A stretch of 64,000 nucleotides of DNA from Phorcus lineatus (taxonomy: Eukaryota > Mollusca > Gastropoda > Trochida > Trochidae), in contig OV121091.1 of the NCBI GenBank assembly GCA_921293015.1, positions 36,316,839 through 36,380,838 of the forward strand, in the 5' to 3' direction. This document shows, piece by piece, positions 1 through 64,000 of this stretch (position 1 is its first letter; each line of letters begins with the position of its first letter). Below the pieces are notes generated by a model. It did not search any database. It was given only the letters and a program-made list of their open reading frames with translations, and was not told the origin of the DNA. The position numbers and the translations under genes were made by a program.

Positions 1-303
1 TGGACCAATTAGCTTGAGGAAGATACAAGCATGATATACAATGGACTTGGTAATCCAATTTAAGCTTGACCATAAATGCCATCAATCTTGGTACTTGATT
101 ATTAATCATATCGCTATTTGTATATAATTTTTATGGATAAATATTAATGGTCATTACATCCAAAATTAAATTTACCCACTCTTAAATAAAAAATGCCCCC
201 AAAAGTACTAATTTCTAAGATCAAGTTCACATGCTCTGTGAATGACAATAGTGTTTCTTGAAGCACGAACTCCATTTCTAGACATAGACTTGCTTTTGAA
301 TAG

Positions 304-448
304 ATGGACAACGTGAATCGAATTTCAGGAAATATATTATTTTCATTTGGATCAGTGGGAAGAAGGACAGAAGAGGTAAACAGTTCTAATGTTACAGAGG
401 ACATCGACACCAACACAGAACTAGAAACATCTGCCATTACAAGAGCAG
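304..448 (+). CDS. Penultimate coding exon of an unrecognised gene (partial)
   Basis: This stretch is open from an AG acceptor (TTTTGAATAG just before 304) to a GT donor (GCAG|GTACAT at 448/449). It encodes about 48 residues rich in Ser, Thr, Glu and Asn, probably disordered. It ends in phase 1, which matches the start phase of the exon at 677 across a 228-bp intron. The gene would continue to the left of the window. An ATG happens to be the first codon after the acceptor, so it could also be the start of a short isoform. The exon is inferred from splice signals and phase only; no family is recognised. Confidence 0.4.
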
Positions 449-676
449 GTACATGTACTGCATTAAAATCCAGACACGTGTTTACCAAACACAATGATTA
501 ATTCCGATAAGCCTAACTGCCAGCCGCAGTATGTAGTGGTAAATGCCTTATGTAAATATCCCTCCTTTAAACCTACATTCCAAGTAAGTTGAACTACAAA
601 CCAAATTAGAAGGAACAATAATTGGTCATCGTACACTTTATGATATTGATCTCCTACATAACGTTCACCTTTTTAG

Positions 677-1626
677 TGCTACCGAATGAGAACAAGAATG
701 TCATGGTCTACGGAGAATCGATCAGCGATGATGATGTGGATGGCAACGAGAGGCGTCTGAAGGAAGGAGTGAAGCTTGAGGTGGGGACAGCTGTACCAGA
801 AACACATCCACAGAGTGATATGAAACAATTCACGGTCTGTTCTTCATCTGAGGTTATCGTTGACTCCCCAGCTTCTGCTGCGACTAGACCTTTGTGTTCT
901 GAAACTCTTTGCAACAGTGGCTTGCGATACTCTGATGTTGACACACAAATGTCCAAAGAGGAGCAATCCTTAAATGTCACCTCAACATCCCTCAGACATG
1001 TTGAAAATGCACACACAGATTTATGTAAAACAATGTCTCCCAAAACAAGTGTCCGCACCCAATCAGTTCAGATGAACCCCAGATCAACATCTTCTAAGAA
1101 GGGACCGGGGAACACAGTTGCTGAGAAACCCGAGGAAGATCTCTCATATGCTGGTGGGGGAAGTCTCACATGTTTCAGTTCAATGTGGGGGGAACTTGCA
1201 AACATCGATGCAATCTATAGGTCTTTGGTAGAAATCATTTTCAAGCAAATTGTCACCCATGCTGAAAATCTCCCAAAAAGTACAATGATAACGATTTCAA
1301 GTTACTTTCTCAAGTGTCTGGAATACGCTATGAGAAATCCTACGGCAAGCTTAGGTGAATCACCATATAGGCACGTGGACAGCCTAACCGATTTTAAGGA
1401 ATTGGAAAAAAAACTGCGCCACCTTGATGACTGTATTCTGAATGTTGACTTCCCGGTCATAATGAGCATAGCAAGGTTTAGACCTCAAATGCTATCGGAG
1501 ATTTTGCTCCATCTTAATTCTTTCCGTGCTGCATCAGCTGCTACGGCTACTGCTGGTGAAGAAGATGATGTTGATGGTGGTGATGATGATGATGATGATG
1601 ATGATTGTGGATGGGTTATGGTTTAA
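677..1626 (+). CDS. Terminal coding exon of an unrecognised gene with poly-Asp tail
   Basis: A 950-bp exon starts after a good acceptor (pyrimidine tract CACCTTTTTAG) in phase 1 and stays open to TAA at 1624-1626. The first half is Ser/Thr/Glu-rich and looks disordered. A more ordered part from about 1180 to 1530 has several predicted amphipathic helices (motifs MWGELANID, SLVEIIFKQI, MLSEILLHLN). The C-terminus is a run of Asp from a GAT repeat, followed by CGWVMV and the stop. The open frame extends upstream to 622, but that part lies in the presumed intron and starts with a non-ATG codon. I do not recognise the family and infer no function. Confidence 0.55.
1582..1605 (+). repeat. GAT trinucleotide microsatellite inside coding sequence
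   Basis: Eight consecutive GAT codons encode an uninterrupted Asp run near the C-terminus of the exon at 677-1626; further Asp codons flank it. Such a tract is likely to vary in length between alleles. Confidence 0.85.
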
Positions 1627-1926
1627 AAGCACATGAAATAGATTACGATCATACGACAAATCTGACATCAAAGTCAGAGTGTATAAAGCTACTAACATTG
1701 TCCTGCAACTGCTGCTACATTTAAGGAGATGAACTCCAGAATCAATTGTTATCTCTGAATATTTTTTTCAATATTATGAAAAGTTTATGTTAATTGTGTT
1801 CACTTCAGCTCTTTTTTCTATTTACAAAAGTAAAAATGCTGAAAAATGATTCTAGACTATCTAATTATCTTTAATTATGCACAATGAAAATGCCTGATTC
1901 ATCAAACTCTCTTGGATACGTTTGAA

Positions 1927-4213
1927 TTGTTTCTATCAATGGATGACTGTACATTCCACTGATGCTTCGTTGTACACATTGTTTCTATCAACGGATGACT
2001 GTACATTCCACTGATGCTACGTTGTACACATTGTTTCTATCAATGGATGACTGTACATTCCACTGATGCTACGTTGTACACATTGTTTCTATCAATGGAT
2101 GACTGTACATTCCACTGATGCTACGTTGTACACATTGTTTCTATCAATCGATGACTGTACATTCCACTGATGCTACGCTGTACACATTGTTTCTATCAAT
2201 GGATGACTGTACATTCCACTGATGCTACGTTGTACACATTGTTTCTATCAATCGATGACTGTACATTCCACTGATGCTTCGTTGTACACATTGTTTCTAT
2301 CAATGGATGACTGTACATTCCACTGATGCTACGTTGTACACATTGTTTCTATCAATGGATGACTGTACATTCCACTGATGCTACGTTGTACACATTGTTT
2401 CTATCAATGGATGACTGTACATTCCACTGATGCTTCGTTGTACATATTGTTTCTATCAATGGATGACTGTACATTCCACTGATGCTACGTTGTACACATT
2501 GTTTCTATCAATGGATGACTGTACATTCCACTGATGCTACGTTGTACACATTGTTTCTATCAATGGATGACTGTACATTCCACTGATGCTACGTTGTACA
2601 CATTGTTTCTATCAATCGATGACTGTACATTCCACTGATGCTACGCTGTACACATTGTTTCTATCAATCGATGACTGTACATTCCACTGATGCTTCGTTG
2701 TACACATTGTTTCTATCAATCGATGATTGTACATTCCACTGATGCTACGCTGTACACATTGTTTCTATCAATCGATAACTGTACATTCCACTGATGCTAC
2801 GTTGTACACATTGTTTCTATCAATGGATGACTGTACATTCCACTGATGCTACGTTGTACACATTGTTTCTATCAATCGATGACTGTACATTCCACTGATG
2901 CTACGTTGTACACATTGTTTCTATCAATCGATGACTGTACATTCCACTGATGCTACGTTGTACACATTGTTTCTATCAATGGATGACTTTACATTCCACT
3001 GATGCTACGTTGTACACATTGTTTCTATCAATGGATGACTGTACATTCCACTGATGCTACGTTGTACACATTGTTTCTATCAATGGATGACTGTACATTC
3101 CACTGATGCTACGTTGTACACATTGTTTCTATCAATGGATGACTGTACATTCCACTGACGCTACGTTGTACACATTGTTTCTATCAATCGATGACTGTAC
3201 ATTACACTGATGCTACGTTGTACACATTGTTTCTACCTACCGATGACTGTACATTCCACTGATGCTACGCTGTACACATTGTTTCTATCAATGGATGACT
3301 GTACATTCCACTGATGCTTCGTTGTACACATTGTTTCTATCAATGGATGACTTTACATTCCACTGATGCTACGTTGTACACATTGTTTCTATCAATGGAT
3401 GACTGTACATTCCACTGATGCTACGTTGTACACATTGTTTCTATCAATGGATGACTGTACATTCCACTGATGCTACGTTGTACACATTGTTTCTATCAAT
3501 CGATGACTGTACATTCCACTGATGCTTCGTTGTACACATTGTTTCTATCAATCGATGACTGTACATTCCACTGATGCTACGTTGTACACATTGTTTCTAT
3601 CAATGGATGACTGTACATTCCACTGATGCTACGTTGTACACATTGTTTCTACCTACCGATGACTGTACATTCCACTGATGCTACGCTGTACACATTGTTT
3701 CTATCAATCGATGACTGTACATTCCACTGATGCTTCGTTGTACACATTGTTTCTATCAATGGATGACTGTACATTCCACTGATGCTACGTTGTACACATT
3801 GTTTCTATCAATGGATGACTTTACATTCCACTGATGCTACGTTGTACACATTGTTTCTATCAATGGATGACTGTACATTCCACTGATGCTACGTTGTACA
3901 CAGTTTCTATCAATGGATGACTGTACATTCCACTGATGCTACGTTGTACACATTGTTTCTATCAATGGATGACTGTACATTCCACTGATGCTACGTTGTA
4001 CACATTGTTTCTATCAATCGATGACTGTACATTCCACTGATGCTTCGTTGTACACATTGTTTCTATCAATCGATGACTGTACATTCCACTGATGCTACGT
4101 TGTACACATTGTTTCTATCAATCGATGACTGTACATTCCACTGATGCTACGTTGTACACATTGTTTCTATCAATCGATGACTGTACATTCCACTGATGCT
4201 ACGTTGTACACAT
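1927..4213. repeat. 52-bp tandem (satellite-like) array, about 44 copies
   Basis: A continuous head-to-tail array with a period of exactly 52 bp, about 2.29 kb long. One unit near 3900 lacks 3 bp. Each unit contains two copies of the palindrome TGTACA about 23 bp apart. Units differ at a few diagnostic positions: CAATGG or CAATCG, then ACGTT, TCGTT or ACGCT. Two units, starting at 3227 and 3643, share a rare variant (CTACCTACCGATG) exactly 8 units (416 bp) apart. No open frame runs through the array. It follows the stop codon of the gene at 677-1626 by 300 bp, so it may lie in a long 3'UTR or beyond the gene. Confidence 0.97.
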
Positions 4214-6219
4214 AGTTTCTTGATATATCTTTTCATACTACTGCTGCTTTTGTAAATATTTTTGTCTGTTGAATATTTATTTGCAACGCTGTCAGCTTCC
4301 TATTTTTACGATTTTGAGGTCCATTTTTGTGACTTTACAAATACGGTTGTAATGCTTACAAAGACAAAGCAACTTTGCATTTTTTTTCTTATTTATTGTT
4401 ATATTGTTATTATTTATTCAATTGTTCATATTCAATTAATTAGTTTTTTGAATGTGTTTAATGTTTTGTGTAGCGGTTTACTACCCTTTGTAATATATCT
4501 ATGAGTCGATTGTACTAGACCATTCCTTAATCATTAAAATATAACATGCATACGATTTGACAACTGAAGATATCTCTGAAGAAGAATGAGTTGAATTCAC
4601 TGGCAGAACACAATTCGTGATAAGTCTCTATAATAAATATCATACATGATTTGTATTATTCGTTATATAAAAGATGTATATGAATATATTTTCGAACAGC
4701 TTTTAAAAAACCCAGTACATTGTGTTACTCAAAAAAGACAATATAATTTAAGGAATGGAATGGATAATATCACTTTCAGGTTTAGACATTATCAATTTGT
4801 ATATCTGAACTTCAGTGATTAAAATATACTATAGACGCTGGACGACTTACCTGTTATGAATTGTGTTGTAGCATACATTTTATCATAGTGAATCTTGATC
4901 GTTACAATAAAATGTTCAGTTTTAAATGAATGAGTTAAATGAGTGTACTTTAACTATAAAACACCAACTAGAACAACAGCCAGTTCCAATCGAATTATTT
5001 TTGTATAAAATGTATATTTTTAATGCCTTGTGATTATGGTTAAGTGAGAAATTCTAATTCATGAAGCTGAAGATTGCCATGCAAGAACGCTAATATAGTT
5101 GGTTTTATATTGAGCATGAATGGAGGGAATACATTTAGCGGCACAATTTACTTCGAGAAGTTCAAACTGTGATTTCTACTGAAATTAACTTGTATCTTCA
5201 AAATGGAGGAAAAAGAGAATATCTATGTGATGCTGTTGTAGGATTCGAAATATGACCTTGCTGTAAATACATGAAATGTCAATGTTTAGCTTTGATAAAC
5301 ATAATGCGTTTTACATGATTCGGGACTCCAATCTGTATATACGACTTCCAGTCGTTATGAATACTTTATACATACATTCTTTTTTGCTTTTTCGTGTTTT
5401 AAATGTGGCACTGAGTATGTTTAACGAATTTTGTATTAAATAAGAGCCAAAATACCATATGACCTTAGGTAATTCAAATTAACTTTCTAAAGTCATTTTT
5501 CTATTATGTCAACATGAGATTTTCCTTTTTTCATTTGTATATCGTAAATTAAAAACATCCATTTAAATGTAAAGAAGTTGAAATTCTGCGTTCCATGTAC
5601 ATGTATATATTAGTTAAAGACCTATTTTGCACTATCAACCTATATTTCTCACTGTGTCTCAAATAAATTTTTCAAAATAAAAGTAAGTTTGAGTTATTGG
5701 TGCGCCACTGTCTGTTGGTTTTTTAAATCATAAATCTCGACTATAACCTGTTTATCGTCACTATACTGAAGTGATCAGTTTTGAGATGTTTATTTTCCGA
5801 ATCAACCAGTACATCTCGATCAAATTAAACCGTTAATGGAGTCTGACATATTTTAAGTCCCTTTTAAGATGTTCCAGATCGAATAATGGACGGTTCGATT
5901 TGATTGGTCGAACGATATTCACATGACCTTTTCACACCTAGTTATTTGAGTGCCTAGGATCGAACATAATCAGCAGAAGTTTGATTTGTGTTACATAACT
6001 ACATCCTGAATGTAATCGAAACAAAGTAAATAGTATCTGTATAAGGGTAGGGTGTACATGTATTTGGATATCTGATTGTAAATTGTAAATCGAGACAGGA
6101 TTCGAAGCTTTCTACTTCGAATGTTCTTTTGAATACCGAATTGTCTTTTGAATATCCCAGTATTATTCTAAACGATATTTGACTTTTGGAAAGTTGAAAA
6201 TATAACCAATTTATTACAG
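4214..6219. other. Non-coding stretch after the 52-bp array
   Basis: AT-rich DNA with no supported exon. Open frames here are short and unremarkable. Two closely spaced AATAAA signals (5662-5667 and 5676-5681) on the plus strand could end a long 3'UTR of the gene at 304-1626; this is only a possibility. Confidence 0.4.
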
Positions 6220-6270
6220 ATGAAAAGCTTCCTCACAATGTCAAGAAGATCCACAAGAGCTCAATTTCCT
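6220..6270 (+). CDS. Candidate orphan exon, 17 codons
   Basis: A 51-bp stretch is bounded by a good acceptor (TTTATTACAG) and a consensus donor (CCT|GTAAGT). It begins with ATG and is open throughout, encoding a basic, Ser/Arg-rich peptide (MKSFLTMSRRSTRAQFP). No partner exon in a compatible frame was found on either side before the WDSUB1 gene, which runs the other way. It may be the first exon of a gene overlapping WDSUB1, or a chance match. Confidence 0.2.
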
Positions 6271-6341
6271 GTAAGTCACTTTCATTCCAGTGGACATTAC
6301 TCACTAAATTACTGGGATCTATCTTACCTTACTAGGATTCT

Positions 6342-6690
6342 TAATTGGGAAAGAGGGGCTGGATAGCCCACTGGTCAGCCGATCAAGACGTTCGGGGTTT
6401 GAATCCTGCCAGGGGGTAAGCAATTTTGTCTGTGGCAGAGAACTGTTCTACAGGCAGTAAGGTTTGGTGCAATGCTCGCTGAATTTCAATCCAGTACCAC
6501 CCATGGTTCCCTAGTTCCTATGCTCCCAGGTTTCACCCAATACATAGCCACAAGAGTTTCAGGCTTTGTCCCTGCAATCATACTAGCAGCCATGATATAA
6601 GTGAAATATTCTTGAAATTGGCGATATAAGTGAAATACACTTGAAAGCGAAGTTAAACCATATATCAGCTCACCTCACCTAATTGGGAAA
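6342..6690 (+). mobile_element. tRNA-derived SINE with 11-bp target site duplication
   Basis: A perfect direct repeat TAATTGGGAAA (6342-6352 and 6680-6690) flanks a roughly 327-bp element. The head has a tRNA-like Pol III promoter: an A-box-like segment near 6363-6380 and a B box GGTTTGAATCC near 6396-6406. The tail contains the repeated motif ATATAAGTGAAATA and ends with short TCACC repeats. The plus orientation follows from the promoter boxes. The clean duplication marks a retroposition event. Confidence 0.85.
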
Positions 6691-8097
6691 ACTAAAAAAT
6701 ACTGGTTGCAAATTACCTAAGACTGAGTTTCAATGTTGATGAGGATGGTTCTGAGACAAAAATGACCCTGTTCAAAGATGCCACAAAAAGAAATTTGTTG
6801 AAAATTCTTTTATTTTGGAAACGTATTACTTGTTATTTCAATGACATTAAATGAAGACATCAGTATCAATTAGAATGTTGTTTAAAAACTTCTGTTTTAT
6901 CACAATATTGAATACATAAACATTAAAAAATATTGACAATACAAAACCTAAACAAAGTAACAGAAAGTAGAAATCCTAATTTGGATATAATGAAAATTCA
7001 AATGTTTTTGTCGTATTAAAATCTGGTTAGAAAACACCTTGTATACAAAAGACAAATGCATAGTCAATCAATTCTATACTAAATTGGAGATAACCTATCA
7101 AATTCATGTATGAAAATGAAGTCTAATATTTTTGACATATAAATTATCACATGAGACAGTTTAAATAAACTTAAGATTTAATAAACATGTAATTTTTACA
7201 TTGTTTTACATTGTTTACAAATCAATTATTGAGAAGATTCCTTTAATCAGATGATACTTGAAAAAAATGCTAATCAAATGATTATTACTTTCGAATATTC
7301 AACATTATGCACAAATTTTAATTTTTTCCCTGTAAGATCAACCTAGGCATTACAAATGTGACAACTGGGACCAAATATACTAAAACTATTTTATCAACAT
7401 AAACTATTTCACACAAATAACACAACAAGATTATCAGATCATTGGAGAACATTACACAACAATTTTAATTCAATACAAAACCTAGAATACTTAAATCAAT
7501 TATCAATACAAAAATCGAACACAAAAACCCTTAGACTTACTTAAAAACCTTTTTGGTGAACATTGGCATCAATCAGGATCCAAGTTTTCAAATATTAAAA
7601 AAATAAACAAATCATCAATAATGGAAATAATTTTATTTACAACATTTATTGCAACAAATTAGCATTTCTTGGGTAAATGTATGAAGAAATAAAAGAAAAA
7701 TATTTACACTACCTTAAAGTAAAAGTTCAAGATAGTGATGTAAATTCACTTTGAAATAAAAATTTAAAAAAAAAAATAAAAGAAAAATTTATTTTTATTT
7801 TTTGACAATTGAAATTTGGGGTCTGAATGAACATTTTAGAATATATAAAAAAATAATCTTTTTTTTGGATCTTACTGATTCTGTGAAAATGGTTATGGCC
7901 TAGACTGTAAAAGTGTTTGTAAAAAGATGATGTCTGTGTTAAACAATGAAAAAACTTGTTAGCATGTTAACAGGTAAATGAGACCATAATTTGTTTCCCC
8001 AGAAATGGAACTTCTGTTTGGACCTGTCTATCATTTATCCGGACCTCCTGTGTCTGAGAGAGTTACGTCTTAGTACATAAATACATCAAATACGTCC
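6691..8097. other. AT-rich non-coding stretch
   Basis: Very AT-rich with many poly(A) and poly(T) runs. I see no exon, RNA gene or clear repeat unit in it. Confidence 0.4.
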
Positions 8098-8447
8098 TTA
8101 AAGGGGCAGTAGCACATTTTTTTAAGACGAAAAGAGGGATCTCACAAAAACAAAGGTAAATGTTTCCAAAAGCAAGACAATAGTTCAATCATTAGAACCA
8201 GTTTTTAAAAAAATGTAATTAGGATCAGTAAAGCTATGCAAATCCATTTCCCTACCTGGAATGATTAAAATGGCTGCCGGAGGTTTTACCTTGAAAATCG
8301 ATTTTTTTTTCTTTACAACTATTGATGATCAGTTTGATTTATGAAATTTTTTCCACCGTCTGAAGATATAAAATTTGATAAAACTAATGTTTATTGGAGA
8401 AGTTTTGAAGAAATTAAATTTTCAAAAACACGCTACTGCCCCTTTAA
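8098..8447. mobile_element. TTAA-bounded MITE (350 bp)
   Basis: The ends form a perfect 16-bp inverted repeat, TTAAAGGGGCAGTAGC at the left and its complement at the right, with partial similarity continuing inward. TTAA at both outer edges fits a TTAA target duplication, as made by piggyBac or Kolobok transposases. There is no coding capacity, so it is a non-autonomous element. Confidence 0.75.
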
Positions 8448-10964
8448 ACCAAACTTACTGACTTGGTTGGTCTCCATAATCAAATCATAAGGACATTCCA
8501 GTATACTGCTATTACCATCTTGCTTTCAAACCATTCAATTTGGTCAATAAGTTCAAGAACCCACTGACTGTTTTTAGTGATAATCACACAATGCAATTAT
8601 TTTCCCTGTACATCTTTTATGGTAAACAAACAAAAAGAGGTGTTTCATGAAATTTTGAAAATGTAACAAAAATAAAATTCAAGGCACAGTAAAGTTATTC
8701 CATACTAAGCAATCAAGGGAAAAGTTATTATATTCTAATATGATTACTTACTGATTTTAAATGCAAAAACAGTGACAAATCAAAGGTTTCATGCAACAGC
8801 TGCATGAACTTATTTGGCTTTGAAGGCAAACTTGAATGACGGATGAAAAGCCATTTGATGATTGACCTGCACCATTAAATAGTCACACAACAATTCCTGA
8901 TAATGTATTCCAACTTTCCATTGCATCATCATAAAAATCAATGCATTTTTTTATTGCCCTTTCTGTAACTTCTCATTTAATAATCGCAGTCACAGACAGT
9001 CTACAGCTTTGACATGTTCTTGACAAACTCGCCTGAATGATCACTCCCAAAATATTTTAAAAATGATAATTAACCCTTCGCAATGGGTCAGATTGCACAA
9101 AGCACTCAGTAACTTCATCACTTTTGAGGATAAAGTCTTACTATCTGAAGAATTTTCTAAGAAGAAATGTTAATGTCATTCATAATTTGAAAGAAAGCTA
9201 GGATAAGATATTTTTAACATAATGATAAAACATTTTTGTACATTAAGAGCCCTGAAAAAATGCATTTTATCACTTACAATAAAGTGCAGGTTTTAAGTCA
9301 ACAACATAAGTGTAATAACATCATTAGTAGGGCCCCTGTTGAACATTTTCAATTCATATCAGAATTTTATTCTCATTCACGTTTATTAAGGTGTAAATAT
9401 TGCGTACCTGAGTTTAAATCAACATGTTGGGAAAGAAACAGAGTTTGCAAAATAATCAATCTTACTTCTGCTAAATGAATATGCACTGAAAAGAGTTTTC
9501 ATCAGTAAATCATCCATGCTGCAAACTTAGTGTCACACCGTTTGTGAGATTCAAATGACAGGAAACATCATTAAAAACTTGAACAAACTTGTTCATCATC
9601 CTGGAATAGCCCTTTGTTGTAATGAAGGACGCTAAAGTACAAGGTATTCTATATTCACTGGAATAAGTTGTGATCATACAGTATGTCAAGCATATGGAAA
9701 CTTAACTATAATGTTAGACTTGTTCCAGGTCATACAACAGTACTATCAATGTAATGAAGTTGTCAGTCAATGGGACATAGATCAACCTTCAAGATGTCTC
9801 ACAAGGACACTTTGATATTAGGAATGAGTAACACATATATTAGTATATTACACATCTCACAGCCATTTAAAGCATGGTATATTTACAGCAGTTCCCTATG
9901 AAAAGCAAACAGAGCCAGTATGAATATTTAACATATGAAACTATTGCTTTTGATTTATTACCCACAACATTGAATTTATAATGGTGAAAGCTCATCAAAC
10001 ATTTTTACTTGGATGTCATCCGGAGTTATTCAGTGAGGATGAAACAGCCATTAATGAAGTTATCATACAGAAAATAAACTAGCCATTAACGGAATTATCA
10101 TCCAGAAAATCTTGCTCTTTCATGGAGGCAATACTTCTTAATGACCTCAAAGACTTGTGTTTAACATATAAACATGATTGGAAATGTTTATTCACAGTCT
10201 AATAAAAAAAAAAAGGTGAATAGTAACAATCATTACCAAGAGCTTCCTTATAATCTATCATGATATCTATGGCCATAGGGTGACCTTACCATTGAAGGTG
10301 CTATGTGAAACAAGGGAGAGCACTCTGGTTCATAAAATCCTTTAACATTATGGGTATTCTACTCAGCATAACAATAAGCTATTTTCACCAGAGGCTAAGG
10401 AAGCTTTTACAACAGATGCTAATGGACAATATTGTGTTTATCGAATGTGGATTATAAAAGTTCAATTAAAAAAAAGAAACCTTTATTGTTTATAAAAACA
10501 TCAACTCAATAATGACCAAACGGAATTGATCCATTCCAAGTTTTACAGAATTATGTACGGGAGTCAAAGTCACATAATAGGGTTTTTCTTACTTCTCATT
10601 TCCAAATGTTGCTGAAATCATAACCAAGCCAGAAGATATGCAAATATAGAACTCATATTCTTATATGAGCAAAAATCTTCAAAATTACAACAAATAAACA
10701 AAATTCTTTCATGAAATAGAATATAAAAACAAAATCCTCATGTCTGAGCAACTAAATGGTAAGTAACAATACCATAAAAGTGTCTTAAACTTAATCCTGT
10801 CTCGGGGTAAAAGAATTAAGCTGCATCATAACTTTGACCTACCCAGATGAAATTTCAACCAACCAGAGAACTGTTTAATTTGCAGTTTGCTTTTGCTCGT
10901 TCGCAAAATGCCAATGTCCTTAGACAAGCAAGCTGTTATTGAAAGGGTTTTCCCTTTTCCTCTG
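8448..10964. other. Non-coding stretch downstream of WDSUB1
   Basis: AT-rich sequence with only short spurious open frames. It may include a longer WDSUB1 3'UTR: another AATAAA on the minus strand lies at 10482-10487. Nothing else is supported. Confidence 0.35.
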
Positions 10965-10970
10965 TTTATT
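10965..10970 (-). terminator. Candidate WDSUB1 polyadenylation signal
   Basis: AATAAA on the minus strand about 195 bp after the WDSUB1 stop codon. This is a typical distance, but a six-base match in AT-rich DNA is weak evidence. Confidence 0.35.
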
Positions 10971-11162
10971 TGTGTTAGATGTAATGTATATAAAAAATCT
11001 GTATGATGTCCACAGTGATCTTTCTCAATGAAAGCAGGTTGAATGCAATCTGGATGCCAAAATCTTTGATCACGTAATTTGGACAGCATCATGTAAGTTT
11101 TACCCTGAGGAAGGATGACATATTGTTTTGGTAAATTCATGTTCCCCCCTTAGATATTCCAG

Positions 11163-11329
11163 TCACTTTCCCCCCTGACTCTGACCGTTGAGGAATCGCT
11201 GTATCAGCATCTTGAGGGTCCGGTTAGGGGTAAGGCTGGTGTTTGCCAGGACTGAGTTGGTCATCGGGCTACGATCCTTCCCGCTACCAATCCAAGACTT
11301 TATTGCTGACTTGTCATATGTGTATCCAT
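11163..11329 (-). CDS. WDSUB1: WDSUB1 terminal coding exon (second half of U-box)
   Basis: 167-nt coding part after acceptor CAATGCAG, ending with TGA at 11165-11163. It encodes [19 protein letters not shown], and [15 protein letters not shown], the conserved remainder of a U-box, then a short tail QSQGGK. Confidence 0.93.
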
Positions 11330-14300
11330 CTGCATTGAAAAGTGAATAGATAAGGAGCGTTCACCAGTCCTCTATGGACTCATAAATCATTCTAACGGAT
11401 GGCACAAATTCTCAAACAACAAGACAATGATATGAAGTTGCTCTGCCACTTACTTGAGAGACTAAAGTAAAATGAAGTAATAAGAAGGTGTGGCAGTTAA
11501 AAAGTTTCTGGAATTCTGATAAGCATTGGATAAGAGGGGACACAACTCTGACTTCCTTAGTTGCCAGTTGTGCTCCTAACCCCATGCTACTTACAGACTC
11601 AATACTCTTATCATTCCTGGCTTGGACCAACTCCAGTTGTTTGGCAGACTTGGGAGTTCTTTGACTTCCTTTGTTGCCTGTTGTGCTCCTAACCCCATGC
11701 TACTTACAGACTCAATACTCTTATCATTCCTGGCTTGGACCAACTCCAGTTGTTTGGCAGACTTGGGAGTTCTTTGACTTCCTTTGTTGCCTGTTGTGCT
11801 CCTAACCCCATGCTACTTACAGACTCAATACACTTATCATTCCTGGTAATCCTGTAGTTGTACCCTTACCTACTCCCTGCCAGACTTCCTAATCCTAGCA
11901 TACTTGGACAGTTTCCAGTTGAGAGATTAATCTAATGTGATGGCCTGGATCCACTTGTACAAAGTGCCCAAAGAGTGCACTTATTCCATAGTGAGCATCT
12001 TAGCCTGTGAAAGGCTTAATTTGACCAAGTAGGTCCTGACAACTATTGTATGACAACTTCCCCTCATTCCGGTTATGATATGTAAGCAGACACCTACCTG
12101 CTGCTATGACTGGATCATGCATCAGTTCCCGTGTTATTGGACAGAGATACTCGTCTGGTATACCTGAGTCTGAAACTGAAGTTTGGACGGCATTAACACA
12201 ATTGATAGGCAGTGTTCATAGGTGATCAGAAAATAGGTCATTTTCATTAATTCTTAGCAATTGTGGAAATATACTACTCTTTAAAATTCTAAGGGACACC
12301 AAGTCTACAGGGAGGGAAACTTTCCCTAGGAACACCTTGAGTAACAAGGATAAATTAGCAATTAGAAGCGTATTGGTGATATTACAATTATAAGATAAAT
12401 AGTTGTGTTTGTAAAATTTCCTGGATTCATTGTTATTCAACATCCGCAACTCTACTTAAAAAACGACTTCATTTTCAACCCTAGTTTCTGGACTACTTAA
12501 TGGTCAACAAGAAGCAGGCCAAAAACTTAATGTAACACAAAGAAGTTGCACTCAAATTTATTATACATGGAATCTCCATCAGGCTTACAGATACAAGATG
12601 GACGTTGACAAAAATCACAGACTCAAATAATGTATCAGTAGTGACAAATATTTATGGATAAGCAACTTCTTCTCTAATGTATCACTTTCTTGACAAATTA
12701 CATTGGTATTTATGTTGAAACATCGCTATCTCAGAATAAAGAAGTTGCTTTTTCATAAAAAATTGTCCTTATTAATCACCTAATCAACTTCTAGAATGCC
12801 TATCAAAGAAGTCAAATAATGTAATTATAACCAATGAAAGCAAAACTACATTTCTTAAACTTTTAATTTCACTTATAGGGCACTATTAAATTAGGTAGCA
12901 CCAGGGTTTACATAACTACCCAAGGGTCCTAAAACTTTGAAGTTACCTTTCTCCCCAGTCTGCAGCACAGGCTGTTCCTGAATATGGAGTCGGTTTCTCA
13001 GGATCTTGTTCCTGTGTCCTAGTGCAGCTTTAAACATAGGGCACAGAACAGGTAAAAAACTCTTAAAGAGTCTATCAAGAAATATAATGTTAAAAGATCA
13101 TAAAGAGAAAAAGACCTTTTTATTATAAATTTCATTAGCACTGTTTCAGTTTTTAACCATTACACTCCTTTCATTTCACATGAATTTACATTACCTGGAG
13201 GCAGTATATAGCAAACCTGCTTAAACTAGCTAAGTGCAAATACTGCACCACTTATCATTTCACTACAGCAATACAAATATTTATATCCTTTATCAGTTAT
13301 CCTCCAGTTCATATCAACAAATAAGGTTAGTATCTAATAGACAGGAATCACAAGTTCCTTACAAAGGAAAAAATGCTAGAAATGTCCGTTTGCAGTAGAT
13401 ATCTAAGAATATTTCAAGTCTTGCACTTCAAAGGGTTGATTAAATAAGATTAATACTCACCAATGCCAAGTGATTCTTCAAGATCTTTATTGGAAAGGGC
13501 AAGTAACTCTGTTCCATCTATTGCCTGTTGTCGGAATGTGTCTTCGTATTGCTTCAAACCAAGGGAGACCACCCATGCACACACATCTTCAACTGACCAC
13601 CTCTCCATTGCTATCAGAGTCTGTTTCATTTCTGGAACAGCTTGTTTTTTGGGCTCTTCAAATCCACTCAAACCAGCTAGAATACAAATTGGTGAATAAG
13701 TTGGATAAATGCTCACAAGTCCTTCCTTTTCTATTTGATAAAGGCATTTAGCCTTATCATAGGGGTTAACAGAAGTCTGATATCATTTGAGTTATTGCAA
13801 GTCTGATATTTAGGACTCAAAAGGTTATGAGACCCATACAAATGCTAATAGTTGCTAAATACATTGATTTCCTCTCAAGGCAATTCTGAAAGCAGATAAG
13901 GCCTGAACCAAAACTTTCACCTTAATTGAAATATAGGCTGGAATGGTTAAACTGAACAGTCAGGAGAGCTTGGTGCTAAAGAGATGTTTAGTTACCGTGA
14001 ATCTAAATTTCAGCATCTCAGTGTAATAATTATTGCTCAATCTTACAATTTTGATGAAAGTGACAGTAGAGCAGGGCAAGTAAAAGTGACTACCGATTGG
14101 ATTGGCTACTCAGATTTCAACTCAATCCCAGCCCTATTTGAAACAAGGAGACATGGTCTCAAAGTCTTTCTCGCCAGATGACAGTGTAAACAAACTTAAA
14201 CAGAAAAAATAATAGCTTGCACCATCAAGGTATTTGGTTATTCTACCAAAAAGGTATCTGATAAAAGGTGGACCCTTTAACTTGGATGGATGCACAGAGC

Positions 14301-17300
14301 TCAAATCTTTCCATTTCCTGACAGGGAATATAGAAGAACTAATGGTGATTGCCCTTGACATACAAAAGAAAGGACTGGTGCAAAACCAACCCTTGAGTAC
14401 AAGGGAGACATCCACATAACAGAATGCAGCAATTGAGAAAGCAGAATTTTCAAGTTATCGTAAGATTTACTAACACACTTCTATACATTTCAAGATCATA
14501 TCAAATTCATGATAGCTATTTAAGAAGAGGGTTTACTTGTACCCATGATTTGTGAGGTATCGGTCAGCTGCCAGATCATCACAGTCTTATCATTAGAACC
14601 AGAGGCCAACATCTGGCCATCCAGGGAAAAGGCACAACTTGTAACATATCTGGAAAAGTCAGGAAATCATGAAAACAATCTTTATCTGCCAGAAAAGATA
14701 AACAAGGTAGATATGGCATCAATTTATGAACATCATAGCATTAAGGAATCATGACATTATGATATTTTTTTTTATTGCCCCCATCATCCACCCCCCCCCC
14801 CCCCCCAAAAAAAAGGGTACATGTTGAAAATAAACAGAGCAATAAAATACAGATGACAAATATTATCACGGATATTGATGCACATCAAAAAGGACACATG
14901 CAACAGGTTAGATGTTTTTATGATTTAAATTATGAATGGGGCTTATTTCGATGCAGAATATTTGCCATCCAATTTCTAACCTTTAAGATATTATACTATA
15001 TTATATTAATTAATTTGATGTATGAACTTTTAAAACTATACCTCCCTGAAACAGGTTGATCCTCTCTGAATACTTCTTCATAATATAGATTATGATTATG
15101 ATCATAACTTTTTCTTATTAGTAGAAGGAATTCAGTTTTCTTTACCTTTTGTGACCCTCTATTGTGAACATGGGAGTCCCTTTCATCTACAACACAAAGC
15201 AATGTATGACTGAAGGTGAAACCTACAATAATGATACTTGTACAGTAACATTTTGAATCAATAACTTAACAATTTGAAGCTATTCCAACATTAAAATAAT
15301 AAAACCTGTGTCCACAGCATAAATACTAATTAGTCTAGACTATTTTTTACATTTGAATTCCTTTCTTTAATATTTTAAGGCTGCAGCAACTGAAGCCAAT
15401 CCCACAGACAAGATAAACCTGGTAAGATTTGGTCAGAGCTGGAAACTTGTTGAGATTAGTCTCTGATTGGCACCAAAATAATAAAATTAGACTTTCAGAC
15501 TGGCAATTAAATCCTCCAACTTATCCAATACACTGTTACTAATGAAAATTCTGTAAAGACACTAACAGAGCAAGAACAATAGTCTCCTGTCTAAAACAAA
15601 ATTCCTATACTTACTGGGTTCCATAATCGAATAGTCTTATCAAGAGATCTGAAACAGAAAGTATCATCCTCTCAAATATAAGCACTTGCAAAACTCTTGG
15701 CGATCAACGTTCTTTTTATTTTCATTGTAGTTTATGACATAAACATAGATAGGACAATTGACTCCATACAATTACCTTGAACACCATATATTATGGAATC
15801 ATGTTTTCATTTAGGAACATAAAACCTGAAAAAAAAACCCTAAATATTTAATAAAGACGTTATCTTAGGAAATTGTCATTTTAATCCTTCATAGATTGAC
15901 AGTTAGTCGACCACTTTTACTAAGACAAGATGGCACTGAATCTACACAGAGTTTGTGTCAGAAAATAACAGAGTGAGGTGAGTTCTTACCCTGAGGCAAG
16001 AACGTCCCCCCTGGGGGAGAAGGTGAGGGCGAGAACACTGTCAGAGTGGCCTGGTAGAGTGTCCTTCAGCTTCAACAACACGTCTAGAAGAAACAGAAGG
16101 ATCAAAATACACAGTGTAGGAAATAGGGCTACATTATGTCTGCCTCAAAATGTCATTGTAATTTGTTCATCTTAAATCCATTTTTAAAGATCGATTTCTC
16201 AAAAATCTGAAGAAATGATTACCTAAATCAGTTTAAACTTCATGGACGACCCCTTTGTTGGATCATATATATGAGCTCAAAAATGGCCAAGCTATTTCTT
16301 AATAAATGTTGTAGCCAGGAACAATCACTGATTTGGTCTCTGAAACCAATTTTCGAATGGATCTAAAGACAACATGTTGAATTTGTATTTTACTTCACTG
16401 ATTGAATTTCTTTACTGAACCATTAACCAAAATATGTAATAGACAACCATCTCAGTTCCAACCTGTCTCTCATATAAGGTATCACACAGCTACCTTCAAT
16501 CCTAATATTGTCGTCACACTTCAAATCAATCAAATCACAATCTCATTGAAATGAAATCTAAATGCTCCACTACATTACGCGTGTAGATCTCACCAGGCTC
16601 CATTACTTGAGCTGTCAGGTTTGCCTCTGACATAATTCAAATCAGCCAATCAGCGAATTCGCCCCATAATCTATGGTGCAGGCGAATTGCATTTCGCTTG
16701 TACGCTTTTCAGATCTCGGAAAACAAAAACTTTCGACTGTTTTCCGAATGTTGAACTGCATAAATACCCGAATTAATGTATTTTATGTACGTTCGATTTA
16801 CCCTAGCTCAGTTTATTGGACAAACAAGTCAAATTGAAAGCTATGAAGTTATCTTTCGCAATGCAAACTCTGCATTCCTCAACGTTACCCTTTAGTAGAC
16901 CGTAACAATCAAAATGCTTATTCTGGAAACATATACGTTGAATAAACGTTTCGTCTTTTAGTTTGTAGTAATCATTGAATAATTTTAAATTTCGTGGAAC
17001 AAATTAACCATAAACATGCTGAGAAACCAAAACAACCAAAACATGTACAAAAACAAATAGTAGGTTTCTTAATAATTATACATTAGTAATATGCAACGTT
17101 TATATGCTAATGATATTGACCCTTGTTTCATCAAAGACTAAAATGTTATAACTAAATCTGCTGGGTTAAATGGTATTAAAGGGCCACAAAGTATGTTGAT
17201 ACAAATTAAAAAAAGGTGCCAAAAATCCATCTCGTTTAAAGATCCTTACATAATTTTTCATCAATTGTTTAGACCCCAAATAAGCATGGAAATCTAACTA

Positions 17301-20300
17301 ATTAGTAATGGTGTTTCCCGCGTCTATAAATAGATTGACTTTATTATTTTATTGTGCATAGCATTGTTGTCGTAGTTGGCTCCCATCCTTTTAACAAAGA
17401 TAACCACGTGGGGACGGAAAGGAGAAGCAGGATACAGTTAAAACGATGATAGACCAGAAGGGAGACAAGTTGGTCGACAAAAGGAAAGTCAAAACGGCGA
17501 AACACATTTATGATTTATTTGAAAGTCAAACTCGCTTTACTTTGAGTTTGATTCGTTTTAATATGGAAGGAACTCTTATAAACTTTTTGATTTCCATAGA
17601 GCAAGGCGAGATAATTAGCATAAACCCGTCTTGTGACAACTGAATCTATTATAATTTCTCAGTCTTCGACGAAACAAGGATCTTTTTAATTTGCATATGT
17701 AACGTGAATATGTTTTATATTAAATTAACAACAACAACATCCTTTTTTGTTTTGCAAGTTTTAGTCACCTTTTTGTGTAAACAAAATTATGGTTATTTCT
17801 TTTCACGAATTTCTAGTGCTTATAATATTTTAAGAAAAGAAATTGTAGTTGTTTATTTGTTATCACTAAAACCCGATCTTACGTAGTACACAGGAAAGGA
17901 AAATCCGCGTATTGACATCATAATTCAGTAGCGCGCGCTACTCGTGCGGGTGAAATATAATTTCACCAACTTGTCGTGGTATATATACTATTTCTCACAT
18001 ATCATGTTGTAGCTGAAACAATTATCTACCAATTGATATAATTTTTAGGTGTTTTTGAAAAAATGTTGTTTTAGAAACACTAACATACTCAATGGCCCTT
18101 TAATAGACATATGCAAATGACTTCAACTTGTTCTCTGTAAAATCGAAAATAAGAGTTTCAACTTCTACTTGCGGAATTACTTGCAAGCTGTTTGAAGGCT
18201 ATCAAGAGACGCACATTGTGATTGCTTAAAGGTATCTGCGGCAAGCCAATGAGATTTAGAGGTCAAACCGAAGCAAAGGTTAACCTAACGGCTTTAGTAA
18301 GAGAGCCTTGTGAGATCTATAATTTGCGTAACGTAGTGCAGCAATATAAGAATTCATTTTAATGAGATTGATCAAATCATTTCATTCCTCATTATGTGAA
18401 ACACCAGTATCAGTGAAGATGTCATTTCTTAGAAAGTAAAAGTAGAACTTTATAATTCAGACATTTTCATCAATTCTAATATGACTCCCCTGCCAACATT
18501 AAATTCATATTGACTTCATAAATCAAATCAAAGAAACCAACATCTCATCAAAACATTACCAGCAAAGATTTATTGTCTTATTTTGATCATTACAAAGACA
18601 AACAAAGCTTTTTTTTTCATCTATCCAAATCTATTTCTTGCCAATATCAATATTCTCCTTCATACATAAAATGAAAGAAACCATAATTTCATTAATAACG
18701 TTTAAAAAAATACAAGCAAAGACTTTATTTAGTAGCAGTAGTAGTAGTATGATATTTATATAGCGTTAGGTCCACAACACAGTCATGCTCTTTGAAAGTG
18801 AAATTCAGCTTTGTCATACAGAAATATACAGAGAAATTCAGTTTCTCGTTACAAAACTGAATCACACGAAATTCAATCACCAAGGAATCACACAGGCAAT
18901 TTCAATCACAAGGAATCAGAGACCCACTTTCAATCTCCACAATCAATGGAGCCAATGAAGAAGTCAGTGTACTGATCAGAATGAGAACTGGTCAGCTGCA
19001 GCCACTAGAACCAGCCTCCACTCACATCAACACTTCACCTCCAATCTCATGCCCATAATCAATCAAACAATTTCCTTTTATTCACGACTCAGTCTTACAT
19101 TCGGCTCCTCAAATCTTGGAGCTTATTATTGCCAAATCCGTTGAATAGTGGAGAGTTGTCTGAAAGTTCAGGGTTGAAGTCAATAACATGTTGTTTCAAA
19201 GGAATCCAGGATAAACAAATAATCATGCCACCAGTGATGTTGATAATTAGAATGAACATATGCATCCTATGTAATTTGATACCGGTAATCAATGTTTTAA
19301 TCAAATATCCTTTTTTGACTATTCAAATACTGACCGGTTTAGGTTAAGGGCGATGAAAAGATAATTGAAATTTACCATTAAAATCACCATTAAAATGAAG
19401 CTATATCATTATCAATAGGAAATTTTATACTTACAATTGTTTATATGAGGTTTTATCCTTATATGTATGAAGCTTTATCCTTATATGTATGAAACTATTT
19501 CATTGCTAATATGAGGTTTTATCCTTGTATATATATTAGGTTTTATCCTCTTTTATATATATGAAGCTTTATCCTTATATGTATGAAGCTTTATAATAAT
19601 TATTATGAAGTTTTATCTTTGCATATATATATGAAGCTTTATCATAATAAATACAAAGTTATTGATAAATTTTGCCCAGTCTAGTGACTGAACACACTGT
19701 GAAAACGAAAACTTTGCAATGTTACAAACATTCCTACATAATATGACTTCTTAAACTTGATCTTTAGTATGGATAGCACCTACCTTGTGATATATTAAAT
19801 GTGAGATAACAACAATGTGAAAGACTGTATCTGAATCTGACTGAATCTCGTGATATTAGAAACATTGCGGTACAGGGACTACTATAATGAAATTGACTTT
19901 ATGGATAGAACTTGTGATGTTATATGCATTGATAGATAATGGCCTCAACAATAGGATAGTCTAAACAGCACTTACTTTTCTTTCCTCACTATATATAACT
20001 AATCTTATTGTCTTCATATTCATAAGTCAAGGTAATTAGGACCGTACAAGTGCATCTTTTGTATTGATAATCAGAAAATACTTAACGATGTCACATTTAA
20101 TAACATTTTTATGAAACGATTGAGTGGTTTGGATAGATAACAAATTGCATTCATGACTTGCATAAAATTGTAATTAAACAGGACTGAAATAGTATTTTAT
20201 TTTTTACTTGTTGAATTATATCAAGGTAATCACAAGAAAATTGTTGATGCACTGCTTAATGATTGTGATGTCACGTCACGTCATGTCAATACGCGATGTT

Positions 20301-23300
20301 ATATTTTTAAAATAGCAGTATGTCCAACTTGCAAGTAATAAACCTTGTTATACATCGTATTACAACACTGCGAGATAATGACTTCTACCATGTGACAGTC
20401 TATTGCTCAAATTGCTTATATTAGAAATGTTGCGACATATTGACAATTAATATGGTTAGAAACTTGTGATGTTATAAACAATGATACGTAGTGGCCTCAA
20501 CAATAGACTGTTGGGCAATATCTTTTGGTTCCTTGCCATATATTACTAATGTTATTGTCTGCATGTTTATAAGTCAAGGTACTTAGGACCGTATAGCTAT
20601 TGTAAACAGAGTTACACAAGTTTTGCCTGCCTCTATGTAATAGACTATTCACTTGCAATTCCGTCATGAACAAACAAGATTAACCTGTCTGGAGGGTGGC
20701 TTGTGGACTCTACAAACATGATTGCTGACTTCAAACATTCACCTTTCCTTGTCAACATGACAAAGAGTGACCACATTTCTACCGTGATAATTGCATATTC
20801 TTACAATGAGTATCAATTACAATTTCTTCTTTCTTGATTTCATCTGGCAATATTTGTACTGTACTTGAGCGACAGGTATTATTATATTATTATTATATTA
20901 TTAGATTACAATAGATAATTTGCTGGAGTATGGTATGCTTTCTGATTTAAAGATTTGCTCCTGTTAATTAAAAAACATCATTCGAATAAGGGGAAAGTAA
21001 CCTAGTTAACAGTTTCAGTGAATCAAGACTGGAATTTGCCATACTTTCTTTGACTGTCAAAATAGTTTTTGAGTGATCCAATGTAAAATGCAAATATGAA
21101 CATTCCAGTGAGGAAACTTGAGTATGTATAACTCATCCATATCTAGTGTGTTCTAAGTTCTCATTGATAAATGAATTGAAAGCAAGATAATGCATGCAGA
21201 TACAGAAAAAAAAGCTATAAATCCACAGATATGTAGACTTCTCTATTGTATTTCTAGTGGTGTTTTGAATCTTTTCAAAGTTTGACAAATTGAAATTTCA
21301 AATAGAGAAACACAAAGCAACATACTGGGTGATCCTATATGGCCGGTGAAGACCCATAGCTTGATGAGATTGTCCTTACCACCGCTTGCCAGGAGAAAGT
21401 TTCCAACTGAAGCATTTGGATTGGCTGTAGAGAAAGAAAATAAATTATTCATTCGATTGTATGTGTAAACGTTAAAAATGTCTTCTGTCACAATATTTCT
21501 CCTGATCTCGAAAATGAACAAGGAGGCCATGATTAAAGTATCTGTATGTTACTGTTTTAATCTGTAAAGTACTTCCTTTTTTACAATTAGTTCCCTTTAA
21601 AATCATTATACAAATATTGATACCTTGACATGATTAATGGTTCATGATTAAATTTTCATTTCAGAAATCATAGCTTATGAAACAAACTAGGACATTGAAG
21701 ATAAACCATGCACACCAGTTAATGCTTATCATAACCTGCTAAATCAATTTGCCAAAAGCAAATAATTCACACTGGCCTACAGGAATCAAACCTAGTTTTA
21801 TGAGGGAAATATTCTGCCAATGGCAAGTTACTATATCCAAGAAAATTGTGATAGGTAAAGTCTGAATACCCCTACTTTGGGAGGCAAAGGGTTATTCCTT
21901 ATCCTGCCATGGGACGATCTCTCAGTTACATTCCCCAAAATCGGAGGGGATAAAACAATACCTGCTGATCCAAATTTGGGGGAGAATTCACAACAGCTGA
22001 CTCCGAGGTCATGTCCGTCAAGTTCATATGCCAACTCGCGGCCATGTCCAAACTTGGCATCCCAGACACGCAGATGTCCGTCGGTGCTGCCTGATATAAC
22101 AAAGTGACTGTCGGGGGTGAAGGCACACGCGGCCACCATCTCATCATGGCCAGAGAAGGATCTGGAAAATGAATTTTGGAATTTAGAAGCTACATTTAGT
22201 ATATTTGAGAACCACTGACATGAAATGCTAAAGTGAAAAATTTAAAATTGTGAATTAAAACCTCACCAAATGCTTCAGTGTCAGTATCACATGATTCTGA
22301 TCTATATACATGCTAGGTTTATCTCAAATCTACTTTTTGTCCATACTTGCAAAGTTCAAATGATTTGGGTATTTTTTAAAATCAAAATCTTATTTGAATG
22401 AATAATTAAACCAAAGTTTCATGTTTCATGTTCTTTTATGATCTGAAAGAAGGCCATGTAGGACCAGGGGCAGATCTGGGGGTGTTGCCGGGGGTAGGGG
22501 GGGACGGGTCGTGATAGGGCGGGGTACACACTTTTTTTTATCCCACTGTACAATGTATCTTTAAATATGTATTTTGATGTTTTGATAAATTTTCAGAAAG
22601 TCAAATGCAAAATCTAGAAGGTTTATGCCCCGGGATGTGTCATTGGTATATATAAAACATGTCTTATGAAGTTTTATCTGGTATCAAAATTAAAAAATTA
22701 TTTAATGGCTCAAGTGACGGGAACGAGTTACAAATTGTATATCATCTGTTAGAGGTTGAAGACTCAAATCCAACAAAAGCCATTTGATGGATCTCCTCAT
22801 CGGGCATTGTTCATTCCTTTGCATTAACTATAAAGAAGTCAGTCACCAAAATGCTCTGATACCAAATGTTTAACAAAATAGAGCCAGTGGCTACCATTAT
22901 TATTTATTTCATAAATCGTCACACGGTCATCACATAGCTGCTTTCATTTCATCAGCTTAAGACTGTGTACACATAGCCAGATGAGCTAAAAAGCAATATA
23001 TAATTGGTACCTTTCATAAAAACAGTATGATAAAACTGATTCAATTTTGTGATATGTGCTAACATGAAGTTTTAGTTATTTAAGGAACTTTGAAATATAT
23101 TTCAAATATTGCTTACTTAATTTTATAGACGAGCATTGATTTCTAAATACTCAAACAGAAATAGCCACTTGAATTTCTTTTCCACTTGAAGTGAATTGTT
23201 CCTACACTTCCATGACATATTCAACATCAATACAAACAATCCAAATGCACACACGTTGTGTAAAATTAGAAAAGTAATATATGTTTACAACTTTACATGG

Positions 23301-26300
23301 GTATCCAATTAAAAGACATATCATATTCTTTTTCCAAGACCAAGAATGACAAAAACATCTTCAGCGCAAATCAGAAACAAATGCTGATAACGATTAAGAC
23401 CAATACTGAATATAAAAAAACAATGTTTTCCTTCATGCACAAAAGCTATCCTGCATTGATTCAAGATATAAATAACTTCATTACTCACAGCTAATTTACT
23501 TATATCAACATATATCTCAAGAAAAATTGATCATGAAAGCAAACAGATAATGTCATGTGTATCAACTCTGTGACTATGATCACTTGCTTCTAGAGAATTT
23601 CAATATTGATAATTTCCGCCTGCCATTGATCTGGCTGTTACCGGGATGATAAACCTGCCTTGCCATGGGATATTGGCCCGCTGATCAATAACATCACTTA
23701 GTGTAACCTTCAGGGAGACGCTACGTCCTCATAGTTCACATGAATCAAGCTGTATATCACATACAACTGTCAACGTATTGATGTCTTTTATAGCTCTATA
23801 GCATCCTCCAGAAGTGATATGAACAAATATTTATTATTATTGAAGATAATCAAAGGGGAAAATAGTCATATAAGCAAACATTATATAGATACAATTTCTT
23901 ATGATGTTTCTTGATGTATATTTCTAAATTTCTCTAAAGGGCTAATTAGGGCATACCTGATATATTTCCAAAAAGCTACCGGGGTATTCAAATCTGTAAA
24001 CATTCTGATATTAGAGAATATGAAATATTTTCAGATGAAATTAATCTAGTTTTTAAAACATATTTAGTGTCATTGGCTCTGTATTTCATCAGCCTTCGTA
24101 TTGTTGATGTTCAAAACTACGACTCAAGGTGAAATACATCACCTAAGTGTCTTTGCATTAGACAAAATGTTTTATCATGAAATTTTAAGAAAATAAATAA
24201 AACTAAACATATAAAAATTTCTTAAATCATGAAACAAAATAGGAAACAGATTCTTCAACAAAAATAGCAGTTAAGGTGTAAGTCTACTTTTATTAATTTT
24301 CACATTTCAAATTCTCTCTGTGAGCTCTAAATGCATTTAAAGTATCATTTCTCACCAGCATCCTACCTTCATCTTCTGACTCCCCATTTTAACCATTTCA
24401 CAAAGCTTTAAAAAATGGTTAGCTTTTTTCAACCCTACCACACCTAATGAACCCTGCCAAATTAAATAATATAAAACCTAAGTTACAAGTTTGAGTCTTC
24501 ATGTCAGGAAAATATCAATCTTACAATATCAGCCTCCTATGCCAGTTGGTTCTGGAGATGAAGATTTTTTACGATTAAAGGGAAAATGTCATGAAAATGC
24601 GACACCCATATTCATCGTGGGGTGGGTGGGATGTTGGAATGTGGAACAGTCTCATAAGTACAATTTCGGATCAACGAAGTCCAAGCTTCATCATAAAATT
24701 TTACTGTAAAGGTTGCAGTGGTTTCTGAGGACAAGTAAAAATGTTAAATATTTTTGCCACTGAACGCCAGAAAATAGACCATGTCATAAACCCGCCTTAC
24801 CTTTACGGTCTGATGAGCTAAAGATTTGATAAAGTTTAATTCACAGACAATAGGTTAGAAACAAAATCTACAATTTATATTTTATTGGGCTTTAAGTTCT
24901 TGAAAAGATAAGATTTTCTTTCAATAATCTTAAGGGGCCATCAGGTCATTATGTCAGCACAAGTAAGCACCATTAGACAAAGAGTCTGGACAAAATTCTT
25001 TTATATTTCTAGGGCTGCATTGATTTGAGAAGAAGTTGAAACAAGTTGTTAACAAACAAATAGACATCATCATGCCTTACCATCACATAAGCACTTCAGG
25101 TTTTTCACGTCAGAAGAGCTAAAAATGTTCACATTTGTTTTGTTTGTACATGAGTAGCTCAGGGCAAGTAAAATTGTCTTACTTTTAATAGAGAGTTTGT
25201 ATCTCCATGGAAATATATAAGTTGAAACTAATATTTTTATGTAAAAAAGAGAGACGATTTGATAGACTCGTACCTGATTAATTTACGAGAGGCCACTTCC
25301 CAAAGGCACAAGGTGTTGTCATCCCCTCCTGACACTAGCAAGGAAGAATCAGGGGAAAATCTACAAACTCGAATTCCATTTTTGCTTGGATGTTGAATTA
25401 CCCCCACCTGGTCTCCTGTTTTCACGTCCCATAGAATTAGTTTACCGTCCGTTGAACACGAGGCTAGGGTTGTACCAAAAGGTGAAAACACACAACAGTT
25501 CACATAGAATGCATGCCCTAAAAGTGGTGATGCAGGGAGTTCACTAAAGTCATCCGTACTCCATAGTCTGACAGTTTTGTCTCCTGACCCTGTTGCGAGT
25601 TTATCACTGCTGAATGCAACACAGTTAACATCAGAACTGTGTGCAGTCAATGTATGAATCAAACTTGCAACCATATTCGCCATTACTTGTGACCTGAAAC
25701 AGATATGAACATATTTTGTAAGGATTAGGAATTAATTACATAATGAACTATTAGTTAAATGAAGTATGAGAGTAACAGTGAGATATTGTTTAGTTCTGCT
25801 TGGGTAGTATTTCAGGCATTAGCAGTGTGTCAAGTATGAGACAAAGTTAACAATTATAAGCTAAATTCATGAAATATAAAGGTTAAGGTGCCCTATAAAA
25901 CCTCACACTTTTCTACTTAGGTAACATAAATTGAATCATTAGAAGGCAGACAACCTCAAACTTAATCCAAATCTACAAAAGATCTAAAGACTTTGTTCAC
26001 TTGAATAATTGTTCCAAAACTGAAACATCACACTGCCATTTTCACATGAAATGATGAATAGGTATCCATTAAGCACAAACAAAACGGTTTGTTTGACATT
26101 TAACGTTCACTTTCAACGCAAGAGTTTGAAAAAAGTCTGGATATCCGAGTTTTACAGACATAAGAGCAGTTCTGGTAAACAACGTGCCTCACAAACAACA
26201 CAAGTACTGTGTATTGATCTCCTATCAGAAGCAGATTGGCGTCCAACTCCCACTGTCACTCGTAGAGAGTGGAGGGTACAACAAGTTTGGTAAAATAAAC

Positions 26301-26655
26301 CTGGAGAAGGTACACTTTCAATATTGATCATGACATTTATTGACATTCCTCTCCATAATATAATAGGTTTACATTATATAATGTTAGGTAATACAAACAA
26401 ACACTATTTGTAAACAAATCGAACGTTCAATGTCACAAACCCCGAAGTTCATCGACTTCAGGATAGTCAACTCAAGATTTTAATTGTTAATTACCGGAAG
26501 AAATAAAATCGTAATGGTTTAATTGAGGTCGTCACTTAAAGATAACACTGTGTAGATTTGAATATGATTGATACTTTTTACTGACACAGTCGTATTATTG
26601 AGTTACCTTTATTTATATAATTGAACTGCGAGTAGCGACGATGCTCTGTCGCCAT
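11163..26655 (-). CDS. WDSUB1: WD repeat, SAM and U-box domain-containing protein 1
   Basis: Complete gene of 11 coding exons on the minus strand: 25274-25683, 21962-22161, 21326-21424, 15990-16083, 15615-15648, 15146-15186, 14543-14649, 13461-13676, 12947-13027, 12098-12169 and 11163-11329, plus a proposed leader exon ending at 26607. All junctions are GT-AG and every phase agrees, giving 1521 nt or 506 residues; human WDSUB1 is a little shorter. Seven WD40 repeats fill residues 1 to about 325. A SAM domain lies at about 354-418 ([12 protein letters not shown] onward). A U-box lies at about 430-503 ([18 protein letters not shown], then DGYTYDK and SPMTN). U-box proteins act as E3 ubiquitin ligases with an E2 enzyme, and the WD40 propeller would bind substrates; the physiological target is unknown. 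The start chosen is the ATG at 25683, which opens the first WD40 repeat. Confidence 0.93.
11549..11846. repeat. 113-bp tandem repeat, about 2.6 copies
   Basis: The block beginning TGACTTCCTT recurs at 11549, 11662 and 11775 with a period of 113 bp and few differences. It lies in the last WDSUB1 intron (11330-12097) and is a recent local duplication. Confidence 0.9.
12098..12169 (-). CDS. WDSUB1: WDSUB1 coding exon 10 (first half of U-box)
   Basis: 72-nt exon (acceptor AGTTTCAG, donor GCAG|GTAGGT) encoding [19 protein letters not shown]. This is the hallmark U-box start, with the CPI motif that contacts E2 enzymes. Confidence 0.93.
12947..13027 (-). CDS. WDSUB1: WDSUB1 coding exon 9 (end of SAM and linker)
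   Basis: 81-nt exon encoding [14 protein letters not shown], the C-terminal SAM helix, then a short Gln-rich linker to the U-box. The acceptor (TTTAAAG) is weak in pyrimidines; another AG 9 nt downstream (ACTAG) keeps the frame and could be used instead. The donor is GAAAG|GTAACT. Confidence 0.85.
13461..13676 (-). CDS. WDSUB1: WDSUB1 coding exon 8 (linker and most of SAM domain)
   Basis: 216-nt exon (acceptor GTATTCTAG, donor ATTG|GTGAGT). After a linker of about 25 residues it encodes the SAM domain: [18 protein letters not shown], then [20 protein letters not shown]. These are the standard SAM helix motifs. SAM domains mediate protein oligomerisation. Confidence 0.93.
14543..14649 (-). 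CDS. WDSUB1: WDSUB1 coding exon 7 (WD40 repeat 7)
   Basis: 107-nt exon (acceptor CTTTTCCAG, donor ATGG|GTACAA) encoding [18 protein letters not shown] and then [10 protein letters not shown]. This completes the seventh blade and matches the corresponding part of WDSUB1. Confidence 0.92.
14791..14814. repeat. Homopolymer C16 then A8
   Basis: A run of 16 C followed by 8 A in a WDSUB1 intron. Such a tract is likely length-variable and prone to sequencing error. Confidence 0.8.
15146..15186 (-). CDS. WDSUB1: WDSUB1 coding exon 6, microexon
   Basis: 41-nt exon (acceptor TGTGTTGTAG, donor AAAAG|GTAAAG) encoding [13 protein letters not shown]. The GH dipeptide begins WD40 repeat 7. Phase 0 in and phase 2 out agree with both neighbours. 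Confidence 0.85.
15615..15648 (-). CDS. WDSUB1: WDSUB1 coding exon 5, microexon
   Basis: 34-nt exon (acceptor TGTTTCAG, donor CCCA|GTAAGT) encoding [11 protein letters not shown], the end of WD40 repeat 6. It is too short to show as an independent open frame. It is supported by phase, splice sites and the DKTIRLW motif. Confidence 0.9.
15990..16083 (-). CDS. WDSUB1: WDSUB1 coding exon 4 (start of WD40 repeat 6)
   Basis: 94-nt exon between acceptor TTCTAG and donor TCAGG|GTAAGA. It encodes [17 protein letters not shown], a canonical GH-to-FSP WD40 segment. It follows a 5.2-kb intron that holds most of the transposons seen inside this gene. Confidence 0.9.
16529..18379. mobile_element. Mutator-like DNA transposon remnant with 9-bp target duplication
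   Basis: The direct repeat ATCAAATCA (16529-16537 and 18371-18379) flanks an element of about 1.83 kb. Its ends are inverted: CAATCTCATT at the left and AATGAGATTG at the right. The inverted similarity extends roughly 100 bp inward and includes CACTACRTTACGC and TAGATCTCAC on both sides. Long terminal inverted repeats with a 9-bp duplication fit Mutator-like elements. No transposase frame is seen, so it is non-autonomous or decayed. It lies in the 5.2-kb WDSUB1 intron. Confidence 0.7.
17176..18103. mobile_element. TTAA-bounded element nested in the Mutator-like element
   Basis: The ends read TTAAAGGGCCA (17176) and its complement TGGCCCTTTAA (18103). Imperfect inverted similarity extends inward over about 22 bp (AGTATGTT shared). 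The outline resembles the elements at 8098 and 58859. It holds no recognisable transposase. Its position inside the other element shows it inserted later. Confidence 0.6.
18728..19050 (-). mobile_element. SINE-like repeat, inverted (3' end only sure)
   Basis: Read on the minus strand, the part near 18730-18775 is CTATATAAATATCAT followed by (ACT)n. This is the kind of tail seen on molluscan SINEs; compare the tail of the SINE at 45419. The extent of the rest is uncertain and no promoter boxes were found. Confidence 0.35.
19440..19650. repeat. Degenerate AT-rich tandem repeat
   Basis: About nine imperfect units of 21-25 bp around the motif TATGAAGCTTTATCCTTATA, inside a WDSUB1 intron. Confidence 0.7.
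19860..20600. repeat. Diverged direct duplication in a WDSUB1 intron
   Basis: A block at about 19860-20055 and another at about 20426-20600 align along their length. Shared pieces in order are GAAACTTGTGATGTTATA-like, TGGCCTCAACAATAG, ATTGTCT and ATAAGTCAAGGTA. The copies are clearly older than the 113-bp repeat. No terminal structure was identified. Confidence 0.6.
21326..21424 (-). CDS. WDSUB1: WDSUB1 coding exon 3 (rest of WD40 repeat 5)
   Basis: 99-nt exon between acceptor TCTCTACAG and a strong donor (CCCA|GTATGT), phase 1 to phase 1. It encodes [17 protein letters not shown], the outer strands of repeat 5, then a loop leading to repeat 6. Confidence 0.9.
21962..22161 (-). CDS. WDSUB1: WDSUB1 coding exon 2 (WD40 repeats 4-5)
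   Basis: 200-nt exon between acceptor TTTTCCAG and donor GCAG|GTATTG. It starts by completing an Arg codon with the preceding exon, ends in phase 1, and encodes residues 137-203. It holds repeat 4 ([13 protein letters not shown] to LRVWD) and the first half of repeat 5 ([14 protein letters not shown]). Confidence 0.92.
22162..25273 (-). other. WDSUB1 intron between coding exons 1 and 2
   Basis: 3.1-kb intron with no supported exon. It contains one plus-strand G-rich run (22478-22507) with four G tracts that could form a quadruplex. The rest is ordinary AT-rich sequence. Confidence 0.5.
25274..25693 (-). CDS. WDSUB1: WDSUB1 first coding exon (WD40 repeats 1-3)
   Basis: The acceptor TTTCAG ends at 25694, leaving 10 nt of leader before ATG at 25683-25681. 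The exon ends ATCAG|GTACGA at 25274 in phase 2. It encodes residues 1-136 with three WD40 units, each ending in a WD-like motif (VRLWST, LILWDV, LCLWEV). The segments LIHTL, CSTDG and [10 protein letters not shown] match what I recall of WDSUB1. A second in-frame ATG lies three codons downstream. Confidence 0.93.
26607..26655 (-). promoter_or_regulatory. WDSUB1: Proposed WDSUB1 5' leader exon with upstream ORF
   Basis: On the minus strand an ATG at 26655 in the context CAAAGATGGCGAC (a YY1-like start element) opens a frame to a consensus donor AAAG|GTAACT at 26607. Splicing to the acceptor at 25694 continues this frame for three codons to TAA at 25685-25683. This gives a 19-residue upstream ORF whose stop overlaps the main ATG (TAATG). 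The leader exon itself is inferred from splice signals; no transcript was seen. Confidence 0.5.
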
Positions 26656-26694
26656 CTTTGTACGTCATGATCATGTGACTTGGAGGTCACATGA
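26651..26694 (-). promoter_or_regulatory. WDSUB1 core promoter candidate with inverted E-box/M-box pair
   Basis: Just upstream of the proposed leader exon lie a CRE-like TGACGTA and a perfect inverted repeat: TCATGTGAC (26671-26679), a 6-bp spacer, and GTCACATGA (26686-26694). Each arm contains a CATGTG/CACATG E-box of the type bound by MITF/TFE and USF factors. The promoter role is an inference from position. Confidence 0.4.
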
Positions 26695-26699
26695 CCTAG

Positions 26700-29600
26700 A
26701 CGTTAATGATCACGTTCTTTGGAAAGGCAATCGAGGTCTATTGCACAATTCATTATGAATAAATGAAAATTAAAAAGATTGTAACTGATAGATATTATTA
26801 TGTCTTTTTTCTATCTTAGAATTATGTATTGTAATCATTATACTACACACAGTTTTAAAAAATGATATGATTGGATGGTTCTATTGAAATTTGGCCATTT
26901 AAAGCCTCTCCATAATAATAGTCGATAGGGCTTACACTCGTTCGATCCCACTCTTAATTAAAAACATTGTTTTGTTAAAGATAGAAAATCTTTCCCAGGC
27001 AGTTTCCTATACCGGTGATTTGGATATACATTTTTTTAGTAAATATACAATTGGGGCCAACGAAAGGCCATTTTTTCGCAACAATATAGGCCTTCTGTTC
27101 TGCAAATAACATTTCTATACATATGAAATATACGTTATAGGTATAAAAGTAAACTGGTCCAAGTAAACCAAGTAAATTTTGTACACAAATATTCTTATAG
27201 TCAGTTTTCTTGTAATATAACCTTTTACTTATAAACAAGTTACTTACTGCGGCAGTAGGCTAGCTAGCTGTTTTTGACAAACTTGACCTTCTTTTATATG
27301 ATCCCTTTAATGTCGATAACGAAGCTTATATTATAGTCAAACAAATATGACGCTTGATTTAATTTTGTTTATAAATTATGTCGGTGTTTATCAACTAATG
27401 TATTTCATCCCTACAAGTGTTGGCTGTTGAGAGATATCTCTAATGTGCATCTATCCACTTGTTCTTCATGCATATTTATTTTTACTATAGTTTTGATATA
27501 GAATTCAACGTGGACTAGATATTAGGGTTTCATCCATCAACCTATTATCACATGAATCATGTTTCTTCCTGTCACGTAGAAGTATCAAGGCGATATTTGA
27601 TTAAAACCAGATACATAATTATAAAGAAAGCATAATTATATTTCTACGTTGTTGAATTTCAAATATTGTTTTCATACGGGCTTACCAAATAAACAGTCTG
27701 GGTTTTTTTCATGTCATTTCTAAAATATCAACATTCCTCTATATCCATTAATCGTGTTCTAAAGAACAACTTAAACATTACTGTCTCATAAATCAGGAAA
27801 TACAATACCAGAGAATTAAAAAAAAACGATTCAACTATCCATACGATCTCTATGAATCATACCTTATTAGAAACTTCAGGACGTGTACTCAAACAGAAGA
27901 AGCCTGTACAGAAAGCGTTTTCCAAGGTATATTGTTTCATACAGCCTCGCTCTTGGGGTTATTGTCCATACTTGACTGCATGTAAAAACTTCAATATATC
28001 AAACAAGTGCGATTAACGGTACAAATAAATAATTCAAGCTATTTAAGGATATACTATAGCTGATTAAAAAAAAAAAATTCAATAATTCATTTCAACATTT
28101 CTTACAAGCTTCCCTACGTCTAGGGCATGTCGATAACACCTGTTTATATAATGATATATTCAACCCTTATTACGCCAGCACCGGTAGGTCAGATTACAAA
28201 ACAAGGACATTTTCTCCTTAATGATGTAAAATCGATATACATTATTTGAAAAAACACAAGCAACCGTTAACTCCCTGCATGTGAGAAGGGTGCCCTCTGT
28301 TTGTACCTAACATACAGAACAAACAAGAAGCAGCTTAAAGAACAAAAATAGACTGGCTCAGTGGCTGTATATATATTGGTAAAATCAACGCCAAAAGAAG
28401 TGTTATAAGCTACACTTTTCCGAAGCCGACGAGGGGTGTCCCAAAAGGGGATGGCCACAAGTATGTTCTTTTTCTCCACTGTTTGAAAAGTCTTTATATC
28501 TTTTAAAGGACTCAGTAGCGAAGTCACAGCAAACATTTTTACCAGCTCGTTAATATGCCTTTATATTGATTAGTGTTCTTGAGACGCATCATTTCTTTAA
28601 AATTTAGCATAAAACGAGAATTATGTTTCCCTTAGAATCTCTTGTATATGGTATTCCAAGAAGAATACGTTAACAGAAGTATGGTATGAGTTGGACTGTT
28701 TTGATTCAAATTGATAAGATCAAAATGTTTTCAAATCATTACACATTTATAGCTCTCATACCAAACGCTTCCACTGAATTCTCTTGTACACATCCTATAA
28801 CTCCTTGTCCTTCACTTGTTGTACAGTATGTGATATGAATGCTGTAAATATCTGGAGAGGGATATTTTTAAGTTGGACATCTTGTGCCCAATACACTTCT
28901 TATATGAATAAAATGTTTCATTAAAAAACCTCCTTTACCTGCTGGCCACGCTTTTCAAACTGAGTTTTCTTTGGTAAAGCGATTTTTATGAATTTATTGT
29001 TTGGTTTACGCTCAAGACTACAACGATACATATATTTAGCAGAATAAAAGAATCATGGATTTACCATTCAAATTATGTAGAAAAGGTGTACTGAGATTGT
29101 CTGATATTGGGAAACATTCCTCTAAACTTTAGACTAAGCACGACTTGAACAGCTTGCATGATGTTGTCAGAAATCTTTCTAGCTGCTGAAATCATATTGA
29201 ATTATGACCCTATCTAAAAAAAGCACATGATTGCAAATAAATTGCAAATTAAAATTATAGTTTCTTTTTAACCTTTTCTGAAAGTTTTTAAAGGGCATTA
29301 AGTGACATACAAAAGAAATGCAAGATTTTCTGGATAACACTTTCTTTATTTGGGAAATATTAAAGTTTCAAGTTTATGCGTGATAACGGAGTAAGCATAT
29401 ACTCCGAGACGTTGTAATTTTCTTAACAAGAAGTTGTTATCCAGGAAAGTCTTGTAATTTTAACCGAGTCCGACCATGATACGGTACAGTGGCGTTTGAG
29501 CTGACTAATAAACTATGGTTTGGGAATCTTTGAGACTTATAACATTCAAATATCTATGTCTTATGGTTCCAATCACATTATACATTACTCTCTTAGAGCA

Positions 29601-30602
29601 AAGTTAATATTGCATGCATTGATCTCTCTTCTGTATACTCCTAAACGCACCCACATGTATGTTCATCATCTGTTACTCTTTATCTCTATTAAATATTACT
29701 TTTTTATTTCTAATCCCATACAAGTGACTATCTCCTGTCTCATTTTAACGACTCTCTATCGCTAGTTTATAACTTTTTAACATTAATATACATTATTTTA
29801 TATCTTTTCCTAACACCTATCCCTGTTTTTCTCTGTAAATATTGTTAACTTGGATATGTATTTAGTTAGATTAAAGCCAATGTATCCGCTATTTGAAAGA
29901 AAAAACATCAACCCAGCCGATCCCTTGCCACGTGGGTCATGTATGGACTTTATGTATGGAATCGTGGTGGATATGCTCTCCGTAAAAAAAAAAAAATCTT
30001 ATATCATATTTATTCACTTCTCTTCTGATTTGTTACCAACTTTGCTTAGGTATCTGTTCTGTTATTTCATAACCCATATTTTATTATGACCCCTTCAGTT
30101 TAGTATCGATGGATTGAGAGTAATTCTCATATCATTTGCAGTCTAGTCTCGGTTCAGATAACGGTAAGCAATAAGACGATAAGGACTTCATTCTGAGGAT
30201 ATGCTGCGAGCCCGCGGTTGTCCCTCTCCATTCGGTATCCTTATCACTGACATGTTTGATAATCAATATATATTGAGTTTAGTAATTTTCATAAGGGAAG
30301 GCAATATCAATCTAAAACACTTCAACAAAGCATTATCAACCACTAAGCAATAGTTTTCATATGTGTTCACAATCCAAATTCTCCAATAAATTGATAGCTA
30401 ATCTTGGCATAAATTTCACACTGATAGCCATTCAATAACTTATATCGAATGACAGATCCCCTGTCACCCCTATGCTTGAGTAAGACCACCCGTCCTCCCC
30501 CGAAAGGCAATGAAAGGTATGAGGGTAACAAAAGCATTCATGACGTTGGCTTGAAAAGAAGCTTTCAGACAGACTGGGCCTCGTTGCCCGAAAACAGCGA
30601 AA
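26700..30602. other. Intergenic spacer between two divergent genes
   Basis: 3.9 kb between the WDSUB1 start (minus) and the C21orf58-like start (plus). AT-rich with only short chance open frames. No RNA gene, TIR element or tandem array was recognised. Confidence 0.5.
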
Positions 30603-30671
30603 ATGGCGGCTACGGACACCGAAGATATTCACGATGGTATGACAAGATTACGAATGCGAATGGTTCAACAG
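30603..30671 (+). CDS. C21orf58-like exon 1
   Basis: ATG in a YY1-like context (GCGAAAATGGCGGC) opens a 23-codon exon ending CAACAG|GTAGGA in phase 0. It encodes the start of the N-terminal helix (MTRLRMRMVQQ), which continues directly in the exon at 43923. Intron 1 is 13.25 kb. The choice rests on the phase match and the resemblance of the joined TRL...QKL...ER segment to human C21orf58. Confidence 0.8.
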
Positions 30672-33600
30672 GTAGGACTTATTAAAACAAGGTTGATTTT
30701 ATATTAAGGGATGTTTATATAATCTCCATTACAAAATAGTATTGTTATTGAAGTTGACTTTATATGTGTTTGATTGTGTTTTGCAAAGTAAACATATGTG
30801 ATTGAATGGTTGTCAATAGGGACAGCTGCTTATAATAGAGCAGTTAACTTGATAATTAGAACTTTACCGCTTAATTTTGGAAACTAATTCATCAAATTTG
30901 TGTTCATGGTATTAATCACCACATTTTGTGCGAAGGGTAAAAACAATTGACGTTTCCCCCCTGTGAACAGGTTTGAGCAAATCAAGGCTGAGGAAAATGA
31001 TGTTTAAATGTCAACAATTTCACGAAAAACCTTATTGATATATCTTTTCAACTGAATTCTATGTACATGATTAATACTCCAACAATTTTGAATTTATACT
31101 CATTCTCATGGCGATAATTATATATTAAATGAAGTGTATGAATTGTTGACAAAGTTTTTAAATTCCTTTTTAAAAATATATTATTTCCAAAGTGTAAAAC
31201 TTTGGTTCTGTTCATATCACTTTCTATAGATATATACCAACGTTTTGAATGAAAATGAGAATATAAAACCTTCTACGTCTTTAACTATAGCATCATGTAT
31301 GGATATTAAAATATATTACTGCTATATCCGTTTATTGTTGTTCAAATATATATTCAATTATGTGAAGATGTGTGATAAGACTAGTAGGGGGCACTTGAAC
31401 TTAGAGGATCTTATTACAAACCCTTGAAATCTCATGGATGAATGTCTAAGCTGCAAGGGAGAGTCGGTAAGACTTGATTTATATACTTCTCGACTTATAC
31501 ATATAAGACAGTATTAATTACAAAGATATGAGAAGAAATCGAACTCGACATTCACAGGGTAAGGTAAAATATATTTGATTCCTTGTCGTATGTACATTTC
31601 ATACTTTGTAGTATCAATCAAGTATTCATATATTAAATAGTTTAGTCATACGACCAGATGTTTGTGGTAAGTTTCGTATATCACAAATGGATCCGTTGCT
31701 AATCAAAAGTCGTTCTGATTGACATGTCTTTTACATTAAGATCAATAGGACGTTACGTGTCAAATTCCCAGACAATACATGAATAAATCACTGTAAGGAT
31801 TTTTGTGTGTGTATTAACAGGACTTTATTTGAACATTTTTTGTTTATTTTTCAATGAATATTTATCAAAAAAAGTCACTCTTCATTAATGTTTCTCTTAA
31901 TGTTTTGATATTACACCACATATTGTGCACATCTTATTGTAGACAAGATATATTTTTAAAAACAAAATTTATAATTGATTACAACCACAATCTATAAAGG
32001 TAGAGGTTTTTAAATAGCAAAGCGATAAGTACAAACAAAAATGGAAGAAAAATTGAAGAACTTGTACTGGTTATCTACAACCTGCTTTGCCAATCATTGA
32101 CTATCAATAATATGAAAACTGAGATTTGTCTTAAAAATAGATAAACGACACATTTCGATATGTTTTCCTTTGAACTTATTTTTCTATTAGTGAACTGTAC
32201 ATCAGTACTGTGTAAATCTAAATTATTTTGGCTAGTTCTGTTACCTGAATACATTAAAGCTCAAGCTAAGAAAGTAAAAAGAAGGATTTATTTTAGTTTG
32301 ATAGAAAAAGGACATATATCAAAGACGAATGATACTTCAGGAAACTAGAACAAAGATTTGCATATTTGAAATTTCTGTTCGAACAATGTTTGTTTGTCCC
32401 ACCCAGTGACTCCAAATATTAAACGTCACAATTTAGTATTTACATGGTCCACCTTCCATCGTGTTGACTTTATAACAAGTTCTGAATAGTCCGTTTGCTT
32501 GACAGGCAATCTGTTTGTTTAAACAGAAGCTACTAAGAGTACTCGGCCGCCTCATAGCACAGGGTACAGAGAATAACAATAGTCTCTGTAAGACAACATT
32601 GGATCAACACTCAAGTCGTAGTTTCATTCCGCAAGTGAGGAAGATGATAATTGAAAACCCTTAATGTCTCTAGCATTAAAGTGTTATGTTAATTTATGTT
32701 ACCTTCCACAACGATCATAATGCTTCCCTACTACCAAGAGGATTGGCGATTCAGTTGGTCCTTCTTCTGTTCCTTAAGTTACATTTAAATGTACAATGCA
32801 TCTCCGGCCATTGCCTTTTGCCCACCAGACCAGAAATCAACAATTCCTATATCTTTCACCGTTTGAATGTAGCGTTGCCGTTAATCACCCTGATTTTATC
32901 CATGAGGACGATGATGGTGAATATCCACAATTAATTTGACCAATCTCCATTAGGGGTTGACGTTAGGCAAACAGATCAGCCCTGTCTAAGAATGGTATTA
33001 ATTGAACATCTACAGAGTTCCTTGCTTCAAAATGACACTCTAAGCCCTATTTGCTGCCCTCGTGTCGGCAACGACTCCTTATGATCACATGTAATCGATA
33101 GTCTTTTCATACTTCTGATGTCATCAAGGTTTCTGTCCCATCAATGATGATCGTTAGGCAAGGGATCAAGATGGTCTATTCTTTATCATCTTGATACAAC
33201 TTTGTCGTTTACCTAATGGGTTCGAGCCAACACGCTTAGATTCTCTCTCCTTTGCTAGTGAATGACAATAATCTTTTAAATCCATATTTGATAACCTTTG
33301 GTTTGCGGCCACGTGAGGTTTTGATTGATTGAAAAACCTTAGATTATTTGGTAGCAACTTGATAATGAATGACAATGTAGTTAACCGTAATCGCTATTTC
33401 ATAGTATGATGTTAAATTTATACCCAGTTTCTTGAGGAGGAAGTTTTAAGTGAATTGAAAGATCTGTCTCATCCACCTTCGTTACTCCGTGTTTAACCTT
33501 AACCCCCCTTTGAGTATGATGAGTGAGTAAGCCGTAACTCTTTAGGACATTTTTATCAAATGAAACATTCTATGTCATACGTCGTCGATACCCCATGCTT

Positions 33601-36600
33601 TACGTTAACATCTAAAGGAGGACATGTTTAGTCAATTGCGACACTTGATCTTATCCATGTTTATATGTCCTATGGTTAACAACAATGCCTCTTGTGAGAT
33701 TTTCTTTAAGTGAAACCCCACAAATTCTCAAGGACATTTTAAGTAGAGAAGTCTATCATATCAGTTGTGGATATCTCTTGGTTGACATTCACAACTGTTG
33801 AGATTTTGTTGTTAAGTGAGCATCTGTGAATCTCTACGAGAACATTTCAAGTATATAGCCAGAGTCTATTCAATCCATTTTCGATGTCTTTTAGTCGGTC
33901 AGCGCTCTTGTGTTAAACGTTATCCACTGTACAGCAGACAGGAGTGGGTTATCTTGTCCCCTTGTCGATCCAGAAAGTGAGGGTGGGAAGGGTAGAAATG
34001 TGTGTCATTTTCTCTCTTGTCTCAGCTTGGTTTGTTTAAGTCAGGCAATATGTCACATTGTTATCTCTCGACTTTAATTCTCCTCACTATAAGAACGATC
34101 CTTCACCTTCCACTTCAAATCTTCAGATAGTTTGAGCTAGTACATACCCTTTTCTAAACAACTTACCTGCTTGTGGAAAATTTGACTCAAAAACTAAAGA
34201 CACCATAATTGTATTTGAAAAAAGGTTTATCTCAAATAAACAGAAATACTTTTTTAAGGTTGATGTTTGATAATATAAATCATTTATATCACTCTTACGT
34301 GTCGATTCATGTAAGCATAATATCATGTTTTTAATTGAATGTGAAAAGATTTAAAATTGTGATTTCAGAACTCATAATTAAGTATGTATTGCTCTTTTGT
34401 CTTTAAGGATAATAAATGAGTGCTAATACGAAAATGAAATGTTAATTCAACCCCCAACAGAAATGAAATTCAACATTTGTTTATACCAAATACAATGTAT
34501 ATAGAGCATAGTTTCATTCAATAACATAACAACTTGTTTATTGTGATAAGAGAGCCGCGCTGGGCTTACATTGTTGAGTCAATAACAGTAACACATAATC
34601 CATTCAAATGCCGTTTAAAACTGGTACACGTTGTCTACATGGAGACATGGCAATCAAATCTATTAACCATCCATAAGATCTGGTTTTCCTTTAACACTTA
34701 CTCCTTGTTTTTTCTTCATCGAATTCTAAAATATAGATATGCCTAAAGTATTGACAATTATTGTGAACTCGGAAGTAATTGAATAGAATACATAAAATCT
34801 ACTTACTAATTGAATATAATACATAAAATCTACTTAGTAATTGAATATAATACATAAAATGTACTTAGTAATTGAATATAATACATAAAATCTACTTAGT
34901 AATTGAATATAATACATAAAATGTACTTAGTAATTGAATGTAATACATAAAATCTACTTAGTAATTGAATATAATACATAAAATTTACTAACTAATTGAA
35001 TATAATACATAAAATCTACTTAGTAATTGAATATAATACATAAAATCTACTTAGTAATTGAATAGGAAAAAACAGAATCTACTAATGATGTCGTTTTTTA
35101 AATGAAAAAACAGCTAATGAAGAAACATCTCTATCCCTGCCTTCAACTTTTCTTTGCCCTCTCCGCACTTGTTTCCCATTTCATACAGCTTTTTTCAAAA
35201 TGATTTACTTATTTGTACTTCAGGTTACCAATTTCCTTTCATTGCTTACATGTAAGTAAATTTCCCCACCGACCTTGGCGACGTGTTGTAAAGAAATCTA
35301 GATTAATGCCTTTCATAACAAAATGAAATAATCTTCCATCTTTAAGGTGTTCATTCTAACATTGATACAATGCCGCTGTTTGGCCAGTGGGGACATTCAT
35401 GGCACGAAAAATAACCTACAAATGACGTTGAGAGACCATTCGTTCCAGAAACACTTAATGGTTTAAATCTCAATGAAAGGCCAATATCCTGTAGATTTTT
35501 TATGGCCAAAATGGCGACTATCTAGATGCTGAATCAGTTTATTCAAACACTATTGTGAACTTTGATATCGATTTAAACATAACTTTTGTTTACAAAATTA
35601 TTTATTGTCTATTTGGTCAATACTCTTGGTATTTCATCAGTATTATTGAAACCTAATCTCCTTACTTGTCAACATTTTGTCGCATGTAGGCGCAGTAGCA
35701 TGTGTGAATATAATACTTATGGAAATTTTCCTGTTGAGATACCGTTCAAACTTTTTTAAAGATGCAACTAACATATTCTATCTTATGTGAGATACGATAA
35801 TCGTCGATTCGTCAATCATACAGTTTTCATCTTTCAGAAAGCTATTGAATATTACAAAGTGTATTTTCTAAACAATATTAAAACAGAAGAAAAAATATAA
35901 TTTGTTTGAAAAAGCTAATTTAGATGATAACGTTATGTATTCTGAACCAAATTAGTTGAATATTTTAATATAATTTCGTTTATTTGAAAACTGTTATTGA
36001 TGATAACGATTCAAGATTGGCTTTTAATGTTCATTCTCTTATAAACTTTGAATACGCGACACTGTTTACTTCGTCAGTTTGATTGATAGATCAATCCATA
36101 TTCACTGGGCATAACCCTCATATCTTATTCATGTCTAATATATGTGCTTATGTACATATATACTTATCTTCAGTACCCATTGTTTTACTTTCCTATCTAT
36201 CTATTGAGGTTTCCGATAATCCAGTGAGGCCAACTCTGTTTACATGCTAAGAAAAAATTGTCACTAAACTATACATTTATAATTTTGCAAATACCTACAC
36301 GGTGTATATGGGGAACTATGGTCACATGTGAATAGTACCTTAGCTTAAAATATATGCATTATAATGACTTGACTTGATGTTTTCTATGAAATTATAATTT
36401 TCTGTGCTTACTCATTGGATATGGAATACAACCTTTAATTACGTAGAATTTGTTTAAAGGTTGTATGCCAAGCTTTTAAATGATGGTATCCATGTTCCCT
36501 ACGTGCGCTCCATGCGTTACTCTCAAAATGAGGAACACAAGTTTTGTTATGACAAACTAACTCTCTTCGTCTGCCATCCCTCTGTTGCCTTTTGAACAAA

Positions 36601-39030
36601 AGCAATGTCTCACATACTTAGAAACGTTTGTTTTCATTTTTGAGACGTTTTAGTTTTGTCACTTCTGAAGCAAAACACCACAATAAATTACCACCCCTCA
36701 AGACAGTCAGTGAGTAGTGGGTTCTTAAAAATAATCCACTGTTACCACAATAAAGTCCCGATAAAGAGTCCACTTCGTTTATGAAATTTTATTAAGACTG
36801 TTACATTAAAATAGTAAACCTTGACCTCTTGATGTAAAAATACAGTTCACAATCATAAAATAGGTCAGTTAACACAAGAAATTCATTCATTCATTTATAT
36901 TGCTAAAAAGGTTTAGCAAAGAAAGTGTATGAAAAATGTTTCACTTGCATTTCAAAATAGGTCGATTTAACTCTTTTGATAAATACAGATTTTGCGTTGA
37001 TTTTGGCGGAACCTTTTCACAACAAATAAACACCAATTATTGTAGCGTAGAAAACTGAGACAACGTTACGTTAATGAAATATGAACAACTATTGCCTCCT
37101 TTCAGTTTTAGTATGTGGACATTGCAAAAGTAACGAAAGTAACGAAGACTTGCTTTTAATTAAGTCTTAATTGTATAGAGACATTTTCCATCCTTCGATG
37201 GAAATATGAAGTTGTAAGATTTCTATATCATTGATTGTATGAACATGGAACCTTCTCACGTGGAAGTTTTATTCTGGACGTGGGTGTATCGCCTTAACTT
37301 GTTGTATCAATACCATGAGCTTCGTCTCTTCAATATACATAGAACGGTAAACACTAATCTACATCTTACGTGCATATAATCTTTATAACATGGAGATAAC
37401 AATGTTACTCATATGAAATATATATGTTTGTGAAAGTCATACAACGTGTGACCAGTATACCACACGGCTGTAAGAGATTATATGAGCGCGTTATTGTCCT
37501 GTCCAACTTGGTATTATATTGTATGTACTACTGATCCGTCGTCATTTCTTAATAAACCTTATAAACCATAATTCACGCGAAACATGTCAAAATAAGTTTT
37601 TAGTAGTTTTATCCGACATGTATAAACACTGGGTCAACTTGAACATCTACTTGGCTCTGCTTTTCTTCCCGTGTGATTAAAGAGTGCATTGTCTCTAAAT
37701 CTACATCTATATATTGTATGTGATTTTATTATATTTGTCTCTTTTGGCGGCTGGTACATTGTCGGTGTTAACCCACAGGTGCTCAGTGATGATTTAAAGA
37801 GGTGTAACATTTCTTTTAGTGTTCAGTATATTTTTACATATCAATACATTTATTTGACATTGAATGTGGTTTTGATAGGACTTCCTCCATTTGGAGTGCA
37901 CTCGTCGTTGAATTCCTAAAAAGCAATGCAAGTGGTGGCCTTGTTATTTCAATGTAATGTAATTATGTATCTTGATGTTTTCGTCTTGAAATTATTCCAA
38001 TTATACCAATTATTCAGTCCCTCCATTGGCTCCCTATTTTAGCTCTCAAACCATCTTGTACCGTATAAACCATTTAAGATCCCTCCGTTCTCAGAATAAA
38101 AAGTTTCTGCTTGTGCCTTAAGAAAGCAGTGTCCACTACTTCACCAGAGCATTCGCCTATACAGCGCGATAGAAAATGTTGCTCATTTGTATGATAGTTC
38201 AAATTCATTTATAACAAATACGTTGAAAATTAGCAAGACTAGTAAAACACTTCTGATTTTTCTGAAGTTTGGGATTTATGTGAATGTTGTTTAAAGTTTT
38301 AGACCGACACATACTGTCAAAGGCAGTATATATCTTATTCGAAAAGAAAAACATATCACAGTCAACGTAGCCGTCTTCATAACGATGAATACCTCTATCA
38401 GAATACGGTATTTATCGCGATAAACTTTTCTCATATTATGCATTGAATTAAGTACCTCGTAGTCTGATATCACCAATGATTCAACTTTTGACTGATTTAG
38501 AAATATGAGAACTAGCATAAGGGAGATAACTCTAATAAATTCAGCAGGTTAGACTGGCATATCAGATCAGAAATTATATGAACATGTAACCCACTAATAC
38601 TTATTTATTAATTCTCACTTTACATAGCAAACAGGGGTCAAGTGTAAGTCTTCTATGGGTATGTTGCATATTGATTAAACTAGTTTATTAGTAATTAAAC
38701 TGTATTTTGCAAATTGTAGGTTAAAAGGGCAGCAACTGAATTTTTGAACATCCTGCCTTTGACTGACAGGGATTCGAACCCCTCCAACCGAGTTTCATTT
38801 CTACGGATATGCTCGTACGATGTACACATAACACAACGTTAACATTTAATGATTTCAAGTCAATCTCATTAAAATAAAATCTAAAACTGCTGCACTACGT
38901 TACGCAGATTAATGAAGTGGATCATTTAGATTTCATTTTAATGAGATTGGATTTAATATGTTATGTTATGTCATGTTAATATGACTCGAAAGAACAATTA
39001 TGCAGTTTTCACCGCAAAAGATTTAAGATG

Positions 39031-39068
<38 letters not shown>

Positions 39069-42000
39069 AGGTTTTACATAATTTGGAAAGAGTATCAGTG
39101 AATAGAGGTTATAAAATAAAGTTATTAGAGCCCCCTACGTAGACAAAACTAACGTAAATTCTTATCAATACCATGTAATCATGTCGTTTAAATCATACCT
39201 TCAAATACAGCTACCTTATACCAATATCATTTCATTAAAAGTACGTTAAAAAGAGAAATTATGACCCTTGATATCTAAATTGTTTCACATAAATATTTTT
39301 GCTTTGGCAGTATGTTAGAATACATTGGCGTATTGTTTCATACGGTATAAAAGAATTTATAGCAGTTATTTATGATGTAATAAAATTATTATCGTATTGA
39401 AGTATGAATCATTGCCAACTGCATAATGAAATGAAAACTTTATGAGTATTTCATAACTCCCGGTTTAGATTGGTTGTATAGGCATTGTAGAGAGCTGTTG
39501 ATTTAAGGGGCGACATGTCTTGGATTTATTCATATATCGATAGTTTCAAATAACTCGCACAGTCACCACATGTTTCAATGAAGTACGACATATTTAAACC
39601 CCAAGTTTAAGAAATTTCGTAAAGCCTGTGTTGAAAATACTAAGAAGACTTTGTATTAGAATTTGATAAAGCTTTATAAAATGTTACGGATTAAGAGGAA
39701 TAATATAACAGGAATTGGTTTGCACGAGTGTTTAATGATGAAACTGAATTTTTAGACATAGTATTGATTGTAGTTTTAAAGAATCTCTTTGCATCGATAT
39801 CCTATATGTTAACTTTATAAATCCTTTCTCTTGAATCACACTTTTGAATTAGTATGATATTCCAAGATACAAGGTCTCAACAAACCATTTAGAGTAACGT
39901 AATTTTCAAATATTTGCTACAAATTGTTAGAGCTTCAAGAAGGTTCGACAGACCCATGCTTTTGTATTCCTACCATGTAGTGAAAAGCTGTGTAACATGG
40001 CTACTTAAGATTGCTTGTTATTAAGTTTATCGATTACACCCTTCTCTAGTCTGATCACTACACCACAGTTTATTAAAAGTTATCAAAAGATTTTTGGAGT
40101 TGACATTCAACGTGTATAAACGATAATCTATATATCCATCGTGTGTAAATAACCAATCGATCATGACAAGGTTAAGTTAAATGAGCTTTTAAAATAACAT
40201 GAATATGCATGAAAAAAACATACCGTTTTTATTGCTTTGTGTTAATTTGGTTTAGGGAACTGTCCCAGTCATACCAGCAAAGTATGACAGCTGAGTATAT
40301 TTATAACAATTTTATTAAGAAAAGCAAGGACTTTTAGGTAACAATATAGTCAAACACAGATTGGTTATGCATTATCATACGGGTCGCTATAGTATTAATA
40401 AGCCAGCTAAGTATCTTCACTGATGGCCTTGATCAGAAGTTGATTATACTAGACTCGTGAATAATGGCGTTGTAGAATAACTGCAAAGTTAATTGGAGAA
40501 CCCGTGCATAAAGCTGAATGTGCAACTTTCTCTAAGCTGGCCCTTTTATAGATATAAAATATTCTAGAACATCTTACTTTCTACTAATGAAACTGCCTGA
40601 GATATTCAGGAAACTCACATAAAACTCTAGAATAAGCTAGCTAACATAATCAAACCAAACAAGTTTGTGGCCCATTGAACATTATATCAATATTACACAA
40701 TGTTAAACTTGTAGACAATAGTATACACAAGGTAATATATTAGATATTAGATTGAGGAATATGTGTATGTGTCCTGTTACATAAAGGGCACTGTGGAGTT
40801 AAACACAAAAAGGAAAATACCTCTAAATTACAACTTCTTAATGGTATGTATTCCGAGATACACGCGTATCACAGAGATATAAAACCATGATTAACTATTT
40901 ACGAATTTTGCATAACAATATTTAATAATGTTCTAATTTTTATATCCAAATGTTCAGCATGTTGTTATTAACTCTACGTTTTAATCAAATATTGAAACAG
41001 GTTGGATACTCAAATAATAATTGTAATAAAATCATTGCCGTAAAAAATTCAACAAATAATTTGACATTAAAAGTGTGTATATTCATTTAAATCAATCAGA
41101 GTGTATGGCACATCAGTATCTAGAGTTCTGGTGAATATTTCAGTTCTCGAATGTCTAGGAATGCACCTCAGGCTGTCAAACCCAATCTTCAAGCCTCGTA
41201 TGAATAGATTCCAGCCCATATTCTTCAACAACAAACTTGTTTAGCAACAAATACCCTGTTGTACATATAGGTTGGCATGGAACCTTCAGTAAAGAACAAA
41301 GGAGGAATTTGTTTATCCCTTAGAAAACTCAAGCATTGAATATGAATTCGTCAAGCGATTATTTCCTTACAATAACTGAGAGTATGAATGTTTATATGGT
41401 CTATACAGAATGTTGTTCCACTCGAATGAACATGCATATCCCGCAATACTGCGTTCTAAACGTCACCTCAGTTGATCGCCATTTTAGGTTTTCAAGAAGA
41501 GAAAAGCAAGCGCTGTAGAGTGATGGTCTAACATGGAGAGTACAAGTCTTGGACTAAAGGAACTTTATTTGTGTTTTCCATAAGAGGTTCGAAAAATCAA
41601 GTTTGGTTTAAGTTTGGATTATAAACGTTAATTTCATGAACTCAGAATGCGCCGCAATGTAACATCTGAAGGATCTTTTAGACAGAACGCTCTTAGCGTT
41701 ATGTCAGCCATTGTTGCTATCTTTCATTATTTCCGTTTTCACCATTCAAATGTACACCATTTTCTACATTTTCTGGTTATATATTTTTCATTCTTTAAGT
41801 TTTGAGAACTAGGTTTCTTTGATAATTTCGGGTTGTTTAAAAAGATAATCTTTTGAAAAATAAATACATCATTCGGAGCATTAACCATTATGGCAGGTTC
41901 TGGTTGTGCAGTAACACCGTTTCACATCTTTATTGGCAATTTTTTGATTTATTTGTTTCAGGACTTATTCCTTATCATTCATTATCATTAAACCTGAAGC

Positions 42001-45000
42001 ACAGTTAATCAATGTAGTCTGTGCAATATAGAATTCCCTTGGTGACTCATTTGTTAGCTTTAAACATTACTGAAAGAGTTGATATGTTATATCATAGTTA
42101 TATTATAGTTGATATTATACTTTGCTTAAAGTTCAACCTACACTTTCTTTAAGAATATTTTAGATTTTGAAGTATTCCACAAGGTTGGCACCTTTTGACA
42201 AAACATCTCTGTGTTTTTATATACATGTTTGTATGGAATCACTTAAAACAAGATATATGGTAAACATTTTGCCTTATTGTGGGCAGTCCTAATGTTTCGA
42301 GACGTATAATCCGAGACGTGAAGTCTGTAAGTAGTAAAAAAATAGAGAATTTGTCATCCAGGGTGCCCTTTCACAAAGCCTTAAGGTGATCGTATGTCTT
42401 TAAGGTAACCTTAGTACAATGTTAAAGAATGGGAGTTAAGGTTAACCTTACTAAAGGTTGCTTTGTGAAAAGAGGCCCAGATGGCTTTTGTCGTATGTAC
42501 TTCCAAGTAACATTAAACAATTCGGATAAAATTATTTTTCTTTCATAGCTTGAATTAATTATCACTAAACATAATGATGATGAATATTATTTTCAAAAAG
42601 GTTATAGAAGAGGGTGGGGTTCTAAAGATCAGAACAGATTTACGTATCTTTCGTCCCTGATAGAGAAGTAGGAATAGTTATAATGCTTCTCAGAAGATTT
42701 GATGTTTTTATGTAGGTATGAAGCAATTACTTTTTGCCTTTTCTAAAAAAGATTTACTGAAAGATGTTATTAAATATTAATAACGTCAGTCAGTTTCTAT
42801 GGTTTGTCATTGTATGGTGAGTTGTAAAACAAACGTGTTTTTTAAAAATTAAAACAGCCAATCAAAATGTCGCAGTCACTCAATTTCGGGCTCTTGGTAT
42901 CTTCTATGGAATGAAATCCGCTTCACTTGGCTACACGTCATGACTCACAAGACACTTTATACTGTATTAACTTCATAGAGTTAAAGATTTTGTATGTTTC
43001 AAAAAGGTATTAAGATTTGAAGTAACAAAGTGTTAAGCTTTCAATACCCCTTCGTTTTGAACGAAAGGGTGTTACGAAGTCTGTTCGAGGTAGGGTTGTT
43101 GTACGAGTAAGACTTAGTTAAGATCAACCACAATTGCCTTCTGTTAACAATGTATCAGGGTTTAACATTCAGTGATACATTCTCTAAAGAGTGTTATTTT
43201 TATCACTTTGTGTTTGGTTAGTAGTAAAGGTACGGGCAATGTCTTTCATAGCGCACGGTACCATTTTGAAAGGCAAAGCGAAAGGATTGTATTCACTGGT
43301 GTATGGGAGGAATATACACCCTCAATGGTATTCAACAGAGGTCGTCATAACGACACTGTGTTTTCCTTTACACAGGTAGAGACAAATCGCTAAGCATAAC
43401 GTTCAATCCAAACATGGCGGACACTCTGGCTAAAATCTTATCGAATTAATAATGTCGCCAAAATTACCGAGGTAAGATCGTAGATTATAGGAATGTATCA
43501 ACATCAATAGCGGATATTGTGTTGTCTTGATGTAAGAGGATCTGATGTTTGCATAAGGTGAAATATCTGTGTACCAGAGACAGATACCGTCTAGTGCTTC
43601 TTAACTTGTTCACCACCTACTGTTCGCTCTGGATCCTTCTGGGTTGATGAGGTCTGGGTGAGCAAACGTCCCCCGCTTTCTTCTTGTACAATTGAATCTG
43701 AATCAAGGTTTCATGTTCGGATAGGAATTTGGTCTTAAGAACATAATGGCAGCCATTTTGTATTATTTTTGTCAAAGTGTGTGACTTCATTATTTATTTG
43801 AATTTTTCCAATTTCTTTACATGAAATGTTAAGATTTTCCAAAAGGAATGTGAGTTATGTTGGACATTTGGTTTGCACTTCTTCATCCATGAGACTGATT
43901 TCATTTTTTGTCTTTATTTCAGAAACTTGCTAATGAAAGGGACCGATTGCAACAAAGACCTTCGAGTGTTTCCAGTAAGTACGATTTATAACGAAAACAA
44001 ATCTAACATGAAGGACTTTCAAAAAGAACGGGAAGATTTTCTGCACGAAATTTCCCCATTGTTAATATACATCGTGTCAGAGTATTTGCTAACTCGTTCA
44101 TTAAATGTGTTGTAGAAACCAGTGAGAAGAATGGCAGAGAATACAATTTAGTGGTTGTGAGAAAAATATACCTACCTTCACATAAAAGGTAGTCTTGGTA
44201 GACTACATTGAAAAAACCCCAGCCATTTTAGTTAAACTTTCCACCAAACTGAATGGAAAGTTTGTTAAAAACTGTAGGATGTTTTAGGGATTAGTCATAT
44301 GTCTATTACTTTCTGTCTAATAAACTTATTATCTATGTATAGGACTGGTGAATTAAGTTCTATTCTCCTTTATCTTTTGGTGAGTATATTGAGATAGCTC
44401 TAACATAATCGATTACCTATTGTTAGAGAGATATATAGATAACCGTCAACTGTCTATGGGGTAGGTTACAAAGAGATAAAAGGGAGGAATTAGTGCTTCA
44501 CAGCTGCATTGTGTACTTTTCTTGACTGGGGATTATTCATTTATTAACTGCTGCAGTTAATAATATCTACTACAAATCTGCAGGTAATGTCTCAAACAGT
44601 TCCTCGTCTAAGGTTCAGGCTGAATTAACGTTTGTGAAGAAAATGTGAATTCTTTCTTAGTATTTTGTTAATTTTTTTTCCTTCATATATTGTGATCACG
44701 AAAACGTTTGTTACAACTTAGTTTTGCAGCATTTTTTATGTTTGTTGTAAAGATAGATGGGTCTTGTTTGATGTTTGCTTCTTTCAATATCGTTAAAAAT
44801 GTATAAAGCAACGCCTAGCTATGGCAAATTGAATCTTGGCTAGCAAATATATTGTGATTTGTTAATTATTGCATAAAAGTTCGCAGAAGTAATATTTTCT
44901 ACCCGTTTTTCATATTGAGATTGAATCTATAATTTAGATGACAAACCTGTTTTGGTTAATATGTTAATTCCTTTTGAAGATTCAGAATCCATATCCTAAA

Positions 45001-48000
45001 AAAATGTTTTCACTGTTTGTTACATGTCCAGTGTAATGCACTCTTGATAAAACAATTGAATGATTTTCGATCTAGTAATGAAATGTGATATATCATTAAT
45101 ATCAAGTTTGATCAGCAAGATTGTGTGTGTTGCAGGTAGTGACGATAATGTAGACCAGCTGAAGATCCAGCAGGCTATGCTAAGGAGGCAAGAACTCCTA
45201 GACAGAATCAGAGTGAGTACCACTGTCAGGCGGGACATGCTTATATGAGAATACGTTGAGGGTGATCCTAATTGGAATAATACTCAATTATCATCTATGT
45301 TAATGTATGCAATTAATGGATGTTATTGGTAATAATGTAAGTTTTAAACTGTTTAATTATGTGTATGATATAACAATTAAATTTGTCAGAGCTTTTTAAA
45401 TACTTTAATTAAAGATGGAGCACAGTTGTGTAGTGGTTAGCATGCTAGTCTCTCACGCCAGAGACCCGGGTTCGAATCCCGGTGGAGACACAACAAATTT
45501 GTGACTTCGGTCTCATCCTGTGTTGTGTCCCTGGGCAAGACACTTCATCCACTTTGCACTCAGTTCACCCAGCTGTACAAATGGGTACCTGATCAAGGGG
45601 GAAGTACGGACCTATACGGTCGCGCGGAGCGCTTGTTAATCGGCTGCCCGAAAATACTATCCCTCTATGGTAATAATACTCATGGCGCTTTGAGCATGCT
45701 TTGTCATGGATATAAGAATGCTATTATTATTAAAAAAAATTTGTTGAAACAAAATTTTATATATGTTTAAGGTGTTTTTTAATTATGATCATAGAAGCTA
45801 AAGGTATACTCATAACTGAATTTCGCATTAATAATTGATATTTGTTTTGACAAAATCAGCCTGCATATAGAAAGTTTGGATGTTTTGATGTCTTAACACT
45901 GAATGACTACTCATGACAGTTCTAAATTCTAAATAGGTCTCAATACCTTACTGTCAAATACAAGTGTAGGCCTTCAAAGAGATATGTCAATCAAATCGAA
46001 ATCGATACATGTTACGACATGCATGTTTGATATAATCGAATCTTCAGTAATACGACTCCTACCAAGCGGTTCCCGATCAAAAGATAATCGATACGTTTGT
46101 AAGATCCATTTTACCAGTGTTTAGTCAAACGATTGTAAAAAGATCAAGAAATACAAAAAATACAAATTCTATGTATCTTCAACTCGGTCACGGCAAAGAA
46201 ATTAGACGTTTTGGTGTAGAAACCATTGCAGTTATCATGAAACTTCTAAGATGATTTTGAATCTAAAACGTTTATGGTTTGAAGTAAAACGAAATCTAAA
46301 TTAAACTGAACAACGCCAACTTTAGGGTTTCGAAGTTGTCGATCCAGCAGAAAATGTCAAAGGTTCACTTACGTAAACAATTGGGCGATTGTGCTCTCAG
46401 AAGTAAAGAGTAAAAGTGGGAAGAGGGGGTAGGGAGGTCCAAAGCCTGTGACCTTTAATCCTATGCATTAAAACCTTATTTTTTCAGCAAGAACAATACG
46501 CAGAGCTCAACCGGCCCCGTTCATACTCGGAAAGACGTCGCTTCACCCCCACGCCTCTTCCTCCTCCCTCCCGCCACTCGCTACCCGATCTCCACCGGCA
46601 CTACCACTGTCACAACGGTCACTCCAATCACGTCACCAAGACCGTCAGAAGTACGTGCATTATTGTATACCATTATACTTATTATATCGTCGTAGTATGA
46701 TAATAATTCTCAGAGGAAATCAGAAGTACGAGTAATCAGCTGACTAAATTACGCACTTTTAAACATACACAATATGACATGATCTATTTTTTACTTGAAT
46801 TTCAATCAATTTCATCTTGATTTTTAAATTTAATTTCCTTTTTATATTTACACCTTAACAATACTTCAGTTTTAGCACGTTATTAATCTTAGCATTTTAT
46901 TCATTAACGGTAGTTTTATTTATGTTTTTATGAAAGTAATGATTAAACAAGATTAGTTATGCTCGTTGATAATAACCATACCATTTTCACCAAAGATACA
47001 AAATCCAGAATTATCTTTCAAGAAGTTAAATCATAGTAGTAAACAATAGTTTACCAAAGAAATTTTCAAGTCTATATTTCAAACAAATATCTATCGGGAC
47101 TTACTGAAGGCAGACCTTTCAATTTACATTCGGACAAGCAAATAGCGCTTCGAAAACATTGCTTGCGAAGAAACCTTAACATTTCTAATGACATCCCCTT
47201 TGCTCAGTAACAGGAGACCCCCCAGGAAGTGCTCCCAACCCCGACGGGGACAAGCCCCTTGGTAGGAGTCAGTTGTGAATACTCTCGGAGTGCTCTAACT
47301 CTAGGGCTCAAACTTGGGTCAAACCTCATAACACTAACTGCTGCACATAGCCAGTCGAATACTATCTGAGTGCTCTCCTATACTAGGGTAGTCCTGCACT
47401 GTGACAATATCTAATGTTAAAACTTGTTCAAAGTCTATATATTATAACTATTGTAGTCGAATCTCGATATCTCTCAGAACTTGAAAAATCCAGTTTAAAG
47501 ATAAACGAGGTAAGGAAAATTTAATTAAATCTGGTTTTTTACCTTAGTGTTAACGATGTGTACAAATTGGCAAAATGACGTTTAGTCACACTTTGGCAAA
47601 ATGACGTTTAGTCACACAAAGATTATTCAATTATCTGTTTACAAGACATCCACTTGGCAAAAGATGATATAAATCTCATGAGAAATGAATGGGGTCTCCA
47701 ATGTATCTTAGCTCCTTTTAAATCTAACGCTAGGGGAGTAGCCATACTGTTTAATAACAATGTTGATCTAACCATTCACAGAACTATTGAAGACGAAGAT
47801 GGAAATTTTATTATTGCTGACATAACTGTAGAAGACAAACGGTTTACACTGACAACTTTGTATGGCCCCAACCAGGATGATCCTAACTTCTATATCAAAC
47901 TTTTTGAAAAAATATTTTCTCTAGACAATGAGTCTTTATGCATTGTGGGTGACTGGAATCTCGTTTTAGACCCAACAATTGATTTAGAAAATTATAAACA

Positions 48001-51000
48001 TTTAAATAACCCAAAAGCAAGAGATGTTGTTAGAATAAATTTGGAAAAATATGATCTCATAGATGTATGGAGGGAAATGAATAAACATAACAGAAAATTT
48101 ACATGGTGGAAAAAGAATCCCAGGAAACAGGCCAGACTTGATTTTTTCCTTATCTCTCAAGATATTTTCGACATAACTTTGGACTCTGATATCTTACCAG
48201 GTTATAAATCTGACCATTCAGCCATATCATTAACTTTATCAAATTCTATTAACCAAGAAAGAGGTAAGGGGTATTGGAAATTTAATACTTCTCTCTTACT
48301 CCACTCTGAATACAGTACTTTAGTCAAAGATATCCTGAAAGAAACTGTTGAAGAATACTCTGATACTAAATCATGTAACTCAAATATTAATGGACAAGAT
48401 GATAAAGTTAAACTTACAATTAGTGATAATTTATTTTTGGAAACATTTCTTATGAAAGTAAGAGGAAAAACAATTTCTTATGCTTCTTTTTTGAAGAAAG
48501 ACAAAAAAAATAAAACTATAGAATTGGAAGAAAAAATTAAAGAATGTGAAGACAATATTAGACAAGATTTTCAAAATATGAGTGAATCCATGCTTTCTGA
48601 ACTTACAAAATATAAGACGGAATTGGAGCAAATAAAGGAAGAAGAACTAAGAGGCATTCAGATTAGAAATAGAATAAGATGGTATGAAGAAGGTGAAAAA
48701 CCAACAAAATATTTCTGTAATCTTGAAAATAGAAATTATATTAGCAAAGCAATAAATAAAATTGTTACTGATAAAAACGAGGAAATTACAGACAGTAACT
48801 CTATTCTAGATCAACTGAAATATTTTTATAAAAAACTTTATTCCCTCAATAATGATCTAGAAGTAGATATCACTTTAGATAATGTTGTTACACCAACATT
48901 GAACTATGAACTAAGGGAAGAACTGGAAAAAGATATTAATATGGAAGAAATTACTTTCGCAGTGAGAAATATGAAAAACAATAAAAGTCCAGGAATAGAC
49001 GGTTTCCCAATTGATTTCTTTAAATTTTTTTGGAACGATCTCAAAGGATGGATTTTAAGATTTGTAAAAGAGGTATTCGTCAAAAGTGAACTATCTTTTA
49101 CCATGAAGAGGGGGGTTATTACTTGTATACCTAAAGCAAATAAAGACAGAACTCGCCTGAAAAATTGGAGACCAATTACTCTTCTAAATGCTGTCTATAA
49201 AATAATAAGTACATGCATAACCAACCGCCTTAAAAAGACTTTGGATTTACTAATACATGGAAACCAGACAGGTTTTATTCCAGGCAGAACTATTAGTGAG
49301 AATACAAGATTGTTATATGACATTATGTTTGAAACAAAAGCTAGAAATTTCTCTGGTTTACTCTTATTAATCGACTTTGAAAAGGCTTTTGACACAGTTT
49401 CAAAGGATTTTATTAATAGGGCCCTTAATAAATTTGGATTTGGTCCACAAATTATACAATGGATTAATATTTTAACATACCAAACTAGTTCATGCGTGAT
49501 ACAAAATGGCCATTTATCTGACTTCTTTAATAATGAAAGGGGTTGTAGACAGGGGGACCCTCTGTCGCCATATCTTTTCCTCTTTGTGGCTGAAATCTTA
49601 GGTTGTATGATAAGAAATAATGATAGGATCAAAGGTATTATCCTTGATGGAAAGGAATACAAATTAGGTCAATATGCAGACGATGCACAATTATTTCTTG
49701 ATGGCACTGAAGACAGTCTATATGCAGCTATTAACACACTTAATACTTTTTATAAAATGTCAGGTCTGAAAATAAATATAGACAAGACGAAGGCAATTTG
49801 GATTGGCTCAATGGCAGGTAGTAAACAAGGAATATGTACTGACCTTAAAATTGAATGGCATAATGGGGAGTTTGAAGTACTGGGAATAAAATTCACTCCA
49901 AATCTTGCTGATTTATGGGTAATCAATACAAAGAAAAAGCTTGAAGAAATAAACAGACTACTAGCAACATGGAGAAAAAGAAACCTAACACTGATAGGTA
50001 AAATCACAGTCATAAAATCATTAGCCCTTTCCAAATTGGTACACATTTTCAGCTCACTCCCCAATCCCCAAAACGACTTTATTTATTCTCTTGAACAAAT
50101 CTTTTTCAAATTTATATGGAATGATAAACAAGATAAGATAAAAAGAACTACTTTAAAAAGACTAAAGTCAGAGGGGGGATTGGGTATGGTTGATTTAAAA
50201 ACATTTATGGAAGCTTTAAGATTATCTACCTTGAGACTATATTGTAAAAAATCAACAGATTGCAACCCTAGTAGTATACCTTATGATGATATCTTAAAAT
50301 ATGGAGCAAACATAGGTACAATCTTACATACTAAAAACCCCTTTTGGAAGGATGTTATTGATGCGTGGACAAAATACTGCAAAACACTTAATGCTGAAAG
50401 GGATAATATTGATGACTTGCTTGCGGAGCCTCTATGGCTTAACCATAATTTCAAAGACCCCTATCACGTTATCAGGAATTGGGCGAATAATGGTATATTG
50501 ACTATAAAAGACTTGTGTGATGATCAAGGTTTCATATCCTTTGATAAATTACAATCAAAATACAAGATTAGAGGTACAATATTGGACTATAATTATTTAC
50601 TGCACATTTTACCAACTGAGTGGAAATATTTTATTAAATGCAGAAACAACATTCCTATTTATAATTTCTTTACCAGTATGTATCAAAGAAATGTCTTGAA
50701 ATCCACTAAAGGCTCTAGATTCTTTTACGATAAACTAATATCCAAAAACGAAAAGCTTGATATCTGTAACAAGTGGGAAACGATTTTTAAGGATTCGAAA
50801 TTCGACTGGGATATCATTTTCAATGTATACCGACGTGGAATGAAAGATGTCAAACTTATTGATTTCCAATATAGATTCCTTCTAAGAATTATTTTTACTA
50901 AAAGAGAATTGTTGAGAATGCATCTTGTAGACAATGACATGTGTAATTTTTGTAATGATGCTCCTGAGAGCATTTGCCATGTTTATTGGGAGTGTAGTGT

Positions 51001-51400
51001 GACACAAAAATTTTGGAATGATCTGGAAATTTGGATAAATAACTATCAACAACCAAAAATAACAATTTCAAAATTTATTATTTGGTTTGTTACATCTAAT
51101 AATAATGGTTTGATAAATCAAATCATTGTCTCGGCAAAGAAATTCATTAATTTATGTAATATAAAAAAATCAATTCCAAACTTCAATAATTACAAAAAAG
51201 TTCTGTCAGATATTTTCTCTGTGGAAAAATTTATATCTCAAAGAAACAATGAAATTAGCAAATTTAATAAAAAGTGGAAATCACTCATCCCAATTTTTAA
51301 GAATTAGTTAATAAGTTGATTTAGTATTTAATCTACCTTGTCCAATGTACGGCATTTACCCCCACTCATTGTACACAGACTTTGTAACCCTTGGGAACCA

Positions 51401-51435
<35 letters not shown>

Positions 51436-54400
51436 TGGGTCAAACCTCATAACACTAACTGCTGCACATAGCCAGTCGAATACTATCTGAGTGCTCTCCT
51501 ATACTAGGGTAGTCCTGCACTGTGACAATATCTAATGTTAAAACTTGTTCAAAGTCTATATATTATAACTATTGTAGTCGAATCTCGATATCTCTCAGAA
51601 CTTGAAAAATCCAGTTTAAAGATAAACGAGGTAAGGAAAATTTAATTAAATCTGGTATTTTACCTTAGTGTTAACGATGTGTACAAATTGGCAAAATGAC
51701 GTTTAGTCACACTTAGTCTGTGGTTAACATTAACCATTGTGCACAAGCATAGTTATAGTTCACGGTCACAATAGCAACCAATAGGCACAATAGCAACTCC
51801 CCGATACAAACCGTCTCACAAAATCGCTCACTGACTGTGCATTAGTGTTTGGGTTTGAATTGTATTGAAAACATGTATTCCTTTCTCATACATTACACGT
51901 TACATTACAGTTTATCATTAAAGTTAGGACGTTGCTATTTGCTATCACCCCTTCTACGTCTGACGTCCACGTTTAGACTAGATGGCTGGCCAATTTTCTG
52001 AATGTCGCAATCTGTTGTACCTTCGATACCTTTCCATGCTTTTGTATAAAGCATAACTGAATGGATTCTAAAGGGAAATTCTTGTCCATAGCATAACGTT
52101 TTCTTCAGTAAAAATACTGTGTATCAATGTTCTGTGCGTCAAATGCCAAGTTTTGTTGTACAAGACATAACCGAAAATAAGTTATCCATAAGATATGTTC
52201 ATATCGTGATTCAGAGATAAAAATGCGATAATTGTTTTATTCTTCTCAGGACTAAGGATTTCGATATCAGGTTCAACGTTCAAATGAACCCAGAAACATT
52301 ATCATCCGATAAACTCATACTAACATTTTTAGAAATGTCTTCAACATTCAATTGTTGTCCTGTTATGTTGCAAATTGACATTACTCGAACACTATTCTGT
52401 TGTCAATATACACTTTTATTTTATGCAAAAATAAGAATACATTCTAAAAGTTAAAAAGATGTAATGCAATATTCTTTTCAGAACCAGATATGTCTCAAGT
52501 GAAACACGTCATAGAGCACAAGTTCAGACAGCCTGAGGCACAAGTGCAGACCTACCAGCTACCCCCTATAGCCAGTCCCCCAGCCATCATCCAACCCACA
52601 ATCAGCCCCCAGTACACAGCCATCCAGTCCCCGCCCCCTATCATCACAACCGTCCCGGCCCACATACAGACGCTGGACTTCGGTCAGAAACCGGCAGAGA
52701 AGGGGAGCTGGTTTAACAAGGGCGGTAAGAGCAGTAATCGTTTACGATTGTGATGCTAATTACCTCATTGCGCCTTTAACTGCGTGAATAAAAATATTGA
52801 TAGTCACATTTATAAAAATATGTATATTTATTATTTTAATCGACACTGATAAGAAATTGTTTAAAGGTTTATCGTCAACGTTATTTAACTTTATTTGTCA
52901 ATAACCTTTGAAGTAACTCGGTGAGACTCAATCAGTACGAAATAATGGTAAATGTAAATGTAAATACTTCGAGAGTTCTATCATCCTAATGTTATCGTTA
53001 GAGGTACAGGTAGCTTAGTAAACTCAATAAGCTCTCATTTATTATATAGAACCTTCAAATGTTTCACGCTGAATTCAATATTCCAATGAAACCAATGTCA
53101 ATTCCTTGTAGAATTTATGGATATGATGATGATGCAAAATGCTCAGATGCATCATATGGCGATGCAGCAGCTTATGGTTAAAAACCTCAACCCCCAACAA
53201 CCTCCGGCTGTAGTGGCACCCATGTATGGTGGAGCACCAGTAAGTCAACAACCTCTTTACATATTTTGTAGATTTCATGGACATGATGATGTTCCAAAAT
53301 GCTCAGATGCACCATATGGCTATGCAGCAACTAATGGTTAAGAACTTAACACCACAACAACCGCCAGCTTACCCTGTGACGGCACCAGTAGTTCCTGCTG
53401 AACCTTACGTAGTGAGTTAATATCTCCTTCTTCAGCTAACTGTGTGGCTTCTCAGGTGTCTTCTTCGACATCGAGTTCTCCTCCTTGCCCGTGGTTTCAC
53501 TCCCCAAAGTCTTCCCTATTCATTTCTTCTTTGACATACTTGTGTCTTGTGTTCTTGTCAGTTTTTCAGTTTGTGGTGCTACAGTTTCTGCTTAAAGATT
53601 CTGTTTATTGCTTTGTGCCGGTATCTAAAAGATGATAAATTAATTGATACAATATTCTACATACTAAACCTTCAGAAGTACGTTAAGGCATATAGTCCTT
53701 ATACATTGTTTTTGTATTATAAATAATTTACTTTGTGCTGACGACACGGTGTTTGCTAAAGTTTGATCGTTCAGTGCTGAATTGAACGTCTACTTAGAAA
53801 ATAGTTAATGGTGAACCTTGTGTACATAGATGCCGAGGCCCGTCTACCACCACCACTACAGCGCCATGGCGGCCCCTGCAGCACCAATGATGTACCATCA
53901 CTCACAGATGCCCAACTATGACTACGGGTAAGTTGACTTCCATCAAATGCATCTAACAAACATTTAATAACAAACATTGGACCTGGTAGCTGTCTTTTAA
54001 GGTCATCTGTTACTTCTGTTACATTTTCTTACATAAGATAATGTAACGTCAATATACTCTCATACTAAATCATATCACATTATGATATATCGCTGTGATC
54101 CCTAACCCTTAATATTTTTCTTCATGTAGGATATAGAAACATAGATAGTTATTAACAATCATAATGTACCAATTGCTAATAGAATAAATGCCAATTTAAT
54201 AATTATAGAAATGAGGGCAAACCAATATAGCAGCATTATCATACAGTGTTATTTGCTTTTAAATGTAAACTCTGTTGATCTTTGCTTTATCACAACGTTC
54301 TAATACAATTGCATTAAAAAAACATTTTAGTTGCTTGTTAAATAAAAGTCTAATATGAGAAAAGAACATACATGTAGAAACATCATTATGCTCTTTACAG

Positions 54401-55341
54401 TGCTTATACTTAGCAACAGATTATGCTTAATTCATGTCTTCACTATCTATGTTTAGTTACGTTCTCTGCAGAACTTCTGCTTTCATACGTCGCTAAATCT
54501 TGCTACAGTATCATTAACATCACACTCTTACTGTTTCAACTGTTTCCTCTATGACAAATTGTATAAGGAAGACTGATATATCGGTACATTTCCTGTGCAA
54601 ATAATAGATGAATGTCTTTACTTTGTTTATAAAGCAGTAGTTTCGTCTCTGAGACAGTCAATTATCGAATAAGAATAACTTTCACATTGGACGATGACTA
54701 TTGAAAAACATATGTCAGATAAAGGGTCTGAATATATTTTATCTACAACAAATTGTAAGAATATCACGACCCATATAGTACTTTTCGTCATTACTTTGAT
54801 GTGATAAATCACTATAGTTACGTTATTATTTACAGGGGTGGTTTTTATCCATTTCAGTAAAGGGTCACGATTTGATCGATCAGGTGAGTGATGACGTCAT
54901 TAAATGCACTAATCATGTTTATTTCTTCCAGGTGTTCAAATGCATGCTCAGTTTCTCTCTTGCATGAGCTTACGATATGCCTATCCTGCATGAACTTTTT
55001 TTCTTTTCCGAAATCAGATAAAATGCATTTTCAAATCAAAGACATTTACTTGCAAAAAACGTACAGAAGTCTTGTCTTAATTATAAAGGTTCATCATATG
55101 GAATTCTGATATTTTTTCGAAATGGTAAAAGATGCTTTACTTCAAAAATTAATTCAATTTGAGAGAAGAAATAAAATGGATATCTATGGCTGGAAATAAG
55201 TATGTATTAATATGTGCCTGGTGGTGGTTTCGCCTTCCCCGTCTATGCTTATATACCTACCTATTTCTTATTACAGCGCAAGTATACAGTAATCCCAGTA
55301 TGAAGTATGACGACGGATCCAACTACTATGTCTACCACTGA
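30603..55341 (+). CDS. C21orf58-like protein (DUF4587 family)
   Basis: Phase-consistent coding exons: 30603-30671, 43923-43974, 45136-45212, 46488-46650, 52482-52724, then either 53112-53239 or 53272-53411, then 53830-53927, 54858-54883 and 55277-55341 (TGA). The product is 306 or 310 residues. Order of parts: an N-terminal helical stretch (MTRLRMRMVQQ, KLANERDRLQQ), a second helix (LRRQELLDRIREQYAEL), a Pro-rich block with PPAIIQPTI, the DUF4587 core with the QNAQ motif (about residues 210-213), a His/Tyr/Met-rich segment (VYHHHYSAMAAP), and a Tyr-rich C-terminus. This order matches what I recall of human C21orf58. The molecular function is unknown. It is transcribed away from WDSUB1. Confidence 0.88.
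34773..35064. repeat. 31-bp tandem repeat, about 9 copies
   Basis: Unit core TAATTGAATATAATACATAA repeated with a 31-bp period and few substitutions. Confidence 0.95.
38861..38949. mobile_element. Minimal palindromic element of the 16538 TIR family (89 bp)
   Basis: It begins CAATCTCATTAAAAT and ends with the inverted counterpart ATTTTAATGAGATTG. The arms match over about 25 bp with one mismatch. The left half also shares CTGCACTACGTTACGCA with the terminal repeats of the Mutator-like element at 16538-18370. No target duplication is clear. Confidence 0.7.
39031..39068. repeat. GATA microsatellite
   Basis: Nine tandem GATA units in C21orf58-like intron 1. Confidence 0.95.
42361..42479. mobile_element. 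Short inverted-repeat MITE (about 118 bp)
   Basis: The left end reads GGGTGCCCTTTCACAAAGCC and the right end is its imperfect complement (GCTTTGTGAAAAGAGGCCC). The inner part also pairs (TTAAGGTAACC with GGTTAACCTTA). The structure is that of a foldback MITE; target duplication was not resolved. Confidence 0.6.
43414..43471 (+). promoter_or_regulatory. Possible alternative first exon of the C21orf58-like gene
   Basis: AACATGGCGGACAC resembles a YY1-type start element. A consensus donor (CCGAG|GTAAGA) follows at 43471, and the next acceptor is exon 2 at 43923. Frames opened by the ATGs here do not join exon 2 in the coding frame, so such a transcript would need to start translation at the Met in exon 3. 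This is inference only. Confidence 0.25.
43923..43974 (+). CDS. C21orf58-like exon 2
   Basis: 52-nt exon between acceptor TTTATTTCAG and donor TCCA|GTAAGT, phase 0 to phase 1. It encodes KLANERDRLQQRPSSVS, continuing the N-terminal helix. Confidence 0.82.
45136..45212 (+). CDS. C21orf58-like exon 3
   Basis: 77-nt exon (acceptor GTGTTGCAG, donor CAGA|GTGAGT) encoding QLKIQQAMLRRQELLDRIR, a charged helix corresponding to the RRRDLLQRLRE segment I recall from human C21orf58. Confidence 0.87.
45419..45745 (+). mobile_element. tRNA-Glu-derived SINE
   Basis: The head is tRNA-Glu-like with an A box (TAGTGGTTAGC, 45431-45441) and a perfect B box (GGTTCGAATCC, 45469-45479). The acceptor stem does not pair, so it is not a functional tRNA. 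A central block (TGTCCCTGGGCAAGACACTT) resembles conserved SINE core domains of invertebrates. The tail ends with (ATT)n and poly(A). It sits in intron 3 of the C21orf58-like gene. Confidence 0.85.
46488..46650 (+). CDS. C21orf58-like exon 4
   Basis: 163-nt exon (acceptor TTTTTCAG, donor CAGAA|GTACGT), phase 0 to phase 1. It encodes EQYAELNRPRSYSERR, then a Pro-rich and His-rich stretch (LPDLHRHYHCHNGHSNH). It is notably richer in C than the surrounding introns. Confidence 0.87.
47311..47593. repeat. Left copy of 283-bp direct repeat flanking the LINE
   Basis: This block recurs as 51432-51714 with a single visible mismatch (GGTTTTTT against GGTATTTT) and no length difference. The two copies abut the 5' junction and the poly(A) tail of the LINE, so they are best read as a very long target site duplication. 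Confidence 0.9.
47593..47617. repeat. 25-bp duplicated flank at the LINE 5' junction
   Basis: The 25 bases TTGGCAAAATGACG... at 47567-47591, the end of the left flank, are repeated at 47593-47617 directly before the LINE sequence starts. The right flank has only one copy. This looks like templated filler from the insertion event. Confidence 0.85.
47618..51433 (+). mobile_element. 5'-truncated L1-clade LINE with poly(A) tail
   Basis: Non-LTR retrotransposon, about 3.8 kb, in the sense orientation in intron 4 of the C21orf58-like gene. It starts abruptly inside the endonuclease domain, runs through an intact reverse transcriptase frame, and ends with a short 3'UTR, AATAAA (51400-51405) and a pure A tract of about 31 bases (51403-51433). 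The intact frame and nearly identical flanking repeats indicate a recent insertion. Because it lacks ORF1 and the endonuclease N-terminus, it should be unable to move on its own. Confidence 0.93.
47654..51307 (+). CDS. LINE ORF2: endonuclease (N-truncated), reverse transcriptase, zinc knuckle
   Basis: 1217 codons without interruption. The frame is already open from 47612, encoding ICLQDIHL, so the TTG at 47654 is only a formal start. The apurinic-type endonuclease lacks its first strands but keeps GDWN and the SDH motif (residues about 186-188). The reverse transcriptase has the first catalytic Asp in LIDFEKAFD (about 574), RGCRQGDPLSPYLF, and the YADD box (674-677). Near the C-terminus a C-x2-C-x8-H-x4-C cluster starts at Cys 1097. 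In L1 elements this protein nicks DNA and reverse-transcribes its RNA at the nick. The usual QET of the endonuclease is QDI here. Confidence 0.95.
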   Translation: MAKDDINLMRNEWGLQCILAPFKSNARGVAILFNNNVDLTIHRTIEDEDGNFIIADITVEDKRFTLTTLYGPNQDDPNFYIKLFEKIFSLDNESLCIVGDWNLVLDPTIDLENYKHLNNPKARDVVRINLEKYDLIDVWREMNKHNRKFTWWKKNPRKQARLDFFLISQDIFDITLDSDILPGYKSDHSAISLTLSNSINQERGKGYWKFNTSLLLHSEYSTLVKDILKETVEEYSDTKSCNSNINGQDDKVKLTISDNLFLETFLMKVRGKTISYASFLKKDKKNKTIELEEKIKECEDNIRQDFQNMSESMLSELTKYKTELEQIKEEELRGIQIRNRIRWYEEGEKPTKYFCNLENRNYISKAINKIVTDKNEEITDSNSILDQLKYFYKKLYSLNNDLEVDITLDNVVTPTLNYELREELEKDINMEEITFAVRNMKNNKSPGIDGFPIDFFKFFWNDLKGWILRFVKEVFVKSELSFTMKRGVITCIPKANKDRTRLKNWRPITLLNAVYKIISTCITNRLKKTLDLLIHGNQTGFIPGRTISENTRLLYDIMFETKARNFSGLLLLIDFEKAFDTVSKDFINRALNKFGFGPQIIQWINILTYQTSSCVIQNGHLSDFFNNERGCRQGDPLSPYLFLFVAEILGCMIRNNDRIKGIILDGKEYKLGQYADDAQLFLDGTEDSLYAAINTLNTFYKMSGLKINIDKTKAIWIGSMAGSKQGICTDLKIEWHNGEFEVLGIKFTPNLADLWVINTKKKLEEINRLLATWRKRNLTLIGKITVIKSLALSKLVHIFSSLPNPQNDFIYSLEQIFFKFIWNDKQDKIKRTTLKRLKSEGGLGMVDLKTFMEALRLSTLRLYCKKSTDCNPSSIPYDDILKYGANIGTILHTKNPFWKDVIDAWTKYCKTLNAERDNIDDLLAEPLWLNHNFKDPYHVIRNWANNGILTIKDLCDDQGFISFDKLQSKYKIRGTILDYNYLLHILPTEWKYFIKCRNNIPIYNFFTSMYQRNVLKSTKGSRFFYDKLISKNEKLDICNKWETIFKDSKFDWDIIFNVYRRGMKDVKLIDFQYRFLLRIIFTKRELLRMHLVDNDMCNFCNDAPESICHVYWECSVTQKFWNDLEIWINNYQQPKITISKFIIWFVTSNNNGLINQIIVSAKKFINLCNIKKSIPNFNNYKKVLSDIFSVEKFISQRNNEISKFNKKWKSLIPIFKN
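51432..51714. repeat. Right copy of 283-bp direct repeat flanking the LINE
   Basis: Starts at the end of the LINE poly(A) tract and matches 47311-47593 base for base except one position. After 51714 it continues as unique intron sequence. Confidence 0.9.
52482..52724 (+). CDS. C21orf58-like exon 5 (Pro-rich)
   Basis: 243-nt exon (acceptor TTCTTTTCAG, donor GGGCG|GTAAGA), phase 1 to phase 1. It encodes VKHVIEHKFRQPE, a Pro/Ile/Gln-rich stretch (LPPIASPPAIIQPTI, PPPIITTVPAHIQ) and GSWFNKG. The PPAIIQ segment parallels human C21orf58. Confidence 0.9.
53112..53239 (+). CDS. C21orf58-like exon 6a (DUF4587 core, alternative copy A)
   Basis: 128-nt exon (acceptor TTCCTTGTAG, donor CACCA|GTAAGT), phase 1 to phase 0. 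It encodes EFMDMMMMQNAQMHHMAMQQ, then LMVKNLNPQQPP and VVAPMYGGAP. QNAQ is the signature of DUF4587. It is a tandem duplicate of 53272-53411 and appears mutually exclusive with it. Confidence 0.88.
53272..53411 (+). CDS. C21orf58-like exon 6b (DUF4587 core, alternative copy B)
   Basis: 140-nt exon (acceptor ATATTTTGTAG, donor ACGTA|GTGAGT), phase 1 to phase 0. In phase 1 it encodes DFMDMMMFQNAQMHHMAMQQ and LMVKNLTPQQPP, nearly the same as copy A, then a different tail (YPVTAPVVPAEPYV). Most base differences from copy A in the core are silent. If spliced after copy A it would be read in phase 0 and hit TGA at its fifth codon. Confidence 0.86.
53830..53927 (+). CDS. C21orf58-like exon 7
   Basis: 98-nt exon (acceptor GTACATAG, donor TACGG|GTAAGT), phase 0 to phase 2. 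It encodes MPRPVYHHHYSAMAAP and MMYHHSQMPNYDY, corresponding to the His-rich part of human C21orf58. Confidence 0.85.
54836..54883 (+). CDS. C21orf58-like exon 8 with two possible acceptors
   Basis: Using the acceptor TTTCAG at 54857 gives a 26-nt microexon (54858-54883) encoding KGSRFDRS, with donor TCAG|GTGAGT, in phase with the last exon. Using the upstream acceptor TTTACAG at 54835 instead reads GGGFYPFQ and then stops at TAA (54858-54860), giving a short C-terminus. Both acceptors have pyrimidine tracts. The microexon route is favoured because the downstream frame then reads on sensibly. Confidence 0.6.
55277..55341 (+). CDS. C21orf58-like terminal coding exon
   Basis: 65-nt coding part after acceptor CTTATTACAG. 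It is read in phase 1 as AQVYSNPSMKYDDGSNYYVY, His and TGA. The Tyr/Asn-rich tail suits the preceding exon. AATAAA signals follow at 55805-55810 and 56038-56043. Confidence 0.75.
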
Positions 55342-55804
55342 CACCTACTTGTGACATTTGAACTTTTACCTTTGACCTGGGATGTTGCCATAGTGATGAG
55401 CCAAGGAGAGTCTTCCACTCTAACTTCCTATTTCTTCAGAGCCAATCATATAAACTTTCACTTAAACAAACTGCACTACACTTACATGTAAGCATGTTAA
55501 CTCGATGCTGATTGGTCGGTTTGAAATATGATAGGTTGGTATGCTTATTGACTTTACCATGAATGACTGTGATATGTATTGTGCCAATTAGTCACATGCA
55601 AAGTTCTGAGATTTGGTCACGTGATATTTGTGGTCCAGTGGGAGAATGTTTATTTTATTTATTTATTGGTTTATTGTAAACGTATATTCCTACTACAATA
55701 GTTCCATTTCGCAGTTAACATTTTGAGAAACTATTGTAAGTGTCATGGATATTCCTCTACGTAACTTGAATGTGCAAAAACAATGAACAAGCTTTTATTA
55801 ATGA

Positions 55805-55810
55805 AATAAA
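55805..55810 (+). terminator. Candidate polyadenylation signal of the C21orf58-like gene
   Basis: AATAAA 464 bp after the stop codon on the plus strand. A second one lies at 56038-56043. Confidence 0.4.
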
Positions 55811-56043
55811 ATATTCATGCGTTTTCAAATTCACTTTATCACATTTCTGCAGATAACTCTATTTAATAACAAAAAGTAGGTTTTTGTATATATTTTCTTA
55901 TGTAGGAGTCGGAGGAAAGATAGATGAAAACTGAATTCTGAATATACTCAAATTAAACGTGTACATATTGTTAGTAAGTAAAGAACCATCAAATGATATT
56001 TTGACATTACAGAAAAATTCTTTTTGTATTTAAGTGAAATAAA

Positions 56044-58858
56044 AATTAGAAACACACAATTGTTTTTTCGTGTTTGACACTAAATACTCTTGGAAAGTCT
56101 AATTCTAATTAATTAGCTTAGTTCTATCTGCTTTTTAATCTTTTTTACGATAACTTTCATAACACTCTTTTAATGTTATTTTCAAAGTTTTAAATACTAA
56201 TTTCCTGTTTTTGCACTCTTTGAATCACCCTGTATTCCGGCACGAGAACTTGGTACAGTATAGCACTTGTAGACGTAGGTGAAAGGGAAAGTGGAAGGCT
56301 CTCTCAGCAATATCGCCAGTCAATGTCAAATATAAAAGTGTTTTGAAAATAAAACGAAATTGGATCCGTTGTCGTACTGCGTCATTTGTAGACTCATTAT
56401 ATATAATGTTCATATTTTGATGATTTAAAAGGTTTTAAAAAATGTTTTACAGTTAATGATATAAGTTGAGCTTTCCAAATTTCCCAGATCATATTGCTGG
56501 ATAAATACTGAGTCATTGAAAAAATAAATTTTTTAATATGCTTATAATTAATAATTTAATTCCTTAGCTGGTACATATTTATTCAATTTGAAATTTTCAC
56601 CAGGTCTAACTAAAAACATTTGTTTACAAGACTACAAAAATATCTCAGTTAATCGAAGTACTAATCATTCTCATTTGAAAATAAAATTGGCTAATGTGCT
56701 TTTGAGATGTGATGTGATTTTGGTTTTATCATTACTTGGATGACCGACCATGACCAGTCGTGTTGATATATATGTACTTATGATATTGTGGAATTTTGTC
56801 CAGTGGAGACCATTAAATGTTTTATTCTATAGAAATATGGATAAGATTGATAATTATTAATCAATTTATCAAATCATGTACAAATTAACCCTTAACTTAG
56901 GATACAAAATTAGCAAACCGTGCAATCCGACTGTCTTCCTCTAGTAAATGTATAGTTGTACAATGTATCTTCTTTCAACTTTCCTTAAGACAGTAGAACG
57001 CTAGAACCTAACCTTTTCTTCATAGTGTTGATGTAGATAGCATAGTTTCATCCTACTTCCCGTATGCTAGCCTGCTCTTGCCTCACATCCCTTTGAGAGA
57101 GAAACTGAACTTGGTTGCAGCATTCTTTTTTGTGGAACCCAGAAAAGTTAGGGACAAATATTTTCTGGAAATGTATGTTCTGTTTTTTAAAAAACAAATA
57201 TGACGTTTAAGAGTGCTTACTCATTCGACGCGATTAAGGAGCACGATATACCAAGAAACGTCGCGTGCCTTCACATACAGGAGATGCTATCAAGAGAATC
57301 TTTATTCTATTATATATGCCACTAGTAAATGCCCTCGGGATCCTTAAAAACTTCACGTAACAGATTAGTGAAGAGATTACACTATGGATCAGCTGTTTAG
57401 TGAAGTTTTGTTCAAGTTGCCATGGTGATGAATAATGCCCACATGGTTTACGAACTGATGATGATTTTGAAGGGGATGTGTCTCTGACCTTGTGGTATGG
57501 ACTGGAGTTTGGCATAGGTTGGAGCAGATGCATTACATTTAATGAGGACGTTCTCAGAAATATATTTCTAATATCTAAGATATATTCCTATGCAATCGTC
57601 TATACAGAGGACAACATTATCAATAACACGAATATAGGATGTAAATGCAGTCGTATTACACTATACACCATTATATGTGTTTTCATCGACATACAAATGC
57701 TTGTGCATATGTCTTTAATAATATACATATAGGTTTATTTACAACAGAAACGTTAAAATGAATATTGAGTCACATTTACAAGTTATTCAAAATGGCAACA
57801 CTTAATCCATATCGCAGAGTAAACAAAATTACGAGCATTATCAGTGAACATAATCACAAGAAGTTTTAATCAGACTGTGCTTTATAGTTCGCCTGGACGA
57901 AGGGAGACAACTCTTGCATTCATTATTTTTGAAATCTTTATCAAAGGAACGCTTCATGTCACAAAACACAAAACCATCCCATGATCAAATTGATGAACAT
58001 TGATTACTTTTCTTTGATTAACATAAATTACTTTTTCATATTACTTGTTTAAAAGTATGACATGAAAAATATCAAGACCTAAATAACACTTTTATGAAAT
58101 ACAAACACTTCTTTGCAATATTTGTCAAAACAGACAACACGGACAGTTAAACACATTGAAACACGTAAAATTTTAACAGATCTTTAGTTGATTAAAGGGG
58201 GAGTGATTTAGGCTTTTAGTTTGACATCTTGTTTTGGGACAGTACGTGAATAATGGCTTGACTGTTATCAATTTTACAAACTGATAAAAGTAAAATATAG
58301 TTTTTGATAGGATCTACAAATCAATGACTAAGTAATAAGAAGACTTATCAGCAATGCAATGTCTTCCCATATATTCACTTGCAAGCCGACTATATAGAAG
58401 TTTTCATTGTGAGTGAATGCGAGCTCCTTTGTCTTATTTTGAAATATCATCATGATATTACAAACAGTCACATTCCTCAACTGTAATTTCGAAATAATCA
58501 TGTATAAATAACATTTATGTATGAAGAGAAATATTCCCTCGAATTCCGATTTAGATAAAGATAAACCTACAGTAATCTCTTTGTAACTATTTGGCACTCT
58601 TTCTACAGATTTATAATGTCTAATGTCTTGTATCAGGATAAAAAGTATACCCTCTCGCTCCGATTACATACCCTGAGATAGAAATTTCAATCGCGATAAA
58701 ATTGTTTCATTGACGGGATCTTAGGTCACATCCTTTTCCCGTTTGACCCTGAAAAAGGATGGTAATTAATGTCAATGACTTACGTTCGCATTGATGTCGG
58801 TCCCAGGCAGTGTTGAAGCTAGCAGGGGGAGAAGACACATTACGAGTATTATCTCACC
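56044..58858. other. Non-coding stretch
   Basis: No exon or repeat family recognised. The longer open frames (for example 57234-57533 on the minus strand) show no domain and lack splice context. Confidence 0.4.
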
Positions 58859-59337
58859 TTAAAGAGCCACTCCGTGATTTTCATAATATATTATTTACCT
58901 TTGATACGAACCTAAATGTTATATGTGGTGATATAAAATCAAAACATCTTAACTTTTCACGTCCAAAAGACATTTATATGACAAATACTGGTTTTCCATG
59001 AAAATCTTAAAACAGCCTTATAAATGCACACAGGTGTAGATATCACGTCAAATATACATGGATACTATAGTTATATAACCTAACAAACACTATCAACTCC
59101 TAACTGCCTTCCTGGCTGTTTTAGATAAGTCTGCAAAATTACGTTTGACTAAAAGACGCGCGCCACTGTCCGGTTTTCGATCATAATTGCGACGTTCTAC
59201 CTTCATATTGTCACTGTTAAAAAACAATAAGCTTTAAAATGTGTATTTTTGGTAACAGTCGATACTTTGCGATCAAATGACACCATTGATTAAGTTTGGC
59301 ATAAATGACTCCAACAACTCACGGAGTGGCTCTTTAA
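58859..59337. mobile_element. TTAA-bounded MITE with perfect 19-bp ends (479 bp)
   Basis: TTAAAGAGCCACTCCGTGA at 58859-58877 is repeated as its exact complement at 59319-59337. The TTAA outer bases fit a TTAA target duplication. No transposase is encoded; the short open frame at 58810-59001 crosses the left end and is spurious. Confidence 0.8.
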
Positions 59338-59960
59338 GCAGTCAATTTCAGAGTGTATCGAATCTTGTGTTCATCACACAATGCATCAAAGTGTCGACTC
59401 TCAGTGTCTTTATCGTATCGCTCCACGCGTGTTTTTATTTACAATTGCTGTATATAAGGCTATATATATTTGTTAGATCAGGACAGCTAGACTGAATTGT
59501 CTCATGTAAGCTCGATGTTGTTAGAGTGATAACTAAGAAAAAAATCCTGCCAATCATGGACTTTGAGTATTATCCGACATAGAAATCCACTGAAACACGG
59601 ACAACATTTACACGACCTCCTTAGCTAAATCGATTTTTTTTATCAAGTATGAGCCAATTTAAATGCTATTTATGTTAATCAGAGTCGCCATACATGTACT
59701 CTATGGTGTTCTGTCAAACCACATTTGATAGAAAAGATGCTTTACTTTTAGAAGATACATATGGTTTGCATTTGACACTATAATTATAGAATGGAGAACA
59801 ATGACCGATTTTATGGATTTCAACTTCTTTATTGCTACAAATGGTCATCACCCAGTGTTAATGAATGGATGCTTAGATAGCCTAAAACCATGACGCTATA
59901 TTCTTCTGTATTTTGAATATTGTCATCTTGTGAGCATGTCGCTGACTTATCAATCCCCAG

Positions 59961-60047
59961 GTTTTGGAGGAAGTAGATCAAGATTTAAAAGAAACTATAA
60001 ATCAGAGTTTCCACCAAACTCGAAGAAAACGCCGGACCCTGCAATAC
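59961..60047 (+). CDS. Unrecognised gene, exon a
   Basis: Acceptor CAATCCCCAG, donor AATAC|GTAAGT, phase 1 to phase 1. Basic, Ser/Arg/Lys-rich peptide ending KTPDPAI. Confidence 0.65.
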
Positions 60048-63000
60048 GTAAGTATGATCTTGTTTTGGTTAAATTTCAACGTTTCTTGAATAATTTTATT
60101 GTTGTTCTTCAGCCGACTGATTCAAATTATCTTTTTTCCATTAACACTTGTTCAAGATAATGATTACGATAAGTTTCTGCCATTATCATTGTCTCTGATC
60201 AAAGAAGGTTCGTGACGTCGTAGAATTGTGATGATATGAAATAAGAGCTTTTTAACTAAGTTATTAGTGATTTTAAATCATCGTCGTGCCACACAACTGC
60301 TGACATCCAGGGAATTCTGTAATATTTGATGTCAAAACGATATCTCCAAGGAGATAACCTAGATTTCACACAAGCGACGTGTCCTTATGAACAGGTTTGA
60401 TGATGGTTAAGTAGAATTGTCCAATATAAATTATTATATTGCAACATAATATGATATGTCACAACAAATATACCATTGTAAAACTTGCAATAAAACATTT
60501 TAAGTTAAAACTCTTTGAAATAACTTTTAAAATTAGTTCCGAAAATTTCAATGTACCCTGATTGTTAATTTGTCAAGGTTATCAGAACTTCATGTATTGT
60601 AATATCATTATGAATTATCTATTATTCGAAAAAAGCATTAAATTGAAACCAGCACTGCTGTAAAGCAAATATAAAGATCTTTGTTGGTTATAACTGCAAA
60701 TAAAATATGCAATAGATCATAGTTCATTAATCTCCTTTCAGCGTTTAAACGAACAGAGGTAACTCGATACCCCTTTCCCGGGCCTGGTAAGTAATCATTT
60801 AAAAAACTACTTTCAAATTGTATCATAACGTATAAATTATTGAGTTATTGATATGGCAGATGTTTGGTTAGTCAATTGCTCGAGTGTCTAAACGTTTTAA
60901 TTTATATGTAAATAACAGTAATATCATTATGATTGTTCCACTAACGTGCATTTTGAGGAATGAATGAATGAAGAATGAATTAAGTAGGTGAAACTTTCAA
61001 CAAAGAACTGTATCAAACACTTCATGTTTGTCTACCTACGGTTTGATATTCATATATTTATGACCATAATATCTGTGAAAAGATTTTAAAACGCATAACT
61101 AATAATGATTATTTACTTTTGTATTGTTTCAGAAAAAATGCGCCGTCTTCGCCACATAGCTTACTGTGCATGGTTTATAGCTTGTCTTAGAGCTTCTGTA
61201 CAGAAGGTAACCCATAAAGGAAGAGATATATGTACATAGAGAGGGCTTTCACAAGTTGATGTATATGTTTAGGTGTAAAGGGGGGTTTCTTGAAAATTTG
61301 ACGCCACTCCTTAAATTTTTACGTTTCGCAAGGAGTTCTTCAGTTTCTTAAAACACATTCCTGTTATCATGAAGGTTATCTTTTGCATTAAACCAAATGA
61401 AATTGTCTATGTTTCAAAATTGTTAGAAAGAACGTTAATTTGTGTATTTGTAAGCACAGTGATCCATTCTCGATTTAATTCATGATATGACTAAATTTTT
61501 TCTGCATTTCATTTTGAAGGAGCAAAATATTTCATCTTAAACCAGTATTAATAAACTTGGAAAAAATTATTGTCAAAATCTGTACAAAGATGAAATGCTT
61601 CAAGCTAAATTATCAAATATACATGCATATGTATGCAAGAACACACGTGTATTGTAAGTATATATATTCTTCCTTAATGTAGTAATTGCATGACCTCACG
61701 TAGATTGACTGATTTATCTTATATAGAACACACTTTAACCTTATTCTCACTCAAGATATTTACTAGATCATTGAACACTATATATCATACATTTCACCCA
61801 ACTAACCTTTTTAAATTTTGTTATTACTTTAATCTTCGCTTTTACTTACCTACCGATACACATTTCATGTTTGCACGTCACCTTGAAGAATAAGTGATTA
61901 CTAACCAAAAGAGTGTAATTATCCTGCCTATTCTTATGACATTCCCTGTTATATTTACGTTTCTCTATCAAAAAGCTGTCTTCTTTCATACATTTTACAG
62001 TAATATAATTACAAAAAATGTGAATGTGAAAATGTTCCATTTACAAAAATTTCACCAACAACTATTTTACATTTTTTCAGAGACATTTCAGAAAATATTT
62101 TCGAAAATATTCATTTGTAGAACATTTTGTTTGCATTTATAGTCAAATTAGATTTGCTTTAGTGAAACGATGCAGTTGCACCAATAGATTAATTAATGTT
62201 ATGAAATCAAAATTAAACACATGCTTCTGAACTAACATAGGGTGCATGTTCACTAAAAGCTATATTTAAGATAATTCTATTGTAATCAATAAGAATGATT
62301 TTATCCTTTCAACTGTATTTCTAATCGTAGCTAACTCGAGGATAAAAGAAAGTACACATATGTTATGCTTGTTACCTGTTCTTAGAGCATTCTAACTTAA
62401 TGTGAATCAAAATCTTGTCTACTTATTGTTTTGTTTTGGCTAACATAATCTTTATATATTTCTCAATTTGATAAAACAGTACCAGTCCTTTAACAGATTT
62501 TAATTGTGTATCGTTATACATAAAGTACATGTAGATGTGGTAAATTGTTATAAATTAAGCACTTTCAGTGAATGAATTCAAAAGTTGTAATCATTTAAAA
62601 GCTGATTTGTTTCATTTCAGAATAAGGGCAATAGGCCCAGTAGCGTTTTTCTCTTCGGGATTATCTTAAAGGAAATAGTAGCAGCTCTACACAGGTTATA
62701 TCTTAATGTGAGTATACGGAACATGTTTTAAAAAATAATCTTGGTCAAAACAAATATCTCGACTCCATTCATTATATTGAAAAAAGTAAATCCATAATAG
62801 ATAATTCTTTTTTAACAATTGTAACGTTGAAATATTGTATCATATCATTGTTGAAATATCACTTGAAACGAACTTGGTATGATGAGTGTCCTAGCAAATG
62901 AAATAAATGATATTAAGACAACGAACAGATGATTTCAGACTATCCTCAATACTAACTGTCCTTTTGCGGATCATGTCCTCGACGGGATTCGAACCAACCC

Positions 63001-63786
63001 CTCAGCATCTAACCGTACCAACAGTTTTACCATTCGATCAACAGGCCTTGTTGAGTTATTCCGGTTGAGAAGATCTACCCGGTAATGATCAATATTATGA
63101 GCATTAGTCCATATTAATCACATGCATTACATTACCGTTACCCAAATTATCCGTTTTCAGCCGACTGGGAACATCTACCCGGTGCTGGCTGACGTCATCG
63201 GTCCTAACGCCAAGGACCTGTCCTCGCTAGTGGGAGGACGGAACATCACACGAGACCAGGCTCAGCTACTGCAGATCCTCGCATACGTAGTGGAGAACCT
63301 CGTCTTTCACATCACAGAGATCATGGTGCGTCTCAACTTTCACCCCAACACATAACTCACGCTGCTCCAATCCATTGGCTAATTGAAGCTTTGTTGTATT
63401 TTGAACTTATTCAGTAGAAGTACTGCAGCTCAACTTGTTAAATAGTCAAAATAAAAAATCACCAGGAGATTACTACTGTCGATGAATGCGCTGCACTCAA
63501 TCCAAAATCTGGATCAAGGCAGGAAGACTTGAACTGCCTAGTGACGGGAACTGGTCTGAGAGTCGTTATGACTTTGTGTGTTTAAGTTAAGTTCTCGTTA
63601 ATGAAAAACGTTCCTTTCAATTAAGTATGTCAGGGTTCTGATATGAAATTGAAATCGATAACAAGAATTATGTTAATTTTTCAGCCTGCAACTGGAGTCT
63701 TAGGAACACACAAGAAAGCTGCAGTCTTCGAACTTATAAAGAATGGACAGCGTTTTCCAGACGGGTACTTCTGGCAGGTGGAACTG
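59961..63786 (+). CDS. Unrecognised protein, six internal exons, runs off the right edge
   Basis: Phase-consistent exons: 59961-60047, 60742-60786, 61133-61206, 62621-62707, 63161-63325 and 63685-63786, together 560 nt. The first starts in phase 1, so at least one upstream exon exists, and the last ends at a donor in phase 0. The start is basic and Ser-rich (FGGSRSRFKRNYKSEFPPN). The rest looks globular and mainly helical: MRRLRHIAYCAWFIACLRAS, SSVFLFGIILKEIVAALHRL, NIYPVLADVIGPNAKDLSSL, DQAQLLQILAYVVENLVFHI, and KKAAVFELIKNGQRFPDGYF. The exons are clearly coding but I do not recognise the family. The upstream partner could be the microexon ending at 54883, which also ends in phase 1. Confidence 0.8.
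60742..60786 (+). CDS. Unrecognised gene, exon b (microexon)
   Basis: 45 nt between acceptor CTCCTTTCAG and donor CCTG|GTAAGT, phase 1 to phase 1. Encodes FKRTEVTRYPFPGP. Confidence 0.7.
61133..61206 (+). CDS. Unrecognised gene, exon c
   Basis: 74 nt between acceptor GTATTGTTTCAG and donor CAGAAG|GTAACC, phase 1 to phase 0. Encodes a basic amphipathic helix, MRRLRHIAYCAWFIACLRAS. Confidence 0.78.
62621..62707 (+). CDS. Unrecognised gene, exon d
   Basis: 87 nt between acceptor TTTCATTTCAG and donor CTTAAT|GTGAGT, phase 0 to phase 0. Encodes SSVFLFGIILKEIVAALHRL. Confidence 0.78.
62955..63090 (-). mobile_element. tRNA-like SINE fragment
   Basis: On the minus strand a B-box-like GGTTCGAATCCCG lies near 62982-62994. 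An upstream tRNA-like segment (GATCGAATGGTAAAACTG) lies near 63021-63040. No target duplication was found and the limits are approximate. Confidence 0.4.
63161..63325 (+). CDS. Unrecognised gene, exon e
   Basis: 165 nt between acceptor CCGTTTTCAG and donor ATCATG|GTGCGT, phase 0 to phase 0. GC-rich compared with its surroundings, as expected of real coding sequence. Encodes PTGNIYPVLADVIGPNAKDL through VENLVFHITEIM. Confidence 0.83.
63685..63786 (+). CDS. Unrecognised gene, exon f
   Basis: 102 nt between acceptor AATTTTTCAG and donor GAACTG|GTGAGC, phase 0 to phase 0. Encodes THKKAAVFELIKNGQRFPDG, then YFWQVEL. The gene continues beyond 64000. Confidence 0.8.
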
Positions 63787-64000
63787 GTGAGCACTTGAGA
63801 ATATATCATTTTATATCAATTATATCATAATGGGTTTTCAATAGGAATAATGTACCCGAACTGAAGCTTGTTAAATCTATTTATCTTCATCAAACATATA
63901 TGACATCAAAGCATAGGTGGATTTTGAAAGACTTTGGTATCGTTAAAAAAGGAAATTATTTAAAAAATAATTTCCTTCCTGACTTACCCTTCTTGATTTG

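Follow-up and report, generated by a model that had tools for sequence, protein, structure and literature searches.

Gene model around a pair of neighbouring exons

We analysed a window of 64,000 nucleotides from Phorcus lineatus (assembly GCA_921293015.1, contig OV121091.1, positions 36,316,839 to 36,380,838), numbered here from its first letter. In its last quarter, a series of forward-strand exons surrounds two closely spaced exons, A and B, that encode two versions of the same protein core. The gene model comprises the following features (a slash marks an exon border):

52482..52724, forward strand: E2, the upstream exon, open for 78 codons and one further base, with acceptor TTTTCAG/ and donor /GTAAGA
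53112..53239, forward strand: exon A, carrying the first half of DUF4587 (QNAQ core); assigned from splice sites, frame and a PF15248 score of 31.3 bits for the exon alone
53240..53271, forward strand: gap of 32 nt separating the two exons; the remaining introns in the model measure 387, 418, 930 and 393 nt
53256..53260, forward strand: TTTAC, a branch-point-like yTnAy motif with its A at 53259; from a pattern scan with a consensus motif, soft
53272..53411, forward strand: exon B, carrying the second version of the DUF4587 core; assigned from splice sites, frame and a PF15248 score of 35.4 bits for the exon alone
53830..53927, forward strand: E4, the common downstream exon, with a histidine-rich YHHHY; it starts in phase 0 and ends in phase 2
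54858..54883, forward strand: E5, a probable small exon of 26 nt that restores the frame to E6
55277..55341, forward strand: E6, the probable last coding part, ending in TGA; it gives full products when joined via E5

E2 holds a candidate start codon at 52490 and ends in phase 1 (AAGGGCG/GTAAGA). The 3' end of the gene model, as read from frame and splice sites, is probably formed by E5 and E6. The acceptor of E5 at 54858 scores 7.0 against 8.84 for a rival acceptor at 54836 (consensus weights), and the region 54836-55341 offers three possible C-termini, with E4 joined to 54836, to 54858 and then 55277, or directly to 55277. A long C-terminal tail results only from the route through 54858 and 55277, the other two being short. 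The full products obtained through E5 comprise 183 aa with exon A and 187 aa with exon B.

Other features were recognised in the window. An uninterrupted open frame of 1,231 aa (47612-51307, forward strand) matches RVT_1, together with a zf-RVT match below that family's cut-off; this LINE-type retrotransposon frame ends about 1.2 kb upstream of E2. A perfect two-copy tandem repeat of 26 bp (47567-47617) lies before its start and overlaps it, and a run of 31 A (51403-51433) follows its end. Exons encoding WD40 repeats and a SAM domain are found on the reverse strand at 13450-25731, in a gene that we take to be probably WDSUB1-like. Finally, an open frame of 334 aa on the forward strand (622-1626) has an Asp-rich stretch near its C-terminus and no Pfam match at E 0.1.

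Reading frame and splice sites of the pair

Exon A (53112-53239) measures 128 nt and exon B (53272-53411) 140 nt, B being 12 nt longer, and both enter in phase 1 and leave in phase 0. The borders are TTGTAG/AATTTATGG...GGAGCACCA/GTAAGT for A and TTGTAG/ATTTCATGG...CTTACGTA/GTGAGT for B; all are consensus-like. The intervening 32 nt (53240-53271) run from the GTAAGT of A's donor to the TTGTAG of B's acceptor. The sequence-only reading had given the same 32-bp gap, and all its coordinates and phases for the two exons were correct. The first two bases of each exon complete the last codon of E2, to Glu with A or Asp with B; each exon finishes at a codon boundary and E4 begins on one, with both E2-A-E4 and E2-B-E4 open.

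Five combinations were tested (A, B, A and B together, neither, and both with the gap kept), and a full-length frame was obtained only with A alone or B alone. When A and B are joined, A is followed by Ile-Ser-Trp-Thr-stop, with TGA as the fifth codon; when the gap is retained, a stop falls within B. Both stops had been anticipated by the earlier reading and were reproduced. When A and B are both skipped, the frame shifts and a stop occurs 6 nt before the end of E4, leaving a 108-residue product without the domain. In the gene model, the stops of the A+B and gap-retaining forms lie 249 and 194 nt upstream of the last junction, so these mRNAs are expected to undergo nonsense-mediated decay. With both exons skipped, the stop comes just 32 nt short of that junction, and this form may escape decay.

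As in mutually exclusive exons, A and B are neighbouring, internal, homologous and of similar length (128 and 140 nt); they have equal entry and exit phases, each alone fits the flanking exons, and frame and stop analysis of the sequence finds joint inclusion or joint skipping unproductive. The mutually exclusive use put forward in the sequence-only reading is supported at this level, A alone or B alone being the only full-length arrangements.

The positions of the premature stops in the A+B and gap-retaining forms (249 and 194 nt from the last junction) would also suit a purposeful joint inclusion, in which such messages are targeted to decay and tune the amount of protein. Among human exon pairs in frame conflict, reads joining the two exons are given for 83 of 377 clusters in PMC5740500. 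However, the 32-nt gap makes A-B splicing unlikely, and such tuning, which could coexist with mutually exclusive use, would not on its own preserve the amino-acid sequence of B. As the sole explanation, we regard it as quite unlikely.

Splice-site strength was scored with weights that, like the yTnAy branch-point motif, represent a consensus. On this scale, all four sites flanking A and B fall among the best 12% of the window's GT or AG sites. Of the five donors scored in the gene, those of A and B come lowest; their acceptors score above that of E4. At acceptor and donor alike, A scores somewhat higher than B, which would make A the likelier default.

In the 100 nt before B, a single yTnAy motif was found; it lies at a distance of 20 nt from the donor of A and of 13 nt from exon B, and is a soft guide. 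The AG-free stretch upstream of B measures 25 nt. When the four acceptors were scanned, a motif lay at a usual distance only for E4 (22 nt); the candidates lay at least 46 nt away for A, and 59 and 64 nt away for E2. With candidates for A and E2 at 46 nt or more, the scan is unreliable here. PMC7969005 and PMC5740500 place the limit for the donor-to-branch-point distance at about 50 nt; the 32-nt gap can be set against this threshold, which is a mammalian one applied to human exon pairs and may not suit Phorcus lineatus. It is reasonable to expect, from the spacing, that steric hindrance would block the joint use of A and B. Very short introns are present in some eukaryotes.

A competing RNA structure that might act as a selector was sought in the single sequence available. 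None emerged from five duplex scans, in which 17 to 77 of 100 shuffles were as good, and a local fold of 341 nt was no better than shuffles (-77.3 against a shuffle mean of -78.5). Between 52482 and 55341, the RBFOX-type motif TGCATG has three occurrences (54941, 54961 and 54987), all of them in the intron between E5 and E6, and none lies near A or B.

Since the terminal exons of the gene model are uncertain, A and B might instead be parts of distinct transcripts that start or end separately, B having for example a promoter of its own. Against this, each of the two is bounded by an acceptor and by a donor, their phases are equal, and each fits the same E2 and the same E4; we give this arrangement very little credence.

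Divergence, copy number and family assignment

The repeat shared by the two exons spans 104 nt at 84% identity, with a spacing of 160, and starts 6 nt before each exon at the common TTGTAG acceptor. Within the window, the A protein matches B at E 7.3e-17 (tblastn). Over the first 33 residues, A and B differ at three positions, namely Glu/Asp in the codon split with E2, Met/Phe and Asn/Thr. After residue 33, the tails, which contain proline, diverge; that of A has 10 residues and that of B 14. Nearly identical cores with differing tails, as originally described, were therefore borne out, the core of 32 whole codons having two residue changes.

Of these first 32 codons, 13 differ, 11 of them silently, and the two replacements are Met/Phe and Asn/Thr. 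By NG86, 11.5 of the 14.2 synonymous sites had changed, against 4.5 of the 81.8 nonsynonymous ones (about 5%), and codons differ between A and B at 6 of 9 fourfold-degenerate and 5 of 13 twofold-degenerate cases. In a simulation with synonymous changes only, 11 changed codons were reached after 20 to 30 substitutions, with a plateau near 13. When 16 substitutions were placed on a neutral copy, none of 20,000 simulations showed as few nonsynonymous codons; under a lenient half/half model, in which half the changes fall on the constrained copy, a fraction of 0.00155 was as conservative. Synonymous sites near saturation, with about 5% of nonsynonymous sites changed, indicate that the duplication is old and that both copies were kept under protein-level selection. 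On this evidence the A/B duplication is old, with an age estimate that is coarse and drawn from the 32 core codons, and the pattern points to long selection on both copies. The earlier argument that most base differences in the core are silent, and hence that both copies are selected, holds up well, given 11 silent codons in 13 and the outcome of the neutral simulation.

These results bear directly on the alternative that one exon alone is used and that the other is a dead or dying duplicate. The donors of A and B do score below the gene's other three donors, as might be expected in that case. However, near-saturated silent sites with nonsynonymous change in only 2 of 32 codons would be unexpected under drift (0 of 20,000 simulations, or 0.00155 under the lenient model), and neither A nor B shows damage to its frame, phases or splice sites. 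A single functional exon therefore appears unlikely.

The tails offer a further observation. A second possible donor of B occurs at 53388 (CCA/GTAGTT), keeps phase 0 and can be aligned with A's CCA/GTAAGT; it looks weaker by eye, and 53411 was kept as the donor of B. The tail of B may have grown through a 24-nt shift of the donor (53376-53412).

Misassembly can by itself produce tandem similarity, and the pair could in principle stem from a collapsed assembly, a haplotype artefact or two neighbouring genes. However, 84% identity with near-saturated silent sites is far from allelic; moreover, the 1,449-bp region occurs once in the 74-contig assembly, at 100%, and E2 and E4 are each found once, both in the window and in the genome. 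Such an origin is highly improbable. A search of the whole assembly (957,807,699 bases, 74 contigs) with the DUF4587 profile scored three candidates, of which two, namely A and B, reached E <= 0.001; the profile had no match in any of 14 control genomes. The 187-residue B product found five places in the genome at E <= 10, all of them its own exons (E2, A, B, E4 and E6). No third or decayed copy was recognisable in the window by tblastn, the weak matches elsewhere (E >= 0.36) being read as chance, and among the best candidates scored in the genome we saw no paralogue, retrocopy, second haplotype or third copy. Plasmids, viral contigs and solved structures yielded no relatives apart from one PDB row at E 1.3, a chance match; animal genes are few or absent in the plasmid and viral sets and few among the structures, so this says little about animals.

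The assignment of the core to DUF4587 (PF15248) rests on each exon taken alone, A scoring 31.3 and B 35.4 bits against a gathering cut-off of 27. In the genome scan the scores were 33.4 (A) and 34.1 bits (B), a difference of less than 1 bit; B fits the profile slightly better than A. The core covers profile positions 9-38 in A and 8-42 in B. The spliced products fall below the cut-off of 27, with 18.8 and 24.1 bits, as do the spliced domains alone, with 20.9 and 24.4 bits. Taken alone, the part from E4 to E6, which carries the second half of the domain, gave no PF15248 match, and neither did E2. In the translation, QNAQ is read in both A and B and HHH in E4, which we take to be the motifs of the DUF4587 family description. 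We think that the lower spliced scores reflect the correction for composition bias in a sequence rich in Met, His, Pro and Gln. Neither of two hand-typed scrambles of similar composition matched DUF4587; one matched UreE_C at E 0.01 and 16.5 bits, below the cut-off of that family, which indicates that biased sequence of this kind can yield weak chance matches. The DUF4587 core claimed in the sequence-only reading is upheld for each exon taken alone, and falls short of the cut-off once the products are spliced; judged from these scores, the label suits the core well and is provisional for the protein as a whole. An amphipathic-helix reading of the core was rejected, its helical moment of 0.026 being reached or exceeded by 98% of shuffles.

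Proposed splicing choice and related systems

Taken together, the data make it very probable that A and B arose by an old tandem duplication of a single internal exon and serve as mutually exclusive alternatives. One of the two, A or B, would be spliced between E2 and E4, yielding two full-length proteins that share all else. Joint use would be prevented by two locks. The first would be crowding, with A's donor and B's branch site and acceptor lying within or beside the same 32 nt, where U1 at A's donor and U2 at B's branch site should not assemble together. If the branch point of B lay inside exon A, it would be unavailable for A-B splicing; with either location, the donor of A and the acceptor of B should be in competition for space. 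The second lock would be the frame, as both A+B joining and gap retention would stop early and lead to nonsense-mediated decay. We infer that both exons are spliced in vivo and that cell type or stage governs the choice between them. The two protein forms may share the function of the core and differ in their partners through the tails.

Each lock has precedents. In alpha-tropomyosin (cited in PMC3585155) and in exons 4a and 4b of OGDH (PMC7969005), tandem exons are likewise kept apart by a first donor too near the second branch site. Here, in contrast, crowding would require no shifted branch point, since the entire gap measures 32 nt; the gene family is another one, and the crowding itself is predicted from the sequence of the locus. 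Human mutually exclusive exon clusters (PMC5740500) include 377 of 629 with a frame conflict and 57 of 629 with possible steric interference; in the present pair both devices would be combined, in an unstudied family and as read from the genome. Within molluscs, the duplicated exon 10 of oyster alternative oxidase (PMC5589949) resembles A and B in being a tandem exon duplication that gives two protein variants. It differs in that its exons are terminal and are selected through an alternative acceptor, and in that the longer message has both copies.

Crowding and frame are both well-known means by which one of two tandem exons is chosen, and the DUF4587 case appears to be a new example. In a search of 5.39 million papers the term DUF4587 was not found, and among the matches listed no title or abstract opening named paired alternative exons in this family, in agreement with the earlier statement that no such pair had been reported. 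The likeness of the present gene to DUF4587 proteins (PF15248) lies in the core of each exon, which alone exceeds the cut-off. We take human C21orf58 to be a member of the family. C21orf58 is named among ciliary candidates with prior experimental validation in PMC11317154, and the abstract of PMC11022693 gives it a role in liver cancer via STAT3.

Pfam describes the function of DUF4587 as unknown, and two long-kept versions of the core suggest that this lineage needs two forms. A more speculative extension, which we hold to be possible and rather doubtful, is that the pair acts as a switch, ancient and shared across the lineage, in a DUF4587 protein of ciliary type, that the tails recruit different partners, and that the minimal spacing of 32 nt was itself selected since it enforces the choice. 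The contrast between a nearly frozen core of 33 residues and free tails marks the first targets for mutation, and the 32-nt spacing provides a compact natural test of how close splice sites can be before they exclude each other.
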